Below are positions 1 to 64,000 of a stretch of DNA of 64,000 nt, piece by piece (within the stretch, counting starts at the first letter, position 1; each line of letters starts with the position of its first letter). A program made the translations under genes and the position numbers. Under the pieces are notes generated by a model. The model was not told the origin of the DNA. It saw nothing but the letters and a program-made list of their open reading frames with translations, and ran no database searches. The stretch covers positions 1-64,000 of the forward strand of contig JBDRUV010000006.1 in assembly GCA_039801505.1 (NCBI GenBank), written 5' to 3'. The stretch comes from a candidate division WOR-3 bacterium. GTDB taxonomy: Bacteria; Hydrothermota; Tepidihabitantia; Tepidihabitantales; CAIPLT01.

Positions 1-2
1 CG

Positions 3-209
3 GTGCGTTACAATGTACCGCAGACTGGTCGGGTGAGTCTGAAGCTTTACGATGCTTCTGGTCGGGTTGTGAGCACGCTGTATGAGGGCACACTTGAGGC
101 TGGTACTTATACCATGACTGTTGATGCCACGCGGTTAGCTCGTGGTGTCTACTTCTTAAAGTATGAGCAAGGCACTGAGAAGGCTGAAGTCAAGCTTCTG
201 GTGCGCTAA
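3..209 (+). CDS. Type IX sorting domain protein, C-terminal end (5' truncated)
   Basis: Only the last 68 or so residues of a larger gene lie in the window; the frame is open to the left edge, so the GTG at 3 is not a true start. The tail has the Por secretion-system sorting-domain pattern: a beta strand with a V-x-L-x-x-Y-D-A-S-G-R turn, a G-T-Y-T segment, L-A-R-G-V-Y-F-L-K-Y and a final K-L-L-V-R strand. In known families this domain directs a protein through the type IX system to the cell surface. The passenger domain is unknown. A strong terminator follows. Confidence 0.8.
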   Translation: MRYNVPQTGRVSLKLYDASGRVVSTLYEGTLEAGTYTMTVDATRLARGVYFLKYEQGTEKAEVKLLVR

Positions 210-221
210 CGAATGAGTGTC

Positions 222-256
222 CCTTGCGGGAAGGACTAACCTCCTTCCCGCAAAGG
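222..256 (+). other. Hairpin between gene end and terminator
   Basis: CCTTGCGGGAAGGA pairs with TCCTTCCCGCAAAGG across a 6-nt loop, with one bulged A. It lies just after the stop codon and before the T-tailed hairpin at 271-300. It could be a 3'-end stabilising stem or the first half of a tandem terminator. Confidence 0.6.
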
Positions 257-270
257 TGAGAAGTATCAAG

Positions 271-300
271 ACGGGGCTCATTTGAGCCCCGTTTTCTTTT
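271..300 (+). terminator. Rho-independent terminator
   Basis: ACGGGGCTCA and GAGCCCCGT form a 9-bp GC-rich stem with a tiny loop, followed directly by TTTTCTTTT. It ends transcription of the sorting-domain gene at 3-209. Confidence 0.9.
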
Positions 301-305
301 ATATA

Positions 306-629
306 CCCACCCAGGGAGCTACTCCCAGAGCCATTCCCTAAGCCACTCCCAGAACTACTCCCAGAGCCTATCCCGGAGCCACCCCCAAAGCCAGTCTCAT
401 AGTCAGTCCCAGAGCCATACCCAAAGCTAATCCCATAGCAACCCCCAGAGCTATACCCAGAGCTACTACGATAACCGATCCCAGAGCCATCCTCAGAGCT
501 ACTCCCATAACCACTCTGGGGGCTACTGGGGGAACTATACCATCCCTTTTGCCGATTTTTATCTAGCCATAAGAATATCAAGGGCTTAGCTTAAAATTTG
601 CCCCTTAAAAAACGTTACTTATAAGTAAC
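306..629 (-). repeat. Dispersed palindrome plus 12-bp-unit element, copy A
   Basis: From about 317 to 545 the plus strand is a run of about 18 degenerate 12-bp units resembling AGAGCCACTCCC. A conserved core of about 70 bp follows (TATCTAGCCATAAG... to ...TTAGCTTAAAATTT) and then a perfect 16-bp palindrome at 614-629 (GTTACTTATAAGTAAC). The same layout recurs at 39807-40120 (opposite strand) and 59613-59938. On the minus strand the 12-bp unit reads Gly-Ser-Ser-Ser-like and a TTG-initiated frame of 141 codons is open, but it has no clear ribosome-binding site and continues past the units through the terminator into the neighbouring gene. I therefore treat it as a repeat, not a gene. Bases 630-718 hold nothing recognisable. 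Confidence 0.85.
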
Positions 630-718
630 CTATTTTATGGTAATTGGGATGATAGCGAGTTAAAAGAAGTGTTGGCTTTGGGTAAAACAGATAGGGGGTA
701 TGGGGGAGTAAAATCTCT

Positions 719-1375
719 CTAAAGCCTAATTAAATCTTTAATTCTTTGATACCGTTTCTCGCCGATGCCTTGGACCTTTTTTATTTCACTTATATGTGTA
801 AAAGGTCCGTATCTAGTCCGGTAGTTAATAATTTCTTGGGCAATTTTGGGTCCAATGCCCGGAAGGCTCATTAATTCTTCAAGTGATGCCGTATTAATAT
901 TTATGAGGCCGGAGCCGGAAGTTTCTCTGGCTACCTCGTAGCGGTCAGTGTCCGGTAATAGGATCAGCCGGGATTTTTCTAAATAATTTTTTAAAATTAC
1001 CGGTAGCGGTTCCGAAACTATTCGATATTCGTTGGTTGAGATTAAGGAGCGCGGTGTGATTATAGTATAACAAGATTTTTTTCTAACTATCGGCGTAGCG
1101 TTATGCTTATTAATTAACTTAACCTTTAAGCCTGATACTATCCAAAATTGATCCAGGGTAAAATGTTTACTAAAAAGCGACTCTAAGGCTTGATAACTAG
1201 CCTGGATAATCACCAGAGAATCGGTCAGCTGCTTAGAGCTGTCAGTAAAAAATTCGTAGGGGATAATCACACAATCTCCAGAATAATAATCTCGCACCGC
1301 ATCACCAACCCAATAGCCGAAGCTCATCTCGCGGGTGATCGAAAATAGCCAAATAAGAAGTGCCTCTAAGATCAC
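719..1375 (-). CDS. Helix-hairpin-helix protein, ComEA-like C-terminus
   Basis: The C-terminal 65 residues form a double helix-hairpin-helix domain of the ComEA type: I-N-I-N-T-A-S-L-E-E-L, L-P-G-I-G-P-K-I-A, a Y-R-T-R-Y-G-P-F turn, then V-Q-G-I-G-E-K-R-Y. In known proteins this domain binds duplex DNA without sequence preference. The N-terminal 150 residues are not recognised; the first 13 are hydrophobic and could be an anchor. The start taken is GTG at 1375 without a good Shine-Dalgarno; an ATG at codon 17 is an alternative. ComEA serves DNA uptake, but no other competence genes are adjacent, so the role is open. Confidence 0.8.
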   Translation of the reverse strand: MILEALLIWLFSITREMSFGYWVGDAVRDYYSGDCVIIPYEFFTDSSKQLTDSLVIIQASYQALESLFSKHFTLDQFWIVSGLKVKLINKHNATPIVRKKSCYTIITPRSLISTNEYRIVSEPLPVILKNYLEKSRLILLPDTDRYEVARETSGSGLININTASLEELMSLPGIGPKIAQEIINYRTRYGPFTHISEIKKVQGIGEKRYQRIKDLIRL

Positions 1376-1475
1376 GCTACATCATAACCAAAATTTTTCG
1401 TATTGGCAATAAGGACTATTGACACTAGCCAAAAATTATTTATAATTGAATATTAAACCAAAGGAGCTAGGAATT

Positions 1476-2990
1476 ATGATAAAAAATAAAAAAACCATAA
1501 TTGTGTGTCTGAGTTTATTTATTTTTGCCATCTCCTTAGCCCAGCAGATGCCTTTAGATGCCCGAGTACGTGGCGGCCGGATTCACTATCAGGGTGGCCG
1601 GTACGAGCGAGCCTTAGAGCAGTTTGAGTTGGCCATAAAAGAATACCCAAGTAGTGCTGAAGCCCGATTTTGGAAAGGCCTGGTCTTAGAAAAGCTTGGT
1701 CGGTACGAAGAAGCCAGTGTGCAGTTTGACAGTGCCTTTGTTTTAGATAATAAGTGGCTTACCGAAGCTCAGAAAAACGACGATTATCGTTTTAGCGTGT
1801 TTAATGCCTTTATTAAAGCCGGACAGGGTGCTGAGACCGCTAAGGACTACGAGAAGGCCGAGAAGTTTTATCTGCGTGCCAGTGAGATAATACCAGGGCA
1901 TCTCCAGCCTTATTTACTGATGGCCCAGATGTTTTCTGGAATTGATAGTTTAGAAAAGATCAAAAGTATTGCCCTACGACTCCGGGAAGTTGCCCCAGAA
2001 AATCAGCAGTCCAATGTCTTAATTGCTTTATACCACTTTAAGAAGGCCAATTGGGATTCCTCACTTAAATATTATGATCAAGCCTTAGCCTCATTTAAAC
2101 GAAGCTTTGATAGTATTGCAAGTTTAATTGCTCGAGAGCTAAAACTAAATGAAGACCCTAAGCTTATCAATAAACTCCTAAAGAAACGTGCTGAGCGAAC
2201 CTTAGAAAATTACCTAATAGATAGTCTGAAAGCCAAACCCAAGGCCCGGTTGATTATGCAGCTTACCGAAGAACTTTATACAGATAATATGGAGTTAAAT
2301 GCGATTAATTTCCGAGCCGGCATCGCATCTTTACAGATGGCTCATAATGAAAAGAACGAAGCTAAACGCCAAGAGAACTTTCAACGCGCCATCGGTTATT
2401 TTATTGAGGCCTTAAAATATAATCCAGACGACTATGATGCCCAATATAATTTAGGACTGACTTATTATCAGACCGGCGAGGATTTCTTAGCTGAATCGAC
2501 TTTTAATCGGTTATTAACCATTACGTTAATGTCTTTAGATAAGTTATCTGACACTCTAGCCAGTGCTTTACTTAAAGAAATTACCCCAGAAAATCTTAGC
2601 TTAGGATATATAGAACTTACTAACTCGGAACTTATCCACAATTTAAACAACGAGCTTAGAAGTAAGGACTTTTATCTTACAGGCTATTGGTTTTTGTATT
2701 ATTATCAGTTTAGGAAATCTAAAACCCTACCTTCAAGCAGTGATCGGGCTAAGATTTATGTCAGTGGTTTTGCGTCCGAGACCGTGGAAAATCTACTGTT
2801 ACTCTTAGGTGCGGCTAAAACGAACCTGAAAAAATACGACGAAGCAATCGAGGACTTTAACCAAGTGTTACTGATCAATCCGAAAAATCAGGATGCCTAT
2901 CGGAATTTAGCGGTCTGTTATCGGGAAAAAGGCGATACCAAAAAAGCCTATGAGATTTTACAAGAAGGCGAAAAAATTAAGAAGCAATAA
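1476..2990 (+). CDS. Exported TPR repeat protein
   Basis: I chose the ATG at 1476 because AAGGAG lies at 1461-1466 and a signal peptide begins at once (positive MIKNKK, then a hydrophobic run ending near SLA-QQ). The mature protein has tetratricopeptide repeats near residues 30-100, 300-345 (Y-N-P-D-D-Y-D-A-Q-Y-N-L-G) and 445-500 (L-L-I-N-P-K-N-Q-D-A-Y-R-N-L-A), with a less clear helical middle. TPRs mediate protein-protein contacts, and here they would act in the periplasm or at the outer membrane. The substrate-binding-like gene at 3011 follows after 20 nt and is probably cotranscribed. The exact function is unknown. Confidence 0.85.
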   Translation: MIKNKKTIIVCLSLFIFAISLAQQMPLDARVRGGRIHYQGGRYERALEQFELAIKEYPSSAEARFWKGLVLEKLGRYEEASVQFDSAFVLDNKWLTEAQKNDDYRFSVFNAFIKAGQGAETAKDYEKAEKFYLRASEIIPGHLQPYLLMAQMFSGIDSLEKIKSIALRLREVAPENQQSNVLIALYHFKKANWDSSLKYYDQALASFKRSFDSIASLIARELKLNEDPKLINKLLKKRAERTLENYLIDSLKAKPKARLIMQLTEELYTDNMELNAINFRAGIASLQMAHNEKNEAKRQENFQRAIGYFIEALKYNPDDYDAQYNLGLTYYQTGEDFLAESTFNRLLTITLMSLDKLSDTLASALLKEITPENLSLGYIELTNSELIHNLNNELRSKDFYLTGYWFLYYYQFRKSKTLPSSSDRAKIYVSGFASETVENLLLLLGAAKTNLKKYDEAIEDFNQVLLINPKNQDAYRNLAVCYREKGDTKKAYEILQEGEKIKKQ

Positions 2991-3010
2991 ATATAAAGGA
3001 GAGATATTTT

Positions 3011-3976
3011 ATGACTAAGGTCTTAAATATCATAATTGTTGTATTAGCCTTACTGTTAGTGGGCATTATTATTTATCCCCAATGGCAGGAAACCAAACTA
3101 CAGACCTTAAATATCGGTTGCGACCCAACGGTTAATACCACAATATTTTTAGTTGCCCAAAACAAAGGGTTTTTCAGCGACAATCGAATTAAGCCGAATT
3201 TTGTGTTTTATGAGAATCCCGACGCGATGATTCAGGATTTTCTTCAAGACTCGCTAAAATGCGTAATACTTCCTTGGCCCTCGATTATCAAATTAGCCCG
3301 CAGTTATGATTCCTTATATGTGTTAGCCTCGGCTTTATATCGGACCTCCCTACCGGTTGATGGCATATTTGTGTTGCCCAAGGCCAAAACTCCAATTAAA
3401 CAGCTGAAAGATTTAAAGAACAAACGACTTGGTTATCCTCCGGCGTTGAAAGATGTCATAAATGTCGTGGTGTATAATTTGGGATTTAAACCCCAGGAGC
3501 TAAAACTTGTGGAGCTCTCTAATCAGGAATTAGTATCAGCTCTAAAAACTAATCAAGTTGATGCGATCTTAGTAATTGAACCAGAACGGACCAAGGCACT
3601 AAATGATAGTTTAGTGCCTCTAATGATGCCGGCATTACCTAAAGCAGTCATTGGACCATTTCCGGCCAGCGGCGTTGTGATAAAGAGCGGCTTAGTTGCT
3701 CAGAAGAAGCGATTGGCAATCCGAATTAAAACTGTGCTTGATGCCGGTGTGACCTATGCCGGTACCAATGTTGAAGAATCGCGTAAGATTTTTTTAGACT
3801 ATCATAAATTAGATACAACTAGTTATCGCACTTGTTATCTACCAGACTACGAAAAACTTGCTGAACTGAATCGCGGCTTGATAGTTGCGCTTAATGCTAA
3901 ACTTGCCGAGCTTGATTCTTCGTTTCAGCAGGTGAATGTGGACAAGCTAATTCCTCAGGCTGGGCTATTTCGCTAA
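3011..3976 (+). CDS. Periplasmic substrate-binding-like protein (NMT1/SsuA type)
   Basis: An N-terminal hydrophobic segment (residues 5-24) is followed by an N-I-G-C-D-P-T-V-N-T strand and the F-L-V-A-Q-N-K-G-F-F motif typical of NMT1/THI5 and SsuA binding proteins, then the L-K-D-L-K-N-K-R-L-G-Y segment that starts the second strand set, and an N-Q-V-D-A-I-L-V hinge. Such proteins capture small organic solutes for ABC importers, but no permease or ATPase gene is adjacent. The ligand cannot be read from the sequence. AAAGGAG at 2996-3002 supports the start. The uncleaved-looking anchor suggests tethering to the inner membrane. Confidence 0.75.
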   Translation: MTKVLNIIIVVLALLLVGIIIYPQWQETKLQTLNIGCDPTVNTTIFLVAQNKGFFSDNRIKPNFVFYENPDAMIQDFLQDSLKCVILPWPSIIKLARSYDSLYVLASALYRTSLPVDGIFVLPKAKTPIKQLKDLKNKRLGYPPALKDVINVVVYNLGFKPQELKLVELSNQELVSALKTNQVDAILVIEPERTKALNDSLVPLMMPALPKAVIGPFPASGVVIKSGLVAQKKRLAIRIKTVLDAGVTYAGTNVEESRKIFLDYHKLDTTSYRTCYLPDYEKLAELNRGLIVALNAKLAELDSSFQQVNVDKLIPQAGLFR

Positions 3977-3985
3977 TAACCCTAT

Positions 3986-4259
<274 letters not shown>

Positions 4260-4292
4260 TACCGCTAAATTTAGTAACATAGATTAAAACTT

Positions 4293-5741
4293 GTGAGCAC
4301 CCGTAAAGTATTAACCTTAAAGTATCGCCCCCAGAATCTTGATGAACTGTGGGTTCAGGAACATATTAAGATTACTCTCAAGCAGGCAATTTTGAATAAC
4401 CAACTGGCTAATGCCTATCTTTTTGCCGGGCCCCGCGGGGTTGGAAAGACGACAACGGCCCGGATTTTAGCCAAAAGCATCAATTGTGTTAAAGGTCCAA
4501 CCATTTATCCCTGTCAGGTCTGTTCTAATTGCGTCGAGATTACAAATTCGCAGAGTTTGGATGTGTTAGAAATTGACGGAGCCTCAAATCGCGGTATTGA
4601 TCAGGTTCGGGAACTTCGGGAAAATATTAAATTTATGCCCGCCTCGGCACCTTACAAGATATACATAATTGACGAGGTTCATATGCTGACGCAAGAAGCC
4701 TTTAACGCCCTACTCAAGACCCTTGAAGAACCACCGCAACATGTAAAATTTATCTTCGCAACAACCGCGCCCCAGCGGGTTCCATCAACAATTCTTTCCC
4801 GATGCCAGAGATTTGATTTCCGTAAGGCAACCGAAAAAGAGCTTGTTGAGCGCTTACGATGGATTAGTCAAAAGGAAAATATCCAGATTTCCGAAGACGC
4901 CTTGCTGGCAATTAGCAAACGAGCTGATGGTGCAATTCGCGATGCCGAAGGTATGTTAGATCAACTTCGGGTCTTTTGTGCTAATAATATCGAACTTAAA
5001 GATGTCGAAGAACTTTTTGGAGTTATTTCCCCCGAGATATTTTTTGACTACACCGAAAACATTCTGAATAATAATCCGCAACAGATGATTGATTTTATTG
5101 ATAGAGTGTTTTCACTAGCCTATGATTTTGTCGAGTTTTTTAACGGACTTTTAGAACATTTTCGGGTTATGCTGCACATAAAACTTGATGCCTTAAGCCC
5201 GGCAATTAGTATTACCGAGTCCCAGCTGGTAAAGTTTAAAAAACAAGCTGAAAAACTATCACCATTTACGATTATTCAGATTCTCCAGTATTTGTTAAGT
5301 TATGAGTCCGCGGTAAAATATACTAGTGAACCCCAGATACTTTTTGAGGTTATTTCTTTAAGTCTTATGGAACTAGTTAAAAATAAATCACAGGACTCGC
5401 CTACCCGTTCCGCGGAAGCCGAGGAGCTAGGGAAAATCTGGTCACGGGTTATTAGTTCTATTTCTAATGCCCAGTTACCACTTACTTTTCACTTAAAAGA
5501 TGCCCAAGTAAAAAAATTGAGCGACAGGGAAATTCAAATTCTTGCTTCAACGGAGATCGGTAAGGCCTTGATTGAAAAAGAACAGCCATTAATTGAGAGA
5601 TTATTATCCGAGGCTCTGGGCAAAAAAATCACGGTCCATATCAGCACCCAGAAAAATTCTGAGGTTCAAAGTAAAATGCCTGAAAATATTAATGAGCCAG
5701 TTTCTAGGGAAAGTTCCAACACGACCAAGCGTCAAAAATGA
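4293..5741 (+). CDS. dnaX: DNA polymerase III subunit gamma/tau
   Basis: This is the clamp-loader ATPase of the replicative polymerase. Visible motifs are Walker A G-P-R-G-V-G-K-T-T (about 46-54), a four-cysteine zinc module beginning C-V-K-G and containing C-Q-V-C-S-N-C (about 64-79), Walker B I-I-D-E-V-H-M-L and sensor-1 S-R-C-Q-R-F-D-F. At 482 residues it is short for a tau form, with a modest C-terminal domain. The start is GTG at 4293. A TAGATT hexamer sits only 7 nt upstream, so translation may begin at or near the mRNA end. The stop overlaps the ybaB start as ATGA. Confidence 0.95.
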   Translation: MSTRKVLTLKYRPQNLDELWVQEHIKITLKQAILNNQLANAYLFAGPRGVGKTTTARILAKSINCVKGPTIYPCQVCSNCVEITNSQSLDVLEIDGASNRGIDQVRELRENIKFMPASAPYKIYIIDEVHMLTQEAFNALLKTLEEPPQHVKFIFATTAPQRVPSTILSRCQRFDFRKATEKELVERLRWISQKENIQISEDALLAISKRADGAIRDAEGMLDQLRVFCANNIELKDVEELFGVISPEIFFDYTENILNNNPQQMIDFIDRVFSLAYDFVEFFNGLLEHFRVMLHIKLDALSPAISITESQLVKFKKQAEKLSPFTIIQILQYLLSYESAVKYTSEPQILFEVISLSLMELVKNKSQDSPTRSAEAEELGKIWSRVISSISNAQLPLTFHLKDAQVKKLSDREIQILASTEIGKALIEKEQPLIERLLSEALGKKITVHISTQKNSEVQSKMPENINEPVSRESSNTTKRQK

Positions 5742-6061
5742 AGTTTGATCTATTAAAACTTACTAAAGAATTTAATAAAATCCAGGAGGAAATTAAAAAG
5801 ATTCAAGAAAATATTCAAGCCGAAGGCAGCGCCGGTGGTGGGATAGTAAAAGCGGTGGCGGACGGGACCGGGAATATAATTTCTATTGAGATAAATCCCG
5901 AGTTTTTACAAGGGCCAGAGCTTGACCGGGAGATGCTTCAGGATTTAATTGTGGCTGCAGTCAATAGTGCTATAGCCCAAGCCAAAGACCAGCTGCAGAA
6001 AGAACTTCAGAAACTTATCGGTTTGCCATTATCCGGGTTTTTCCCACCTAATTGGCCGTAA
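5738..6061 (+). CDS. ybaB: YbaB/EbfC family nucleoid-associated protein
   Basis: This small DNA-binding protein of 107 residues has the family layout: an N-terminal amphipathic helix (K-E-F-N-K-I-Q-E-E-I-K-K), the G-S-A-G-G-G-I-V-K-A-V-A-D-G strand turn, I-S-I-E-I-N-P-E, and a C-terminal helix with A-V-N-S-A-I-A-Q-A-K. Family members bind DNA as dimers and coat the nucleoid. It overlaps dnaX by 4 nt and precedes recR by 7 nt, the conserved dnaX-ybaB-recR operon. Confidence 0.93.
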   Translation: MKFDLLKLTKEFNKIQEEIKKIQENIQAEGSAGGGIVKAVADGTGNIISIEINPEFLQGPELDREMLQDLIVAAVNSAIAQAKDQLQKELQKLIGLPLSGFFPPNWP

Positions 6062-6068
6062 GGGATCT

Positions 6069-6665
6069 ATGGTAAAGTTTTTAGATAATCTTATTAAAAA
6101 ATTACAGCTATTGCCGAGCATTGGTCCCAAGACGGCACAACGGATTGCCTTTTATATTCTTACCAAATTAACCGATGCGCAAGCGACAGAATTGGCCCAA
6201 GCGATAATTGAGGCCAAGCAGAAACTTAAACTATGTAAGGAATGTTTTAATTACGCTGAAGAAGAACTTTGTCCAATTTGTGCTGACCAGAAACGAGAGC
6301 AAACATTATTATGCGTGGTCGAAAACCCCTCGGATGTTTTATCAATTGAACGTAGTGGTAAATACCGTGGACTATACCATGTGCTGGGCGGTGCCCTATC
6401 ACCGATTAATAATATCGGTCCGGCCGACCTTCGAATAAAGGAACTAATTGAACGGATCAAAAAATCTAAGTATCAAGAGATAATTATTGCTACCAATCCG
6501 ACTAGAGAAGGCGAAGCCACTGCTGATTACTTAGTAAAACTGATTAAGCCTTTTGGGATAAAAATAACCCGCATTGCCCGAGGACTACCTATCGGAAGTG
6601 ACTTAGATCTAGCCGATAGTTCTACAATTTCTGAAGCGATTGAAGGCCGCAAAGAAATTGAATAA
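6069..6665 (+). CDS. recR: Recombination mediator RecR
   Basis: RecR acts with RecO/RecF to load RecA at single-strand gaps. The 198-residue protein shows the N-terminal HhH (L-P-S-I-G-P-K-T-A-Q-R), the zinc finger C-K-E-C...C-P-I-C and a Toprim domain beginning L-L-C-V-V-E-N-P-S-D with the Y-H-V-L-G-G-A-L-S-P segment. Length and motif order are normal. It is the last gene of the dnaX operon; the rho promoter begins 5 nt after its stop codon. Confidence 0.95.
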   Translation: MVKFLDNLIKKLQLLPSIGPKTAQRIAFYILTKLTDAQATELAQAIIEAKQKLKLCKECFNYAEEELCPICADQKREQTLLCVVENPSDVLSIERSGKYRGLYHVLGGALSPINNIGPADLRIKELIERIKKSKYQEIIIATNPTREGEATADYLVKLIKPFGIKITRIARGLPIGSDLDLADSSTISEAIEGRKEIE

Positions 6666-6670
6666 ACTTG

Positions 6671-6698
6671 TTGACAAAGCTAAAAAATTTGTTATACT
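6671..6698 (+). promoter_or_regulatory. Sigma-70-type promoter of rho
   Basis: TTGACA at 6671-6676 and TATACT at 6693-6698 are separated by 16 nt. The predicted leader to the rho ATG is about 75 nt and ends in AAAAAGGAGTTACA. AACTTGTT (6665-6672) could pair with AACAAGTT (6714-6721). A long leader suits rho, which is often autoregulated, but that role is inference. Confidence 0.8.
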
Positions 6699-6779
6699 AA
6701 TATAAACTAACATAACAAGTTAGCCCCATGGTAATTTAATAAGATCTCATGAAAAGCCCTAAACTAAAAAGGAGTTACA

Positions 6780-8045
6780 ATGGAGGCGGAACAATTAAAA
6801 AAGAAGAAACTCCAAGAACTATACGAAATTGCTAAAAGCTTAAACATTCCTAATTACACCTCAAAAAAGAAGCAGGAGTTAGTAATGGCGATTCTAGAGG
6901 CGGAAGCGAAAGAAAAAACTGAGGCACCGGTTCAGGTAAGTGGGGTCCTCGAGGTATTGCCTGAGGGTTTTGGTTTTCTGCGTTCACCCGACTATAGTTA
7001 TCTACCAAGTTCCGATGATGTCTATGTAGCACCATCGCAGATTAAAAAATTTATGCTGAAAACCGGCGACACTGTAGTTGGACTGGCTCGGCCGCCGAAA
7101 AATGACGAGCGATATTTTGCTCTGCTACGCATTGAAAAGGTAAATGGCGATCCCTTATCAGTGCTTGAGGAACGGGTGCCCTTTGATGATTTAACACCCC
7201 TTTATCCCCAGGAACGGATTCGCTTAGAGATCGAAGACAATAAAGACAAAAATGACTTTTCCATGCGGATTGTTGACCTGTTTGTGCCAATTGGTAAGGG
7301 ACAGCGCGGACTGATTGTTTCGCCACCCCGAGCCGGTAAAACGATTCTCTTACAAAAAATTGCTAATAGCATCACAACTAACCATCCCGAGATCTATCTG
7401 ATTATTCTTTTGATCGATGAACGTCCGGAAGAGGTAACTGATATGGAACGGTCGGTAAAAGCCGAGGTGATTAGCTCGACGTTTGACGAAGTGCCCGAGC
7501 GGCATGTGGAGGTAGCTGATATTGTTTTAGAAAAAGCTAAGCGGCTTGTGGAACATAAGCGTGACGTGGTCATTTTATTAGATAGTATAACCCGTCTAGC
7601 CCGTGCGCATAATCTGGTGGTGCCGCATTCTGGTCGAACTCTTTCTGGAGGGTTAGATTCTAATGCCCTACAAAAACCCAAGAAATTTTTCGGCGCCGCT
7701 CGTAATATCGAAGAAGGCGGCAGTTTGACAATAATCGCTACTGCGTTAATTGATACTGGTTCTCGAATGGACGATGTGATATTTGAAGAGTTTAAGGGGA
7801 CCGGTAATATGGAGTTAGTACTCGATCGCCGCCTGGCCGACCGGCGACTGTTTCCGGCAATCGATTTACAAAAATCCGGAACCCGTAAGGAAGAGCTTCT
7901 GTTGTCGGAATTTGAACTTAATCGGATTTGGATTATTAGAAAATTACTGGCCGAGTTAAGTCCAATCGAAATGATGGAATTTATTATTGATAAAATGCGG
8001 CTTACTCGGAATAATTTAGAATTTTTAGAATCCATGAGTGAATAG
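6780..8045 (+). CDS. rho: Transcription termination factor Rho
   Basis: Rho is the hexameric RNA-dependent ATPase that terminates transcription. The N-terminal Rho_N helical domain (residues 1-45) is followed by the cold-shock-like RNA-binding domain ([14 protein letters not shown]) and the ATPase with P-loop P-P-R-A-G-K-T, the [10 protein letters not shown] motif and [10 protein letters not shown]. The 421-residue length is normal. The start is supported by AAAGGAG 6-7 nt upstream. It is followed within 8 nt by rpmE and then prfB. Confidence 0.97.
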
Positions 8046-8053
8046 GGGGAGTA

Positions 8054-8302
8054 ATGAAAAAAAATATCCATCCTAATTATGTTGATTGTGTTATTACTTG
8101 TAGCTGTGGGAATGTTATAAAAACCCGCTCAACTAAACCTAAAATTAATGTCGAAATTTGCTCAGCTTGTCATCCATTTTTTACCGGCAAGCAGAAAATA
8201 ATCGATACTGCGGGACGAGTTGAGAAATATAAAAGACGATATACCCGTAAGAAAACTACTTCCGAAAAGCCCGAAACACCGACTGAGAACCCCCAAGAAT
8301 AA
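8054..8302 (+). CDS. rpmE: 50S ribosomal protein L31
   Basis: The N-terminus M-K-K-N-I-H-P-N-Y is diagnostic. Cysteines in C-S-C-G-N and [11 protein letters not shown] make this the zinc-binding form rather than the cysteine-free paralogue. At 82 residues it has a somewhat long basic, Pro/Glu-rich C-terminal tail. It sits between rho and prfB in a common arrangement. Confidence 0.96.
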
Positions 8303-8305
8303 AAT

Positions 8306-9422
8306 ATGCCCGACTTCCAATTTGAGATCGAAAATTTAAAGACCCGCCTTAAAAAAATTCAGGAGTTTCTTTGAGATTGAGCGTAAAAAAAAGCGTCTCG
8401 AAGAATTAATTCAAGAATCCGAAACACCTCATTTTTGGCAAGATCCCCAAAGAGCAAGACTGGTTTTAGCTGAGATTAAGAATTTAAATAGTTATGTTGC
8501 CGCTTTTTATGATCTTGAGAAAAGCGTTAACGAAACCGAAGAACTATTAACGCTTTTTTCCAATGATCCTTTAGTCGAAGAAGACCTAAGCGCCCAGATT
8601 GAGGAAGTTGCCCGAAAACTGACTGAACTGGAGAAGCAAAGCTTATTTTCCGGTCCAGATGATAATAAAAAGGCGATTTTGACGATTCACCCTGGAGCTG
8701 GTGGCGTGGAATCTTGTGATTGGGCAGAAATGCTTCTTAGAATGTATATTAAATATTTTGAACGAAAAAATTTTACATACACAATTCTTGACTATCAACC
8801 AGCTGAAGAAGCGGGAATAAAAGAAGCCGTCGTGGAAGTAGCTGGCGAGAATGCCTATGGGCATCTTAAGGCCGAAATTGGCGTCCATCGTTTGGTGCGC
8901 ATTTCGCCTTTTGATGCTAATCAACGCCGCCACACTTCATTTGCCTCGGTGTTTGTCTATCCCGAGATTGAGGAAATTGAAATTGAGATTAATCCTGACG
9001 ATCTAAAAATTGAAACTTTTCGAGCGAGTGGACATGGCGGTCAAGCCGTTAATAAAATTTCATCAGCAGTGCGAATAACCCATATACCCACAGGTATTGT
9101 AGTGTCATGTCAAAACGAACGCTCGCAGTTTCAAAACAAACAAAATGCGCTAAAAATTTTACGGGCCAGGCTCTATGATTACTATAAAAAAGAGCAAGAG
9201 AAAAAGCTTGAAAAATTAGAGGAAGCTAAAACCGAGATTGCATGGGGACATCAGATTCGTTCTTATGTGCTTTTTCCTTATAAACTTGTAAAGGATCATC
9301 GCACTGGATATGAAACGAAAGATGTGGAAAGAGTTTTAGATGGTGATCTTGATGATTTTATTTATTCGTATTTACTGTCAGCTCAAGCTAATAAAAATCA
9401 AAAAGAGGCTAGCAATTCTTGA
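8306..9422 (+). CDS. prfB: Peptide chain release factor 2, with programmed +1 frameshift
   Basis: Translation starts at ATG 8306 and runs 22 codons to an in-frame TGA at 8372-8374. The local sequence CAGGAGTTTCTTTGAG has an internal Shine-Dalgarno-like AGGAG and the slippery CTT-TGA, the classical RF2 autoregulatory site. Reading on in the +1 frame from 8373 gives a complete RF2 of about 371 residues. Visible motifs are S-G-H-G-G-Q (peptide release) and S-P-F (UGA/UAA recognition, specific to RF2). RF2 levels set the frameshift rate at its own UGA. A standard gene caller would start the protein too late, at 8679. Confidence 0.95.
8361..8374 (+). promoter_or_regulatory. Programmed +1 frameshift site of prfB
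   Basis: AGGAG, then TTT, the slippery Leu codon CTT and the in-frame stop TGA followed by G. The AGGAG pairs with the anti-Shine-Dalgarno of translating ribosomes and promotes slippage by one base when RF2 is scarce, as known from E. coli prfB. Confidence 0.93.
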
Positions 9423-9446
9423 CAAAGCCAAAATAATTAGTAGATT
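9419..9446 (+). promoter_or_regulatory. Promoter of proS, leaderless layout
   Basis: TTGACA at 9419-9424 (overlapping the prfB stop) and TAGATT at 9441-9446 with a 16-nt spacer. Only 8 nt separate the -10 box from the ATG at 9455, so the transcript would start at or within a base or two of the start codon. No ribosome-binding site is seen. Confidence 0.65.
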
Positions 9447-9454
9447 AAAATTCT

Positions 9455-10906
9455 ATGGAAACCGATCTTAACAAAAAAGAATTTGTAAAAGAAATACCAC
9501 CCAAAATGAGTAATCTTTCAGACTGGTACACCATGGTGATTCTGAAAGCGCAATTAGCTGATTATGCGCCAGTACGGGGTTGTATGGTAATAAGGCCTTA
9601 CGGTTATAAATTATGGGAGTTAATGCAACAGCGATTAGACAGGCGATTTAAAGAAACTGGACACGAAAATGCTTATTTCCCGTTATTTATTCCGGAAAGT
9701 TTCCTAAAAAAAGAAGCCGAGCACGTCAAAGGATTTTCGCCGCAAGTGGCTTGGGTTACCCAGGGTGGGGAAGAAGAGCTGACCGAGCGGCTTGCGATTC
9801 GACCAACTTCCGAAGCAATTATTTGCAGTATGTATGCTAAATGGGTTAAATCCTATCGAGATCTTCCAATATTAATTAACCAGTGGTGTAATGTCGTTCG
9901 TTGGGAAAAGACCACACGGTTGTTTTTGCGCACGACCGAATTTCTATGGCAAGAAGGCCATACTCTCCACGCTACTTTAGAGGAAGCCGAAGCTGAGGCG
10001 CTACGCATGTTAAATGTGTATGTCGACTTTGTCCAAAATGATCTTGCGATCCCGGTGATATACGGGCGAAAGCCAGAAAGCGAGAAATTTCCTGGAGCCT
10101 TACGGACCTATACATTAGAAGCATTAATGCCTGATGGCCAAGCACTTCAAGCTGGAACATCTCATAATTTAGGGCAATTTTTTTCTCGGGCGTTTGACAT
10201 TAAATATTTAGATAAAGATAATACCGAGAAATATCCATGGGGGACCTCGTGGGGATGCACTACAAGATTAATCGGCGCATTAATCATGACCCACGGCGAC
10301 GATAAAGGATTGCGAATACCGCCCGCAATTGCTCCGATTCAGATCGTTATCGTGCCGATCATTACCGGGAAAAACGACGAGCAAGTGCTTCGAAAGACCA
10401 AAGAAATATATGAAATACTCAAAAACGATTATCGGGTATATTTAGATGACCGATTAGAATATACTCCAGGCTGGAAATTTAATGAATGGGAAATGCGTGG
10501 CGTGCCGTTACGAATTGAAATTGGACCGAAGGATCTTCAGAAACAGCAAGTTGTCTTTGTGACAAGAGATAATTCTATGCGAATACCAGTTAACGAGCCT
10601 GAGTTAAAACCAACGATCCAACAGATTTTGTTGGCAATTCAGAATAGTCTATTTAATAGTGCCAAACAAAATTTATTAGAAAAAATATCCCAAGCTAAGA
10701 CGATTGATGAGTTTAACGCAAAGCTTCAAGCGAAACCGGGATTTATTAAGGTCTACTGGTGTGAGAAGCAACAGTGTGAAAATGAGCTAATTGAAAAAAC
10801 TAAGACCACACCCCGATGTATACCCTTAGATGAGCAAAGTTCCGGAAAATGTATTGTGTGTGGACAAGAGACTAACACCATTGTATATTACGCACGCGCT
10901 TATTAA
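9455..10906 (+). CDS. proS: Prolyl-tRNA synthetase, archaeal/eukaryotic-like type
   Basis: This enzyme charges tRNA-Pro. The class II core has motif 2 around V-V-R-W-E-K-T-T-R-L-F-L-R-T-T-E-F-L-W-Q-E-G-H and motif 3 around G-T-S-W-G-C-T-T-R-L-I-G. The N-terminus (D-W-Y-T-M-V-I-L-K-A-Q-L-A-D-Y-A-P-V-R-G) and the zinc-type C-terminal domain ending A-R-A-Y mark the short, archaeal-type ProRS of about 480 residues without the inserted INS editing domain of the long bacterial type. This form also occurs in Bacteroidetes, Thermus and others. Only a promoter with an 8-nt gap to ATG precedes it. Confidence 0.95.
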   Translation: METDLNKKEFVKEIPPKMSNLSDWYTMVILKAQLADYAPVRGCMVIRPYGYKLWELMQQRLDRRFKETGHENAYFPLFIPESFLKKEAEHVKGFSPQVAWVTQGGEEELTERLAIRPTSEAIICSMYAKWVKSYRDLPILINQWCNVVRWEKTTRLFLRTTEFLWQEGHTLHATLEEAEAEALRMLNVYVDFVQNDLAIPVIYGRKPESEKFPGALRTYTLEALMPDGQALQAGTSHNLGQFFSRAFDIKYLDKDNTEKYPWGTSWGCTTRLIGALIMTHGDDKGLRIPPAIAPIQIVIVPIITGKNDEQVLRKTKEIYEILKNDYRVYLDDRLEYTPGWKFNEWEMRGVPLRIEIGPKDLQKQQVVFVTRDNSMRIPVNEPELKPTIQQILLAIQNSLFNSAKQNLLEKISQAKTIDEFNAKLQAKPGFIKVYWCEKQQCENELIEKTKTTPRCIPLDEQSSGKCIVCGQETNTIVYYARAY

Positions 10907-10981
10907 TTTGATTATCAGTAACATCAAATCAAAATTCTTTATAGCTTAAAATTGACTCTTCCTCACTTGCTTGTTAGATAC

Positions 10982-12148
10982 CTAGAATAAATTACCATAA
11001 AGCCAACCAACGATCGTTGATAAAATGACAACTAGTAATACATAGGTCAAGGTTTTTTTAGTTCCCATGATGCTGCGCAAAACGAGCATGCTTGGTAAAC
11101 TGACTGCGGGCCCGGCTAATAATAACGCCAGAGCCGGTCCTTTGCCCATTCCGCTACCAAGAAGCCCTTGTAAAATCGGAACCTCAGTAAGTGTCGCAAA
11201 ATACATAAAAGCGGCGGAAATCGAGGCGAAAAAATTGGCTAAGAGTGAATTGCCGCCAACTAAGGATACTACATAACGAGAAGGAATAATTCCCGCGTCG
11301 GTATTAGGTCGTCCTAAGAAAAATCCAGCAGCAAAGACACCGGCAAAAAGCAGCGGTAAAATCTGCTGCGCAAACATCCAGGTTGATAAAACCCAATCGT
11401 GGCGTTCTTCACTACTGAACCATTTGAAAACCATAAAAAACAGTATAACCACGAGTACTGCTGTGAAGTGCCATTTAAGATTATACACGGCATTATAAAA
11501 ACCAATCGGTTCGCGGGGCCTTGACCAGGCAGCAAAGATAAGGATTAAAATTAACACGAGAAAATACAGCACATTTTGAATAAGACGCCGCGATTTAATT
11601 TGAGGCCCTGAGATTGTGAACTCATCATGCGGTTGGGATTTTTTATCTTTAAAGCAAACCGACATTAAAAGCCCAATGACAATTGAAAAAATCACAGCCC
11701 CAACTGCTCGAGCCATACCCATTTCAGCACCTAAGATTCGGCCGGTCATAATTATAGCTAGGACATTGATGGCTGGCCCCGAATATAAAAATGCTGTGGC
11801 TGGTCCGATGCCGGCCCCTTGGGTGTAAATTCCGGCAAACATTGGTAGCACCGTGCAAGAGCAAACTGCTAGAATCGTACCGGATACCGCGGCCACACCG
11901 TAGGCTAGTAGGCTATTAGCTTTAGGTCCGAAGTATTTGACGACCGCTTCTTTGGACATAAAGACACTAATTGCCCCCGCAATAAAAAAAGCTGGGATTA
12001 AGCAAAAAAGAACATGTTCTCGAGCGTATTCCTGAACCAAAAAGAAGGCCTCTAAAATTGCCGATTGGACGCGAACATGATTAAAAGGAACAAAATAGCA
12101 CACCAGAAAAATACTGGCAATGAGAAAAAACTTCGTGCGATTACTCAT
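10982..12148 (-). CDS. Permease of the ArsP/SO_0444 (YraQ) family
   Basis: A polytopic inner-membrane protein of 388 residues with about ten hydrophobic segments arranged in two halves. The first half carries A-V-C-S-C-T-V-L-P and a Y-S-G-P-A-I-N-V-L-A repeat; the second half has L-L-A-G-P-A-V-S-L-P-S-M, the internal duplication typical of the DUF318/ArsP permeases. Relatives export trivalent organoarsenicals or metal ions. The start overlaps the upstream thioredoxin-like gene (ATGA), and the operon begins with an ArsR repressor, which supports metal or arsenic efflux. The substrate cannot be told from sequence. Confidence 0.88.
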   Translation of the reverse strand: MSNRTKFFLIASIFLVCYFVPFNHVRVQSAILEAFFLVQEYAREHVLFCLIPAFFIAGAISVFMSKEAVVKYFGPKANSLLAYGVAAVSGTILAVCSCTVLPMFAGIYTQGAGIGPATAFLYSGPAINVLAIIMTGRILGAEMGMARAVGAVIFSIVIGLLMSVCFKDKKSQPHDEFTISGPQIKSRRLIQNVLYFLVLILILIFAAWSRPREPIGFYNAVYNLKWHFTAVLVVILFFMVFKWFSSEERHDWVLSTWMFAQQILPLLFAGVFAAGFFLGRPNTDAGIIPSRYVVSLVGGNSLLANFFASISAAFMYFATLTEVPILQGLLGSGMGKGPALALLLAGPAVSLPSMLVLRSIMGTKKTLTYVLLVVILSTIVGWLYGNLF

Positions 12149-12390
12149 TTATTTAACTCTTCTTGAATCCACTGTTTTATCTCCTCTTTCGATGGAATTC
12201 GCCCGGCACATTTTACCTTACCATTAATTACAAGCCCTGGTGTGCTAAGGATTTTATATTCCATTATTTTTTTAATATCGGTGACTTTTTGGACATCAGC
12301 CACAATATTAAGTTCGGCTAATGTATCAATTGTCCTCTTTTCTAGTTCCTGACAACGAGGACAACCGGTTCCTAAGATTTTTATTTCCAT
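12145..12390 (-). CDS. Small thioredoxin-like redox protein
   Basis: This 81-residue protein starts M-E-I-K-I-L-G-T-G-C-P-R-C, so the redox Cys pair is C-P-R-C at residues 10-13, and it has the S-T-P-G-L-V-I-N-G-K-V cis-proline segment. It belongs to the TM0996/MTH895 redox-active disulfide family often found beside ArsR and ArsP permeases. It may supply reducing power or bind the metal(loid). AAAGGAGG 6 nt upstream fixes the start. It overlaps the arsR reading frame at the front and the permease at the back. Confidence 0.92.
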   Translation of the reverse strand: MEIKILGTGCPRCQELEKRTIDTLAELNIVADVQKVTDIKKIMEYKILSTPGLVINGKVKCAGRIPSKEEIKQWIQEELNK

Positions 12391-12754
12391 GATGCCTCCT
12401 TTTAGATTTTAAGTTTTTTTCTTTTAAAAGTGCTAACAGAGCCGCAGCATCCTTAGACAATTTATCATCCGATATTGCCGAGACCATTTGCAATAAATGT
12501 TCGTATGCCTTAGCCCCTAATTTAGAGACCGAATAATACACAAACCTTCCTCGGCGGTTTTCGATAACTAGGCCAGAGAGTTTTAAGGTCTTTAAGTGTC
12601 GCGAGATATTATACTGATTTTCTTTAAGCACCGCCATAAGTTCGCATACGCACATTTCACAATTAGCTCCGCGTAACACCCAGAAGATCCGGAATCGGGT
12701 CCGGTCGGCGAGTGCCTTTAAGATATTCAATAATTGATCAAGCACCAGTTCCAT
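12326..12754 (-). CDS. ArsR family metalloregulator
   Basis: A winged-helix repressor with L-K-A-L-A-D-R-T-R-F-R-I-F-W-V-L, the sensing motif C-E-M-C-V-C-E-L and a recognition segment N-I-S-R-H-L-K-T-L-K-L-S-G-L-V. The C-V-C-E-L cysteines are the usual As(III)/Sb(III) site of ArsR. I take ATG 12754 because the upstream ATG at 12793 lies right after the -10 box, ahead of the likely transcript start. The frame runs 65 nt into the thioredoxin-like gene; the basic 25-residue tail is unusual and could reflect a frameshift. It probably represses its own three-gene operon. Confidence 0.9.
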   Translation of the reverse strand: MELVLDQLLNILKALADRTRFRIFWVLRGANCEMCVCELMAVLKENQYNISRHLKTLKLSGLVIENRRGRFVYYSVSKLGAKAYEHLLQMVSAISDDKLSKDAAALLALLKEKNLKSKRRHHGNKNLRNRLSSLSGTRKEDN

Positions 12755-12767
12755 AAGCTTACCTATT

Positions 12768-12795
12768 ATATGCATATTTGCACATACAAGCATAT
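12768..12795. promoter_or_regulatory. Likely ArsR operator
   Basis: ATATGC at 12768 and GCATAT at 12790-12795 are the outer arms of an imperfect 28-bp dyad. It lies just downstream of the -10 box at the expected transcript start of the arsR operon, the usual ArsR-type position. Binding is inferred from position and symmetry only. Confidence 0.6.
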
Positions 12796-12822
12796 ATTAC
12801 CTCTAAAGATTAAACTTGTCAA
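12794..12822 (-). promoter_or_regulatory. Promoter of the arsR operon
   Basis: On the minus strand TTGACA (12822-12817) and TAATAT (12799-12794) are separated by 17 nt. This near-consensus promoter abuts the dyad at 12768-12795 and decides against the upstream ATG at 12793 as the arsR start. Confidence 0.8.
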
Positions 12823-12918
12823 GGGGAATTTTTATATGTATTGCTATGTTCGATAACTTCTATCTGCTTATTGACCCGTAATTGGAAAACAGCATTAGGG
12901 AAAGCTGGGCTTCAGTTT

Positions 12919-13959
12919 TTATTTGTTCGTTTCCTGCCAGATAACGCGGCCGCTTTTGTCAATATATGCCTCTTTGCCCATGATGGTTACTTTAGCTAGG
13001 CCATTAATAAAAGGGCGAGCTGATTCGTATGTTGGCTCAATTAAGAACCTTCCGGCGCTATCTATGTATCCCCATTTATCATCTAGTTTTACGGCTGCCA
13101 AACCTTCCGAGAAATCATAGGCATCTTGATATTTGGGCGGGCTAATATAACTGCCGGTTTTATTAATAAAGCCATAATACCCATTGTAGTATTCATCAAA
13201 GACCATAACTCGCGCTATCCCTTGGCTAAAGTCAAATGCTTCGTCATATTGAACCTTTATAACCAATTCACCAGTCTTGTCGATATATCCCCATTTATCT
13301 AGAAAGATATGGTCTTGGGTGATAACCCCAACCGCAGCAAGTCCGTCCCGAAACGGCCGGGCTTTAAGAAATTGGGGCTTAATAATTATTTGGCCCGAGG
13401 TGTCAATATAACCATAAAGATCATTCAGCCTAACTGCAGCTAAGTCTTCGCAAAAATCAGATGCATCTTGGTATTTAGTTGGGATTTTAATTGTTCCGGT
13501 GATATCGATATAACCGTAATTCATATATTCCAAACTACCCAAGCCTACAACCGCTCGGGCTTGTGAGAAACCTTGAGCATAATCAAAGCGGGGTTCAATA
13601 ATTACTTGACCCTCCTGATTAATAAAGCCCCATTTTCCTTCGTCCCATTCGCCAATTAGAATTGCTGCCACACCTTCACGGAAATTAGTCGCATAGTCAT
13701 ACCGTGGCTCAATGACAATTTTTCCAGTAGTATCGATAAAGCCGACCTTTTCATTAAGTTCAACCATTGCCAAATGTCCAGAAAAGGGCCACGCATAATC
13801 AAATTGCGGTTTAATAACGACTTGGCCGGTTTTATCGATGTAGCCGTACTTATTTTCGATCATGACCGGATATAAAGATATCTGATCGGGTATGTTTTGG
13901 GCAACGGTTTTGGTCAATATAAAAAGTAGTATTAATAATGCTTTCGGGATGTCGATCAT
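12919..13959 (-). CDS. Exported WG-repeat protein, short paralogue
   Basis: A signal peptide (residues 1-21) is followed by about ten repeats of roughly 30 residues built on the pattern Y-G-Y-I-D-x-T-G-x-x-V-I-x-P-x-F/Y-x-x-A-x-x-F-x-x-G-L-A-x-V, the WG (KWG) repeat. Such repeats form solenoid beta structures of unknown partner. It lies 21 nt after its longer paralogue at 13981-15498 and ends in the same A-Y-I-D-K-S/T-G-R motif, so the pair arose by duplication. No sorting domain or anchor is visible. Function unknown. Confidence 0.88.
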   Translation of the reverse strand: MIDIPKALLILLFILTKTVAQNIPDQISLYPVMIENKYGYIDKTGQVVIKPQFDYAWPFSGHLAMVELNEKVGFIDTTGKIVIEPRYDYATNFREGVAAILIGEWDEGKWGFINQEGQVIIEPRFDYAQGFSQARAVVGLGSLEYMNYGYIDITGTIKIPTKYQDASDFCEDLAAVRLNDLYGYIDTSGQIIIKPQFLKARPFRDGLAAVGVITQDHIFLDKWGYIDKTGELVIKVQYDEAFDFSQGIARVMVFDEYYNGYYGFINKTGSYISPPKYQDAYDFSEGLAAVKLDDKWGYIDSAGRFLIEPTYESARPFINGLAKVTIMGKEAYIDKSGRVIWQETNK

Positions 13960-13980
13960 TTTTCAACCCGGATTATTTTA

Positions 13981-15498
13981 TTATTGCTGGCGCCAAACTA
14001 TCCGGCCGGTCTTATCGATATAGGCCTCTTGGCCATTCAGTTTAACTTTAGCTAAACCATTTTTGAAGGATTCTGCATATTCAAAAATCGGTTCTACCAA
14101 GTAGGAGCCATCGCGTCGGATAAATCCGTACCGATCATTAAGTCGTACTAACGCGATATCGTCAACGAAAGCACCGATTAGTTCATATTTCTTTGGGATC
14201 AAGTAATTGCCATTCTTGTCAATCAATCCGTACTTAATAACAGTGGTGTCAAAGATAGTGTTCGCAAATGCAGCAGTTAATGGATCGTCATAATTTTTTG
14301 TGGTATCACCCTTAATAATATCTCCAACTCTAGCTAGACCATCTTGAAAATCTTGGGCAAGTTGAAACTGTACTGGAATGACGATCTTACCAGTTTTATC
14401 AATATATCCATAACGGCGGCCAATGCAGATCCGAGCCAATCCACTAGAAAATGCTCTCGCATCGCCAACATGAGGGGGCAGAGAAAACACAATGTTCCCT
14501 TTCTTATCAATATAGGAATAGCCTTGAGCATCTTCTGTTTTCACTCGGGCTAATCCTTCGGAAAAGTATTGACCGTCAAGAAAAATTGGTTTAATTACTA
14601 CCTCGCCTTTCATATTCATATAACCGTACCGGCCGTTTTTCTGAAAAAGCGCTAGACTTTCACTAAATGCTCCGATAAAATCATATTCGGGTTTGACTAC
14701 CCATTTGTTATTGGTGTTGATAATACCCCATTTACCATTTTTCATAACTCGCGCCAAGCCATTTTGAAAACTATGCACATCTTCATAGATACAATCAATT
14801 ACCAACTTACCCGTCTGGTCAATAAAGCCATATTTAATCGTATCTTCCTTAATCTTTTTACCAACATAAGCTAAACCGTTGTTAAAGATTTTATTATCTA
14901 CTGATAAATCACGACCTGAATAATACTCACTTAAAGAAGCAAAAAGCCCCTTATTGGCAATATAGTTGTAGGTTTTGGCCGGGACAATAACATCGCCTTT
15001 CTTATTAATTAAGGCATATTCATACTCGTCCGATGTGAATATTTTTGAGAATTTAGCTATAAGCGAGGAAATGTCTTTACTATCCGACTCTTCACCGAAC
15101 TTTACTTTAGCAAATCCACCATTGAAATCGCTGGCTTCTTCGTACTGGCAGCGGATTACTACTTCACCCGCAGTATCGATATAACCCCAAGACATAACAT
15201 ATTTAATAGCCGCCAGGCCTTCCGAAAAGTCCTTAGCATTTTTAAATTTGGGTGGAATTACAACTTCACCCGAATCATTAATGAAACCATACTGGCCTTT
15301 ATCGTTCTTAATGATAAACCGGTTCGGTTTTTTCACTGACAAATCATAACCGCGAGCTTTTAAAATTTCTCTTACGCGTTCAGAGGGTTGCGTACCTGAT
15401 TCTGAAGAACCAGATGCCGAAGGTGGTCGTCGCCGCTGTCCGTAGCTAATATTTAGTGAAATAACGAATAAAAAAATAATTATAGATATGCGATACAT
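13981..15498 (-). CDS. Exported WG-repeat protein, long paralogue
   Basis: A 505-residue protein with a signal peptide ending near S-Y-G-Q, a basic and Ser/Pro-rich linker (R-R-R-P-P-S-A-S-G), and about a dozen WG repeats from residue 60 to the end. It ends A-Y-I-D-K-T-G-R-I-V-W like its neighbour. AAAGGGG lies upstream of the ATG and a near-consensus promoter lies about 30 nt before the start. It heads a transcription unit with the shorter paralogue. The ligand or partner is unknown. Confidence 0.88.
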   Translation of the reverse strand: MYRISIIIFLFVISLNISYGQRRRPPSASGSSESGTQPSERVREILKARGYDLSVKKPNRFIIKNDKGQYGFINDSGEVVIPPKFKNAKDFSEGLAAIKYVMSWGYIDTAGEVVIRCQYEEASDFNGGFAKVKFGEESDSKDISSLIAKFSKIFTSDEYEYALINKKGDVIVPAKTYNYIANKGLFASLSEYYSGRDLSVDNKIFNNGLAYVGKKIKEDTIKYGFIDQTGKLVIDCIYEDVHSFQNGLARVMKNGKWGIINTNNKWVVKPEYDFIGAFSESLALFQKNGRYGYMNMKGEVVIKPIFLDGQYFSEGLARVKTEDAQGYSYIDKKGNIVFSLPPHVGDARAFSSGLARICIGRRYGYIDKTGKIVIPVQFQLAQDFQDGLARVGDIIKGDTTKNYDDPLTAAFANTIFDTTVIKYGLIDKNGNYLIPKKYELIGAFVDDIALVRLNDRYGFIRRDGSYLVEPIFEYAESFKNGLAKVKLNGQEAYIDKTGRIVWRQQ

Positions 15499-15527
15499 GC
15501 AGCACCCCTTTCAATACATTTTTGGCA

Positions 15528-15555
15528 ATTGTAGTAAAAAAATGATGTTTGTCAA
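15528..15555 (-). promoter_or_regulatory. Promoter of the WG-repeat gene pair
   Basis: Minus strand TTGACA (15555-15550), 16-nt spacer, TACAAT (15533-15528). The leader to the ATG at 15498 is about 25 nt and holds AAAGGGG. Confidence 0.75.
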
Positions 15556-15567
15556 GGTAGATTAAAA

Positions 15568-16821
15568 TTAGAGAGTAGCTTGGATTAATTTCCTGATTCT
15601 TGGCAAATTTTGTATAAACCAAAAAGCACTTAGTAGGGAAATGCCGCCGGCAATAATAACGGTAGTTGGAGCGCCTAGTCGATGCGCTAAACTACCAGCC
15701 AAAAGACTACCGAGGGGAGTAGTGCCCATAAAAGCTAGCATATAAAAGCTCATCACCCGACCGCGAATTTTGTCGTCAACAATTGTTTGCACTAAGGTAT
15801 TACTACAAGACATCTGCACCATCATACCCAGACCGGTAAAGACCATTAAAATCAATGACAAATAAAGGTTTTTTGAAAAAGCAAAGGCGATAAGACTTAG
15901 TCCCAAAACAATTGCCGCAACTGGGATGATATCTTCAAGTCCTCGGGCATTTTTTCGCTGTGCGACAATCCCCACTCCGAGTAGCGCACCTACCCCAACT
16001 GCACCCATAAGTATTCCTAGTGTTTTTGGCCCGCCCCCTAATACTTCTTTGGCAAATATGGGCATCAAGACCGCATAAGACATTCCCATAATACTAATAA
16101 TTCCTAGTAATAGAATAATTGCTCTTATGGGCATAAATCGAAAAGTGTAATTGAACCCCTCAGCTAAATCTTTAAGTAAATTAGGGCGTTCCGCTTTTAT
16201 AACCTTGTTTTGTAATTTCATGGCCAGCAACGCCCCGATGACTGCCAAATAAGAGATCGCGTTGATTAAAAAGCATGTGGCCTCGCCAAAGGCACTGATT
16301 AATACGCCAGCTAGAGTCGGACCAATCAGTCGTGCAATATTTACAATTGCCGAATTTAAGGCGATCGCGCTTATTAGATCATCTTTATTGAGAATCAGTT
16401 CAGGAACAAATGCCTGACGGGCCGGCATATCAAAGGCATTAACAATACCCAAAAAAAGACTCAAGGCTATTAGCTGCCAAATTTTAATTCTTGTTAACAC
16501 GACCAGTATCCATAAAACAAATGCCTGAAGCGCACTTAATATCTGGGCCCACAGTACAATCTGGTATCGAGAGCTTTTATCGACAATCACACCCGCGAAA
16601 GGCATCACGACGAGTAATGGCAGGGAACTTAAAAAACCTAAGAACCCTAAAAGAAAAGCTGAGTTGGTTAGGCGATAAATCAGCCAGCTCATGGCAATTC
16701 TCTGCATCCAGGTGCCGACTAGCGATACAGTCTGACCACTAAAATAAAGCCGATAATTATAATATCGAAAAGCCCGGAAGGTATTATTGAGATCGATGGC
16801 TGGCCGTTTAAAATTCAACAC
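15568..16821 (-). CDS. MFS transporter
   Basis: A 417-residue membrane protein with twelve hydrophobic segments and the MFS_3 (enterobactin exporter-like) pattern: F-R-A-F-R-Y-Y-N-Y-R-L-Y-F-S-G-Q-T-V-S-L at the N-terminus, M-Q-R-I-A-M-S-W-L-I-Y-R in helix 1-2, F-A-G-V-I-V-D-K (motif A) and D-M-P-A-R-Q-A-F-V-P-E-L. Relatives are drug or siderophore exporters; the substrate here is unknown. The GTG start shares its G with the stop codon of the upstream gene, so the two are translationally coupled. Confidence 0.9.
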   Translation of the reverse strand: MLNFKRPAIDLNNTFRAFRYYNYRLYFSGQTVSLVGTWMQRIAMSWLIYRLTNSAFLLGFLGFLSSLPLLVVMPFAGVIVDKSSRYQIVLWAQILSALQAFVLWILVVLTRIKIWQLIALSLFLGIVNAFDMPARQAFVPELILNKDDLISAIALNSAIVNIARLIGPTLAGVLISAFGEATCFLINAISYLAVIGALLAMKLQNKVIKAERPNLLKDLAEGFNYTFRFMPIRAIILLLGIISIMGMSYAVLMPIFAKEVLGGGPKTLGILMGAVGVGALLGVGIVAQRKNARGLEDIIPVAAIVLGLSLIAFAFSKNLYLSLILMVFTGLGMMVQMSCSNTLVQTIVDDKIRGRVMSFYMLAFMGTTPLGSLLAGSLAHRLGAPTTVIIAGGISLLSAFWFIQNLPRIRKLIQATL

Positions 16822-17396
16822 TAAAACTCGCGGGGTTTACAGATGATTTCTAAGATTTTAGTGTCAAAAAAGTGCCGACCATGGGCCGGGCGCAAGACAA
16901 TTGCGGTGTCAGCACCGCGTCCAGTACCAGCAATGGAAATGATCTCTTTGCCGTAGGGTATTAGGCCAGCATCTAAAGCCATAATTGCAATTTCGACACA
17001 AACCTTCATACCTTCACCAAAAGTGCGATAAGTATTAGCAACAATCTCCCCGGTATAAAGGCCGCCAAACTTGGCTCGAATCGCTCGAGCAAGGCCTGAA
17101 AAGAAGTGCGTGCCGCGATATACCTTGACGCCATGCTTTTCTAAATAAGCCTGAGTTTTAAATGAAAGTTCCACGGTACCAGCTTTTTCAAATCCGGCAT
17201 GATGGGAAACACAAACCACATTAAATCCTTTTAGATCAAATTTTATGAGCGCTAAGGCCGTCTCGCCGGTAGTGGACGCGACTACGAGGTTTTTAATCTT
17301 TAGTGTCCGTGCACGGTCTAAGGCTAATTTAAGGGTTTCTTGGGTATTTTGTTTTCCGGGCTTAGAAAAATAAGTAACTACTGTATTTTTTACCAT
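16821..17396 (-). CDS. Stand-alone pyruvate kinase alpha/beta-domain protein
   Basis: This 191-residue protein matches the C-terminal allosteric domain of pyruvate kinase and lacks the catalytic barrel. Recognisable parts are V-V-A-S-T-T-G-E-T-A, the V-V-C-V-S-H-H-A-G strand-turn, and a C-terminal segment I-S-I-A-G-T-G-R-G-A-D-T-A-I-V-L-R-P-A. Such free-standing domains are widespread in anaerobes and archaea, without an assigned activity. AAAGGAG precedes the ATG. Translational coupling to the MFS gene suggests a shared process, not identified. Confidence 0.85.
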   Translation of the reverse strand: MVKNTVVTYFSKPGKQNTQETLKLALDRARTLKIKNLVVASTTGETALALIKFDLKGFNVVCVSHHAGFEKAGTVELSFKTQAYLEKHGVKVYRGTHFFSGLARAIRAKFGGLYTGEIVANTYRTFGEGMKVCVEIAIMALDAGLIPYGKEIISIAGTGRGADTAIVLRPAHGRHFFDTKILEIICKPREF

Positions 17397-17587
17397 AATT
17401 ACTCCTTTGTAATAAGTATAATCAAAAAAACTATTCGGTCAAATAAATTATTAGGATATCCGGATAAAGTTTCTGGGTGCTCGGAGCTATTAGAGATATA
17501 TTATCTAGGCCCGGGGGACCGTGTCGGGACGGTAGGGGATACGAGAGGAGAAATCAGCGACCCAATTTTTTTGTGAAAAAATTTTAC

Positions 17588-17615
17588 TTGACAAACAAAA
17601 ATTTTTTAGTAAAGT
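17588..17615 (+). promoter_or_regulatory. Promoter of the hydrogenase operon, leaderless layout
   Basis: TTGACA at 17588-17593, 16-nt spacer, TAAAGT at 17610-17615. Nine nt separate it from the first ATG at 17625, and no ribosome-binding site precedes that ATG. The GC-rich stretch 17508-17548, including ACCGT-GTCGGG-ACGGT, lies upstream and could fold or bind a regulator. Nothing else is recognisable between 17397 and 17587. Confidence 0.6.
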
Positions 17616-17624
17616 TTATCAGAA

Positions 17625-18662
17625 ATGGCGCTTTATTTCTTAAGCCGCTATCATTTAGCTAATTGGATTAAGAAATTACAATCGAAATCTCAAGTAATTC
17701 TGCCCCAGTACTTTGAAAACAAGTTGTATTACGAACGGCTTAATGGCCAAAATATTATCGAAGAGAAATTTTATCGGGCATTACAAAATATCAGACCAGC
17801 TAATCCCCTAAAAGAGTTCTTTTTTGTCCCGAAGCAAAAAGTTGCTGGTCTAATTGAAACCAAACCACTACCAGTTTCATTAGATGAGACACCCCGGGTT
17901 ATTATTGGCGTCAAAAACTGTGATCTTTTAGGTCTTAAGGTGCACGAAAAAATGTATTTAGAGAGCAATTATCCCGATCCGTTTTATCACCACGAACGGC
18001 AGCGTACCATAATCGTAGCGGCAGATTGTCCCCAGCCAGCCGAGACTTGCTTTTGTAATCTTTTGGGGCTAAAGCCGTATCCGGAGTCGCTTGCCGATAT
18101 TATTATCACACCTCTTACCGGAGGTTATTTATTAGAAGCCATAACCCGGGTTGGTGAAGAACTTATTATTAACACTGATCATAGTTTTCAAGCGGCGACC
18201 CAGGAAAATATTAATGAACGAACCGAAATTCGCCGGCACGCCCAAGAAAAACTGTCAAAAATTAATCAGACCCAGCTGGCTGATGATTTAAGTAGTGCGC
18301 TTCATCGTAAGACCCAAAGCGAATTCTGGCAAAACCACGCCCAGAGTTGTGTTGAATGTTTCGGTTGTCTTTTAGTGTGCCCAACTTGTTTTTGCTTCTT
18401 ATTATATGATGTGCCAGTTAACCCGGAAGGCTTCGAGCGCTATAAAATCTGGGACGCCTGTTATTATAATGCCTATGCCCGGGTTGGCGGCGGACTTAAC
18501 CCCCGAGCTGAGTTCTGGCAACGATTTCGCAACCGATTCCACTGTAAGTTTATGAATTTTTACTTAGAGCACAAATTCTATGCCTGTTCGGGTTGTGGTC
18601 GATGTTTTGCGGTTTGTATGGGTAAGATTGATATTCGGAAAATATTAAGCGAGGTCACATGA
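17625..18662 (+). CDS. 4Fe-4S electron-transfer subunit, sulfhydrogenase beta-like
   Basis: A 345-residue cytoplasmic protein of the HydB/sulfhydrogenase-beta type. The N-terminal half has I-I-G-V-K-N-C-D-L-L-G-L and A-A-D-C-P-Q-P-A-E-T-C-F-C, conserved in this family. The C-terminal half has two cluster motifs: C-V-E-C-F-G-C-L-L-V-C-P-T-C and C-S-G-C-G-R-C-F-A-V-C. In soluble hydrogenases it passes electrons between the flavin gamma subunit and the hydrogenase. Here it is the first gene of the membrane-hydrogenase operon and overlaps the gamma-like gene (ATGA), so it is probably an input/output arm of that complex. Confidence 0.85.
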   Translation: MALYFLSRYHLANWIKKLQSKSQVILPQYFENKLYYERLNGQNIIEEKFYRALQNIRPANPLKEFFFVPKQKVAGLIETKPLPVSLDETPRVIIGVKNCDLLGLKVHEKMYLESNYPDPFYHHERQRTIIVAADCPQPAETCFCNLLGLKPYPESLADIIITPLTGGYLLEAITRVGEELIINTDHSFQAATQENINERTEIRRHAQEKLSKINQTQLADDLSSALHRKTQSEFWQNHAQSCVECFGCLLVCPTCFCFLLYDVPVNPEGFERYKIWDACYYNAYARVGGGLNPRAEFWQRFRNRFHCKFMNFYLEHKFYACSGCGRCFAVCMGKIDIRKILSEVT

Positions 18663-19477
18663 AAAATCCTTTTCAACCGATACCAGCTAAAATTATAGAT
18701 ATCATTGAAGAAACGCCAACTATTCGCACTTTTGTTTTAGACTTGCTGGGAGCAGATTTTTCATTTGATGCCGGGCAATTTGTCTCGTTAACCGTGCCCA
18801 AAGTTGGCGAGGCGCCATTTACGCCTTCGTCTTCGCCTTATGTTAAAGAGACTATCGAGCTGACCATCATGAAGGTTGGCAAGGTAACCTCAAGTTTATT
18901 TGAACTTCCTGTTGGGTCTATTGTTGGTATCCGCGGTCCATTTGGCAAACGTTATCCGATCGAAGAATTTGCAGGTAAGGAGGTGTTAATTTTAGGCGGT
19001 GGTGTTGGATTAGCCCCCCTGCGTTCATTATTTTTAGCATTATCGGCTGACTTAAAAAAGTATAAAAAAATTTATATCAAATATGGTGCCCGAACACCTC
19101 AAGATATTGTATATAAAAAAGAACTTGCTAGTTGGAGGAGTTTAAAAGGGGTTGATGTCCAGCTCACCGTTGACAATGCCGATAAGAGTTGGCGCGGCAA
19201 AGTTGGGGTGGTTACAATTTTGCTTGACGACCCGAGATTGAACAATACTTCAGAGATGATTGCCGTGGTTTGCGGACCACCGATAATGATGAAATTTGGC
19301 ACCATTAAACTTTTAGAAAAAGGTTTTCAGGCTAAGAATATTTATCTTTCTATGGAGAAGAATATGTCCTGCGGCATTGGACAATGTGGTCATTGCCGAT
19401 GCGGTCCATATTTTGTGTGTAAAGATGGTCCGGTGTTGACTTGGGAACAAGTAAAAGATATTGAAGATCCGTTTTAG
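18659..19477 (+). CDS. FAD/NAD(P)H oxidoreductase subunit, sulfhydrogenase gamma-like
   Basis: A 272-residue ferredoxin-reductase-fold protein: a FAD-binding barrel with F-D-A-G-Q-F-V-S-L-T-V-P and a G-P-F-G-K-R-Y-P segment, a nucleotide-binding half starting L-I-L-G-G-G-V-G-L-A-P-L-R-S and V-V-C-G-P-P-I-M-M, and a C-terminal [2Fe-2S] site C-G-I-G-Q-C-G-H-C-R...C-K-D-G-P. This is the HydG/PyrK-like gamma subunit that exchanges electrons with NAD(P)H. Its place between the beta-like gene and the hydrogenase suggests that the complex couples H2 to NAD(P)(H). That coupling is inference. Confidence 0.88.
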   Translation: MKNPFQPIPAKIIDIIEETPTIRTFVLDLLGADFSFDAGQFVSLTVPKVGEAPFTPSSSPYVKETIELTIMKVGKVTSSLFELPVGSIVGIRGPFGKRYPIEEFAGKEVLILGGGVGLAPLRSLFLALSADLKKYKKIYIKYGARTPQDIVYKKELASWRSLKGVDVQLTVDNADKSWRGKVGVVTILLDDPRLNNTSEMIAVVCGPPIMMKFGTIKLLEKGFQAKNIYLSMEKNMSCGIGQCGHCRCGPYFVCKDGPVLTWEQVKDIEDPF

Positions 19478-19482
19478 AAACT

Positions 19483-21156
19483 ATGGAGCACGAAAAGATC
19501 TATCAAACAACTTGCCCTTTTTGTCTATACGGTTGCCAACTTAGTATTAAAGAGGTCAATAAGGCCTATTACCGAATAAGAACTTTAGAATATAACAGTA
19601 AGGCAGGTATTAATAATGGTCGACTTTGTGCTCGGGGTAATATGGCAGTAAGGGTGCTAGAATCGCCTCAACGTGCCGTTCGGCCGAAATTAAATGGCGA
19701 AAACACTAATTGGTCTTTGGCCCTTGAGACTATTAAACAGCAACTTAGTCAATTTAATCCCAACGAGATTGCGGTTACCTATGATATTAACAATACAAAC
19801 GAAGAAGTTGCTCTAATTTTTGGATTCTGCAAGAAAAATAAGATTAATAATCTCTCTTCAAGCTATTTAGAGCCCGAAGCAATCTTTCGATATCGGGTTT
19901 TTAGCGAAACGAAGTCGGTTGACTTTTCTGATCTTCAAGATAGTCAAGTATTTTTGATAATTGGGAATATTTTTGCTAAAACACCATTAATTGCTAAACC
20001 AATCCTAGACAGTAAATATAAAGACCGGAATCATCGGATCTATTATATTGATTCCATAAAAACCCGAGTTGCTGGTTTTGCTCATAAATTTCTTCAGCCT
20101 AAGGTAAATGCCGAACCTTTGGTACTTTTAGCGCTCATTGCTGAGGTGTGTTCTAAGATTCATAATAAAACAAAAATAATTTGTGAAAAGGATTATACAT
20201 TACTAAAAAAGCAGTTATCCCGAATTTATGAGATCACCCAGGTTGCCCCTCAGGATATCAAAGAAGTAGCCGAGGGTTTAACTAATTTAGATCGAGGGAC
20301 AATTATATTATCGTTAGATTATGCCAAAACCGAAGAACCGGTCTTAGTCTCAGGATTAGCACAAATATTAGCTGGTCTTTTAGATAAAAAGAAAATAGTT
20401 TTTCTTGCGCTAGCCTTACCACCTATTGGACAAATAAGCTTTGGAGAGCTTTTCAGAAAACTAAAAGCTGGGGAGATCAAGGCACTAATTAACTTTGGAG
20501 AAATCTTTCCTTACTATTATCCTCAAATCTTTATGGAATTAGAAAAGTTGCCACTAGTAGTTCATACCAGTCCTTTTCAGAATAAATCGTTTAACTCAGG
20601 TTGGGCCCTTCCAGTTCCTTCACTACTTGAAAAAAGCGGTTCAATTACTACCCTGTGGGGTGAAACTTCAATTAATCCAGTATCTTCACCGGTAAGCGGA
20701 GCCCGTAAAATTACCGATATTTTGGGATCAATTTCTGATGTTCAAGAAGTAAAATTATCAACCAGTGCTTTTGGTCGACTTAACCCAGACGAAATTTTTT
20801 ACAGTGCGTTAAATTATTTAGAAAGTTTTTCGGCAGATGACCAATTTACGGTTATCGGTGAAGAATCGGCTATAGGTTATCGGGGATATCTTGAACCTGA
20901 GGAGCAAATTTTATATATAAATCCGCAGACCGCTATAAGAAATCAAATTAGTAACTTTAATAGCGTCAAATTAAAGACCCCAGAATACGAAATATCGGTT
21001 CGGGTCAGCTATCGGGAGAGCATACCGAATAATGTCGGGTTAATACCTATAAACACACCTACAAACCGTGGGCTTTTCCCGATGAGTATTGACAATTTAA
21101 CCCAGGAAATTATAATAAAGCCCATAAAAGGATTGTTGTTAAAGAAAGATGACTAA
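19483..21156 (+). CDS. Degenerate molybdopterin-family / NuoG-like subunit
   Basis: A 557-residue protein with the N-terminal [4Fe-4S] site of the formate dehydrogenase/NuoG superfamily: C-P-F-C-L-Y-G-C then G-R-L-C-A-R-G-N-M. It continues into Rossmann-like molybdopterin-binding halves (I-N-F-G-E-I-F-P-Y; N-S-G-W-A-L-P-V-P) and a short C-terminal barrel. I find no Cys or selenocysteine (TGA) at the expected active-site position, and it is shorter than catalytic formate dehydrogenases. A structural, electron-wiring role like NuoG is more likely than catalysis. It lies 5 nt after the gamma-like gene. Confidence 0.72.
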   Translation: MEHEKIYQTTCPFCLYGCQLSIKEVNKAYYRIRTLEYNSKAGINNGRLCARGNMAVRVLESPQRAVRPKLNGENTNWSLALETIKQQLSQFNPNEIAVTYDINNTNEEVALIFGFCKKNKINNLSSSYLEPEAIFRYRVFSETKSVDFSDLQDSQVFLIIGNIFAKTPLIAKPILDSKYKDRNHRIYYIDSIKTRVAGFAHKFLQPKVNAEPLVLLALIAEVCSKIHNKTKIICEKDYTLLKKQLSRIYEITQVAPQDIKEVAEGLTNLDRGTIILSLDYAKTEEPVLVSGLAQILAGLLDKKKIVFLALALPPIGQISFGELFRKLKAGEIKALINFGEIFPYYYPQIFMELEKLPLVVHTSPFQNKSFNSGWALPVPSLLEKSGSITTLWGETSINPVSSPVSGARKITDILGSISDVQEVKLSTSAFGRLNPDEIFYSALNYLESFSADDQFTVIGEESAIGYRGYLEPEEQILYINPQTAIRNQISNFNSVKLKTPEYEISVRVSYRESIPNNVGLIPINTPTNRGLFPMSIDNLTQEIIIKPIKGLLLKKDD

Positions 21157-21616
21157 TCTGAAAAGAATTTTTTTAGATTTAGACTACTGTATCGGTTGTC
21201 GTTCGTGTGAAGCTGCATGTTATAGTAAGTTTGGTGAGAAACGCATCAGATATGGTGATCTTTCGCCTACGGTATTTTTACCCTTGGCATGTCGGCATTG
21301 TGAAGAACCTTTGTGTGCTAACGCTTGTCCATTTGAAGTGTTGAAGATCCATAAAGGTGGTTTAGTGCTTCAAGCTAGTTTTCACTGTATTGGTTGTCGG
21401 TCTTGTATTTTAGCATGTCCCTTTGGAGTTTTAGATAAAGAACTTTTATGGCACGTGTCTCAAAAATGTAATTTGTGTTATGACCGTAATGACATTCCTC
21501 GGTGTGTGGCTAGCTGTCCGACCGGTGCCCTGAAATTTATAACAGAAAAAGAGACTGAAAAGAAAATTGTAAGTCAAAGGTTTCTTGCACGGTCACCATA
21601 TTTTAGACGGCAATGA
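21149..21616 (+). CDS. Four-cluster ferredoxin-like subunit (HycB/CooF type)
   Basis: A 155-residue iron-sulfur protein with sixteen cysteines in four motifs: C-I-G-C-R-S-C-E-A-A-C, C-R-H-C-E-E-P-L-C-A-N-A-C-P, C-I-G-C-R-S-C-I-L-A-C-P and C-N-L-C...C-V-A-S-C-P-T-G-A. HycB/CooF/FdhB proteins of this design wire a dehydrogenase to a membrane hydrogenase. It overlaps the molybdopterin-family gene by 8 nt and the next membrane gene by 4 nt, which indicates tight coupling in one complex. Confidence 0.9.
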   Translation: MTNLKRIFLDLDYCIGCRSCEAACYSKFGEKRIRYGDLSPTVFLPLACRHCEEPLCANACPFEVLKIHKGGLVLQASFHCIGCRSCILACPFGVLDKELLWHVSQKCNLCYDRNDIPRCVASCPTGALKFITEKETEKKIVSQRFLARSPYFRRQ

Positions 21617-22533
21617 GTTGTTATCTAAAGCTTTTATTAGAATTCTTAATATTTCCAGGATTTACCTTTCTTGTAGTTAGTGGGCTTTTATTTTCTTGGT
21701 TAGAACGTAAGATTTCTGCGCGACTACAATGGCGTGTTGGACCACCTTGGTATCAAGGTTTTGCGGATATCTTAAAACTTTTAGGTAAAGAAACTATAAT
21801 TCCTCGTGGGCGAAAAATAATTTTTCTAATAGCACCAGTTATTTCAGTAATATCGGTGATTCTTATAAGCTTGCTTCTATACAATGCCAATTTTTACCCA
21901 CAATCTTCATTCTTAGGCGATGCAATCCTCTTGGTCTATCTATTAGCAATTCCAACCCTTATGACAATTCTTGGGGCTTCTTCATCTAAGAATCCCCTAA
22001 GTAGTGTTGGGGCATCGCGCGAGATGAGTTTATATTTTGCATATGAATTACCATTTGTGATTATTATGATACTTTGCATTATGAAACCCCATGGCACAAT
22101 CCGGCTTGCCGAGATTATTAATTATCAAAAATTTCATAGCCCGCATTTGTATTCAGTATCGGGAATATTGGCATTTATCATTAATATTTTTATCATGCAA
22201 GCGAAATTAGGTTATGTTCCTTTTGATATTGCCGAAGCTGAGCAAGAGATAATGGCCGGGGTTTATACCGAATATTCGGGTTTTCCTTTAGCGATGTTTA
22301 AACTTACCAAAAATATGTTACTTTTTGTTTTTCCCTTAGTAATTATTACATTACTATGGGGTGGATTAAATTCCTTTTCGACGATTTGGAAGTATGCTAT
22401 AATATTTATCATAACGGTAATACTAAAAAACACTAATCCCCGAGTGCGAATTGACCAAGCCCTGAAACTTTTCTGGTTAGGATTGACACCTGTAGCCATA
22501 ATTAGTTTAATATTGGGACTTAATAACTTATAA
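21613..22533 (+). CDS. Hydrogenase membrane anchor subunit (NuoH/MbhM-like)
   Basis: A 306-residue membrane protein with about eight hydrophobic segments. Family marks are the E-R-K-I-S-A-R-L-Q-W-R-V-G-P motif in the first cytoplasmic loop, A-S-R-E-M-S-L-Y-F-A-Y-E and the F-D-I-A-E-A-E-Q-E-I-M-A-G-V-Y-T-E-Y loop with its acidic residues. In complex I and group 4 hydrogenases this subunit docks the peripheral arm and begins the proton/ion path. Confidence 0.92.
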   Translation: MSCYLKLLLEFLIFPGFTFLVVSGLLFSWLERKISARLQWRVGPPWYQGFADILKLLGKETIIPRGRKIIFLIAPVISVISVILISLLLYNANFYPQSSFLGDAILLVYLLAIPTLMTILGASSSKNPLSSVGASREMSLYFAYELPFVIIMILCIMKPHGTIRLAEIINYQKFHSPHLYSVSGILAFIINIFIMQAKLGYVPFDIAEAEQEIMAGVYTEYSGFPLAMFKLTKNMLLFVFPLVIITLLWGGLNSFSTIWKYAIIFIITVILKNTNPRVRIDQALKLFWLGLTPVAIISLILGLNNL

Positions 22534-22544
22534 TTAATAAATAT

Positions 22545-22961
22545 ATGAAAGACTTAAGACTTTTGGGACTTAAAAAATCACCGTGGGTATTTCACGTTGC
22601 GGCGGCATCGTGTAATAATTGTGACATTGAAATTTTAGATGTATTAACTCCTCGTTTTGATGTTGAACGTTTCGGAATCGTGCTAGTTGGGTCACCGCGG
22701 CACGCCGATGCTTTGCTTGTGACCGGTGTCATTAACCGGAAAAGTCTGCCTCGGATCTTAAAAGTATACGAGGAAACTCCCAAACCTTGTTTGGTTATTG
22801 CAATTGGCACTTGTGCATGTGACACCCATATGTTTAAAAATTCGTATAATGTTGTCGGCCCCTATGATAAATATCTGCCGGTTGATGTGTATATCCCCGG
22901 TTGTCCACCCAAACCAGAAGCAATTATTTTAGGTATTGTAAAAGCACTACAAAAGTTATGA
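22545..22961 (+). CDS. [NiFe] hydrogenase small subunit (NuoB/MbhJ-like)
   Basis: A 138-residue protein that binds the proximal [4Fe-4S] cluster. Cluster residues are C23 and C26 in S-C-N-N-C-D-I-E, a cysteine in G-T-C-A-C-D (C89 or C91) and C119 in P-G-C-P-P-K-P-E. It lacks the long C-terminal part of uptake-hydrogenase small subunits, as is normal for group 4 enzymes. The stop codon overlaps the next start (ATGA). Confidence 0.93.
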   Translation: MKDLRLLGLKKSPWVFHVAAASCNNCDIEILDVLTPRFDVERFGIVLVGSPRHADALLVTGVINRKSLPRILKVYEETPKPCLVIAIGTCACDTHMFKNSYNVVGPYDKYLPVDVYIPGCPPKPEAIILGIVKALQKL

Positions 22962-23395
22962 ACCAATTAACCTTGGAATTACAAAACGAATTCAAAAAGC
23001 GATTTCCGTTTGCTGAGTTTTATATCCACAATGAGCGTCGATTCTATATCACAATTCCTAAAGATAAGTTAAAGGTTGTTGCTGAATTTTTACATAAAGA
23101 GAAAGGATTAAGGCTTTCCATCGCGACCGGAATCGATACGCGGGACGGTTTTGAGATTATTTACCATTTTTCCTATGACCGTACTGGAACTTATTTTAAC
23201 CTTAAAATCCTAATTTCTAAAGATGACCCTCAAGTTGATTCTTTAACCGATATTTTTCAAGCTTCTAATTGGATTGAACGAGAAATTCACGAGTTGTTAG
23301 GTATTAATTTTATTGGTCATCCAAATTTAAAACCACTTTTAACTTCCGAGGATTGGCCAAAAGATAAATATCCATTAACCCGAGATTATGAATAG
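22958..23395 (+). CDS. NuoC-like 30-kDa subunit (MbhK-like)
   Basis: The start is ATG 22958, overlapping the small-subunit stop; a longer upstream frame would overlap that gene by 60 nt. The 145-residue protein carries the signature W-I-E-R-E-I-H-E-L-L-G-I-N-F-I-G-H-P near its C-terminus, typical of NuoC/MbhK. It forms part of the peripheral arm beside the large subunit. It overlaps the large-subunit gene by 8 nt. Confidence 0.92.
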   Translation: MNQLTLELQNEFKKRFPFAEFYIHNERRFYITIPKDKLKVVAEFLHKEKGLRLSIATGIDTRDGFEIIYHFSYDRTGTYFNLKILISKDDPQVDSLTDIFQASNWIEREIHELLGINFIGHPNLKPLLTSEDWPKDKYPLTRDYE

Positions 23396-24566
23396 AAGAA
23401 TCATCCCAATCGGGCCATATCATCCACTTCAGGAAGAACCAGAGTTCTTTAAGCTTATCGTCGAAGGCGAAAAAGTTATCGACATCGAAATAAATATTGG
23501 TTATAATCACCGCGGTCATGAGTTTCTTTCGCCATCTCTAACCTACGACCAAATTCCATTTTTAGTAGAACGAATATGTGGTATTTGTTCTAATTCGCAT
23601 CCGTTAGCATTCGTTTTAGCTGTGGAGGATATGGCGCACATTAAAGTACCTGAACGGGCACTATATATAAGAACAATTATTCATGAATTAGAACGAATTC
23701 ATTCTCATCTTTTATGGTTAGGGCTTGCTGGACATTTTATTGGATATAATACGGTATGGATGTGGGCATGGCGATATCGGGAGCCGGTCTTAGATTTATT
23801 TGAAATGATTACTGGGAACCGTAATCATTATGCCATGAACAAAATCGGCGGTGTTCGGAGAGATATCGATCCCGGCCAAATCACCCAAATTGAGAAAGTG
23901 TTGAATTTTGTAGAAGAAAAAATAGCAATGCTAACTAAAGCTGTTCTTGATGATCCAGTGCTTCACGCTCGGTTAAAAAATGTGGGTGTATTACCAAAAG
24001 AAGCGGCAATTTCTTATGGTGTTGTTGGTCCGACCGCTAGAGCTTCAGGTGTGGTAATTGATGTAAGAAAAGACGATCCCCATTGTGCTTATGACAAAGT
24101 AGTTTGGGATGTCATAGTCGAAGAAGCTGGCGATATATTTGCCAAAGCCAAAGTAAGATTACTTGAGTGTTTTGAATCAATAAAAATTATTCGGCAATGC
24201 CTTAAAAATTTACCTGATACTCCGATCGAAACCCGAATTGAGGAATTGCCACCGGGTGAAGGAATCGGTCGAGCCGAAGCACCTCGTGGTGAAGTATTTC
24301 ATTATGTCCGGGGTGACGGTTCCCACCATCCAGTCCGCCATAAAGTAAGAGCGCCCAGTTATATGAATTTACCATCTAATGAAGTTACAGTGAAAGGATA
24401 TACCATTGCCGATGCCGCATTATGTTTAGCTGCAATTGATCCTTGCTACTGTTGTACAGAACGCGTTAGTGCCTTTGAGGACGGAAAGTTAAAATACACC
24501 TGGAACGACCTACTAATTTTATCGTGGAAGAAAACCGAAAAAATTAGAGCACGCTATAGAAAATGA
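23388..24566 (+). CDS. [NiFe] hydrogenase large subunit, group 4 (MbhL-like)
   Basis: The catalytic subunit, 392 residues. Both nickel-binding motifs are intact: E-R-I-C-G-I-C-S-N-S-H (C64, C67) and I-D-P-C-Y-C-C-T-E-R (C353, C356). Intact CxxC pairs separate it from NuoD of complex I, which has lost them. About 35 residues follow the last motif, as in Mbh-type subunits. It reduces protons or oxidises H2 on the cytoplasmic side. A nickel-insertion gene, hypA, lies at 36775; no other maturation genes are in the window. Confidence 0.96.
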   Translation: MNRRIIPIGPYHPLQEEPEFFKLIVEGEKVIDIEINIGYNHRGHEFLSPSLTYDQIPFLVERICGICSNSHPLAFVLAVEDMAHIKVPERALYIRTIIHELERIHSHLLWLGLAGHFIGYNTVWMWAWRYREPVLDLFEMITGNRNHYAMNKIGGVRRDIDPGQITQIEKVLNFVEEKIAMLTKAVLDDPVLHARLKNVGVLPKEAAISYGVVGPTARASGVVIDVRKDDPHCAYDKVVWDVIVEEAGDIFAKAKVRLLECFESIKIIRQCLKNLPDTPIETRIEELPPGEGIGRAEAPRGEVFHYVRGDGSHHPVRHKVRAPSYMNLPSNEVTVKGYTIADAALCLAAIDPCYCCTERVSAFEDGKLKYTWNDLLILSWKKTEKIRARYRK

Positions 24567-26149
24567 TGCGAATATCATTAGTTGTTGTGTCTCCAGTACT
24601 AGGGATTTTTAGTTATTTAATTCCAAGGCTTCGCAACGAATTTTGTTTTTTGGCATCAGTTTTATCCTTGTATTTTTCACTTTTGATATTTAATGCCACT
24701 CGGCAGGCATTAACTTTTAATAAAGTCCTTTGGACCTTAGGAAATTATGAATATGGTTTATATGCTGATCATCTTACCGCAGTTATGTTAACTCTTTTGT
24801 CCTTATCAATTTTCGCCTCAATTATTTATTCGTTTCGCTATATGCGAGGATATAAAAATTCGGGACTGTTTTATTTTTATACCCTATTAATATTGGCATT
24901 TGGTAATGCTCTACTTACTGCTAATTCTATATTAAGCGCTAGTGTGATAGCTTTTATCGTCAGTATTCTTGGACATCTGCTTTCAGCGACGACTGCCGAG
25001 AAAGAAGTGAAAGGTTTTCGAAATTATTCTTTCCTGTTAATTGAACTGTTTTTTATTTTGGGAATCTTAATTCTTAAATGGGAAAATTTTACTTTTAATT
25101 TTGCTTTTCTGCCGATAAATGGCACGCTTAATTTTAAAATCATTGTTGGATTAATTTTAATTTTCGTGAGCATTTTAGCGCGGCTGGGGTTTTATCCATT
25201 TAATAAGTGGTTTATCATAACTTCAAATGGTTTTACTCTTTTAGGCTATCTTATTTTTATAACTATTACTCAAAAAATTTTGGGGTTTTATTTCCTATTG
25301 AGAATTGGTTGTTTTATTTTTGCTCAGGAACATTTTCTTTGGCTTCGGATTGGACTTGTAATACTTGGTGTTGTTAATATCATTTTAATGGGTTACAGAC
25401 TATGGTACACTAAGCAGGTAAATCAAGTACTATTTACAACCGAGGCTATTCAAATGGGATTTGTTGTTTTAGCCCTCACTGGATTAAACAGTAATACATT
25501 GGCTGGAGGAGTGTTGTTGTTTATTTATTATTTACTATCACAAACGAGCATAATTTATACACTAGGATCAATAACATATTGGACAAAATCCGAAAAAATC
25601 AATGATTTTATTGGACTTGCTGAAAGAATGCCTTTAACTTTTATATTGCTGACACTAGCAGTATTTCTTATCATAGGTATTCCCCCACTTGGTAGTTTTG
25701 GAGCAAAGTGGCTTATGCTTCAAGGACTATTTTCTTTTACCAATGGTATTGATATACGTAGTATATTACATTTAGTTGGCATGTTAGGGATATTAATTGG
25801 GAATATTTTAATGGCAGGATATTTTATAAAATTTTTAAGAAAAATTCTAGAGCCATTAATCGATGAGTTTCCTAAAGCTTGGGAATTAGGATTTACTGCC
25901 TGGATTTCACCGCTAATGTTATTAGCAATAGCTTTGTTTTTTGGGACATTTGCTAATAATTCGATGATTAAATTAGTTATGGATCCACTCTTACGAACAA
26001 CTGTTTTTGGTTTTATTGAAGATTCATCAAGAGTAAAATTCGAGCCTTCAAATAACTTTTTTCCGACAATGATTATTTTATCAATCATCTTGGGGTATTT
26101 TTTACAGAAAAAGTACCCTAAGCAAATTATTATGAACAGCAAATGTTAG
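24563..26149 (+). CDS. Antiporter-like proton/ion channel subunit (MrpD/NuoN, MbhH-like)
   Basis: A 528-residue protein with about fourteen hydrophobic segments. It has the proton-conducting core of the NuoL/M/N-MrpA/D family, including the segment N-Q-V-L-F-T-T-E-A-I-Q-M-G-F-V-V and the loop around I-G-I-P-P-L-G-S-F-G-A-K-W. It would translocate H+ or Na+ in step with hydrogen turnover. It overlaps both neighbours by 4-7 nt. Confidence 0.9.
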   Translation: MMRISLVVVSPVLGIFSYLIPRLRNEFCFLASVLSLYFSLLIFNATRQALTFNKVLWTLGNYEYGLYADHLTAVMLTLLSLSIFASIIYSFRYMRGYKNSGLFYFYTLLILAFGNALLTANSILSASVIAFIVSILGHLLSATTAEKEVKGFRNYSFLLIELFFILGILILKWENFTFNFAFLPINGTLNFKIIVGLILIFVSILARLGFYPFNKWFIITSNGFTLLGYLIFITITQKILGFYFLLRIGCFIFAQEHFLWLRIGLVILGVVNIILMGYRLWYTKQVNQVLFTTEAIQMGFVVLALTGLNSNTLAGGVLLFIYYLLSQTSIIYTLGSITYWTKSEKINDFIGLAERMPLTFILLTLAVFLIIGIPPLGSFGAKWLMLQGLFSFTNGIDIRSILHLVGMLGILIGNILMAGYFIKFLRKILEPLIDEFPKAWELGFTAWISPLMLLAIALFFGTFANNSMIKLVMDPLLRTTVFGFIEDSSRVKFEPSNNFFPTMIILSIILGYFLQKKYPKQIIMNSKC

Positions 26150-26673
26150 AATTATATCTTTTAATCATTGCTATGCTTGCAGCAGCCGTGGTTGCCGTCG
26201 AAATAAAAGATTTATTGGCTTCAGCAGTTGCAATGGGTATTGTGGGGTTTTCAGTGGCGATTATGTTTATCTTAGTTCAAGCACCGGATTTAGCTATAGT
26301 TCAGATTGTTGTGGAAATTTTGACCGTGGTATTCTTTGCGGCAACAATTCTTAGAACGACCCATACTGACGAAACAATTGGTAAGGGACTCAAAACTGAG
26401 TCAATTTTCCCATCTATTACGTATTTTATCTTTGCGACACTATTTGCTGTATTGGTTAGTTATGCATTACGAGAGCTACCCCCATTTGGAGCTCCAATCA
26501 TGAAAATTGCTAGTTACTATGTTCATAATGGCCTTAGAGATACGGGAGCGGCAAATATTGTTGCCGCTATTATTTTAGATTACCGAGGTTATGATACTTT
26601 TGGAGAAGCGGTAGTGCTGTTTACCTCAGTAATAGGGGTATTAACAATATTAAGGAGTACAGGTCGAAAATGA
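26143..26673 (+). CDS. Fused MbhD/MbhE-like (MrpA C-terminal) membrane subunit
   Basis: A 176-residue membrane protein. The first half is the DUF4040/MbhD domain (I-K-D-L-L-A-S-A-V-A-M-G, V-Q-A-P-D-L-A-I-V-Q-I-V-V-E). The second half matches MbhE (R-D-T-G-A-A-N-I-V-A-A-I-I-L-D-Y-R-G-Y-D-T-F-G-E). In Pyrococcus these are separate genes; in Mrp antiporters they are the C-terminal end of MrpA. Here they form one polypeptide. Confidence 0.88.
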   Translation: MLELYLLIIAMLAAAVVAVEIKDLLASAVAMGIVGFSVAIMFILVQAPDLAIVQIVVEILTVVFFAATILRTTHTDETIGKGLKTESIFPSITYFIFATLFAVLVSYALRELPPFGAPIMKIASYYVHNGLRDTGAANIVAAIILDYRGYDTFGEAVVLFTSVIGVLTILRSTGRK

Positions 26674-27104
26674 AGGGCATGAGTGTTATTGTTAAAACAA
26701 TTGCAGCATTAATTGCTGGATTTATTTTTCTTTATGGGTTTTATATTATCTTCCACGGTCATTTGACACCTGGTGGTGGTTTTGCTGGAGGGGTAATAAT
26801 TGCTGGTTCGTTTATTTTATTAGTTTTAGCATTCGGCGCCGATGAAGTAAAAGAACGAAGTTCTTACACCTTCTCATCGGTTTTTGAAAGCATCGGTGGT
26901 CTTTTATTTCTACTTATAGCATTATTGGGCATATTTGCCGGCTCAAATTTCTTTACGAATATACTTTCAAAAGGAGTGCCACTTAAAATTTTAAGTGCCG
27001 GTACTATCCCTTTAGCTAATATCGCAATTGGCATAAAAGTAGGTGCGGGATTATTAAGCATATTCATTGCTTTAGCTGCAATGCATTTTATAATGAAGGA
27101 GTAA
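26670..27104 (+). CDS. MrpB/MnhB-like subunit (MbhF)
   Basis: A 144-residue protein with four membrane segments and the MnhB signature G-F-Y-I-I-F-H-G-H-L-T-P-G-G-G-F-A-G-G. It belongs to the Na+/H+ antiporter half of the complex. It overlaps the previous gene by 4 nt (ATGA). Confidence 0.93.
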   Translation: MKGMSVIVKTIAALIAGFIFLYGFYIIFHGHLTPGGGFAGGVIIAGSFILLVLAFGADEVKERSSYTFSSVFESIGGLLFLLIALLGIFAGSNFFTNILSKGVPLKILSAGTIPLANIAIGIKVGAGLLSIFIALAAMHFIMKE

Positions 27105-27111
27105 AACACTG

Positions 27112-27450
27112 ATGATGCTATTTTTAGGATGTGTTCTATTGATATTGATTGGACTTTATGCTGTTGTGACCAAGAGAAATATAATCAAAATCGCTATTGG
27201 ATTTTGTATGGTTGAATATGGCGTAAATTTACTTTTTGCTTTTATTGGATTTAAGAAAGATGCCTTAGCACCAATTATTACAAAAATCGACGCTACACAT
27301 AATTTTGTTGATCCGATCCCTCAGGCCTTAGTGCTTACAGCTATCGTTATTGGTTTAGGCACGACTGCGGTGATGTTAGCATTAATTATCAGATTGTATC
27401 AAAAATATCATACTTTGGATATTAGTGAAATTAAAAAACTAAAAGGCTAA
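27112..27450 (+). CDS. MrpC/MnhC-like subunit (MbhG, NuoK-like)
   Basis: A 112-residue protein with three membrane helices. It has the MrpC/NuoK features G-F-C-M-V-E-Y-G-V-N-L-L-F and V-D-P-I-P-Q-A-L-V-L-T-A-I-V-I-G. It is part of the ion-translocating module. AAGGAG at 27097-27102 precedes the start. Confidence 0.93.
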   Translation: MMLFLGCVLLILIGLYAVVTKRNIIKIAIGFCMVEYGVNLLFAFIGFKKDALAPIITKIDATHNFVDPIPQALVLTAIVIGLGTTAVMLALIIRLYQKYHTLDISEIKKLKG

Positions 27451-27457
27451 AATTTTT

Positions 27458-27949
27458 ATGTTGGGACGACGTTTGGCTTATTTCATTGGCTGTATTGTTT
27501 TATGGCTAATTTTAACTTTGACTAGGTATTCTCCATCCGTAATTTTAGGAATAATTCTTGCCCTCGGGGTGACATTAATTTTTGGGAAATATTTCAGCTA
27601 TCAACCATTAAAACTTCTACATCCTAAAAGATTTTTCTGGCTTTTAGTTTATATTCCAGTTTTTGCATGGTATTGTCTTAAGGCTAATTTAGATGTTGCC
27701 TATCGGGTTATTCATCCAGAAAAGCCTTTAAAGCCCGGAATTGTAAAAATTAAGACCCGTCTTAAGACTGATTTGGCTCGGACATTGCTTGCCAATTCTA
27801 TTACCATGACGCCGGGTACCATGTCGGTCGATATTGATGGCGATATTCTTTATATTCACTGGATTTGGGTTCGGGATCTTGATGTAGAAAAAGCAACTCG
27901 GGATATTGCCGGACCATTTGAAAAATATCTTATGAGAATATTTGAATAG
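27458..27949 (+). CDS. MrpE/MnhE-like subunit (MbhA)
   Basis: A 163-residue protein with two or three N-terminal membrane helices and a cytoplasmic domain bearing the MnhE signature L-L-A-N-S-I-T-M-T-P-G-T-M-S-V-D-I-D-G-D-I-L-Y-I-H. In Pyrococcus Mbh the equivalent gene is first in the operon; here it is near the end. Confidence 0.93.
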   Translation: MLGRRLAYFIGCIVLWLILTLTRYSPSVILGIILALGVTLIFGKYFSYQPLKLLHPKRFFWLLVYIPVFAWYCLKANLDVAYRVIHPEKPLKPGIVKIKTRLKTDLARTLLANSITMTPGTMSVDIDGDILYIHWIWVRDLDVEKATRDIAGPFEKYLMRIFE

Positions 27950-27957
27950 GAGCTGAT

Positions 27958-28212
27958 ATGGAAGTGTTAATTGTTTTATTGTCTTTAGGGGCATTTTTCT
28001 GCCTCTATCGAGCCTTAAAGGGTCCGAGTATTTCTGATCGGGTAATTTCCGTAGATATCATGGCAATAATTTTTACTTGCATAACTGGACTTATGGCGCT
28101 GCGTTACGATATTAGTTTTCTTATGGATTTAGCAATTGTGATTGCCATTTTAAGCTTTGTGGGGACTTTAGCATTAGCAAAATATTTAGAGGGGCGTAGT
28201 TTAGATGATTAG
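27958..28212 (+). CDS. MrpF/MnhF-like subunit (MbhB)
   Basis: An 84-residue protein with three membrane helices and the R-A-L-K-G-P-S-I-S-D-R-V-I-S-V-D signature of MrpF. AGGAG lies 5 nt before the ATG. It overlaps mrpG-like by 8 nt. Confidence 0.93.
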   Translation: MEVLIVLLSLGAFFCLYRALKGPSISDRVISVDIMAIIFTCITGLMALRYDISFLMDLAIVIAILSFVGTLALAKYLEGRSLDD

Positions 28213-28573
28213 CATTCTTGGTTGGATATTTATTATGATCGGAGTAATTTTTGACCTTTTGGGGTGTTTGGGTTTGGTTCGATTTCCTGATCTTTATAAC
28301 CGCATGCAAGCAGCGACAAAAGGCGTGACTTTAGGAACCTGTGGGTTAATGTTGGGCATATTTTTACTTAAAGGTTTTACTCCCATGGGTATTAAAGCGC
28401 TTCTTTGCGCCTTTTTTATTCTTTTGACTATGCCGGTGGCTGCTCATGCCCTTGCTCGAGGGTCATTACGATTTGGGGTTAAAATGTGGCCTAAGACAAT
28501 TATTGATTCGTATGGCAAAGACAAGTTTAATGAGGAGTTAATTGAAAAAGATACTAAACCGGAAGAGCCATGA
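28205..28573 (+). CDS. MrpG/MnhG-like subunit (MbhC)
   Basis: A 122-residue protein with three membrane helices and the MnhG signature G-L-V-R-F-P-D-L-Y-N-R-M-Q-A-A-T-K. The hydrophilic C-terminal tail ends in an acidic stretch. It overlaps the last gene of the operon by 4 nt. Confidence 0.93.
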   Translation: MISILGWIFIMIGVIFDLLGCLGLVRFPDLYNRMQAATKGVTLGTCGLMLGIFLLKGFTPMGIKALLCAFFILLTMPVAAHALARGSLRFGVKMWPKTIIDSYGKDKFNEELIEKDTKPEEP

Positions 28574-29178
28574 GAAAACCCAAATTACGAGAATTAGGTG
28601 AAGCAATTCGGGCTCTATTTAAGGGACCATATACTCTAAAATTTCCAAAAGTGCCATCGATACCGCCGCAAGGATTTCGGGGCGTTATTGTCTTTAATCA
28701 AGAAAAATGTATCGGCTGTGGTGCCTGTGTTGAAGTTTGTCCCGCCAATGCCCGAGCGATTCAAGACGATCTTGAGCAAAAAGTTCGAAAAGTTATTCAC
28801 TATCAAGAACGGTGTATCTATTGTGGGCAGTGTGTCAACTATTGTCCGACTCAAGAAGGTATAAAACATACCCAAGAGTATGATTTAGCCCGGCTTACTA
28901 AGGATGGTTATACCAATATAATTGAAAAAGAACTGGTACTTTGCGAACTTTGCGGTAATGTTGTGGCTCCCAAGGCTCAGCTTCTTTGGATTGCCCGTAA
29001 GCTTGGAGAGTTAGCATTTGCCAATCCAACATTGTTCTTAACAGTTTACTATAGCCGAACCGCGGCGGGTTTTCCTTTAGAAGATTTGCGCAATACGCCA
29101 TATCGTGCCGAACATCAACGAATTTTGTGTCCGGATTGTCGCAGAAAAGTGTATCTTAATGAAGTTTGGGGTTATTAA
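28570..29178 (+). CDS. Two-cluster ferredoxin subunit (NuoI/MbhN-like)
   Basis: A 202-residue peripheral-arm subunit with two [4Fe-4S] motifs: C-I-G-C-G-A-C-V-E-V-C-P and C-I-Y-C-G-Q-C-V-N-Y-C-P. It carries electrons between the outer partners and the small subunit. A C-terminal extension has a further C-E-L-C and C-P-D-C pair, which looks like a zinc or extra metal site and is seen in EchF/NuoI relatives of hydrogenases. It closes the operon begun at 17625. Confidence 0.92.
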   Translation: MRKPKLRELGEAIRALFKGPYTLKFPKVPSIPPQGFRGVIVFNQEKCIGCGACVEVCPANARAIQDDLEQKVRKVIHYQERCIYCGQCVNYCPTQEGIKHTQEYDLARLTKDGYTNIIEKELVLCELCGNVVAPKAQLLWIARKLGELAFANPTLFLTVYYSRTAAGFPLEDLRNTPYRAEHQRILCPDCRRKVYLNEVWGY

Positions 29179-29187
29179 TTTATAAAG

Positions 29188-30171
29188 TTAACAAAACGGG
29201 TTTTCACAACCGGCCCGGCACCTTCTGATAACAGCATCAGGTTTTTTGAGATAAAGATTAGTTGAGAAGTAGCGGTCGGAGCGGTCTGGAAATACTGTAA
29301 TGACATTTTTATCCTGACCAATTTTTTTAAGAACATTAATTGTGCCGAGAATATTGGCACCGGTTGAGATACCGACCATAACTCCTAATTGGGCACTAAT
29401 TTTTCTAGTAACCATGATCGCATCTTCACTGGCAATAGCCTCGCACCAATCAATTTGATTGGGGTCAACGATTGGGGGAATAAAACCAGAGCCGATACCA
29501 GCAATTTCGTGTGGTAATGGCTGTTTGCAGCCATTTAGTAGCGCAGCTTCTTTCGGCTCTACTGCGACAGCCTTACAGTCCGGATTAACTTCCTTAAGCC
29601 GTTTACTTACTCCCATTAGGGTGGCCCCAGTGCCAATTCCAGCCACAAAAGCATCGATTCTGAGCCCCCGGGATTGGTTTAGGATTTCTTCAGCCGTGGT
29701 ATAATAGTGGCACAAAACATCGTCGTAATTTTCAAATTGGCGGGGCAGAAAAATTCGAGGGTTATTTTGGGCCATCTGTTTGGTTTTTTTCATCGCCCCT
29801 AGGTAGAACTCCTCAGCGGGAGTTAAACACACTTCAGCCCCAAGCATTGTGATAATTCTTTGGCGTTCCAGACTGACATTTTCCGGCATGACAATAATAC
29901 AGCGATAACCCTTTACGGCCGAAACCATCGCAAAGCTTATGCCAGTATTACCACTGGTGGCTTCGACAATAATCGAATCCGGCTTCAAGGTCCTATTGCG
30001 TTCATTAAGCTCAATCACATATTTTGCCACACGGTCTTTAATTGAGCCACTGGGATTTAAAAATTCCAGTTTCGCATAAAAGCGCCATGTTTCGTTTTCA
30101 TGGGTAAAATTAACTTCTAAAAGTGGTGTTTGACCAATGGCATCAAGGATTGACGAGATACAGTCCGGCAT
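29188..30171 (-). CDS. cysK: Cysteine synthase / cystathionine beta-synthase family (PLP)
   Basis: It makes cysteine from an activated serine and sulfide. The PLP lysine lies in P-S-G-S-I-K-D-R and the phosphate/substrate loop in E-A-T-S-G-N-T-G-I-S; G-I-G-T-G-A-T-L-M-G is the second phosphate loop. I place the start at ATG 30171 because the upstream TTG at 30207 is itself the -35 box of a promoter whose -10 ends 7 nt before this ATG. The protein is then 327 residues. The C-terminus is odd: R-R-C-R-A-G-C-E-N-P-F-C with three cysteines. It converges on the hydrogenase operon. Confidence 0.92.
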   Translation of the reverse strand: MPDCISSILDAIGQTPLLEVNFTHENETWRFYAKLEFLNPSGSIKDRVAKYVIELNERNRTLKPDSIIVEATSGNTGISFAMVSAVKGYRCIIVMPENVSLERQRIITMLGAEVCLTPAEEFYLGAMKKTKQMAQNNPRIFLPRQFENYDDVLCHYYTTAEEILNQSRGLRIDAFVAGIGTGATLMGVSKRLKEVNPDCKAVAVEPKEAALLNGCKQPLPHEIAGIGSGFIPPIVDPNQIDWCEAIASEDAIMVTRKISAQLGVMVGISTGANILGTINVLKKIGQDKNVITVFPDRSDRYFSTNLYLKKPDAVIRRCRAGCENPFC

Positions 30172-30178
30172 TAGTTGT

Positions 30179-30207
30179 AGTATAATGACTAGTTTATTAT
30201 CCGTCAA
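30179..30207 (-). promoter_or_regulatory. Promoter of cysK, leaderless layout
   Basis: Minus strand TTGACG (30207-30202), 17-nt spacer, TATACT (30184-30179), then 7 nt to ATG 30171. Transcription would begin at about the A of the start codon. Confidence 0.75.
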
Positions 30208-30342
30208 GAGCGGATATATCAGCTACTACTTGGGATGATAGGGTACCTGGAAGGCTAGGGAGGGGACGGTCCCCGGATGCTACCCCTAACCATACCTGGT
30301 TAAATGACCCTTGAAAGGAGTACAGGCAATTTAGTTTTAATA

Positions 30343-30370
30343 TTGACACAACGAAAAAATTATGTATCAT
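30343..30370 (+). promoter_or_regulatory. Promoter of gyrA
   Basis: TTGACA at 30343-30348, 16-nt spacer, TATCAT at 30365-30370, then 30 nt to the ATG. Upstream, 30264-30294 contains GGGGACGGTCCCC inside TAGGG...CCCTA arms. That hairpin lies before both divergent promoters and has no obvious role. Confidence 0.75.
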
Positions 30371-30400
30371 AACATATTACAAACAGCCTAGGGATGAGCT

Positions 30401-32830
30401 ATGAAAGAAAATAGTCGTAAAGAGATTGTAAAAGTTTATATTGAAGATGAAGTTAAAAGGTCCTACCTCGACTATGCGATGTCGGTTATTGTGGGCCGGG
30501 CCTTACCTGATGTTCGGGATGGGCTAAAACCAGTGCAGCGCCGGATTCTGTATTCGATGTATGAGTTAGGCCTGACACACAATCGGCCCTATAAAAAATC
30601 CGCCACCGTGGTTGGCGATGTGCTAGGTAAATATCATCCGCATGGCGATGCTGCGGTATATGATACCCTAGTACGCATGGCCCAAGATTTTTCCTTGCGC
30701 TACCCTTTAATTGATGGTCAAGGTAATTTTGGCTCAATCGACGGTGATGCCCCAGCTGCCTATCGGTATACCGAAGCTCGGCTTTCCGAGCTTGCTGAAG
30801 AGCTGCTTAAAGATTTAGATAAAGATACTGTAGATTTTGCTCCCAATTTCGATGGCCGGCTTAAGGAACCGAAGGTCTTACCGGCGGCATTTCCTAATCT
30901 TTTAGTGAATGGTGCTTCAGGTATTGCGGTGGGTATGGCTACTAACATTCCGCCGCATAATTTTGGCGAAGTAATTGATGCGCTCTGCGCCTTGATTGAC
31001 GACCCGGATTTAGAAGTTGAAGATTTAATGCAGTATATTCAAGGACCAGATTTTCCTACAGGTGGAGTTATTGTAGGCAAGGCCGGAATCACTGAAGCCT
31101 ACAAGACTGGCCGCGGTAAAATTGTCATCCGCGGTAAATATCGAATTGAAGAAGGTCGGGGTGGCAAAGATAAAATTGTCATTACTGAAATTCCTTATAT
31201 GGTCAATAAGACCTCCCTGATCGAACGAATTGCAACCTTGGTTCGCGAGAAAAAAATTACTGATGTTACTGATCTACGCGATGAATCAGATCGCGACGGC
31301 ATGCGCATTGTGTTAGAATTAAAACGCGACGCCAATCCAGAGATTGTGATTAATCAACTATATAAATATACCCCAATGCAAGAAACCTTTGGGGTTATTT
31401 TATTGGTCTTGGTCGACAATGTCCCGAAGATTCTTAACTTAAAAGAGCTCTGTCAGGCTTATTTAGACTTTCGATATGAAACCGTTGTGCGTCGGACCAA
31501 ATTTGAACTTAAACAAGCTGAAGACCGGGCGCATATTTTAGAAGGCCTTAAAATTGCTTTAAGAAATATCGATAAAGTTATTAGTATCATCAAGAGTGCC
31601 AAAGATCCGCAGGTCGCTAAAGAACAGCTCATGAAGAAATTTTCTCTAACTGAGATCCAAGCGCAGGCGATTTTAGACATGAAGTTGGCGCGTCTAACTA
31701 ATCTTGAGCAGAAAAAGATCGATGACGAGTATTTAGAGCTCATTAAATTGATTAATCGCTTAAAAGGACTTTTGGCATCAAAAAAGGCCATGTTTCGACA
31801 GATCAAAGAGGAGCTCTTATCGCTTAAGGAACGATTTGCTGACAAACGCAAGACCGATATTAGCAAGGGCAAGGTGGAAGAATTAAACATCGAAGACTTG
31901 ATTGCTGAAGAAGATATCGCGATTCTAATTACCCATAAAGGTTATATCAAACGTATGCCGATCTCTTCTTATCGACGACAGAGTCGCGGTGGAGTTGGCC
32001 GGACAGGCCTTGAAGTGTCTGAGGAAGATTTTGTTGAAGGCTTAATTATTGCTACGACCTTAGATTATTTACTTTTCTTTACGAATCAAGGACGATGTTA
32101 CTGGCTTAAGGGTTATGAAATTCCTGAAGGCACCTATCAAGCTAAAGGTCGGCCTATTGTAAATCTTATTGAACTAGCCAAAGACGAAAAAATTACTTCG
32201 TATCTCTCGGTGCGGGAGTTCATAAAAGATCATTATGTGTTTATGGTCACAAGTCGCGGTGTTGTGAAAAAGACCTCACTAGAGGAGTTTTCTAATCCGC
32301 GCAAAAGTGGTATTATTGCGATTAATATTGATAAAAATGACCAGCTAATAAATACTTTCTTAACCTCGGGCAAAGACGAAGTGGTGCTTGTGACAAAAAA
32401 TGGGATGGGTTTACGGTTTTCCGAAAAAGATGTCCGGGCCATGGGACGCAATGCGTATGGAGTTACAGGGATAAAATTAGCTAAAAATGATGAAGTCATT
32501 GATGGTAGTGTAGTTTTACCTAACCAGTCACTATTAATAGTTACAGAATTAGGTTATGGTAAACGATGTGATTATCTGGACTTCCCGCTGAGGCGTCGTG
32601 GTTGTAAAGGGGTTCTAGCCGGAAAATTTAATGAGAAAACCGGTAAATTGATTAGTGCCAAGGCGGTATCAGATGAAGATGAAGTGATGATTATAACCAA
32701 GAATGGTACCGTGTTGCGAATTAAGGTCAATGAGGTACGCAAGCAAAGCCGGGCAACTGTTGGTGTCCGGTTAATTCAATTACGCGAGGGTGATTGCGTG
32801 GTTGATGTCGCCCGCATTGCCCCCGATTAA
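30401..32830 (+). CDS. gyrA: DNA gyrase subunit A
   Basis: The 809-residue breakage-reunion subunit of gyrase. The active-site tyrosine is in A-A-Y-R-Y-T-E; the surrounding winged-helix has [18 protein letters not shown]. The C-terminal half has six beta-pinwheel blades with a GyrA box Q-S-R-G-G-V-G, which marks gyrase rather than topoisomerase IV. gyrB is not in the window. Confidence 0.96.
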
Positions 32831-32836
32831 TCAGTT

Positions 32837-33283
32837 ATGCCCAAACACCGATTAGATTGGGATGATTATTTTCTTAAAATTGCCGAGACAGTTGCCGAGC
32901 GATCTACTTGTTTGCGCCGTAAGGTAGGGGCAGTTTTAGTCCGAGACAAACGAATTTTAGCAACCGGTTATAATGGCGCACCTCGTGGCTTAGCACACTG
33001 TGCTGAAGTTGGTTGTCTCAGACAAAAACTTGGTATGAAGCCAGGAGAACGGATTGAAATTTGCCGCGGTATTCATGCCGAACAGAATGTTTTAGTCCAG
33101 GCGGCGTTTTTTGGGATTTCGGTAGAAGGTGCAACACTTTATACAACTCATTCTCCATGCGTTAGTTGTGCGAAACTGCTTATTAATGCCGGAGTGAAAG
33201 AAATTGTTGCTAAAAAAAGCTATCCAGATAAGCTGGCGTTGGAGTTATTAAAAGAAGCTAACGTTAAGATTATCAAACGTTAA
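32837..33283 (+). CDS. dCMP deaminase family protein (ComEB-like)
   Basis: A 148-residue zinc deaminase. Zinc ligands and the catalytic Glu are in [11 protein letters not shown] and [10 protein letters not shown]. The N-terminus [16 protein letters not shown] and the R-R-K-V-G-A-V-L-V segment fit deoxycytidylate deaminases, which supply dUMP for thymidylate synthesis. It starts 7 nt after gyrA and precedes the cyclase gene by 4 nt. Confidence 0.9.
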
Positions 33284-33286
33284 CCA

Positions 33287-34054
33287 ATGCTTAGTTTTTT
33301 AAGACCCACGGTCCGGGATCTGATTGATATTGCCATTGTAGCGGTGATTTTCTTTTATTTTATGAAATTTCTTAAGGGCAGTCGAGCGATGCGAATGCTA
33401 TATGTGCTAATAATAATTTTTATCGGTTCGCTGGTGGTATCTTGGCTAGATCTTAAAGCTCTTTCCTTAATTGTTAGTTCCTTAAAAACCGTGTGGCTTG
33501 TAGTTTTTGTAATTCTTTTTCAACCAGAGATTCGTAACGCCCTAGCTCGAGTAGGACGGATTAAGTTTTTAAGATTCCTATTGCCTACTCCTAAAGAAGA
33601 ATTTGTGATCAATGAGATTGTAAATGCAGCCCAGATGCTTAAGGAACGGCATTATGGAGGACTTTTTGTAATTGAGCGGCAAATTGGTTTGAAAGACATT
33701 ATTGAAACTGGAACGAAAATTGAAGCTAAGCTTACAGCACCACTATTGGTTTCAATTTTTACGCCGTTATCACCGCTTCATGACGGAGCTTGTATTATCT
33801 CGGGCGATCAAATTGTTGCTGCAGCATGTACACTTCCTTTAAGTGATCTTACAGAAGAAAGTAAATACTGGGGAATGCGACACCGGGCCGGTATTAGCAT
33901 TACTATGCAATCCGATGCGGTAGCAGTAATTATTTCGGAAAGGCTAAATAGGATTTCGTATGCCGAAAAAGGTAATATTTATACAAATCTTACCGCTCAG
34001 GAACTTAAATATAATCTCACTAAAGCATTATTAAAAACCAAGACGAAGGAGTAA
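33287..34054 (+). CDS. cdaA: Diadenylate cyclase CdaA
   Basis: It makes cyclic di-AMP from two ATP. Three N-terminal membrane helices (residues 12-82) precede a DAC domain with L-H-D-G-A-C-I-I (DGA motif) and G-M-R-H-R-A-G-I (RHR motif), both needed for catalysis. The 255-residue length matches CdaA rather than DisA. In Firmicutes the partner ybbR/cdaR follows; here a DUF2723 protein follows instead. Confidence 0.93.
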   Translation: MLSFLRPTVRDLIDIAIVAVIFFYFMKFLKGSRAMRMLYVLIIIFIGSLVVSWLDLKALSLIVSSLKTVWLVVFVILFQPEIRNALARVGRIKFLRFLLPTPKEEFVINEIVNAAQMLKERHYGGLFVIERQIGLKDIIETGTKIEAKLTAPLLVSIFTPLSPLHDGACIISGDQIVAAACTLPLSDLTEESKYWGMRHRAGISITMQSDAVAVIISERLNRISYAEKGNIYTNLTAQELKYNLTKALLKTKTKE

Positions 34055-34056
34055 TA

Positions 34057-36759
34057 ATGAAAAAAGCAAAATATCTTAAATTAATAATAAGTGTAGGAAT
34101 TTTAGCTGTTGTCTTAAGTGTTTACTTATATTCAATAGCTCCAACCGCCTCTTTTTGGGACTGTGGGGAATTAATTGCCTGCTCTTATGTCTTAGGCATT
34201 CCCCATCCGCCCGGTACACCACTATTTGTATTAATTGGCCGAATTTTTTCCCTTATTCCTTTGGCTCGGGAAGTTGCTTTTCGAATAAATTTTCTTACGA
34301 CTTTATTTGGTGCTATATCTTGCGTTTTGGTTTATCTTCTAGTGCTTAAATTAATTTCTCAAAATAAAAAAGACCAGAACTTTATTGAGCGCTACTCATA
34401 TCTGCCCCATGTTGCCGGTGTTGCTGCGGCTTTTGCTTTGGCGTTTGCATTCTCTTTTTGGGATAATTCGGTCGAAACCGAGGTTTATACGCCGTGCGTA
34501 GTTGCAGCATTAATTGTGTTATATTTGGCGCTTGTTTGGCGTGAAAAAGTTGAAGCCGGTATTGGTGATAATCGCATTGTTCTATTTGCAATTTACCTCC
34601 TATTTTTATCTGCTGGTATTCACTTTACCCCCCTGATGATTTTATTCCCTCTGCTAGTGTATGCATTTTTGGTTGATCGCAATGCGATACTTAAGCTTCA
34701 TCTTGTGGAACTTATTGTACTATTTTTATTAATAGTTGCGATTGCCGGTTTAGATCTTGTAGATTATTTTGTGCTATTTTTAGCCTCACCGCCCGTAGCA
34801 ATAATCCAGATATTACATACTAAGGCATTATTGTTTTTCCTTTTAATAATCATTTTCGCTGGATACCTATATTATCTTAATAGCAAACGGCAATTAGATG
34901 CGCGGTATGTATTTTGGGGCTTGGTATTCATTATGCTTGCTGGAACAGTGCAGTTTTATCTCTTAGTGCGTTCACGACTGGAACCTTATATCAATGAGGT
35001 CAATCCCCAACGCTGGACCGATTTTGTTAGTGTGCTAAAACGTGAGCAATATGACCCGATGAAGCTTTTCCCGCGTAAAACTCAATTTTTAACTGAAGCT
35101 GATTACCGCAACTTTCCTAATAGTTATCCGGCGTTTAATGTCTTTGTAGCCTATTTTGAGCAATTGAAGTTTTATTTCCGATATTTCTTATGGCAATGGG
35201 GCGGTGAGCGCTACTTTGATATCTTTTTGGGTGTTCGTTGGCCAGCGCTTATCGGAATACTCCCAGTACTTTTAGGGGGTTACGGAATAGTAGATCATTA
35301 CAAAAAAGATCGTAAATCCTGGTGGTTAATTTTCTTGTGCTTTTTCGTAGCATCCGTTGGGCTTGTGACTTATCTTAACCTAAAATATTCACCTAGTGAT
35401 CCTAGACCACATTTGAGATTTCGTGAAGTTCGTGAACGTGATTATTTCTTTGCGTTCTCTTATGTTTTCTATACTATCTTTATCGGTTTGGGGGTTTTTG
35501 CGTTTCTGAAGTGGCTTTTTACTAAATTTAAACTTAATCAGTCGGGACGACTAGGATTTTCGGCACTTAGTATAATTTTAATGCTTACACCAATTGCGTT
35601 CAACTATCCCTCAGTCTCTCGTCGCGGGAATTGGATTCCAGCTGAATATGGTTATAATATGTTAGTATCCTGCGAAGGGGAGAAAGCGATTATTTTTACT
35701 AATGGCGATAATGATACTTTTCCCTTGTGGTTTGTGCAGTTTGTGCCTAATCGCCCTGCTGGCTACGACCCGAATTTTGGTAAAAATATTGCTGTGGCTA
35801 ATCTTTCGTTATTAAATACCAATTGGTTTATTAAACAATTAAAAAAATGGGGAGCTCCAATTTCTTTTAGTTTAGAAGAAATTGATCGTTTGCCTCAGGG
35901 TTTAATTGGTGCTGGCCGCCGAACATTTCTTCTGAAGGACATCATGATTCGAGACATTTTAGCTACCAACTCGGGAATTAAATTGAAATGGCCTGATGAT
36001 TATATTTCGCCAGCTAATGAGTTTATGGAAAAGGTTATGGATAACTATCGGGAAGGAATTATGCCGGTATATTTTGCGACGACGGTGGATCGTGCCGAAA
36101 ACTTAAAAGATGTTGAACCTTATCTTCAGCTGGAAGGTTTAGTGAATCGAGTAACAAATGTAAGATCATTAGGACAAGTAAATGTTGCTCGAACTCAAGA
36201 GCTCTTTGATATGTACAAAATGGAAAGTATGATGGACCCCAAGGTTATTAAGGATGATAATACCCGGGGACTATTCTTAAACTACATTGCCTCGTTTGCG
36301 GCGCTGGCTCAAGAATACCATAAGATGGGCCGACTAGATCTAGCGATTAAAACTTTACAAAGAACTTTAGGATTTGATATTGATGCTGAGAAAAAAGCAC
36401 CGATTTATTATAACCTTTCGGTTTTCGCACTGCTTGCCCAAGATTATCAATTAGCTCATGCTTATTTAGATTCGATTGAACGGCTAGGAATTAAAGATGA
36501 CCCAGAATTATTGGTGCGGCGGGGTTGGATATATCAGAGCGAGGCTAACTATCGAGCAGCCGAGAGTGCCTATCTACGAGCCAAATTTATTGCGCCTCAG
36601 CAACCGGAACCGGTCCAAAGTCTTGTGTCGCTTTATACAGAGCATTTACGAGATACGACTAAGGCTATACAGACTCTTCGAGAATGGTTGCGCCTTAATC
36701 CTAGAGACAATAATGCCCAACGAATGCTTGAGGAACTTGAGAAAAAAGAAAAGAAATAA
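34057..36759 (+). CDS. DUF2723 multi-membrane protein with TPR tail
   Basis: A 900-residue protein. The N-terminal 500 residues have about twelve membrane segments and the DUF2723 signature P-T-A-S-F-W-D-C-G-E-L-I followed by G-I-P-H-P-P-G-T-P-L, with the acidic residue placement of GT-C type glycosyltransferases such as protein O-mannosyltransferases. The last 200 residues carry TPR-like repeats (L-G-F-D-I-D-A-E-K-K-A-P-I-Y-Y-N-L-S; A-E-S-A-Y-L-R-A-K-F-I-A-P). It is widespread in FCB bacteria. A role in surface glycan or glycoprotein assembly is likely but unproved. AAGGAG lies 6 nt before the start. Confidence 0.88.
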   Translation: MKKAKYLKLIISVGILAVVLSVYLYSIAPTASFWDCGELIACSYVLGIPHPPGTPLFVLIGRIFSLIPLAREVAFRINFLTTLFGAISCVLVYLLVLKLISQNKKDQNFIERYSYLPHVAGVAAAFALAFAFSFWDNSVETEVYTPCVVAALIVLYLALVWREKVEAGIGDNRIVLFAIYLLFLSAGIHFTPLMILFPLLVYAFLVDRNAILKLHLVELIVLFLLIVAIAGLDLVDYFVLFLASPPVAIIQILHTKALLFFLLIIIFAGYLYYLNSKRQLDARYVFWGLVFIMLAGTVQFYLLVRSRLEPYINEVNPQRWTDFVSVLKREQYDPMKLFPRKTQFLTEADYRNFPNSYPAFNVFVAYFEQLKFYFRYFLWQWGGERYFDIFLGVRWPALIGILPVLLGGYGIVDHYKKDRKSWWLIFLCFFVASVGLVTYLNLKYSPSDPRPHLRFREVRERDYFFAFSYVFYTIFIGLGVFAFLKWLFTKFKLNQSGRLGFSALSIILMLTPIAFNYPSVSRRGNWIPAEYGYNMLVSCEGEKAIIFTNGDNDTFPLWFVQFVPNRPAGYDPNFGKNIAVANLSLLNTNWFIKQLKKWGAPISFSLEEIDRLPQGLIGAGRRTFLLKDIMIRDILATNSGIKLKWPDDYISPANEFMEKVMDNYREGIMPVYFATTVDRAENLKDVEPYLQLEGLVNRVTNVRSLGQVNVARTQELFDMYKMESMMDPKVIKDDNTRGLFLNYIASFAALAQEYHKMGRLDLAIKTLQRTLGFDIDAEKKAPIYYNLSVFALLAQDYQLAHAYLDSIERLGIKDDPELLVRRGWIYQSEANYRAAESAYLRAKFIAPQQPEPVQSLVSLYTEHLRDTTKAIQTLREWLRLNPRDNNAQRMLEELEKKEKK

Positions 36760-36774
36760 GCACAACAAGAATCG

Positions 36775-37134
36775 ATGCACGAGCTTTCAATTACCGAAAG
36801 CATTCTTAAATGTTCAATTAGCGAAGCTCAAAAACATAACGCGCACCGAATCAATAAAATAAAACTTAAGATCGGTGTAGCTTCGGCGGTTATTCCTAAT
36901 TGTGTCGAGTTTTATTTTGATATTTTAAAGAAAAATACCATTGCCCAGAATGCGAAGTTGGATTTTGAAATTGTGCCCCTAACTATTAAATGCCCGAAGT
37001 GCGGACACAAAGTAACTCTGGCCCCAGATCACGAAGAAAAATTAACCAGTAGGCTCTTGGCTTGTAATTGTGATGCTGGGATAGAACTGGTTGAAGGTAA
37101 TGATGTGTTTATTGAATATATTGACATTGATTAA
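36775..37134 (+). CDS. hypA: Hydrogenase nickel-insertion protein HypA
   Basis: A 119-residue maturation factor that delivers nickel to [NiFe] hydrogenases. The N-terminal M-H-E-L-S-I-T-E-S has the nickel-binding His2. The zinc site has C-P-K-C-G-H but its second half reads L-L-A-C-N-C-D-A-G, a C-x-C instead of the usual C-x2-C. It presumably serves the enzyme at 23388. Its other maturation partners are elsewhere. Confidence 0.9.
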   Translation: MHELSITESILKCSISEAQKHNAHRINKIKLKIGVASAVIPNCVEFYFDILKKNTIAQNAKLDFEIVPLTIKCPKCGHKVTLAPDHEEKLTSRLLACNCDAGIELVEGNDVFIEYIDID

Positions 37135-37207
37135 ATAATCCTTGATTATTTTGTGTGGTCTTATATAATCAACTAAATGCACCAACACTAAATGAAAGGA
37201 GCAGGTT

Positions 37208-38065
37208 ATGATGATTGAGGACATTAAAAAAGTTGGAGTTATTGGTGCTGGTACCATGGGCAGTGGTATTGCTCAGGTGTTTAGTACCTCAGGTTACGAG
37301 GTGATTCTGGTTGATATCAACGAAGCAATTCTTAACAATGCGCTTGATGGTATTAAAAAAAGCCTAGGAAAGCTTGTGGAAAAACAAAAAATTACTGAAG
37401 ATGCTAAAGAAAAAGCCTTAGCTTTAATAACGCCCACAACCGATATTACCAAAGCATCTGATTGTCAAGTAGTAGTTGAGGCGGTACTGGAAAAAATTGA
37501 GCTAAAGCACGAAGTGTTTAAAAAACTATGTCAGCAATCGCCACCATCAACAATTTTAGCGTCGAATACCTCAACGATCTCAATTACTGAGATTGCTTCA
37601 GCTACCAAGCGTGCTGACCGGGTGATTGGTATGCATTTTATGAATCCGGTGCCGATTATGCAGCTTGTTGAGGTAGTTAAAGGCTTACAAACCAGTGAAG
37701 AGACGACGCAACTAATAGTGGAATTGGCCAAAAAGCTAGGCAAAACACCGGTCGTAGTTAATGACTCACCCGGTTTTGTTTCGAACCGGATTCTTTTGCC
37801 AATGATTAACGAAGCAATCTATGTACTACAAGAAGGTATTGCTGATAAGGAAGCGATCGACACCGTAATGAAGCTGGGTATGAACCATCCGATGGGGCCA
37901 CTCGCCTTAGCTGACCTTATTGGATTGGATATCTGTTTAGATATTTTAAACGTCTTATACCGAGATTTGGGCGATCCGAAATACCGGCCTTGCCCCTTGC
38001 TTAAACGAATGGTTGCGGCTGGATATCTGGGTCGAAAGACGAAAAAAGGATTTTATACTTACTAA
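37208..38065 (+). CDS. hbd: 3-hydroxybutyryl-CoA dehydrogenase
   Basis: A 285-residue NAD(P)-dependent 3-hydroxyacyl-CoA dehydrogenase. It has the Rossmann motif [16 protein letters not shown], the catalytic His in [20 protein letters not shown] and the C-terminal domain [18 protein letters not shown]. It interconverts acetoacetyl-CoA and 3-hydroxybutyryl-CoA. AAAGGAG lies 7 nt before the ATG pair. It stands alone, with no thiolase or crotonase adjacent. Confidence 0.93.
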
Positions 38066-38074
38066 GATCAAGTA

Positions 38075-38653
38075 TTGCGAATAATTTTACTACCCGGAGT
38101 CACACGTTTTAATAAAATATTGGTTTATCATACAGTTAGTTCCACCCAAGATATTGCTAAGAGTTTAGTTTTAGCGCAAAGAGCTCAAGTTTCAGAAGTT
38201 GTAATCTCGGCATACCGGCAGACTCAAGGTCATGGTCGACATCATGAATATTGGATCTCAGAACCTGGTGGCCTATACCTCTCAATCATTTACAAAAGTC
38301 CGTTTCCAATAATAAATGTTGATAACTTCACAAGGAATCTAGCCATAATAATAAAAGATGCTTTAGAAAGTCTTTTGTCCGATACCAAGCTTGAACTACG
38401 GGGGATTAATGACCTTTATTTACACAATAAAAAACTTGCTGGTATTCTGGTGGAGACAGTATCTTACGGTCAAGTTCCGTTAGCGGCACCGTATATTTAT
38501 ATCATCGGTATCGGAGTCAATGTTAATCAGCCGGGTTTCCCTTTTGGTTTAACCAAAGAGCCCACTTCACTTTACTGTGAATTTAAGAAAAAATTTTCCC
38601 GCTTCGCGATTCTTTTGGCAATTTGTAATCAACTTTCTCGTAAGCTGATTTAA
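38075..38653 (+). CDS. birA: Biotin-protein ligase, catalytic domain only
   Basis: A 192-residue BirA without the N-terminal DNA-binding domain, so it is an enzyme and not a repressor. The biotinyl-AMP site has S-S-T-Q-D-I-A-K, the motif Q-T-Q-G-H-G-R-H-H-E-Y-W (GxGRxxxxW variant of GRGRxxxxW), G-G-L-Y-L-S-I-I and the K-L-A-G-I-L-V-E segment with the catalytic lysine. The start taken is TTG 38075, 9 nt after hbd; no better start exists before the S-T-Q-D motif. Confidence 0.88.
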   Translation: MRIILLPGVTRFNKILVYHTVSSTQDIAKSLVLAQRAQVSEVVISAYRQTQGHGRHHEYWISEPGGLYLSIIYKSPFPIINVDNFTRNLAIIIKDALESLLSDTKLELRGINDLYLHNKKLAGILVETVSYGQVPLAAPYIYIIGIGVNVNQPGFPFGLTKEPTSLYCEFKKKFSRFAILLAICNQLSRKLI

Positions 38654-38728
38654 ATATCTGTTTCCAACAATCGAAGCGGCTTATAATGTGTTTGTAAACT
38701 TTTAATAAACAATTTTAGAAAAATTCTT

Positions 38729-39664
38729 CTATTGCAGGCAATGTTGTATGAAGACTATTATTAAGTTTAAAACAAGGCGGGCATTTTTTTCATTGGCGTA
38801 TTCTTTTTTAGGATGGGCAATACCGGTTTCTTGTCTTTCTCGAGCAATTATTGCTTCTATATTGTCAAATATTTTTTGCGTGAAGTAGTCGTTGGGAATT
38901 AGGTTTTTCTTTTGAGCTTCGGTTATAAGATGGCTTATTTTTCCTTGTCCAGTTTTTCCATATGTAATAATTTGTAAAAACGCCTCTAGGGCAGCGATTG
39001 CATTGGTAATACAGTTACTATAGCTTTGGGGCGTATTTTTTCTGTATTCATTGAACGCATCTATGAGAATTTCATTAACCCGTGACCATTGTGGGTGCGC
39101 TAGAATTTTTAAAACCGGTTCGTAGATTTCTTTAGTGATTTTTTCCTCTTGCCGCGGAATGAATCCTTGACGAGCTAAACAAATATTAAGCCCAAAATCT
39201 CTAAAGACACTGTTTAGCTGATTAGCGAAAGCGTCAAAATATGACGGATCAGCTATAAGGGCTTGTTTGCTATATATAGAAAGTAATTCCAAAACCACAT
39301 TTTCATCTTGCTTTATAAATATAGTATAAAAATCAACACAAGCTGCTTCTTCTAATTCAGGATTTTCTAAATATGTAGGTGCATAACAATTAACTTTATA
39401 TTTATCATTTAGTTCTTTAATAGAGGATTCGATTAATTTAAGCTTTAATTGTTTTTCAGAAGTAGTTCCGTAAAATTGAAACCGTGCTCCCACAGATACG
39501 TAGTAAGCCACCGAAGGATTCCACTTAAAAAAGTATTGTTTTAGATATTGCCATATTTTTTCTTTTTCACCTATCGAAAGGTTATTCCATCTTCTCAGAC
39601 CTAAATCCGGCTTCAATTTTTTCTTAACCTTAGGATTTGATTCACTCCACAATTTAAAATCCAT
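38729..39664 (-). CDS. Putative Abi_C/HEPN-like protein
   Basis: I do not recognise the N-terminal 200 residues. The C-terminal 100 resemble by eye the abortive-infection C-terminal domain (Abi_C): S-N-C-I-T-N-A-I-A-A-L-E-A-F-L-Q, then E-R-Q-E-T-G-I-A-H-P-K-K-E-Y-A, then A-R-L-V-L-N-L-I-I-V-F. The R-Q-E-T-G-I-A-H stretch fits the Rx4-6H motif of HEPN ribonucleases. The start is ATG 39664 or TTG 39679, both close to a promoter. It is monocistronic, lies against repeat copy B and interrupts a run of housekeeping genes, which suggests an acquired defence gene. Function is inference. Confidence 0.7.
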   Translation of the reverse strand: MDFKLWSESNPKVKKKLKPDLGLRRWNNLSIGEKEKIWQYLKQYFFKWNPSVAYYVSVGARFQFYGTTSEKQLKLKLIESSIKELNDKYKVNCYAPTYLENPELEEAACVDFYTIFIKQDENVVLELLSIYSKQALIADPSYFDAFANQLNSVFRDFGLNICLARQGFIPRQEEKITKEIYEPVLKILAHPQWSRVNEILIDAFNEYRKNTPQSYSNCITNAIAALEAFLQIITYGKTGQGKISHLITEAQKKNLIPNDYFTQKIFDNIEAIIARERQETGIAHPKKEYANEKNARLVLNLIIVFIQHCLQ

Positions 39665-39692
39665 AAGACGATTTTGCAAATTACCTGAGATA

Positions 39693-39721
39693 ATATTAAT
39701 GATGCCTTATAGATATGTCAA
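39693..39721 (-). promoter_or_regulatory. Promoter of the Abi_C/HEPN-like gene
   Basis: Minus strand TTGACA (39721-39716), 17-nt spacer, TAATAT (39698-39693). It leaves about 13 nt to TTG 39679 or 28 nt to ATG 39664. CAGGT lies between. Confidence 0.75.
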
Positions 39722-39806
39722 TAGCTACCACAAGTAGCTCTTGCTGTGCTCAATGTGTATTAAGCTGTAATTTTTGTCTTAAACTTTCGTGGATCGCGGA
39801 GTAAAA

Positions 39807-40120
39807 TGTTAGTTATAACTAACACTTTTGTTAAGCAAATTTTTAAGCTAAGTCATTGATAGTCTCATGGCTAGGTAAAATCGGCTAAACAGGAGGTATA
39901 GTTCCACCAGTAGCCCCTACGTAGATCTGATAGTGACTTTGGGATAGGCTTTGAGTGTCGCTCTCAAGGTAGCTATAGAAGTAGCTTTGGGTATCGCTCA
40001 GGAGGTCGCTTTGGGATTAGCCTTGAGGGTGGCTTAGGAAATAGCTCAGGAAGCGGCTTTGGAAGTTGCTCTCATGGTAGCTCAGGGAACGGCTGAGGGA
40101 GCAGATATGGGGATGGCGGT
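39807..40120 (+). repeat. Dispersed palindrome plus 12-bp-unit element, copy B (inverted)
   Basis: The order is the mirror image of copies A and C: perfect 18-bp palindrome at 39807-39824 (TGTTAGTTATAACTAACA), the core (TTTTTAAGCTAAGT...ATGGCTAGGTAAAATCGG), then about fifteen 12-bp units of the type GGTAGCTCTGAG to about 40112. Two single-base deletions relative to A and C break the open frame in the conserved leader, but the 12-bp phase of the units is kept. Reading away from the element on the minus strand, TTAACA-17-TAACAT overlaps the palindrome. The remaining parts of 39722-40262 show nothing else recognisable. Confidence 0.82.
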
Positions 40121-40262
40121 GTTTGTGTCTTTTGTTTTAATTTTTATGGGCCAGGGACAATGTTGGTCCAAATTTTTCGTTTGACCAGAAACATCGATAT
40201 TGGGCAGTGAAAGTTTTAAAATTTTGTCAATAATTTTTGCTATAAGATTTACATAAAACTTG

Positions 40263-40290
40263 TTGACATCGCTAAATGCTTAAGTAAAAT
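40263..40290 (+). promoter_or_regulatory. Promoter of the divIVA operon, leaderless layout
   Basis: TTGACA at 40263-40268, 16-nt spacer, TAAAAT at 40285-40290 and only 6 nt to ATG 40297. No Shine-Dalgarno is present, so the first base of the mRNA is likely at the start codon. Confidence 0.75.
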
Positions 40291-40296
40291 ATATCT

Positions 40297-40746
40297 ATGC
40301 CATTAACGCCGTTAGAAATTAAAAACAAAACATTTAAGCGCCGGCTGAAAGGTTATGACTGTAATGAAGTGAAGACCTTTTTATTACTGGTGAGCAAAGA
40401 ATTAGAAGATTTGCGCAACGAACGGGCGAGTTTGGCGCAAAAACTTGATGAATTACAGGCCAAACTGGCAACTTATGAGAAGACCGAAAATTTATTAAAA
40501 GAGACACTACTGACGGCCCAAAAAACGGTAACAGAACTAAAAGATGCCGCCCGTAAAGAAGCTGAAAATATTGTTAATAAAGCAAAACTCGAGGCTGCGC
40601 AGATTAAACAAAACATTGAAGCCGAACTTCAAGAGCTAAAGAGCAGGGTTGATGAATTACAAAATCAGCGCATTGCAATTGTTTCTCAAATGAAAGCAAT
40701 CATAAGTAATTTATCAATGCTGATTGAGAAAGAAACAAAAGATTAA
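40297..40746 (+). CDS. divIVA: DivIVA domain protein
   Basis: A 149-residue protein with the membrane-binding N-terminus P-L-T-P-L-E-I-K-N-K-T-F-K-R-R-L-K-G-Y-D-C-N-E-V and a long coiled coil from residue 35 to the end. DivIVA/GpsB proteins mark curved membrane at poles or septa and recruit division or envelope proteins. It heads an operon of cell-envelope and housekeeping genes. Confidence 0.92.
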   Translation: MPLTPLEIKNKTFKRRLKGYDCNEVKTFLLLVSKELEDLRNERASLAQKLDELQAKLATYEKTENLLKETLLTAQKTVTELKDAARKEAENIVNKAKLEAAQIKQNIEAELQELKSRVDELQNQRIAIVSQMKAIISNLSMLIEKETKD

Positions 40747-40760
40747 GAAGGAGAGACTTT

Positions 40761-41606
40761 ATGTCCGAGCATATTCTTACGCCGAATAATCTTTATGAGA
40801 AAGTTGAAGAGACTTATAATTTTTTGCGCCAAAAGACCGATCAAACCCCGGACATCGGAATAATTTTAGGCACCGGTCTAGGTCAATTAGCTCAAGAAAT
40901 CAAAAGTGTCACGACGATCCCCTATAACGAGATTCCGTATTTTCTTAAACCGACCGTAGAAAGTCATTCGGGTCGACTGATCTTTGGTGAGCTTAGCGGC
41001 AAAAAGGTCGTAGCGATGCAGGGTCGTTTTCATTATTATGAAGGCTATGAAATGCTGGCAATAACTTTTCCAGTTCGCGTGATGGCGCGTCTGGGCATCA
41101 AGACCCTTATTGTCTCGAATGCGGCTGGTGGTCTGAATCCGAGATTTAAGGTTAGTGATCTCATGGTGATTACAGACCATATTAATTTTATGGGTAATAA
41201 TCCCTTGCGTGGGGTCAATGATCCACGGCTTGGTCCAAGATTTCCCGACATGTATAATTGCTATGATAAAAATTTAGTTAAATTAGCTAAGCGGGTAGCC
41301 AGAAAATTGCGCATCAAATTGCAAGCTGGAGTTTATATCGCAGTTGCCGGTCCGAATTTAGAGACTGCAGCTGAATACCGTGCCTTAAGAATTCTCAGAG
41401 CTGATGCGGTTGGCATGTCGACAGTGCCTGAGGTAATTGTGGCCCGGCAAATTGGCATCCGAGTTTTGGGATTTTCTGTGATCACCGATTTAGGTATTCC
41501 CGAAGAGTTAAAGCCGTGTAATTTTGAAGATGTGCTTAAAGCCGCCAATCGTGCCGAACCCAAGCTGACTAAGTTAATTACCGCAGTGGTCAAAGAGCTT
41601 AAATAA
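40761..41606 (+). CDS. Purine nucleoside phosphorylase
   Basis: A 281-residue trimeric-type PNP (PunA family), which splits (deoxy)inosine and guanosine with phosphate. Motifs are L-G-T-G-L-G, V-E-S-H-S-G-R-L, the Q-G-R-F-H-Y-Y-E-G-Y loop, V-S-N-A-A-G-G-L-N, the A-G-P-N-L-E-T-A-A-E-Y loop and G-M-S-T-V-P-E-V-I-V-A-R. AAGGAG lies before the ATG. The stop overlaps the bamD start by one base. Confidence 0.94.
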   Translation: MSEHILTPNNLYEKVEETYNFLRQKTDQTPDIGIILGTGLGQLAQEIKSVTTIPYNEIPYFLKPTVESHSGRLIFGELSGKKVVAMQGRFHYYEGYEMLAITFPVRVMARLGIKTLIVSNAAGGLNPRFKVSDLMVITDHINFMGNNPLRGVNDPRLGPRFPDMYNCYDKNLVKLAKRVARKLRIKLQAGVYIAVAGPNLETAAEYRALRILRADAVGMSTVPEVIVARQIGIRVLGFSVITDLGIPEELKPCNFEDVLKAANRAEPKLTKLITAVVKELK

Positions 41607-42358
41607 TGTCCCGGCGTGGAAGTTTTCTTATTATTATGAGTTTAGCAATTCTAATTAGTTGCCAGCGATCTCAAATCAAAGAGAATATTACTTTTAGTCC
41701 TCAAGAGCACTTAACCCAGGCCCTTGAAAAATTACAGGCTAAGAAGTATAACGACGCGATTAAAATGTTTGAAGAAATTATTTTTAATTACCCAACGACC
41801 CAATGGGCAGTTGAGGCGCAATATTATTTAGCTGAAGCCTATTTTCAGAAAAAAGACTACCGCTCAGCAATTACCGAATACGAATTTTTTATCAATAATT
41901 TTTCCACGAGCCAATATCTTGAGGATGCGTACTATAAATTGGCAGTATGTTACCTAAAAACTGCCCCCTCAATTAAACGTGATCTCCGGGCGATCCAAAA
42001 AAGTTGGGAGATATTAGAGACTTTACAGGAAAATTTTCCTAATACGAAATATGCCGACGAGATACAGCAACTCAAAAACGAAATTCTCGGTCGGTGGGCA
42101 AAGAAGTATTATGATATTGGTCTCTTATATTATCGTGGCGGTGAACCGGAGGCATCGCGGGTGTATTTCAACTATGTAATTCAGGAATACCCCAATACCC
42201 AATGGGCCAATTGGAGCAAATTTATGATTGCGCAAATCTTGCAACGAAAGGATTCAATTCTTCAAGCTCAAGAGCTGTATCAAGATTTATTAAGTGATAG
42301 TTTAGATCCAGCACTTCGAAAATTAATCCAAAAACAACTTGCCAAGATATCAAAATGA
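41606..42358 (+). CDS. bamD: Outer membrane assembly lipoprotein BamD
   Basis: A 250-residue lipoprotein with lipobox L-I-S-C near residue 19 and five TPR-like repeats (A-L-E-K-L-Q-A-K-K-Y-N-D-A-I-K-M-F; A-Y-F-Q-K-K-D-Y-R-S-A-I-T-E-Y; Y-R-G-G-E-P-E-A-S-R-V-Y-F). BamD is the essential accessory of the BAM complex that inserts outer-membrane barrels, so its presence supports a two-membrane envelope. It overlaps nadD by 4 nt. Confidence 0.9.
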   Translation: MSRRGSFLIIMSLAILISCQRSQIKENITFSPQEHLTQALEKLQAKKYNDAIKMFEEIIFNYPTTQWAVEAQYYLAEAYFQKKDYRSAITEYEFFINNFSTSQYLEDAYYKLAVCYLKTAPSIKRDLRAIQKSWEILETLQENFPNTKYADEIQQLKNEILGRWAKKYYDIGLLYYRGGEPEASRVYFNYVIQEYPNTQWANWSKFMIAQILQRKDSILQAQELYQDLLSDSLDPALRKLIQKQLAKISK

Positions 42359-42921
42359 AAATTGGGATTTTTGGCGGCGCCTTTGATCCGATTCATTTAG
42401 GGCATTTAATAGTTGCTGAGGAAGCTCGAGAAATGCTGCAATTAGACAAGATGCTTTTTATCCCTACCTACCGACCTCCGCATAAGAAGTGCCACACTTC
42501 ATACGAGCATCGGCGAAATATGGTAAAAATCGCTATCGCGGATAATCCATTTTTTGAATTATGTGAAATTGAAAAGCATACCAAGGTATCATGGACCATT
42601 AATACCCTTAAAAAACTAAAGAAACGATATCCGGCAGATGAATTATATTTAATTATTGGTGCCGACCAGTATAATGCTCTTGGTAGCTGGAGGGAACCTG
42701 AGAAGCTAAAGGACTATGCGCAACTTGTCGTAATACCTCGTCCGAATACTTTAGAAACAAACAAGAAACAAAAGCACGATATTTTATATCTTAAAACTTC
42801 TTTAATCGATATCGCTAGTCAAAGAATTCGCGAGGACTTAAAAAACAATCGAAGCGTAAAATACAAAGTTAAAGACAATGTACTAAAGTACATTGAACAA
42901 AATAAATTATATCATAAATAG
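42355..42921 (+). CDS. nadD: Nicotinate-nucleotide adenylyltransferase
   Basis: A 188-residue NAD biosynthesis enzyme with the nucleotidyltransferase signature G-G-A-F-D-P-I-H-L-G-H-L and the second motif S-L-I-D-I-A-S-Q-R-I-R near the C-terminus (ISSTxIR-like). P-T-Y-R-P-P-H-K is the nicotinate-nucleotide loop. It overlaps bamD (ATGA). Confidence 0.95.
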   Translation: MKIGIFGGAFDPIHLGHLIVAEEAREMLQLDKMLFIPTYRPPHKKCHTSYEHRRNMVKIAIADNPFFELCEIEKHTKVSWTINTLKKLKKRYPADELYLIIGADQYNALGSWREPEKLKDYAQLVVIPRPNTLETNKKQKHDILYLKTSLIDIASQRIREDLKNNRSVKYKVKDNVLKYIEQNKLYHK

Positions 42922-42929
42922 GAGGCAAA

Positions 42930-43229
42930 ATGTTTGAATTTCTTTACGGCCAAAGCCAGACCTCGGGTGGCGCTGCGAACCCGATTTTAAGTTTACTGCC
43001 CATTATTTTAATTATTGTCGTTTTTTATTTTTTACTGATTTTACCACAACAGCGTCGCCAGAAACGACATCAGCAAATGATTAACGAACTAAAAAAAGGT
43101 GAACGAATTGTACTTTCCAGCGGTATTTATGGGACAATTACTAATATCAAGGAAAGAACCTTTATTGTGAAAATTAGCGAGAATACGGAAATCGAAGTTG
43201 AAAAGAGTTCCGTGGCTTATAAGTTATAA
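42930..43229 (+). CDS. yajC: Sec translocon accessory protein YajC
   Basis: A 99-residue protein with a glycine-rich N-terminus, one membrane helix and the signature Y-F-L-L-I-L-P-Q-Q-R-R-Q-K-R-H followed by L-K-K-G-E-R-I-V-L-S-S-G-I-Y-G-T-I. YajC associates with SecDF. TAGGAGG lies 7 nt before the ATG. Confidence 0.95.
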   Translation: MFEFLYGQSQTSGGAANPILSLLPIILIIVVFYFLLILPQQRRQKRHQQMINELKKGERIVLSSGIYGTITNIKERTFIVKISENTEIEVEKSSVAYKL

Positions 43230-43274
43230 GTAGTAGCTGTTTATTCGCTAAGGAAAACGATTGTCAAGAATCTT

Positions 43275-43802
43275 ATGAACGGTAAAATTTGTCGGATTTT
43301 ACTTTATGGTAACCCGATCTTGCGGCAGAAGACCATAAGGATTGATAAGATTGATGAGGCGGTAAAAAAAGTGATTGCCGATCTGAAAGCAACAATAATT
43401 GTAAAAAACGGCTTAGGGCTTGCTGCCAACCAAATTGGATCATCCTTTCGGATTTTCTGTTATAACCCGGAATACTTTGATTTAGGTAAAGAACCAGTTG
43501 TGATTATAAATCCAGAAATTATTCACCAAGCCGGGCACGACGAAAGCGAAGAAGGGTGTTTATCGCTTCCCGGAATTAACGAGATAGTACCTCGAGCCCG
43601 TCATGTTGTTATTCGAGGGCTATCTGAGACCGGCGAAGAATTAACCATTTCGGGTCGTGATCTTCTGGCACGAGTTTTTCAGCACGAAATTGACCACCTA
43701 GACGGAAAGTTTTTTATTGACTATCTGTCGCCGCTGCGTAAAAAGATGTTAGAAAAAGAGCTAGCAGAAATCATAAAAATGGCTCAAGAACGATGCGAAT
43801 AG
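43275..43802 (+). CDS. def: Peptide deformylase
   Basis: A 175-residue metalloenzyme that removes N-formyl groups from new proteins. All three motifs are present: G-L-A-A-N-Q-I-G, E-E-G-C-L-S-L-P-G and Q-H-E-I-D-H-L-D-G. It overlaps fmt by 10 nt; the two act at opposite ends of the formyl-methionine cycle. Confidence 0.96.
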   Translation: MNGKICRILLYGNPILRQKTIRIDKIDEAVKKVIADLKATIIVKNGLGLAANQIGSSFRIFCYNPEYFDLGKEPVVIINPEIIHQAGHDESEEGCLSLPGINEIVPRARHVVIRGLSETGEELTISGRDLLARVFQHEIDHLDGKFFIDYLSPLRKKMLEKELAEIIKMAQERCE

Positions 43803-44746
43803 TTTTTTGGGGTAGTGCCGGATTTTCAATACCAATTTTAGAGAGTATCTATCGTGGTGGGTATGAAATTGTCTGTGTGGTTACTGCGCCAGCCAAACCA
43901 GCCGGGCGAGGGCTTAAAATTAGCCCGAACCCGGTTTACAATAAAGCCAGAGAATTAGGTATAAAGGTAATAACTCCAATAAATCCGAATACTGAGGAGG
44001 TATATAAAATATTGGCCGAGTTAAAACCCGAGCTTTGTGTGCTTAGTTCTTATGGATATATAATAAAAGAACCAATTTTAAGTCTGCCCATCCAAGGCTT
44101 TATTAATATTCACCCGTCGTTACTTCCCAAATATCGCGGTCCGGCTCCAATCCAGCGGGCAATAATTAATGGCGAAAAGGTTACCGGAGTGACAACTTTT
44201 TTTATGAACGCCGGAATTGACAGTGGCAATATTATTTTACAGAAAGCAACAGAAATCGGGCCTGATGAGACCTACGATGAGTTAAGTACGCGACTGGCCA
44301 ATTTGGGTGCGGAATTAACGATTGAAACTCTTAAATTAATAAAAAATGGTGCAGTTAAAACTTTGCCCCAAAATGACGAAGAAAAAAGCTATGCTCCAAA
44401 GATAAAAAAAGAAGAGTGTCAAATATCTTGGGAAAAATCCAAATATGAAATTCACAATTTAGTTCGAGGACTTTCATCTGAGCCTGGGGCTTTTACTTAT
44501 TTTCGGAATAACCGGGTGAAAATTTTACGAACTAAGATTCCTGAGAGTTCTCAGGTACAGGCAATTCACACCGAGTATGGTAAAATTCAGGTTCAAGACA
44601 GAAAACTTTTAGTTAATACCCGAGACAATTATTTAGAGGTTTTGCTTTTACAACTCGAAGGTGGAAAAGTAATAAGCGCCCGAGATTTTATTAATGGACA
44701 ACGCATAACCCCAAGTGATTGTTTTACAAACCAGGCGGCAGGTTAA
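43793..44746 (+). CDS. fmt: Methionyl-tRNA formyltransferase
   Basis: A 317-residue enzyme that formylates initiator Met-tRNA. The catalytic segment is F-I-N-I-H-P-S-L-L-P-K-Y-R-G-P-A-P-I-Q-R with A-G-I-D-S-G-N-I-I and the C-terminal OB-like tRNA-binding domain. The start lies inside the end of def. Confidence 0.96.
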   Translation: MRIVFWGSAGFSIPILESIYRGGYEIVCVVTAPAKPAGRGLKISPNPVYNKARELGIKVITPINPNTEEVYKILAELKPELCVLSSYGYIIKEPILSLPIQGFINIHPSLLPKYRGPAPIQRAIINGEKVTGVTTFFMNAGIDSGNIILQKATEIGPDETYDELSTRLANLGAELTIETLKLIKNGAVKTLPQNDEEKSYAPKIKKEECQISWEKSKYEIHNLVRGLSSEPGAFTYFRNNRVKILRTKIPESSQVQAIHTEYGKIQVQDRKLLVNTRDNYLEVLLLQLEGGKVISARDFINGQRITPSDCFTNQAAG

Positions 44747-44754
44747 AATACAGC

Positions 44755-45474
44755 ATGATTAAAAAAATTCTGTTACTAATGATAATTTTTTTTGTAGGCT
44801 TTTTTATTGGATTTGCTGTAATCGGACTGTTTTTTATGCCGATGTTATCTCGACCAGCCCGGGATGTAAAAGTACCTAATGTTATCGGGTTGCGATTTAG
44901 TGTCGCCGAAACTATAATTAAGAATTCAGGGCTTGTTATCGGATCGATAGATTCAACCTTTGATGCTTCAGTCCCCATAGGTTGTGTCATTAAGCAAAAA
45001 CCGCAGCCCGAAAAATATGTTAAGACGGGACGTCGTGTTTACTTGCTAGTCAGCAAAGGACCACCGCGCGTTCGAATTCCTTCAGCTGAAAATACCTACC
45101 TGGATAAATACCTAGAAGTTTTGCGTCGGTTAGGTTTTCAAAATATTTCTGTCGAAACGCTTAGGTCCTATGAAATACCTGAAGGTAAGATTATTAGTGT
45201 TAATCCGGAACCGTATTCAGAGTGTCAAATTACAGACCTCTTAAAAATCTATGTTTCTGGTGGTATCCAAGGCGCGTTTATTATGCCGAGACTTATTGGT
45301 TTAAAAATCGACGAAGCGATAAATATAATCATAACGAATAATCTAATATTACAAGAGATTATCGAACTTCCTAGTGAAGAGGACCCGGGCATTGTGATCA
45401 TCCAGTATCCCGAAGAAGGAATGAGGGTCCGGACCGGTGACCAGGTAATCTTAACCGTAAGTAAAGGACGATGA
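44755..45474 (+). CDS. Membrane-anchored PASTA repeat protein
   Basis: I take ATG 44755, just after the fmt stop, because it gives a normal short N-terminus (MIKK) and an N-terminal membrane helix. Three PASTA domains follow (V-P-N-V-I-G-L-R-F-S-V-A-E-T-I-I; I-P-S-A-E-N-T-Y-L-D-K-Y; M-P-R-L-I-G-L-K-I-D-E-A-I-N-I-I), ending V-I-L-T-V-S-K-G-R. PASTA domains bind peptidoglycan stems. No kinase domain is attached, unlike PknB. It overlaps rpe by 4 nt. Confidence 0.88.
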   Translation: MIKKILLLMIIFFVGFFIGFAVIGLFFMPMLSRPARDVKVPNVIGLRFSVAETIIKNSGLVIGSIDSTFDASVPIGCVIKQKPQPEKYVKTGRRVYLLVSKGPPRVRIPSAENTYLDKYLEVLRRLGFQNISVETLRSYEIPEGKIISVNPEPYSECQITDLLKIYVSGGIQGAFIMPRLIGLKIDEAINIIITNNLILQEIIELPSEEDPGIVIIQYPEEGMRVRTGDQVILTVSKGR

Positions 45475-46121
45475 TGAAGGTTGCGGCTTCAATCCTTAAT
45501 TGCAATTTTCTTAAATTGGCCCAAGAAATTACTAAAGTTCAAAACGCCGGGATTGATGCGATCCATTTGGATGTGATGGATGGACATTTTGTTCCTAATC
45601 TTAGTTTCGGCGTTCCAATACTAAAGGCAATCCGACCAGTTGTTAAGGTGCCGATTTATACTCACCTGATGGTTTTTTATCCAGAAAAGATGATCAAAAA
45701 TTTTATTGAAGACTCTGATGGGATAATTTTTCACTACGAAGCAACCCACAAACATATTGATTGTATTAAAATCATTAAAGATTTTAATAAATTTGTTGGT
45801 ATCGCTCTCAATCCTCATACTTCCATAACGGTCATAAGAAAATATTTATCCGAGCTTAACGAAGTGCTAATAATGAGCGTCCAACCGGGTTTTGGTGGTC
45901 AAAAATTTATCCCTGAGGCACTTGATCGAATAAAACTGCTAAGGAAATTGCTGGCTCAAAATTCTTTAAAGGTCGTAATTGGAGTAGACGGCGGAATTAC
46001 CCCACAAACAGCTCGGTTAGTTTGGGAAGCCGGGGCAGACCTAGTAGTTGCTGGTACAGCAATTTTCCATTCGAATAATTATCGTCAAGTCGTAAAGGAG
46101 CTAAAATGTTCGATTTCCTAA
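45471..46121 (+). CDS. rpe: Ribulose-phosphate 3-epimerase
   Basis: A 216-residue TIM-barrel enzyme of the pentose phosphate pathway. Motifs are H-L-D-V-M-D-G-H-F-V-P-N-L-S-F-G, T-H-L-M-V, V-Q-P-G-F-G-G-Q-K-F and V-D-G-G-I. It overlaps ffh by 16 nt. Confidence 0.96.
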   Translation: MMKVAASILNCNFLKLAQEITKVQNAGIDAIHLDVMDGHFVPNLSFGVPILKAIRPVVKVPIYTHLMVFYPEKMIKNFIEDSDGIIFHYEATHKHIDCIKIIKDFNKFVGIALNPHTSITVIRKYLSELNEVLIMSVQPGFGGQKFIPEALDRIKLLRKLLAQNSLKVVIGVDGGITPQTARLVWEAGADLVVAGTAIFHSNNYRQVVKELKCSIS

Positions 46122-47419
46122 CTGATAAATTTCTTAAGCTACAACGAAAAATATTAGGTTACGGCCGTCTGAGTGAGAAAGAGATTACCGATGCACTTCG
46201 TGAGATTCGACTTACCCTGCTTGAGGCCGATGTTAACTATAAAGTAGTTAACGAGTTTATAAAAGATCTCCAAGGTAAATTATTAACTCAAAAAGTAAAG
46301 GATAATCTAGATCCTCGGGAATTTATTAATGTGATCCTATTTCAAGAATTGGTGCAGTTTTTAGGGAAAGACTCAGAAAAAATTAAGTTAAACGCTATGC
46401 CGACAATTATTCAACTTGTAGGATTACAGGGGAGCGGTAAAACTACAACTGTTGCTAAAATTGCTAAGAGATTTAAAAGTAAAAAACCGTTACTGGTAGC
46501 CTGTGACACTAAACGACCAGCTGCTTCGGAACAGTTAAAAATTCTTTCCGAAAAAATTGCAGTGGATTTTTTTAATTGCCTCCCCAATGCTCTAATGACC
46601 TGTAAAGAAGCGTTAGGATATGCGCTCCGGAACAGTAATCAATTAGTAATTCTTGATACGGCCGGCCGGCTGCACATTGATAGCGAATTAATGGAAGAAT
46701 TAGTAAAAATAAAGCAGGAGATAAATCCTCATTATGTGATTTTGGTAGTTGATGGAATGATTGGGCAAGATGCAATTAACCAGGCCCAGGAATTTCACCA
46801 GCACTTAGGGCTATCCGGGATTATTATGACTAAATTAGATGGGGACGCCAAGGGAGGCGCGATAATTTCCATACGCAAAGCAACTGGGGTTCCGGTATAT
46901 TTTATTGGGGTCGGTGAAAATATCGATGATCTGGACGAGTTTGTTCCTGAGCGCATGGCGATGCGGATAATGGGACGCGGGGATATTTGGGCTATTCAAG
47001 AAAAATTGACACAAGCTGTTAGTCCTCAAAAGCAACAAGAGATAGCCGAGAAATTTCTAAAAGGTAAATTTGACTTTAATGATTTTTTAGAACAGCTTCA
47101 GGCATTACGAAAAATGGGTAATATCAGTAAATTAATAGAGCTTATGCCTTTTGCTAAAGAACTTAAGGGCATGGGTTCCATTGATGAGCGTGAGTTTAAG
47201 AAGACCGAGGCGATAATACTTTCTATGACCAAAGAGGAGCGAAAAAATCCAGAAATTATTGACGGTTCCCGACGGCGCCGTATTGCCTTAGGTAGTGGTA
47301 CCACAGTTGAAGATGTCAATCGGCTTTTAAAAGAATTCCAAAATGTAAAACGCCTAATGGAAACACTACCCCAAAGTAATCTGAAATTATTAAAAAAACG
47401 AGGTTTTAGATTGTATTGA
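46106..47419 (+). CDS. ffh: Signal recognition particle protein Ffh (SRP54)
   Basis: A 437-residue SRP GTPase. The N domain is followed by the G domain with G-L-Q-G-S-G-K-T-T-T, D-T-A-G-R-L-H-I-D and T-K-L-D-G-D-A-K-G-G. The methionine-rich M domain includes the RNA-binding segment R-R-R-R-I-A-L-G-S-G-T-T-V-E-D-V-N. Its RNA partner is encoded at 3986. The C-terminus is short. Confidence 0.97.
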   Translation: MFDFLTDKFLKLQRKILGYGRLSEKEITDALREIRLTLLEADVNYKVVNEFIKDLQGKLLTQKVKDNLDPREFINVILFQELVQFLGKDSEKIKLNAMPTIIQLVGLQGSGKTTTVAKIAKRFKSKKPLLVACDTKRPAASEQLKILSEKIAVDFFNCLPNALMTCKEALGYALRNSNQLVILDTAGRLHIDSELMEELVKIKQEINPHYVILVVDGMIGQDAINQAQEFHQHLGLSGIIMTKLDGDAKGGAIISIRKATGVPVYFIGVGENIDDLDEFVPERMAMRIMGRGDIWAIQEKLTQAVSPQKQQEIAEKFLKGKFDFNDFLEQLQALRKMGNISKLIELMPFAKELKGMGSIDEREFKKTEAIILSMTKEERKNPEIIDGSRRRRIALGSGTTVEDVNRLLKEFQNVKRLMETLPQSNLKLLKKRGFRLY

Positions 47420-47444
47420 CAACATTGTTTATTTGTCATAAGAT
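47416..47444 (+). promoter_or_regulatory. Promoter of the zinc-ribbon/RDD gene
   Basis: TTGACA at 47416-47421 (overlapping the ffh stop), 17-nt spacer, TAAGAT at 47439-47444, then 15 nt to ATG 47460. The leader would be only about 8 nt and has no Shine-Dalgarno. Confidence 0.7.
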
Positions 47445-47459
47445 AAACTAAGTAGCGAT

Positions 47460-48002
47460 ATGTACTGCCGAAACTGTGGTAAGACACTTACAGATAATGC
47501 GGTAATATGTGTGAGCTGCGGAACTAGGCCATTAGTTGGCAATAGGTATTGTCAAAATTGTGGCAGTGAAATTAACCCTCAGGCTGAATTCTGTCTAAAA
47601 TGCGGAGTTCAATTATCAAAACTCCGTTATGCCGGATTTTGGTTAAGATTAGTTGCTTATCTTTTAGATACTTTAGTGCTGGTTATTCCCGTCGGAATTC
47701 TAAGTGCGCTACTTTCATTTCCTTTTCCACGGTTGATGTTGGCAGCAATAATAAATTGGCTATATTTTTCCTTAATGGAAAGCTCTAAGCTACAGGCTAC
47801 TTTAGGTAAGTTAGCCTTGGGGCTTACCGTAACTGATATCAATGGCAATCGAATTTCCTTTGCCCGAGCAACCGCTCGGCATTTTGCCAAAATAATTTCT
47901 GGATTAACAATTTTTATTGGATTCATTTTAGCCGGTTTTACCCCTAAGAGACAGGCGTTACATGATATAATTGCTGATTGTTTAGTAATTAAAAAATCGT
48001 AA
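47460..48002 (+). CDS. Zinc-ribbon plus RDD membrane protein
   Basis: A 180-residue protein. The N-terminus has two zinc ribbons (C-R-N-C...C-V-S-C and C-Q-N-C...C-L-K-C). The rest is an RDD domain with the family pattern Y-A-G-F-W-L-R-L-V-A-Y-L-L-D-T, three membrane helices and F-A-R-A-T-A-R-H-F-A-K. RDD proteins are membrane proteins of mostly unknown role, some linked to ion exchange. The zinc ribbons face the cytoplasm. Confidence 0.88.
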   Translation: MYCRNCGKTLTDNAVICVSCGTRPLVGNRYCQNCGSEINPQAEFCLKCGVQLSKLRYAGFWLRLVAYLLDTLVLVIPVGILSALLSFPFPRLMLAAIINWLYFSLMESSKLQATLGKLALGLTVTDINGNRISFARATARHFAKIISGLTIFIGFILAGFTPKRQALHDIIADCLVIKKS

Positions 48003-48014
48003 TAAGGAGGATTT

Positions 48015-48113
48015 ATGTTTTGTCGAACCGATGGCGAAGAAATTTGTTCTAGTGCCGAAATATGTATCTCATGTGGTGCCAGACCTAGAAGGAGAATAAA
48101 TGCTCTCAAATAA
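48015..48113 (+). CDS. 32-residue zinc-ribbon microprotein
   Basis: A short frame starting ATG 48015, with TAAGGAGG 6 nt upstream, that encodes C-R-T-D...C-S-S-A-E-I-C-I-S-C-G-A-R-P and stops at 48111. It closely resembles the first zinc ribbon of the preceding protein (C-R-N-C...V-I-C-V-S-C-G-T-R-P), but the first C-x2-C pair has lost its second Cys. It is either a translated microprotein or the truncated remnant of a duplicated zinc-ribbon gene. The strong ribosome-binding site argues that it is translated. Confidence 0.55.
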   Translation: MFCRTDGEEICSSAEICISCGARPRRRINALK

Positions 48114-48150
48114 AAAGGAAAGGCATTTAAAATTTAGATAAATTTTTGCT

Positions 48151-50205
48151 ATGAAAACGCATGTTTTAAGTTTAACGATAATCGTATTTATAAGTTTAAT
48201 TTCTCAGCACAAATTACCAGCTGACGAGATGAAAATTCCGCCGCGACTGGATTTAATTGAGGTAAAAATTAACAATTTAAATGAAGTAAAGGTCTTAGAG
48301 AGGATAGGCGTTATTATAAATAAGGTCCACAATGACAAATGTATTGGGGAAGCCTCACCTGAAGTTATAGAATTACTTAAGCGATTGGGATTTTCATATC
48401 AGATCTTACAAGAGAATATAAGTCGTCTCTATTACGAAAATTTCTTTACTAAAGCTGAGAAAGGACGGTATCTAACCTATTCGGAATTTATTGATACGAT
48501 GGCGATAATTGCTAACAATAATCCAACGATCTGTAAACTTGAAACACTGGGGTTCAGTCATCAAAATCGTTTAATTCTGGCTTTGAAGATATCTGATAAT
48601 CCTTTAATTGACGAAGATGAGCCGGCGGTGTATTTTGATGGTAATATTCACGGTGATGAAAAAATCGGCTGGGCGGTTTGCTTTGAATTTATAAAATATC
48701 TTATGAATAATTATAATGTCAACCCAGTCGTGACGAACTTAATTAACACTCGTGAAATTTGGATTGTCCCGATGATTAATCCGGACGGCTATGTAAATAA
48801 TGTGCGATATAACGGCCGCAATGTTGATCTCAATCGGAATTTCGGTTGGATGTGGGGTAATGAGTCTAATTGTGGTTCGGATGCCTTTAGCGAAAACGAG
48901 GCCACAGCTTTTTATAATTTATTTATCAAACAACCATTTGTAGTCTATACTACGTATCATGCCGGTGAAAGTATTATTTCGTGTCCGTGGAGCTATACAG
49001 CCAATGATAGTGTGCCGGAAAAATTTATCATCTGGCATTTAGCCCAAGGATATTCCCAACGGGGTAATAATTATCCCTATGGTCAGGGTTCGATTATCAT
49101 GTATCTAATCAATGGTTCCAGTAAGGATTACTGCTACGGTGTGGCCGGTGAAGTTAGCTGGTCAATTGAAGTGCATAATATTAAGACACCACCAGCTTCA
49201 GCAATTGATCCAACTTTTAATATCAACCGAGATGCCATGCTATATCTGTGCCATAAGGCCGGACAGGGAATTCACGGTGTGGTTACTGATTCTGTAACCG
49301 GTGAGCCAATTTATGCTCAAATTTGGGTTTATCCCAGAAATTGGTTAAGCTACTCTTCGCCGGTAAATGGGGATTTTCATCGGTTTTATCTTCCCGGAGT
49401 ATATACTGTTAAGGTACGAGCTGCCGGCTACCAGGATGTTGAGCGGTTCGTGTTTATACCGAATACCGGCGATTCCGCGGTCTTTTTAGATATTAAGATG
49501 CTGCGAGATTCAGTCCGGCCAGCTAATTATGGGATGCGAGTTGTGGCTACACGATATGTAACAACCAGTGCCAACTTAACTTATCCAGTGAGAGCCTTAG
49601 GGCTACGCGATGGCGTCCATTATCAATTAGATAATACTAAATGGATTATTATCGAAATGGCTAAACCGATCCGAAACGACTCCGGTTATGATTTTACTGT
49701 GATTCGATCAGCCGGTACCGGTAATGCTACCGTTAAGGTGTCCAACAACTGGAAAGGGCCATGGACAACAATTGGTACCGCCAACGCCAGCTTGACTCAT
49801 TTTGATCTAGCCACAGTCAATATGGATTCAGCTCGGTATGTGCGATTAGATGCCTCGGGCACCTTTGGGCTTGATGCGATTGAAGAGTATCGTCCCAGCA
49901 CCAGCATTGCTGAATTTCCTGAGTTAACCTCAAGTTTTGATTTCCAGATTATTCCAACTTTTTCTCATAATCAATTAACCTTCAGATGCTCGCCCCAAGA
50001 GCAGGAGTTTTTAGTTTCTATTTATGATATTTTAGGTAACTTAAAAGAGACAATTAGGGTTTCACCTAAGACTAATGCTTATGTGTATAACCTTAAAGAC
50101 TCTTACGGCCGGCGGCTTAAACCCGGCATCTATTTTGCCAAAGTCCTAGTAAATAACAAAATTGTCAGTAGTAAAAAATTTCTAGTTTTAGATGGTAAGT
50201 TCTAA
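48151..50205 (+). CDS. Secreted M14 zinc carboxypeptidase with sorting domain
   Basis: A 684-residue exported protein. After a signal peptide and propeptide-like region, the M14 domain (about 105-370) has zinc ligands in G-N-I-H-G-D-E-K and the later His in T-Y-H-A-G-E-S, the substrate-binding N-P-D-G-Y and R-N-V-D-L-N-R-N-F, and the catalytic Glu in W-S-I-E-V-H-N. A carboxypeptidase-regulatory-like beta domain follows ([14 protein letters not shown]), then a discoidin-like segment, then a type IX sorting domain ([17 protein letters not shown]). It is a surface or secreted peptidase. Confidence 0.9.
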
Positions 50206-51093
50206 GAGCCGTTTAATTCTTTTTTCTAAGGGTGGGTGAGTCGCAAAAAGCTCACTTATCGATACCCGATCTTTACCAAATGGGTTCGCAATAAAAAGAT
50301 GGGCAGTGGCATCGGAAGCGGTCCGCATCTTGCCATGATACTGACCAATTTTTCGTAAAGCCGAGGCTAAGCCATTGGGATTTCGCACGATAAACGCACC
50401 AGAGGCATCAGCCAGATACTCCCTTTCTCTTGAGATCGCAGCCCGGATTAAAGCGACAAGAATTGGCGCAATAATTGCCAATACCAGGCCAATTATTACT
50501 AATACAACCCCAAAGTTTCCCCGTCGGTCATCTCGGCTACGTCGGCCACCAAACCACAAAGACCGAATAAAGATATCCCTAAACAGCACAATAAGACCAC
50601 CAATAATTGCCGCAATTGTCATAATAAGAATATCGTAGTTTCTGATGTGAGAAATTTCATGCGCAATAACACCTTGGAGTTCTTCCCGATTCATCATGTG
50701 TAACAGACCTTCCGTGACCGCTACTGAAGCATTTTGGGGGTTACGACCGGTAGCAAAAGCATTGGGCATCTCCTCAGGGATAATATACACCTTAGGTTTT
50801 GGGATCCCGGCGGCAATTGCGACTTCTTCAACGATATTATGTAATTGATAATATTGATCTTGCGGAGCAGGTCGGGCATTACTGAAGGCTAAAGCGAGCT
50901 TATCAGAATTATAATACAGGATAAGATTATAAAAGATAATAATTAAGGCAAACAGTATATAAAACTCAGGCCCCCATTGAAACACTTGCGCTAAGAGATA
51001 ACCGATTAATCCTAAAATTAGACTAAATCCAATAATAAATAAATAGGTGCGTAATTTGTTTTTAGCAATTAAATCATATAAAGTTTCGCTCAT
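50188..51093 (-). CDS. htpX: Membrane zinc metalloprotease HtpX
   Basis: A 301-residue M48 protease. Two N-terminal membrane helices are followed by the zinc motif [10 protein letters not shown], two further helices, and the third ligand Glu in [19 protein letters not shown] is typical of the family. It degrades misfolded membrane proteins. It follows lemA with a 4-nt overlap, a common pairing, and its 3' end overlaps the convergent carboxypeptidase gene by 18 nt. Confidence 0.95.
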
Positions 51094-51644
51094 TTTTCTT
51101 TACTGAAAGTAACTTTAAATGCCTCTCGTTCTGTTTCCGGTATTGTGTAAAGCTCTTCGGGTTTAAAGCCAAAAATTGACGCCACAATATTTGAAGGAAA
51201 CTTTTCGATGGTTATTCGGTAATTCATCGCGACATCATTATAGAACTGTCGGGCAAAAGCAATACGATTTTCAGTAGCGGTTAACTCTTCTTGAAGGCGT
51301 AAGAAGTTTTCGTTGGCTTTAAGCTGGGGATAATTTTCGGCAACCGCAAAGAGGGTCTTTAAGGTTTCGGTCAAGTGGTTATTGGCTTCGGCAGTTTCTT
51401 TAATGCCTTTAGCGGACATAGCTTGGGCTCGAGCCTGAGTTACTTTTTCAAAAACTTCTCGTTCGTGTTGGGCATAACCTTTGACCGTTTCGACTAAGTT
51501 GGGAATAAGGTCATAGCGGCGCTTTAGTTGCACATCGATCTGGGCCCAGGCATTTTTAACCCGGTTGCGCTGAATGACTAAAATGTTATAATTAGCCCAT
51601 AGCCAAATTACAATCACGCCAATTACTATTAAAATTACTATCAT
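51090..51644 (-). CDS. lemA: LemA family protein
   Basis: A protein of 184 residues with one N-terminal membrane helix and helical bundle. Signatures are [31 protein letters not shown] and [10 protein letters not shown] take ATG 51644 because AAAGGAG lies 6 nt upstream; the TTG at 51650 abuts that site. LemA commonly accompanies HtpX; its role is not settled. Confidence 0.93.
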
Positions 51645-51665
51645 TTCCAACTCCTTTCTATATTA

Positions 51666-51693
51666 ATTTTATCAAAAGCTGAAGTACTGTCAA
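51666..51693 (-). promoter_or_regulatory. Promoter of lemA-htpX
   Basis: Minus strand TTGACA (51693-51688), 16-nt spacer, TAAAAT (51671-51666), then about 20 nt to the start with AAAGGAG. Confidence 0.75.
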
Positions 51694-51746
51694 CCCTTTT
51701 AGGGCCTTACTGATTTAAGGCAAGTTTGCGCCGAGCACGATTTTAC

Positions 51747-51774
51747 TTGACATATTATAAGAATAGTGTATGAT
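51747..51774 (+). promoter_or_regulatory. Promoter of mscL-secA
   Basis: TTGACA at 51747-51752, 16-nt spacer, TATGAT at 51769-51774. It is divergent from the lemA promoter, with about 50 nt between the two -35 boxes. Confidence 0.78.
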
Positions 51775-51799
51775 TTTATTATAAACACCGGAGGTGTAT

Positions 51800-52237
51800 A
51801 TGTTAAAAGAGTTTAAAGAATTTGCCATGCGGGGCAATGTGTTGGATATGGCCGTGGGTATCATTATCGGCACAGCATTTGGTAAAATTGTGAGTTCCTT
51901 AGTTAATGATATTATTATGCCCCCGATCGGCCTACTTTTAGGCCGAATCGACTTTTCTAATTTATTTATAAATCTTTCTCGTCATTCCGTGAGATCTTTA
52001 GCCGAAGCTAAAGCCCAGGGGCTACCAACCATAAACTATGGGATTTTCATTAATACCGTGCTTGACTTTTTAATTATTGCCTTTGTAATTTTTCTTGTAA
52101 TTAAACAGATCAACAGGCTGCGACGACCTAAGCCGGTAGTGGAAGAAGCTAAAACCAAGGAGTGTCCTTACTGTTATTCGGTAATAAATATTAAAGCCAC
52201 CCGATGTCCATTTTGCACCTCGGAGCTTAAGCAATAA
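51800..52237 (+). CDS. mscL: Large-conductance mechanosensitive channel with zinc-ribbon tail
   Basis: It releases solutes on osmotic downshock. The start is ATG 51800 with GGAGGT upstream. The N-terminus [23 protein letters not shown] and the second helix [13 protein letters not shown] are classical. After the cytoplasmic helix the protein ends in a zinc-ribbon-like C-P-Y-C...C-P-F-C module of about 25 residues that the E. coli protein lacks. It is 6 nt upstream of secA. Confidence 0.93.
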
Positions 52238-52243
52238 TTAGAA

Positions 52244-55225
52244 ATGTTTTTACAAATCCTTAAAAAAATCTTTGGTACCAAGCACGAACGCGAGATGAAG
52301 CGGCTCTGGCCGATCGTGCATCGTATTAACGAGATTGCCGAGCAGTATAAGAGCTTAGCCGACGAAGATTTCCCGAAAAAAACCGAAGAGTTTTATCGGC
52401 GCTACCAAGATGGTGAAAGTTTAGATAGCATTTTACCTGAGGCCTATGCTTTAGTTAAAGAGACTTGTCGTCGGCTTTGCGGCAAAAGTTGGTTGGTGCG
52501 CGGAATTGAGACTACCTGGAATATGGTGCCTTTTGATGTTCAGCTAATTGGTGCCATCGTGCTGCATGAAGGTAAAATTGCCGAGATGAAGACCGGTGAG
52601 GGTAAAACCTTGGTGGCTACGATGCCTCTGTATCTCAATGGGCTTACTAAACGTGGCGTGCATTTAGTTACGGTTAACGATTATTTAGCCGCTCGGGACC
52701 GGGAATGGATGGGTCCGATCTATGAGTTTTTAGGGTTAACCGTTGGCTGTATCCAGCAGGGGATGAGCCCGGCCGAACGAAAGCCGGAGTATAATTGTGA
52801 TATTACCTATGGCACTAATAACGAGTTTGGTTTTGATTATTTGCGGGACAATATGGTCCTCAGCTGGGAAGATAAGGTCCAGCGCGGTCACTATTATGCG
52901 ATTATTGACGAGGTCGACTCAATTCTGATTGACGAAGCCCGGACTCCGTTGATCATTTCTGGTCCGGTCGAGGCTTCGGACCGCGGCTTTGATAAATTGA
53001 CCCCGATTGTGCGACGGCTATATCAAACCCAAAATATTTTTATTAACCGGTTGGTTGACGAAGCAGAACGGCTTCTGAAGAATGGCCAATTGCGGGAAGC
53101 TGGTATTAAATTATTACAAGCTCGACGCGGTGCCCCGAAAAATAAGCGATTATTGAAATTAGAGCAAGAAGAGGGCGTAAAAAAGCTAATCGAGCGCACT
53201 GAGTTAGAATTCTTACGGGATAAAAAATTGCACGAAGTTGATCGCGAGCTATATTTTGTAATTGACGAGAAGAACAATACTATTGACTTAACCGATAAAG
53301 GACGTCATGAGGCATTTCCTCATGACCCGGATTTCTTTACCTTACCGGACTTATCCGTGGAGTTAGTTAAAATTGCCAATGACCCTAACTTAACGCCGAA
53401 AGAGAAACTTTACGAGAAAGAAAAAGCATATCGGCGATATGCAGAAAAAAGCGAGCTAATTCATAACTTCCAGGCTCTCCTTAAGGCTTTCTCGCTTTTT
53501 GAACGTGATGTTGATTATATTGTTCAGGACAATAAAGTAATTATTGTCGATGAGTTTACTGGTCGACTGATGCCCGGTCGAAGATTTTCCGATGGGCTTC
53601 ACCAGGCTTTAGAAGCTAAAGAGGGTGTCCGGGTCCAAGAAGAGACCCAAACTTTAGCCACGATTACTATTCAAAACTACTTTCGCATGTATGAAAAACT
53701 GGCCGGTATGACCGGTACAGCACTTACTAATGCCCAAGAGTTTTATGAGGTTTATAAATTAGATGTGATCGAGATTCCCACCAATCAACCGGTCCGAAGA
53801 ATTGACTATCCGGATGTGATATATAAGACGCGGCGAGAGAAATACAATGCCATCATTAACGAGATTGAAAGATGGCATAAAGAGGGGCGACCGATTCTGG
53901 TTGGTACCACCTCGGTTGAGGTATCCGAGACCCTTTCCCGACTCCTAAAGCGACGCGGTATTAACCATGAAGTGCTAAATGCCAAATACCATCAAAAGGA
54001 AGCCGAAATTGTTGCCCAAGCTGGCAAGAAAGGTGCCGTAACTATTGCTACCAACATGGCCGGTCGGGGAACCGATATCAAATTAGAACCCGGTGTGGTC
54101 AAAGGTGAGATCTGTTATATCAATACCCCAGGCGGCGGCAAGTGTCGGTACTGGGAAGAGCACGGCGGCTGTCTAGAGGATGTCCCCTGTGGTCTTTATA
54201 TTATCGGCACAGAACGACACGAGGCTCGGCGCATTGATAATCAGTTACGGGGTCGATCTGGTCGTCAAGGCGATCCGGGTTCGTCGCGATTTTTCCTATC
54301 CTTAGAAGATGACCTAATGCGGCTATTTGGTTCAGACCGTATCGCGAATTTGATGGACCGGTTAGGGGTCAAAGAGATGGAGCCAATTCAAAACCCCTTA
54401 GTATCAAAAGCAATCGAGAATGCCCAAAAACGGGTTGAGGCGCGGAACTTTGAAATTCGTAAGCATCTATTAGAATACGATGATGTGATGAATAAACAGC
54501 GCGAGGTTGTGTATCATTTACGCGACCGCATTCTTCAGGGTGAAAATTTAGAAGAAATTTATTATGAATCCGTCGAGGAAATTATTAACCAATTAGCCAG
54601 CAAATATGGGAGTGCTAAAAATCCTGAGGAATGGGACTGGGAAGGTCTAAGGGGCGAATTCGGGCTAATCTTTTTAGCTGATTTTACCGTGGAAAAAGAG
54701 GAACTGGACAAAATTCGACCTGAAGTGCTAAAAGCGGCCCTTAAAAAAATTGCCGAGAACCGATTAGCAGAACGAAAACAAGAACTTGGTGAGGATATTT
54801 TTAAGAGCCTTGCCAAAGCCGTTTTTTTGCGTATAATAGATGCCAAATGGCGCGATCATTTATATGCCTTAGATATCTTACGGGAAGGCGTTGGACTTGT
54901 CGCCTATGGTCAGAAAGATCCGCTAATCGAGTACAAACAGGAATCGTTTCGGATGTTTAATGAGATGATGAGCGAATTTTATCGGGATGCCGTCAGTCTG
55001 TTGCTAAGAGCTCAAGTTGAGTTACCTAAAGAGCGTCGAGTTAGCCAGCCAATGTATGCTTATAAGCCGGAAATTACCAGCGTTGGATTAAACGAACAGA
55101 GCAAAAAAGAAGTTATAAAACCAAAACAGCCCCAACTAATAACGAGTCCCAAGGTGGGACGTAATGACCCGTGCCCTTGCGGTTCGGGTAAGAAATATAA
55201 AAAATGTTGTGGTGCAGCAAAATAA
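52244..55225 (+). CDS. secA: Preprotein translocase ATPase SecA
   Basis: A 993-residue motor of the Sec pathway. Motifs are [31 protein letters not shown] and [12 protein letters not shown]. The C-terminus has the zinc SEC-C motif [13 protein letters not shown]. Two insertions lengthen it. One near 260-340 ([10 protein letters not shown]...[10 protein letters not shown]) is typical of Bacteroidetes/FCB SecA. A short one near 625-650 contains four cysteines (E-I-C-Y, G-K-C-R, G-G-C-L, V-P-C-G). The FCB-type insertion supports the taxonomic guess. Confidence 0.97.
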
Positions 55226-55240
55226 CAAAAGGAGGGCATA

Positions 55241-55657
55241 ATGAAGTCAAGAATCATTGTCTGGACGATCGTGGGTATAATTGTCGTCGCCGGGGTGATC
55301 TTTATTGTCTCCCAGCAGCGTCATGCCCATGAGCTTAAAGTTACTAAGCCTTTATCTGATGAAGCCTATGAGCGTTATATTGCCCAAATGGAACGACAGA
55401 TTACCAGATTTAATAATCGCCTAACTAGAATTAAAGCGAAATATCCTAACCCAACCCCAGAACTTCAGCAGGCGTTCAGTGATTTAGAAGCGGCAATCGG
55501 TGAGTTTGCCCAATCCGTAGAAAATCTTAAAGGCAAAACCACAAGAGAAGAACGGGACCAAGCTTATACTCAAACCCAAGAGGCGGCTAAAAAAGTCCGA
55601 CGTATGATAAGAGATTTAGGCGAGTCAGCCACAAGCCAAGAAGGCGAAGAGCGTTAG
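55241..55657 (+). CDS. Membrane-anchored coiled-coil protein
   Basis: A 138-residue protein with one N-terminal membrane helix (residues 6-24) and two long charged helices ([34 protein letters not shown]), likely a periplasmic helical hairpin. AAAGGAGG precedes the ATG. No family is recognised. It ends over the convergent sppA gene by 4 nt. Confidence 0.75.
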
Positions 55658-56502
55658 TTAGGAAATAAGTATAAGGGTTTCGGTAAGAAGAGGCCAGAAA
55701 GCGAGCGTGTAAGCTCGCGCAAAATACAAAAGCGGCGGCGTTCTCTAATAACTCGGGGTTCTTTCTTAATACCGCAAAGATTAGCCGTAATTCTTAGAGC
55801 ATCCTCATAGCTACCTAAGCTATCGACCAGTCCATATCTCATGGCTTGTTCCCCGGTAAAGATGCGACCGTCAGCAATTTTAATTAATGAGTCGTAGGGA
55901 ATCTTGCGATTTTCTATGACAGCATTAAGAAACTGCTGATAAATATCATAAGTGAGATCAGATAGTAATTTTCGTTCTTTATCGGTTAAGGGTCTAAAGG
56001 GTGAACCGATGTCTTTATACGGCCGAGATTTGATCGTCTCAAATTTTATCCCAAGTTTTTTTAAGAGCTCTTCGATTATGGGAAAGTTCATAATCACGCC
56101 AATAGAGCCGGTGATCGTGCCTGGATTAGCCACAATGATATCAGCCGGGCTGGCGATATAATAACCACCAGAAGCCGCAACACTACCCATGGACACTACA
56201 ATTTTTTTACCTTTAGCCTTGGTCCGTTTTAGTTCTGCGTAGATCTCCTGAGCCGCAACCACCGTGCCACCTGGGCTTTCAATCCGCAAGAGAATTCCTT
56301 TGACTTCCGGAGTTTTGGCATATTTTTTTAATTGATTGACTACCCCTCGGGCATCGCTGAGGATTCCTTCAACTTCGATAACGGCAATCGCATCGTGCGA
56401 GGTATCTTTTGAAGTGCTGGTCAAGGTCAAAAAGAGCCCGACGATTATCGCATATAGGACTGTGGAAATAATAACAATAATAATAATCGTGCGTTTGGAC
56501 AT
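55654..56502 (-). CDS. sppA: Signal peptide peptidase SppA, short type
   Basis: A 282-residue membrane serine protease that clears leftover signal peptides. One N-terminal membrane helix precedes an S49 domain with the catalytic Ser in S-M-G-S-V-A-A-S-G-G-Y-Y and the catalytic Lys in R-P-Y-K-D-I-G-S-P-F-R. This is the short, single-domain type of Bacillus, not the doubled E. coli form. Its ATG is 11 nt after the end of tRNA-Ile on the same strand, without a Shine-Dalgarno. Confidence 0.94.
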   Translation of the reverse strand: MSKRTIIIIVIISTVLYAIIVGLFLTLTSTSKDTSHDAIAVIEVEGILSDARGVVNQLKKYAKTPEVKGILLRIESPGGTVVAAQEIYAELKRTKAKGKKIVVSMGSVAASGGYYIASPADIIVANPGTITGSIGVIMNFPIIEELLKKLGIKFETIKSRPYKDIGSPFRPLTDKERKLLSDLTYDIYQQFLNAVIENRKIPYDSLIKIADGRIFTGEQAMRYGLVDSLGSYEDALRITANLCGIKKEPRVIRERRRFCILRELTRSLSGLFLPKPLYLFPN

Positions 56503-56513
56503 AAAAATTAAAA

Positions 56514-56587
56514 TGGGCCTAAGTAGATTCGAACTACTGACCTCGTCCTTATCAGGGACGCGCTCTAACCACCTGAGCTATAGGCCC
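56514..56587 (-). tRNA. tRNA-Ile (anticodon GAT)
   Basis: On the minus strand GGGCCTA pairs with TAGGCCC as the acceptor stem. The D arm, anticodon stem GTCCC/GGGAC with loop CTGATAA (anticodon GAT), variable loop and T arm GTAGTTCGAATCTAC are all present. The discriminator base is A and no CCA is encoded. The length is 74 nt. It has its own promoter and is followed closely by sppA. Confidence 0.96.
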
Positions 56588-56599
56588 ATTACACAATAA

Positions 56600-56627
56600 A
56601 TTGTAATAAAAATTTGCCGAATGTCAA
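56600..56627 (-). promoter_or_regulatory. Promoter of tRNA-Ile (and sppA)
   Basis: Minus strand TTGACA (56627-56622), 16-nt spacer, TACAAT (56605-56600), 12 nt before the tRNA 5' end. Confidence 0.8.
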
Positions 56628-56696
56628 GAATTTTTTGTAATTTAATATAACAACTTAATTATTCACTTAGCTGCTGATATAATAACTTGACCATTA

Positions 56697-56724
56697 AAGG
56701 TTTTTTGATAAAATTACTAGTTTG
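56697..56724 (+). promoter_or_regulatory. Promoter of the exported-ferredoxin cassette
   Basis: TTGACC at 56697-56702, 16-nt spacer, TAAAAT at 56719-56724, about 40 nt before the ATG with AGGGGAG in the leader. Confidence 0.65.
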
Positions 56725-56764
56725 GTATGTTTAATAATGCTTAAAAGTATTAGGGGAGAAGCCA

Positions 56765-57040
56765 ATGGCAAGATTAGTTAGTTTGGCTTTTATACTTTTC
56801 TTACTAACTGTTGGGTTAATCTCATGTGCCCAAGATAGCTCACCCCAAGTGAGAACTCATTACTATGTGGACACTGTACGATGTCGGGGTTGTGGCACTT
56901 GCGTTGACTCTTGCCGGTTTAATGCTATTAGATTAAATTCTAATACCGGCAAAGCTCAAATTGACACATTACTATGCACCTCTTGCGGCACCTGTAAGCG
57001 TGTCTGTCCTTATCAGGCAATAAAGGATACTACTTACTAA
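56765..57040 (+). CDS. Lipoprotein with two [4Fe-4S] ferredoxin motifs
   Basis: A 91-residue protein. The N-terminus is a lipoprotein signal (hydrophobic run ending G-L-I-S-C, then A-Q-D-S-S). The mature part is an 8Fe ferredoxin: C-R-G-C-G-T-C-V-D-S-C and C-T-S-C-G-T-C-K-R-V-C-P-Y-Q-A-I. A lipid-anchored ferredoxin outside the cytoplasm is unusual, since clusters are made inside and Sec export is normally of unfolded protein. AGGGGAG supports the start. It is followed within 6 nt by the barrel-like gene. Confidence 0.85.
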   Translation: MARLVSLAFILFLLTVGLISCAQDSSPQVRTHYYVDTVRCRGCGTCVDSCRFNAIRLNSNTGKAQIDTLLCTSCGTCKRVCPYQAIKDTTY

Positions 57041-57046
57041 AAGCTA

Positions 57047-58204
57047 ATGGATCGGCTTATTAGGGTTCTAAATAAAGGATTTCTCGGCAGCGTTGTGGTC
57101 TTTTCGATACTTAGGGCGATCTGTCAATGTCCCTCGGAGTTATACGGTAATTTACGGACCATAAATGACAATCTGACTTGGGGTGTCGAGCTGGCTGGTT
57201 CGTATTATTTGGTAAAAACCAGTAGCCTTGAACATTACTATTTTCCCAAAATCAGTGCTGTGGTATCATATCAGGCACCGATCAACTTATCATTCTTGGT
57301 GCATCCGGTCGTTAAATATCGACCAGCCGCAGCGGTTAATTGTCCCCAACATATTGCCCGGTCCGGTATCCTATGGGGTATCTGGCAGGCTTTTGTTGAG
57401 TATCAGACCAGCACCTGGCAGATAAAGCTTGGTCGTCAGCAATATCGGAGTGGCTTAGGTTATCTGGTCGATTTTCGGTTCGATGGGATTTTGGTAAGTA
57501 AAAAGTGTGGTAAAACTTTAAGTCATCTATTCCTTGGCGTAGTGCCCAATGATATTGGGGCCAAGGGCTTTTTCTGTGCCAGAGATCTTTTAGTTAATGA
57601 CGAAGCCCGCCGGATGTGTGTTCGGCAACTCTGCAATGCCCGGTATGGCGAAAATGGCCTTATTGCATTTGCGGCTGATTTTCGCCGCTACCGATTAACC
57701 GTGGCTCGGCAATGGGCTCGGGTGCCTGATTTTGAAGAATATGTAATAGCTGGTCTGGTAAACTTACAATTGCTAAAAAATTTATGGTTGGTTAGCGAAC
57801 CGACCCTGCGTTATGGTCTTAGTGATGCTAAGTTGTATCATACGGTAATTAGTTATTTAAACTATCGCCAAACCCTATTGCGAGCCTATCTCGGTTGGTT
57901 AGTAAGTAATAAGTCAGCTCTTCTTAGTCCAAATGGATTCGGACAAAGAATGCGCTATGGGCCATTGGATAAAAGTGTCGGTTTTTTACAGTTAGTGATA
58001 TTACCGAATAAGCCGATTCATTATCAGATTGGTTACTATCAGCGGGTCACGAATCAATATCAGACTCAAAATAATGAATTAGATCTCGGGGTAATCATTC
58101 GACAGTTTTCTCGAGCCCAGATTTTTATTTCCAGTGCCTTGGTTGATTTCTTAAAGGCAAATCGAATAATTGAGAGTAGCATTGAAGTTTTGTATGTATT
58201 ATAA
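57047..58204 (+). CDS. Predicted outer-membrane beta-barrel-like protein
   Basis: A 385-residue protein with a probable signal peptide (residues 1-27) and then alternating hydrophobic/polar strands rich in aromatic residues and Arg (W-Q-A-F-V-E-Y-Q-T-S-T-W-Q-I-K-L-G-R-Q-Q-Y-R-S-G; Y-Q-I-G-Y-Y-Q-R-V). This pattern fits an outer-membrane barrel resembling alginate-export or porin-like proteins. No named family is recognised. It sits between the ferredoxin lipoprotein and two secreted proteins and is probably cotranscribed with them. Confidence 0.7.
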   Translation: MDRLIRVLNKGFLGSVVVFSILRAICQCPSELYGNLRTINDNLTWGVELAGSYYLVKTSSLEHYYFPKISAVVSYQAPINLSFLVHPVVKYRPAAAVNCPQHIARSGILWGIWQAFVEYQTSTWQIKLGRQQYRSGLGYLVDFRFDGILVSKKCGKTLSHLFLGVVPNDIGAKGFFCARDLLVNDEARRMCVRQLCNARYGENGLIAFAADFRRYRLTVARQWARVPDFEEYVIAGLVNLQLLKNLWLVSEPTLRYGLSDAKLYHTVISYLNYRQTLLRAYLGWLVSNKSALLSPNGFGQRMRYGPLDKSVGFLQLVILPNKPIHYQIGYYQRVTNQYQTQNNELDLGVIIRQFSRAQIFISSALVDFLKANRIIESSIEVLYVL

Positions 58205-58221
58205 ATTAATTGGAGGTAATT

Positions 58222-58824
58222 ATGAGGCTTAATAAAAATCTGCCCGGGCTTGTAATTTTACTAATTTGGTTAATTTTGAGCCCGGCTCTTGATGCCTGCA
58301 CAATCAAAATCACCCCAGAAAAAAGCTCCGGTGCGGTTGGTGACGAGATTAAAGTTACGGTTGGGGTCTTTAATCAACATATCCCGTGTCGTTTAGATAT
58401 TGATGCTACGCAAATTACCGTGACTGGGGCTACAATCACTAACCAGACGGCGTGGCTTAAGAAAACGGCTACTCAATACGAAAAAACCCTCACGATTAAA
58501 CTTACCACGCCGCCTAAGGCTCAGGTTAATGTGCTGCGCACTTGTGATATTAAGACCTCACAAGCATCGGCGCAGATTGAGATTACAGGCAATCTAGTAT
58601 CAGATTTTAAGACCGTAAGCCAAAGTGTAAAAGAGAGCTCTAATAAACTGCTGGAAGAGCTCGCTAAATTGTCGTTAATGCGCTCAACGCTCGAGACTTT
58701 AAGTGCCATAGAAAAAGATCCGGCCACGAAGAAAAAAATCACCGATCTGGCTGCTAAGCTTGATAGTGTGCTTAAATATTCCCCAAAATTGGCAAATAAA
58801 TGTTCGTTATTACTAAAACACTAA
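58222..58824 (+). CDS. Exported protein of unknown function
   Basis: The start is ATG 58222 because GGAGGT lies at 58212-58217. The 200-residue product has a signal peptide ending near A-L-D-A followed by Cys, a beta-rich domain (I-K-I-T-P-E-K-S-S-G-A-V-G-D-E-I-K-V-T-V) resembling Ig-like folds, and a C-terminal alpha-helical stretch with charged residues (V-K-E-S-S-N-K-L-L-E-E-L-A). I recognise no family. Confidence 0.75.
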   Translation: MRLNKNLPGLVILLIWLILSPALDACTIKITPEKSSGAVGDEIKVTVGVFNQHIPCRLDIDATQITVTGATITNQTAWLKKTATQYEKTLTIKLTTPPKAQVNVLRTCDIKTSQASAQIEITGNLVSDFKTVSQSVKESSNKLLEELAKLSLMRSTLETLSAIEKDPATKKKITDLAAKLDSVLKYSPKLANKCSLLLKH

Positions 58825-58828
58825 TAGC

Positions 58829-59581
58829 ATGATCCGACGGACTAGCTTCACTTTATTAATTATTGTCGCTAATCTTTTAGCTTATGCGACCGGTGATCAG
58901 AACTTAACTATTGGTTCCTGTAGCAATCATCCGACCGGTGGTCGGGCTATAATCTATTTTAGCCCAAATATTCCGCTCATCGCCAATCCCGGTCAAGAAA
59001 TTAGTATTCCGGTGATCTTAAAATTAGGACCAACCACGAACCGCTTAGCCGGCATCATGTTAGTGACCGGCACTGGTAATCTTCCCAGTCAAGATGGTTG
59101 GCTTATACTAGAAGATCCAAATCGCAATCCGACGCCATATAATTACAACGAAAAATCCAATCTTCCGGATAGTATTGAATTTCGGTGGCGACTTCGAGCT
59201 CCGTTTTTAATTGGTAGCTACCGACTACGAGCTAAACTCTTCTACGGTGATAATGGTGCCAAAAGTAAAGAAGCCACACCAATAGATATTGCAGTATTAC
59301 CAGCCGGGATTACTGAAGGTATCGTCAGTTTCCATACCCCAGAGAAACTAACTATCGCAAGCATCACTCGACACGAGTTAAGACTGACTATGCCGGATCT
59401 TAAATCGCCGGGCTTATTAGAAATTTATGACCTGAACGGGAAACGGATTTTATCGCACATCACGAGTCCGACGGAGTCGGAAGTTGTGATTAATCTTGAA
59501 GCCCAAAGTCCTGGGGTGTATTTTGTGCGGTTTTCAAGTCATAAGCTCTGGGTAGTCCAAAAGTTTACAAAGCTCAATTAA
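58829..59581 (+). CDS. Secreted protein with type IX sorting domain
   Basis: A 250-residue exported protein with a signal peptide, an unrecognised beta domain (residues 25-165) and a C-terminal sorting domain (E-I-Y-D-L-N-G-K-R-I-L; Q-S-P-G-V-Y-F-V-R-F-S; V-V-Q-K-F-T-K-L). It would be displayed on the surface. It is 4 nt after the previous gene, the last of the four-gene cassette. Confidence 0.78.
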   Translation: MIRRTSFTLLIIVANLLAYATGDQNLTIGSCSNHPTGGRAIIYFSPNIPLIANPGQEISIPVILKLGPTTNRLAGIMLVTGTGNLPSQDGWLILEDPNRNPTPYNYNEKSNLPDSIEFRWRLRAPFLIGSYRLRAKLFYGDNGAKSKEATPIDIAVLPAGITEGIVSFHTPEKLTIASITRHELRLTMPDLKSPGLLEIYDLNGKRILSHITSPTESEVVINLEAQSPGVYFVRFSSHKLWVVQKFTKLN

Positions 59582-59612
59582 AAAGCTAAAAAATCCCAAC
59601 TCAAGATAATAG

Positions 59613-59938
59613 CCCACCCAGGGAGTCGCTCCCAGAGCCATTCCCTAAGCCACTCCCAGAACTACTCTCAGAGCCTATCCCAGAGCCACTCCCGAAGCCA
59701 GTCAGATAGCCAGTCCCAGAGCCACACCCGAAGCTAATCCCATAGCAACCCTCAGAGCTATACCCAGAGCTACTACGAGAGCTAGTCCCAGAGCCACTCT
59801 CAGAGCTACTCCCAGAGCAACTCTGGGGGCTACTGGGGGAACTATACCATCCTTTTAGCCGATTTTTATCTAGCCATAAGACTATCAAGGATTTAGCTTA
59901 AAATTTGGCTTGACAAAAACATTAGTTATAACTAATGT
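59613..59938 (-). repeat. Dispersed palindrome plus 12-bp-unit element, copy C
   Basis: It is nearly collinear with copy A: CCCACCCAGGGAG at the left end, about seventeen 12-bp units, the core GATTTTTATCTAGCCATAAG...TTAGCTTAAAATTT, then a perfect 20-bp palindrome at 59919-59938 (ACATTAGTTATAACTAATGT). The minus-strand frame from TTG 59888 has 95 codons and begins with the same 20 or so residues as copy A (L-W-L-D-K-N-R, K-G-W-Y-S-S-P-S-S-P-Q-S). TTGACA-17-TAATGT overlaps the palindrome and points out of the element toward the gene at 60240. Confidence 0.86.
59910..59938 (+). promoter_or_regulatory. Promoter-like site overlapping the element C palindrome
   Basis: TTGACA at 59910-59915, 17-nt spacer, TAATGT at 59933-59938. 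The -10 is the right arm of the palindrome, so a dimeric protein bound there would block it. Nothing else is recognised from 59939 to 60045. Confidence 0.55.
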
Positions 59939-60045
59939 ATTTTATGTTTACTTTTACTAAAAACCTAATAGTTTGGGTAGGGTAAGGGAATGTTTGATGC
60001 AATGAAAAAACGATTACATCGAGTAAAATAACTTCTAAAGACCCC

Positions 60046-60073
60046 TTGACAAGTTCGAAATTTTAGGTATTCT
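60046..60073 (+). promoter_or_regulatory. Promoter of the giant secreted repeat protein
   Basis: TTGACA at 60046-60051, 16-nt spacer, TATTCT at 60068-60073. The leader to ATG 60240 would be about 160 nt. Its part near 60126-60175 (ACCAACCCGGTAGT...AGCGGAAG) may be structured, but I match it to no known riboswitch. Confidence 0.65.
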
Positions 60074-60239
60074 TAATTTTCTTAAGTGGTGATGGTATTT
60101 TTCTAATATTATTTTTGTGAAAGTATTACCAACCCGGTAGTCCCAATAGACGTAAGTTAGCGGAAGTTTAATTAGGCAAGCGATGATATTGCCATTGGAT
60201 ATGTATGTCAAAACAAAATAACATAACAAGGGAGGAGTT

Positions 60240-63200
60240 ATGAAGGTGTGTCAAGCAAAAATCAGGTTAAGCGTTGTGCTTGCAGTGTATCTTCTCTTGC
60301 CGGTTATTTTGTTAGGTGGTGTTAGGTTATCATGGGATAAGATTCATTCTTCGGCTCCCGGAGATGACAATGCGCAAGCGTTGGTAGTAGATAAATCGTA
60401 TGTTTATATAACCGGAAAGGATGTTACTTCTAGTAGTGAGGACATTACAACCTTAAAATGTAATTCTAATGGTGATATTGTCTGGACTAATACACTAAAT
60501 ATTCCCGCAACCAACGATGCCGGGGTGGCAATGGCCATGGATAGTTCCGGCAATATTTATGTGGCGGGCTATAAGGGCGCTGACTGGTTTATAGTTAAGT
60601 ATAATGCCTTATCTGGGGAAACACTATGGACTCGGACATACAATGGCCCGGGTGATAGCACCGATGTTGCGGTTAAAGTGCTATGCGATAATGGGGGTAA
60701 TGTCTATGTGACTGGTTATAGTATAGGTGCCGGGACTAGTTATGATTTTTTAACAATTAAGTATGACTCTAATGGCGATACCGTATGGGTAAGAAGATAT
60801 AATGGCCCAGACAACGGTGATGATCGAGCGACCGCAATCACAATTGATAACGATGGTAATGTCTATGTGACTGGTTATAGTATAGGTGCCGGGACTAGTT
60901 ATGATTTTTTAACAATTAAGTATGACTCTAATGGCGATACCGTATGGGTAAGAAGATATAATGGCCCAGTCAACGGTGATGATAGGGCAAATGCAATAAC
61001 TGTGGATGGCTCAGGTAATGTTTATGTGACTGGCTACCGGTATAGCAATAGTTATAATAAAGATCTCTTTACTATTAAATATAATTCACTTGGTGATACA
61101 GTATGGACAAGACTTTACCATTGGATGTACTGGATGGGTTATTATACTCCAGAGTTCGGAAGAGCAATATTTACTGATGCTGGTAATAACATCTATGTAT
61201 TAGGTACCGCTGTTGATGTCGCTAATAGTAATAATGAAAATATTTTGATTATTAAGTATAGTCCTAGTGGCGATTTACGATGGCTAATAAATTATAATGG
61301 TTATTATTACTTTAGTGACTGTTTTGGTGGTGCGGTTGTTACCGAAAATGGGAATATATACATTGCGAGCTATCAACAAGGAATAGGCTGGTGGGCCAAG
61401 GACTCCTTTGCTGCGATTAAATACGATTCTTCAGGAAACCTCAGGTGGGTTAAAAAACATTTAGCTAATTATGGTGGAGGTTATTCAGCGATCGGTATCA
61501 CTAGAGACTCAGGAAGCGTATATGTGTGTGGTACAAAAAATTTAGGCGGTTTCTCTTTGTGGCGTTATTATACGGTTAAATACAGTGAAATACCTGAAAT
61601 TTTAATTGTTCCCCCACGGTTTCAGATTGCGATGCCCAAAGGAGAAACTAAAGATACGACGATGCGGCTTTATAATACCGGTGATTGGATTTTGAACTGG
61701 AATTTAACAAAAGTGCCTGATGTTTCTTGGCTTTCGGTAGATCAAACCTCTGGTGCAATTAATGCTTCAGAATCTATGGATGTTTCTATAACTCTTAACA
61801 CTTCCGGATTAGATTTTGGCGTCTACGCTTGCACTTTACGGATCACTAGCAATGATTCGGTAAATCCCATCGTGGATATTCCGATCGAACTATCGGTTTT
61901 AAGGCCGCCAGAAATTTCAGTAACACCAACAAGTTTTAACATAACTTTAGTTCGAAATACAAGTAAAGATACTATTTTAAGCATCAGTAATAGTGGTGAG
62001 TTGCCATTATCCTGGAGTTTGACCGAGATCCCTAATGATGTAGACTGGTTGTCGGAATATCCGACCGCGGGTGAGATCCCGGCATCGGGCAATAGTAATC
62101 TTACAGTAAGTTTTGATGCCACCGGGCTGGAGGCTGGGGTATATGCATGCACGCTAAGAATTTCTAGTAATGACCCAGAAAACCCAATTGTTGATGTGCC
62201 GGTGGAGCTTACGGTTATTTTAAGACCACCAGAGATTTCGGTAACACCACTGAGTTTTAATTTAACCATGGCTGGCGGAGCCTTTTTAGATACTATTATC
62301 CGAATAAGTAATTCTGGTAATGAAGTCTTAACTTGTAGTCTAAGTATTGAACCTCCTGAATGGTGGATTTGGTTAAATACGGATTATGTCGAGATTTCTG
62401 AAATGACATATTTGGATGTGCCTATTTATACCAGCGAGCTGTATTATTGGGGCTCACCCTATGAATGCAATATAATAATTAGGTCAAACGATCCGAACGA
62501 TCCCGTGGTTGAAATACCGGTCACGATAAATATAATACCGCCGGAAATATCAGTTGAACCAACCAGTTTTAATTTTACCTTATATCGCGGTCAAACTAAA
62601 GATACAACTTTCCAACTCGTCAATCTGGGAACCGAGGGAGTTGATTTTGATATCTATACTGAACCGTATTCGGAGTGGATTGATCTGGCGTATTATGGAG
62701 GATGGCTAGAGCCGCAACAAGAGCTCGTAAATGGGTTAAGTATTTATACCGGCTGGTTATCAACAGGAACACACAGATGCACTTTACGGGTTTGGTATTA
62801 TGGTCAAATGTTTCATGAAGACATCATAGTAGAAGTAAATATATTGCCGACACCACAAATATCTATTTCGCCGTCCAATTTCAATATTGTCTTACCTCAA
62901 AATGTAACTAAAGATACGACATTAACAATTAGTAATACTGGTGATGCCTCGTTGTCTTGGAATTTAGCTGAGATACCAAATGCCAGCTGGTTAACTGAGT
63001 ATCCGACAACAGGTGAGATGCCGGCTTCGGGCAATAGTGATGTTACCGTGAGTTTTAACACTTTCGGGATGACGCCTGGGGTTTATAATACGACTTTGCG
63101 GTTCTCAAGCAATGATCCGTTAAATCCGGTGGTAGATGTACCGGTGGCGCTTACGGTTACTGGTCCGGTGATTTCAGTTAGTCCGAGTAGCTTCAGTTTG

Positions 63201-64000
63201 ACATTGGGTCAGAATGTTACAAAAGATACGACTTTAACTATAAGTAATCTTGGTAACGCTACCTTGAGTTGGAGTTTATCTGAAGTGCCACAGGTTGACT
63301 GGTTAACTGAGTATCCGACATCTGGTGAGATTCCCGGCTTAGATGAGACTAATGTTACATTAAGCGTTAATACCGAATGGCTATTACCAGGAGTTTATAG
63401 TTGTACGCTGCGGCTCTCAAGCAATGATCCGTTAAATCCGGTGGTAGATGTACCGGTGGCGCTTACGGTTACTGGTCCGGTGATTTCAGTTAGTCCGAGT
63501 AGCTTCAGTTTGACATTAGGTCAGAATGTTACAAAAGATACGACGCTTGTAATATATAATCAGGGTAATGCGACTTTAAGTTGGAGTTTAGCTGAGACAC
63601 CTACTGTTGATTGGTTAACTGAGTATCCGACAACAGGTGAGATTCCAGCTTCGGGCAATAGTGATGTGACCGTGAGTTTTAACACTTTCGGGATGACGCC
63701 TGGGGTTTATAATACGACTTTGCGGCTCTCAAGCAATGATCCGTTAAATCCGGTGGTAGATGTGTCGGTAACTTTAACAATTTCTGGAACACAGCGTCCG
63801 ATAATTTCTGTGGTGCCAAGTTCTATTGTTGTCGTTTTAGACAAGGGGTTAAGTAAAGATACCACCTTAACAATTAGGAATTTGGGTAATGTGATGCTAA
63901 CTTGGAATTTGGAGGAATTATCCGAAGTCAATTGGCTTTCCGAGGATCCGACTTCAGGCGAGATTTTCCCTGATAGTAGTGTAAATATTACAATTAGTTT
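60240..64000 (+). CDS. Giant secreted beta-propeller and Ig-like repeat protein (3' truncated)
   Basis: The frame is open from ATG 60240 (GGGAGGAG upstream) to the window edge, over 1250 codons. A signal peptide of about 30 residues is followed by a propeller of SBBP-type repeats from about 60340 to 61590 (D-G-N-V-Y-V-T-G-Y-S; T-I-K-Y-D-S-N-G-D-T-V-W). Then come about eight Ig-like or BACON-like units of about 104 residues (I-S-V-x-P-x-S-F; D-T-T-L-x-I-S-N-x-G; L-x-W-x-L; L-R-x-S-S-N-D-P-x-N-P-V-V-D-V-P-V). Segments 60696-60810 and 60855-60969 are almost identical (159-bp period), as are segments repeating every 312 bp after 63103. A sorting domain is likely beyond the window. Confidence 0.9.
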   Translation, partial: MKVCQAKIRLSVVLAVYLLLPVILLGGVRLSWDKIHSSAPGDDNAQALVVDKSYVYITGKDVTSSSEDITTLKCNSNGDIVWTNTLNIPATNDAGVAMAMDSSGNIYVAGYKGADWFIVKYNALSGETLWTRTYNGPGDSTDVAVKVLCDNGGNVYVTGYSIGAGTSYDFLTIKYDSNGDTVWVRRYNGPDNGDDRATAITIDNDGNVYVTGYSIGAGTSYDFLTIKYDSNGDTVWVRRYNGPVNGDDRANAITVDGSGNVYVTGYRYSNSYNKDLFTIKYNSLGDTVWTRLYHWMYWMGYYTPEFGRAIFTDAGNNIYVLGTAVDVANSNNENILIIKYSPSGDLRWLINYNGYYYFSDCFGGAVVTENGNIYIASYQQGIGWWAKDSFAAIKYDSSGNLRWVKKHLANYGGGYSAIGITRDSGSVYVCGTKNLGGFSLWRYYTVKYSEIPEILIVPPRFQIAMPKGETKDTTMRLYNTGDWILNWNLTKVPDVSWLSVDQTSGAINASESMDVSITLNTSGLDFGVYACTLRITSNDSVNPIVDIPIELSVLRPPEISVTPTSFNITLVRNTSKDTILSISNSGELPLSWSLTEIPNDVDWLSEYPTAGEIPASGNSNLTVSFDATGLEAGVYACTLRISSNDPENPIVDVPVELTVILRPPEISVTPLSFNLTMAGGAFLDTIIRISNSGNEVLTCSLSIEPPEWWIWLNTDYVEISEMTYLDVPIYTSELYYWGSPYECNIIIRSNDPNDPVVEIPVTINIIPPEISVEPTSFNFTLYRGQTKDTTFQLVNLGTEGVDFDIYTEPYSEWIDLAYYGGWLEPQQELVNGLSIYTGWLSTGTHRCTLRVWYYGQMFHEDIIVEVNILPTPQISISPSNFNIVLPQNVTKDTTLTISNTGDASLSWNLAEIPNASWLTEYPTTGEMPASGNSDVTVSFNTFGMTPGVYNTTLRFSSNDPLNPVVDVPVALTVTGPVISVSPSSFSLTLGQNVTKDTTLTISNLGNATLSWSLSEVPQVDWLTEYPTSGEIPGLDETNVTLSVNTEWLLPGVYSCTLRLSSNDPLNPVVDVPVALTVTGPVISVSPSSFSLTLGQNVTKDTTLVIYNQGNATLSWSLAETPTVDWLTEYPTTGEIPASGNSDVTVSFNTFGMTPGVYNTTLRLSSNDPLNPVVDVSVTLTISGTQRPIISVVPSSIVVVLDKGLSKDTTLTIRNLGNVMLTWNLEELSEVNWLSEDPTSGEIFPDSSVNITIS

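Follow-up and report, generated by a model that had tools for sequence, protein, structure and literature searches.

A probable palindromic XRE repressor operator and a 12-nucleotide phased array in a dispersed intergenic element of a WOR-3 bacterium

There is a strong case that the perfect palindrome in each copy of a dispersed intergenic element from a candidate division WOR-3 bacterium is the operator of an XRE repressor promoter. Within the 64-kb stretch of DNA analysed here, which we refer to as the window, the element occurs three times, and in each copy a spacer separates the palindrome from an array of units phased at 12 nt. We tentatively favour an explanation in which the copies are upstream control regions of autoregulated XRE repressor genes that have themselves been lost, and in which the array is a ladder bound by protein; the operator part of this explanation is much more certain than the ladder part. 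The frame of the initial annotation, which had described a palindrome, a core of about 70 bp and degenerate 12-bp units, is too narrow in that the palindrome is the operator and promoter of a diversified XRE repressor family. Two points depart from that description: In the window, no partner gene follows the palindrome, and between genomes the core keeps its length as a spacer rather than its sequence.

Copies in the window, the genome and related genomes

All three copies, together with the palindromes described for them, are present in the window (A, 306-629; B, 39807-40120, inverted; C, 59613-59938; parts listed in Table 1) and account for three of its five perfect palindromes of at least 14 bp. 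Copies A and C are 89% identical over their full length; copy B aligns at 74% identity in its palindrome-proximal part only and indeed carries the two 1-nt gaps that had been reported to break its minus-strand frame. The 12-nt phasing of the three arrays corresponds to z-scores of 10.9, 10.2 and 7.7, compared with 2.4 for the next best position in the 64-kb background, and TRF resolved the arrays of A and C into about 16-17 units. At the copies, Rfam yielded no known RNA family. In copy C, the promoter of the lost gene overlaps the palindrome.

Table 1. Parts of the three element copies, in window coordinates.
Copy	Feature	Position	Strand	Basis
A	Perfect palindrome GTTACTTATAAGTAAC, operator of the lost XRE gene	614-629	.	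Symmetry, compensating changes
A	Fixed-length spacer (core of the initial annotation), includes a UP/-35-like stretch	545-613	.	
A	Conserved motif GATGGTATAGTTCCCCCAGTAGCCC, array start	520-544	-	
A	12-nt phased array, ~17 units	306-519	.	
A	XRE gene-start remnant (MVIGMIAS stop)	637-663	+	Sequence; compare copies F and I and intact genes
B	Perfect palindrome TGTTAGTTATAACTAACA, operator	39807-39824	.	
B	Spacer, 1 nt shorter than in the other copies	39825-39894	.	
B	Motif GGTATAGTTCCACCAGTAGCCCC, array start	39895-39920	+	
B	Decayed 12-nt phased array, period-12 z 20	39921-40120	.	
C	Perfect palindrome ACATTAGTTATAACTAATGT, operator	59919-59938	.	
C	Promoter of the lost XRE gene: TTGACA 59910-59915, 17 bp, TAATGT 59933-59938	59910-59938	+	Sequence; intact genes alike
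C	XRE gene-start remnant (MFTFTKNLIVWVG stop)	59944-59985	+	Intact paralogues begin MFVFTKEMAELL or similar
C	Fixed-length spacer	59854-59918	.	
C	Motif GATGGTATAGTTCCCCCAGTAGCCC	59829-59853	-	
C	12-nt phased array, ~18 units	59613-59828	.	

The window additionally contains the transcription terminator gene rho (6780-8045; TIGR00767, 670 bits), an SRP RNA (3986-4259) that, in this bacterial genome, is matched best by the archaeal SRP family of Rfam, and long tandem repeats (159 bp and 312 bp; 60696-61082 and 62987-63763), which are likely protein domain repeats.

The element is dispersed and intergenic, as described. Used as query against the complete assembly (G000; 1.94 Mb in 57 contigs), copy C revealed further copies at C28:7805, C1:147604, C3:115028 and C3:72375, a short one at C1:479837, and two half-copies at C7:60689 and C53:1, each of which ends at a contig end and which are probably one split copy. 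With these roughly seven additions, the genome holds about ten copies of 74-92% identity at mostly unrelated loci. Four more sites carry an operator-like palindrome, some together with spacer and start motif (e.g. GGTACAGTCCCCTACACGG); a 12-nt phase was not detectable at these four. Copies A, F and H (window 1-305, L005, L007) have a flank in common that comprises the end of a T9SS-type C-terminal gene and a terminator hairpin; because of these common flanks, part of the copy spread reflects ordinary, larger duplication. Beyond this genome, the element occurs in G001 (same genus), in G002 and G004 (same family) and in G005 (same order, another family), most of the genomes being fragmented assemblies in which several copies stop at contig ends. 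In the scan of sequence collections, matches other than those in G002 and G005 were chance occurrences in unrelated sequence. A phage or plasmid origin was rejected: blastn against phage and plasmid collections returned no match, and the viral pattern matches were due to chance and lay in other sequence.

The palindrome as probable operator of an XRE repressor gene

The gene that is missing from the window can be seen in the relatives. In G001, G002 and G005, intact XRE helix-turn-helix genes lie directly past the palindrome, where the G005 sequence reads as an XRE gene start (ATG TTT AAT TTC ACC AAA GAA ATG GCA). The relatives' full genes encode about 310-330 aa (~315 aa), and G005 gave 23 family matches. 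The G000 copies are followed by gene remnants only, such as MFTFTKNLIVWVG-stop in C and MVIFTKEMAEKPKKIRTDS-stop in F; since nothing but this remnant of the first codons is left, the window copies can be regarded as orphan control regions. One XRE gene of the family is present in G000, and its operator differs from those of the solo elements. Pfam assigned the relatives' genes to HTH_31/HTH_3, and no domain beyond the HTH was found in them. AlphaFold predicted a confident all-helical protein (pLDDT 87, pTM 0.56), for which Foldseek returned good overlap confined to HTH domains, e.g. those of C.BclI and ClgR; the C-terminal part is a predicted all-helical extension without a confident structural match. 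Downstream genes and sequence vary from copy to copy, and neither a motor protein nor any other constant neighbour was found there.

At the relatives' XRE genes, the palindrome overlaps the -10 box (TTGAYW-16/17-TAATNT or TATACT), and a promoter of the type TTGAYW-16/17-TATACT, TAATAT or TAATGT, with boxes identified by eye, is present at most of the intact genes inspected. The promoter-overlapping palindromes differ among paralogues (CATTAGTTATAACTAATG, ACATTAGTTTAAACTAATGT, ATATTACTGATCAGTAATAT, AGTATACTGCCAGTATACT, TGTGCCTAATAGGCACA, GTATATTATTAATATAC), those of family f3 being GTCTACTTTAAAGTAGAC and TATACTTTAAAGTATA. Selection on their symmetry, proposed earlier from compensating changes among the window copies, is borne out by covariation of the arms at 28 sites: The +/-8 pair, not covered by the 14-bp search pattern, shows complementarity in 27 of the 28 (A-T, G-C or T-A; P 1.5e-7 against column composition, a value that is optimistic because the 28 sequences are related), and the pair at +/-4, the position where the pattern permitted asymmetry, is complementary in equally many (27/28), as G-C or C-G. 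Arms varying without compensating changes did not occur. A dimeric protein site, one of the two possibilities originally put forward, is the best reading of the symmetric element; judging from its anatomy, it would be the dimer site at which the XRE protein shuts off the gene that encodes it. The anatomy is standard for an autorepressor operator, at which binding of the protein is predicted.

An array and a spacer that keep their register and length

Past the spacer, the array extends over about 250 nt and comprises about twenty 12-base steps. Its unit is GTAGCTCTGGGA in G000, GCAGACTCGGGA in most G005 copies and roughly GTAGGCTGGCTG in another G005 copy; units are alike within a genome and different between genomes, and within an array the unit sequence is conserved in G000 and G005, not in G002 and G004. 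The latter two have no visible repeat, yet lags of 12, 24, 36 and 48 are the strongest, and 12 is the best of the periods 7-17 in every element tested, including arrays without visible repeats. The G002 solo elements L084 and L085 are 55% identical over about 290 nt in an alignment that is gap-free from end to end; codon-position bias is absent and all six frames are stopped, with period 12 and length kept. In genus g6, two species can be compared at an orthologous locus (L129/L133): Array and spacer have diverged far beyond the downstream flank, and the gaps sum to zero, leaving the length unchanged overall. From the gap-free L084/L085 alignment, the period 12 without repeats and the L129/L133 divergence, we conclude that the register is kept and the sequence is not. 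Because the aligner adds small offsetting gaps at permissive gap costs, with a few net differences outside or at the ends of the arrays, the claim is one of near-constant length and register and not of zero indels. What had initially been described as 12-bp units is consequently conserved in period but not in unit sequence. Substitution-only hypermutation was considered and discarded, the substitution spectrum being ordinary (Ts/Tv ~0.9-1.5).

Period 12 also marks the upstream regions of more distant XRE genes, from other families within the order, whose units are their own; examples are L118 (AATCCCAAGTGG), L125 (AAGGTCTCTGGC), L135 and L129. A period-12 score above 5, from which codon-type periods are subtracted, was obtained for 18 of 30 XRE-family upstream regions, a non-random set of loci returned by the search, and for none of 90 controls; statistics on related sequences such as these overstate independence. 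The array is absent in the family members L110, L111 and L115.

Measured from the centre of the operator, the GGTA motif lies 79-81 nt away in G000, G002, G004 and, with one exception, the scored G005 copies, and the sequence in between is quite different from genome to genome. Since its length is fixed and its sequence replaced, the conserved core of the initial annotation holds as a sequence only within one genome; across genera, its length is what is conserved.

Proposed mechanism and alternative explanations

In the explanation that we tentatively favour, an XRE dimer would bind the palindrome at the -10 box and thereby repress its own gene. With less confidence, and by analogy, we infer that the array could be a DNA ladder offering a place to an identical protein unit every 12 bp, the occupant being either the XRE protein itself, with its all-helical C-terminal extension, or a host protein. 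The bound units would form a cooperative filament that starts at or near the operator. Like TubR or ParR bound to upstream iterons, this filament would serve to mark the locus or to silence it, and the orphan copies would provide additional binding sites. As the proteins would occupy every 12 bp as a filament, spacing would matter and sequence hardly would. The reader of the array is probably something common to the genome rather than the copy-specific HTH domain, because G005 genes with different operators have one unit in common. Further points count against this explanation: A step of 12 bp does not correspond to the helical repeat of DNA, solo elements persist where no gene with a matching operator was found, no motor protein or other constant neighbour accompanies the element, and some family members lack the array. 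Somewhat less probable in our view is a reading in which the array is a cis-element with little conserved beyond its period: about twenty twelve-base steps over about 250 bp, set at a fixed distance from a repressor operator, free to change in sequence (at one orthologous locus faster than the downstream flank) yet constant in length and register, associated with an XRE family across one order and present in many copies per genome. It would be read by a machine that measures 12-nt steps along DNA or RNA.

Several other explanations deserve to be weighed against the bound ladder. If the arrays were functionless satellites that arose by slippage of a 12-nt unit, with a period that is now fading, beside a coincidentally mobile repressor gene, one would understand why units are similar within and different between genomes and why several G000 copies are eroded to operator and motif; however, sequences that have decayed to 55% identity would hardly have stayed free of net indels over about 290 nt without selection, several genera keep the phase, and a single gene family is associated with the period, as the comparison with the controls indicates, so that we regard this as unlikely. 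The copy number, identity and mostly unrelated loci in G000 would also suit a MITE in which a trans-acting transposase recognises the palindrome and the array as ends, but terminal inverted repeats are absent, the palindrome is found at one end only, neither a linked transposase gene nor a common right end past the gene stop is present, and the flanks shared by A, F and H assign part of the spread to ordinary duplication, all of which makes a MITE very unlikely. The array as a decayed Gly/Ser-type protein-coding repeat is highly improbable. The minus-strand frame, in which a Gly/Ser-rich peptide had initially been recognised, is open through the arrays of A and C, and tetrapeptide repeats can be read in several genomes; however, substitutions are spread evenly over the codon positions (0.117, 0.101 and 0.113 per position), peptides from the equivalent frame of relatives are unrelated, and the six stopped frames in G002 leave period and length untouched. 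With no codon pattern in the substitutions, the peptide is not supported as a gene product, and its open frame is expected from unit composition, with stop counts that match column shuffles.

Two further alternatives place the function of the array in RNA. For a time we favoured a Rho utilisation site, at which read-through RNA would be terminated in the AT-rich spacer before the repressor promoter. In rut sites, C exceeds G and cytosines recur every 11-13 nt (PMC6407284). The visible arrays of G000 and G005 all have C/G ratios of 1.3-2.8 in the direction of the repressor gene, and the rho gene lies inside the window itself. In these visible arrays, such a cytosine spacing would follow from the 12-nt period. 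Against Rho, G exceeds C in L084 and L088 and the skew is absent in L085, with the 12-nt phase kept, the units of L118 and L125 are not C-rich, and the nearest upstream genes have no orientation bias. Moreover, since Rho tolerates spacing changes, it leaves the near-absence of net indels unexplained. Failing in three G002 elements and in distant family members, this reading now appears quite improbable to us. Transcription of the array away from the repressor, yielding a structured or protein-sponging RNA with CsrB-like GGA repeats, is distinctly unlikely. It draws on strong folding of the G-rich strand in the G000 copies A, C, D and E (z -3.3 to -5.6) and on GG runs each 12 nt in G000 and G005, but the fold z is about 0 or positive in G5_L095, L105, L106, L139 and L148, predicted folds differ between copies, and inspection by eye gave no good outward promoter with 16-18 bp spacing. 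A structured outward RNA was rejected with strong folding limited to those four copies, and against a CsrA sponge stand the many G002 units without GGA.

Comparison with known systems

In ParR/parC and TubR/tubC, an upstream tandem array is bound repeat by repeat by a small DNA-binding protein, a filament or superhelix is formed, and the operon promoter is repressed by the same protein (PMC5016525). The WOR-3 element is like parC and tubC in layout only, a direct-repeat array standing upstream of the gene of a DNA-binding, here putative, autorepressor. It lacks a ParM/TubZ-type motor gene and differs in being chromosomal and multi-copy, with a separate palindromic operator, a fixed spacer and, in G002 and G004, a unit sequence that is not conserved within the array. 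With XRE/cI-type autorepressors (C.BclI, ClgR, HipB and similar), the family shares the HTH fold, by Pfam and structure, and a palindromic operator over the promoter, whereas the all-helical C-terminal extension, the upstream phased array and the many paralogues with differing operators set it apart. The likeness to Rho rut sites, i.e. C-rich and G-poor units with 12-nt spacing, is confined to the G000 and G005 copies, for several relatives lose the excess of C over G yet keep the phase. Like MITE/REP-type repeats, the element is short, intergenic, multi-copy and equipped with a palindrome; unlike them, it has no terminal inverted repeats, is tied to the control region of a gene family and contains an internal phased array. 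CsrB-type sponge RNAs similarly have about 18-22 GG-containing repeats on one strand, but GGA is not conserved here and no outward promoter was seen. In contrast to type III toxin-antitoxin systems, the promoter lies between array and gene and not upstream of the repeats, and the gene encodes no toxin domain, only an HTH. Among open-licence papers, we found no description of a repressor site combined with a fixed spacer and a phased 12-base array.

If register is the conserved trait, elements of this kind escape ordinary similarity searches, and something in these cells would measure 12-nt steps across hundreds of bases. A single genome that contains paralogous repressors whose operators differ also offers naturally occurring material on the divergence of operator specificity. 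Few regulatory systems are known from this lineage, in which the abundance of orphan copies suggests a role that is selfish or organises the chromosome.

Further features of the element

The spacers of G002, G004 and G005 have a weak 7-nt periodicity; those of L083-L106 contain 7-nt quasi-repeats of several unrelated types (e.g. CGTCAATCGCTTATCGTATTTTCGTC, CTAACAACCAATAACTAACAACTAA), whose position is the same across copies. An additional inverted repeat, at a distance of about 80-90 nt from the operator, occurs at some loci (L121, L129 and L126) but not consistently and is not claimed here. At L098:3276-3635, an XRE-family-like C-terminal fragment ends at the distal side of the array, which suggests that tandem units are possible. 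Several G002 and G004 arrays (L078, L080, L085, L087 and L088) are closed by a distal motif, CACTCGGAAAA or CACATGGAAAA, which lies about 331-343 nt after the operator and in register with the 12-nt steps.

What the first reader, a model, noticed from the sequence alone, without database searches (positions are those of the whole stretch)
17625..29178. Composite Mbh-type hydrogenase with sulfhydrogenase beta/gamma, NuoG-like and HycB-like input modules
Sixteen overlapping or closely spaced genes encode all parts of an Mrp-linked group 4 [NiFe] hydrogenase except a recognisable MbhI, in the order M-J-K-L-H-(D+E fused)-F-G-A-B-C-N, unlike Pyrococcus. Upstream in the same operon are HydB-like and HydG-like subunits (NAD(P)H side), a molybdopterin-family protein without a visible catalytic residue and a 16-Cys ferredoxin. 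The combined set could let one membrane complex link H2, ferredoxin and NAD(P)H to Na+/H+ pumping, close to a hydrogenase version of complex I. I know no characterised complex with exactly this set.
Basis: partly seen in the sequence, partly recalled or inferred. Interest (0 to 1): 0.7.

Follow-up and report, generated by a model that had tools for sequence, protein, structure and literature searches.

The report
Composite membrane hydrogenase gene cluster
A 16-gene operon from an uncultured WOR-3 bacterium encodes a membrane hydrogenase joined to an NAD(P)H-oxidising module and to a formate dehydrogenase-like subunit that has lost its catalytic residue; the same layout recurs in many uncultured phyla, was noticed once in print but never tested, and may be a hydrogen-making parallel to respiratory complex I.

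Summary
In detail: 16 same-strand genes (gaps of at most 11 bp) at 17625-29178 encode a group 4 [NiFe] hydrogenase with all four Ni-binding cysteines, Mrp-type subunits, HydB/HydG-like diaphorase subunits, a molybdopterin-fold protein and a 16-Cys ferredoxin. The reading needs correcting. (1) The electron arm is formate-hydrogenlyase-like, not Pyrococcus-Mbh-like: HycB-like ferredoxin, HycF-like N with its extra CxxC...CPxC site, and an FdhF-like protein whose catalytic Cys/Sec-His is Pro-Glu. It is a dead FDH by descent and NuoG-like only by analogy. (2) HydB-HydG are old, co-inherited members: upstream of the large subunit in 45 and 46 of 48 testable named loci across many phyla. The dead-FDH gene is nearly confined to WOR-3. 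(3) The in-operon 'MbhH' is a degenerate NuoL/MrpA-like protein; two intact antiporter-like proteins lie elsewhere in the genome. Best reading: an NAD(P)H- and probably ferredoxin-linked, reversible, ion-translocating hydrogenase in which the dead FDH is scaffold or relay. The gene set is in print as an 'enigmatic' Saganbacteria hydrogenase (PMC6349859) and the clade as Mrp-linked group 4g. I found no assay. New variant of a known kind.

The parts
17625..18662 (+). hydB: HydB/ShyB/AsrA-like beta subunit, three [4Fe-4S] cysteine sets
   Evidence: Fer4_22 E=5.5e-24; ShyB 165.9 bits, below the equivalog cut-off of 690; SHI beta 9nez_B E=5e-39; 15 Cys columns conserved in 60 of 60 rows
18659..19477 (+). 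hydG: HydG/AsrB-like FAD/NAD(P) subunit with [2Fe-2S] site
   Evidence: NAD_binding_1, DHODB_Fe-S_bind, FAD_binding_6; SHI gamma 9nez_C E=3.6e-48; cluster Cys conserved in 60 of 60 rows
19483..21156 (+). mopB: FDH-fold protein, [4Fe-4S] kept, catalytic Cys/Sec-His replaced by Pro131-Glu132
   Evidence: model pLDDT 91.2; best fold matches FDH/Nap Z about 29, NuoG Z 23 to 25.5
21149..21616 (+). fer4: HycB-like ferredoxin, 16 Cys, four [4Fe-4S]
21613..22533 (+). MbhM/HycD/NuoH-like membrane subunit
   Evidence: PF00146 E=6.1e-64
22545..22961 (+). MbhJ/HycG/NuoB-like small subunit
   Evidence: PF01058 E=1.1e-29
22958..23395 (+). MbhK/NuoC-like subunit (start corrected from 22901)
   Evidence: PF00329 E=1e-28; ATG at 22958
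23388..24566 (+). MbhL/HycE/NuoD-like [NiFe] large subunit, all four Ni-ligand Cys
   Evidence: PF00346 E=1.4e-70, PF00374 E=2.2e-14; C64, C67, C353, C356 invariant in 14 of 14 rows
24563..26149 (+). degenerate NuoL/MrpA-like antiporter subunit (not MbhH/MrpD)
   Evidence: PF00361 weak, 50 bits; tree; lost lysines
26143..26673 (+). MbhD+MbhE fusion (MrpA C-terminal part)
   Evidence: PF13244 and PF20501
26670..27104 (+). MbhF / MrpB-like
   Evidence: PF04039 E=1.6e-28
27112..27450 (+). MbhG / MrpC / NuoK-like
   Evidence: PF00420 E=1.8e-25
27458..27949 (+). MbhA / MrpE-like
   Evidence: PF01899 E=3.1e-43
27958..28212 (+). MbhB / MrpF-like
   Evidence: PF04066 E=3.9e-15
28205..28573 (+). MbhC / MrpG-like
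   Evidence: PF03334 E=2.8e-23
28570..29178 (+). MbhN/HycF-like 2x[4Fe-4S] protein with HycF-type CELC...CPDC tail

Best explanation
The operon encodes one membrane complex: a formate-hydrogenlyase-type peripheral arm whose formate dehydrogenase has died, re-fed by a sulfhydrogenase-type NAD(P)H module, on an Mrp/complex-I-like membrane part. Proposed path: NAD(P)H -> FAD -> [2Fe-2S] (HydG) -> three [4Fe-4S] (HydB) -> four [4Fe-4S] (HycB-like ferredoxin) -> two [4Fe-4S] (HycF-like N) -> one [4Fe-4S] (J) -> [NiFe] (L) -> H2, coupled through M to ion movement. The dead FDH clamps HydB and the ferredoxin onto N, and its single cluster is a side or on-path relay. Reduced ferredoxin probably also enters at the HycB/HydB clusters. 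The reaction should be reversible: H2 formation from ferredoxin plus NAD(P)H at low H2, or NAD(P)H formation from H2. SHOWN: subunit families, cofactor ligands, loss of the catalytic residue, conserved order and co-inheritance. INFERRED: complex formation, electron path, direction, pumping. In this organism pumping may need the two antiporter-like proteins encoded at G000:C1:768-4205.
For: NiFe ligands intact. HydB and HydG keep their cofactor cysteines in 60 of 60 rows and co-vary with L (Mantel r 0.820 and 0.837, n=59, 0 of 2000 permutations as high). hydB in 45 and hydG in 46 of 48 testable named loci. Across 147 WOR-3-phylum genomes L and mopB co-occur: 67 both, 8 L only, 3 mopB only, 69 neither (from rows). 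None of the 20 short mopB rows printed has the FDH Cys; P131 and E132 are at least 90% conserved in 27 rows. N carries the HycF-type CxxC...CxxC tail in 54 of 61 rows, the other 7 being short ORFs; in E. coli FHL that site faces FdhF (PMC9474812, passages). The ferredoxin keeps its first cluster in 25 of 25 named loci with dead mopB but 30 of 38 without. Precedent: Elp-Hdr uses a catalytically dead FdhA homologue beside a flavin/Fe-S subunit (PMC12350162, passages), and hydB and mopB both match its chains.
Against: No interface was modelled or measured. In G136-G138 hydB-hydG are unlinked from mopB-fer4-J and K-L-N. Most non-WOR-3 relatives do without mopB; family f37 and G135 in the same phylum set lack it. 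The window's in-operon antiporter subunit has lost conserved lysines, so coupling in this species is uncertain. NAD(P)H to H2 is uphill except at low H2 (recalled). HydG's preference for NADH or NADPH cannot be read from sequence here.
Confidence: 0.55

Rival explanations
1. Ferredoxin-only Mrp-linked hydrogenase (the usual reading of group 4g); HydBG form a separate soluble NAD(P)H:ferredoxin or sulfur enzyme that is merely co-transcribed.
For: Published annotations call group 4g ferredoxin-dependent (PMC8542988 and PMC11257099, passages). AsrB is the best-scoring NCBIfam name for HydG. hydB-hydG are unlinked in G136-G138.
Against: hydB-hydG sit directly before mopB/fer4 in nearly all testable loci and co-vary with L. 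No sulfite reductase catalytic subunit lies in the operon. The genome has a separate sulfhydrogenase with its own HydBG-like pair.
Confidence: 0.25
2. Active Mrp-linked formate hydrogenlyase: mopB is an FDH with an unusual ligand, and HydBG add NADP-linked formate oxidation.
For: FDH fold with Z about 29; FHL-like arm; full-length FDH-like genes with the catalytic Cys precede the same operon in L115 and L116.
Against: Catalytic Cys replaced by Pro and His by Glu; the segment around the FDH residues [21 protein letters not shown] is missing; PMC6349859 could not classify its counterpart as FDH.
Confidence: 0.07
3. Flavin-based confurcation: ferredoxin and NAD(P)H are oxidised together at the HydG flavin to make H2.
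For: Both NAD(P)H and ferredoxin-type sites are present; a MopB-fold domain occurs in the bifurcating Nfn-ABC (fold match 9bov).
Against: HydG belongs to the SHI-gamma/PyrK-type family; no second flavin subunit is encoded in the operon.
Confidence: 0.08
4. In this lineage the complex no longer pumps: the operon carries only a degenerate antiporter-like subunit and runs as a redox valve.
For: Conserved lysines lost in 4 of 4 family-f1 proteins checked; G094 keeps only L-H-N downstream.
Against: Intact antiporter-like pair at the fabD-like locus, conserved in G000, G096 and G097; Mrp-type genes D/E, F, G, A, B, C retained in the window.
Confidence: 0.2

Closest known systems
Saganbacteria RX5A 'enigmatic' group 4 hydrogenase (PMC6349859; passages read)
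   Same: Group 4 large subunit, Mrp subunits, unclassifiable molybdopterin protein, cooF, asrA, asrB in one region; nearest kin said to be in Zixibacteria and Omnitrophica
   Different: Described only in outline, interpreted as Mbh-like; no analysis of catalytic residues, FHL-type arm, antiporter degeneration or distribution in WOR-3 in the passages read
HydDB group 4g, Mrp-linked (PMC8542988; passages read)
   Same: Saelkia tenebricola MAG 3300035698_749, called group 4g Mrp-linked there, is L101 here: 67% identical large subunit in the same 36-row clade, same operon order
   Different: 4g is annotated as ferredoxin-dependent; HydBG are not mentioned in the passages read; L101 has no mopB
E. 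coli formate hydrogenlyase FHL-1 (PMC9474812; passages and section 8 read)
   Same: FdhF-fold protein, HycB-type 4-cluster ferredoxin, HycF with CxxC...CPxC, HycG, HycE; NuoH-like anchor
   Different: FDH dead here; HydBG added; Mrp-type set; HycE's two parts are separate genes K and L; E. coli FHL has one antiporter-like subunit
Thermococcus onnurineus fdh2 cluster (abstract and passages of PMC8965080; architecture otherwise recalled)
   Same: FDH + membrane hydrogenase + cation/proton antiporter genes
   Different: Active FDH; no HydBG known to me in that cluster
Pyrococcus furiosus Mbh (6cfw) and sulfhydrogenase I (9nez)
   Same: Mrp-linked NiFe core; beta/gamma diaphorase subunits, respectively
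   Different: Mbh: gene order and MbhI (recalled), 139-aa N chain. SHI: soluble, group 3b (recalled)
Elp-Hdr complex of Methanothermobacter marburgensis (PMC12350162; passages)
   Same: Dead FdhA homologue beside a flavin/Fe-S electron-input subunit
   Different: Feeds heterodisulfide reductase from F420H2; ElpA is truncated (about 340 aa)

Membership tests
Group 4 [NiFe] hydrogenase | Large subunit with L1 CxxC and L2 DPCxxC Ni ligands, NuoD-like | tested here: met
   C64, C67, C353, C356 invariant in 14 of 14 rows
Group 4 [NiFe] hydrogenase | Small subunit NuoB-like and NuoH-like anchor | tested here: met
Pyrococcus-type Mbh (4d) | Large subunit groups with P. furiosus MbhL | tested here: inconclusive
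   window lies in a separate 36-row clade (100/99); P. furiosus MbhL is a single long branch outside it; too few references
Pyrococcus-type Mbh (4d) | MbhI present and Pyrococcus gene order (recalled) | tested here: not met
   no MbhI-like ORF found; order M-J-K-L-H-DE-F-G-A-B-C-N
HydDB group 4g | Assignment by the HydDB classifier | not testable with these tools
   Indirect: L101 (Saelkia tenebricola, called 4g in PMC8542988) is in the same clade
Formate hydrogenlyase | HycB-like four-cluster ferredoxin and HycF-like subunit with extra CxxC...CPxC | tested here: met
Formate hydrogenlyase | FDH with catalytic Cys/Sec and His | tested here: not met
   Pro131-Glu132 at that position; both at least 90% conserved in 27 rows
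Complex I NuoG | N-terminal Fe-S domain before the MopB domain | tested here: not met
   protein starts at the MopB [4Fe-4S] domain; NuoG profile matched only from position 215
Complex I NuoG | Nearer NuoG than FDH in sequence and fold | tested here: not met
   Fdh-alpha 65 bits, NuoG 46.5; FDH Z about 29, NuoG Z 23 to 25.5
Sulfhydrogenase beta/gamma (HydB, HydG) | Cofactor cysteines and flavin/NAD(P) domains | tested here: met
Sulfhydrogenase beta/gamma (HydB, HydG) | NCBIfam equivalog cut-offs | tested here: not met
   ShyB 165.9 of 690, HydB 145.8 of 750, ShyC 172.8 of 600, HydG 169.8 of 650
Mrp antiporter | All of MrpA to MrpG in the operon | tested here: not met
   No MrpD-like gene in the operon and the MrpA-N-like gene is degenerate; intact H3- and H2-type genes at G000:C1:768-4205

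The most novel reading that the evidence does not exclude
A proton-reducing parallel of complex I: an ion-translocating NAD(P)H:H+ oxidoreductase that, independently of complex I, recruited a formate dehydrogenase subunit, killed its active site, kept it as an electron-arm scaffold, and replaced the flavin input with a sulfhydrogenase-type diaphorase; widespread in uncultured bacterial phyla and never assayed.
Probability: 0.35. Interest if true: 0.75.

Novelty: new variant of a known kind. Interest (0 to 1): 0.5.

Why it matters
NuoG of complex I contains a dead molybdenum-enzyme domain whose presence is usually explained by descent from an FDH-like input module. A hydrogenase clade in which an FDH-like subunit is absent (most relatives), apparently active (upstream in two Clostridia-type loci) or dead (WOR-3) makes that step comparable and testable. 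It would also change how Mrp-linked group 4g hydrogenases are annotated: not ferredoxin-only but NAD(P)H-linked, which alters metabolic reconstructions of WOR-3, Omnitrophota, Elusimicrobiota and others.

Tried and rejected
Soluble version: in G136-G138 the first synteny scan suggested loss of the membrane arm. Whole-genome searches and the fetched stretches showed M, antiporter-like and Mrp-type genes elsewhere in the genomes, so this is operon break-up; rejected.

'Antiporter genes simply moved': the orphan H3-H2 pair at G000:C1:768-4205 also occurs in G102, which keeps a complete operon, and the tree does not put it with the operon copies of WOR-3. So relocation is not shown; complementation in trans is only possible.

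NuoG homology: rejected as first choice because FDH profiles and folds score higher; the lists do not exclude other MopB families.

Large-subunit class by tree: only a few references could be had (PDB chains, three plasmid-collection records), so subgroup 4d versus 4g was not decided by tree; the Azospirillum and Butyrivibrio rows are long branches that meet. Plasmid-collection searches gave no near relative. Promoter and terminator scan near chance (41 found, 38.8 expected; 13 found, 10.1 expected). Papers: WOR-3 and Stahlbacteria hydrogenase searches and the WOR-3 survey PMC12542636 (passages) mention Mvh, Hdr, Rnf and sulfhydrogenase but, in what I saw, not this operon; the asrA/asrB search gave only PMC6349859 and a Salmonella expression study. 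Not run: a second structure job, any co-folding.

Caveats on counts: loci and overlap (same genomes), so they are counted apart. Presence thresholds were chosen after seeing the rows, which were typed, and related genomes are not independent. In one search, 48 of 80 named loci and 29 of 40 phylum regions had at least 6.5 kb upstream of L; the exceptions were L063, L090, L097 and L114 (L097 is the same contig as L063; in L090 the upstream genes lie elsewhere on the same chromosome record, real or misassembled; L114 has a hydG fragment). The 23 mopB of that call (named loci) include any match over 60 bits, FDH-like ones too.
Full report
Observation. The window carries sixteen + strand genes from 17625 to 29178, each overlapping the next or at most 11 bp away, between - strand neighbours (a pyruvate-kinase C-terminal-domain protein and a cysteine synthase-like gene). 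The listed NuoC-like ORF starts at 22901 (TTG), but an ATG at 22958 overlaps the stop of the NuoB-like gene. Profile scans give the assignments in 'parts'. The large subunit keeps both cysteine pairs that bind Ni-Fe, invariant in 14 aligned rows. The genome is 1.94 Mb in 57 contigs. Its nearest named relative for the large subunit is a candidate division WOR-3 MAG at 90% identity.

Is it one unit? I looked at 40 stretches from 36 genomes of the same phylum and at 80 named loci found with a 14-sequence large-subunit alignment. In WOR-3 the usual order is hydB-hydG-mopB-fer4-M-J-K-L-H1-H2-DE-F-G-H3-A-B-C-N. In Omnitrophota, Elusimicrobia, Latescibacterota, Clostridia-named and other MAGs it is mostly the same without mopB and H1. 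Among named loci with at least 6.5 kb upstream of L (48 of 80), hydB is present in 45, hydG in 46, fer4 in 47, M in 47. Among phylum regions (29 of 40 testable) hydB and hydG are each in 28. HydG and HydB distances follow L distances (Mantel r 0.837 and 0.820, n=59, 0 of 2000 permutations as high). Shared ancestry inflates such values, but they fit long co-inheritance better than recent shuffling. From the rows, 67 of 147 genomes have both close L and mopB, 8 L only, 3 mopB only, 69 neither; for hydB 70, 5, 6 and 66. In G136, G137 and G138 the operon is broken into pieces (G136: mopB-fer4-J-K-L-N, and hydB-hydG about 7 kb on; G137 and G138: mopB-fer4-J, K-L-N and hydB-hydG on separate contigs). 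Whole-genome searches found NuoH-like and antiporter-like genes in all three, and the fetched stretches of G136 and G138 hold M-, H- and Mrp-type genes. That is operon break-up, not loss.

The molybdopterin-fold protein. Its four [4Fe-4S] cysteines are kept (Cys11, 14, 49 invariant; Cys18 at least 90%). Where two full-length FDH-like proteins encoded upstream of the same operon in L115 and L116 have the catalytic Cys-His, the window has Pro131-Glu132 in a conserved Y-x-E-P-E stretch, and a segment of the FDH active-site region is missing. AlphaFold2 with the 27-row alignment gave a confident model (mean pLDDT 91.2, pTM 0.92). VIA-align puts FDHs and periplasmic nitrate reductases first (Z about 29, 530-540 residues, rmsd about 2.8), complex I NuoG lower (Z 25.5 with rmsd 3.3 over 455 residues for 4hea_3; 23.2 for 7p61_G), and the dead FDH-like ElpA (8rvu_D) at Z 25.3 over 327 residues. 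Sequence profiles agree: Fdh-alpha 65 bits, NuoG 46.5. I read it as a formate dehydrogenase subunit that lost catalysis, a parallel to NuoG rather than NuoG itself. Whether it still binds a pterin was not tested.

The electron arm. The ferredoxin is HycB-like (16 Cys). The last gene product has two [4Fe-4S] motifs plus a CxxC...CxxC tail seen in 54 of 61 rows, the other 7 being short ORFs (my count of the printed rows, some of which are the same genome fetched twice). E. coli HycF has such a site (CxxC-x34-CPxC) facing FdhF (PMC9474812, passages). So the arm is FHL-like. Among named loci with a usable ferredoxin, its first cluster is kept in 25 of 25 with dead mopB and 30 of 38 without, which fits that end serving mopB or the input side; relatedness is not controlled. 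HydB has three [4Fe-4S] cysteine sets and HydG a [2Fe-2S] set, all 60 of 60, and both match P. furiosus sulfhydrogenase I best among solved structures.

The membrane arm. A tree of 89 antiporter-like proteins separates three groups: H1 (after L), H2 (NuoL/MrpA-N-like, before DE) and H3 (MrpD-like, after G) (the names NuoL, MrpA and MrpD rest on gene position and recalled Mrp order). The window protein 24563-26149 falls, on a very long branch, with family members inside H2, and has lost residues conserved in H2 and H3. In the alignment column where 28 of 28 H2 and 26 of 26 H3 have Lys it has Asn, and where 26 of 28 H2 and 26 of 26 H3 have Lys it has Gln; the three other family members checked have lost Lys at both places too. 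The same genome has an intact H3-H2 pair beside fabD-like and smpB-like genes at C1:768-4205 (those two names are from reading the sequence, not a search), conserved in G096 and G097. G102 has both this pair and a full operon, so relocation is not proven. H2 proteins have a C-terminal extension that the window protein lacks; it may stand in for MbhI (inference).

Genome setting. The genome encodes Rnf subunits, five pyruvate/2-oxoacid:ferredoxin oxidoreductase gamma domains, a sulfhydrogenase-type and a Vhu-type [NiFe] hydrogenase and no [FeFe] hydrogenase match. An amino-acid or sugar fermenter with much ferredoxin is likely (inference).

Mechanism. I favour a reversible NAD(P)H- and ferredoxin-linked hydrogenase on an ion-translocating membrane part (0.55). 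Electron path, complex formation and direction are inferred. The strongest precedent for a dead FDH subunit in a flavin-fed Fe-S arm is Elp-Hdr (PMC12350162, passages). The strongest rival is the usual ferredoxin-only reading of group 4g (0.25).

What is known. PMC6349859 (passages) describes in Saganbacteria RX5A the same set: Mrp-linked group 4 hydrogenase, unclassifiable molybdopterin protein, cooF, asrA, asrB. L124 here is a Saganbacteria MAG with that order. PMC8542988 (passages) calls Saelkia's hydrogenase group 4g, Mrp-linked; that MAG is L101, in the same clade. PMC11257099 (passages) calls group 4g uncharacterised. So the kind is known in outline. The catalytic death of the FDH, the FHL-like arm, the spread of HydBG and the antiporter degeneration in this family are what I add, within the searches.

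Noticed in passing
L163 (G138:C1) 5020-14617; also L162 (G094:C71), L164 (G067:C29), partly L165 (G117:C2): A second complex in WOR-3 relatives, with no counterpart seen in the window's genome: three antiporter-like subunits, NuoJ-, NuoK- and NuoA-like genes (NuoA match weak, NuoK by reading), then NuoB, C, D, H, I-like genes: an 11-gene complex-I-like set whose NuoD-like subunit keeps all four Ni-Fe cysteines (RICGIC, DPCICC). Its large subunit forms a 100/99 clade apart from the window's. Possible missing link between group 4 hydrogenases and complex I.
   Followed up: partly
L115 and L116 (about 360-2630), L108 (1275-3542): Full-length FDH-like genes upstream of the same hydrogenase operon in Clostridia-named or related MAGs; the two aligned (L115, L116) have the catalytic Cys-His, suggesting formate-linked cousins of the dead-FDH form.
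   Followed up: partly
L154 (G000:C1) 768-4205: Orphan pair of antiporter-like genes (509 and 636 aa) between fabD-like and smpB-like genes, conserved in family members.
   Followed up: partly
L036 (G094) and L052 (G067): Shortened or rearranged membrane parts: L-H-N without Mrp-type genes in L036; L-H-N-H-H in L052.
   Followed up: no
window 16821-17396: Stand-alone pyruvate kinase C-terminal domain protein (PF02887) divergent from the operon.
   Followed up: no
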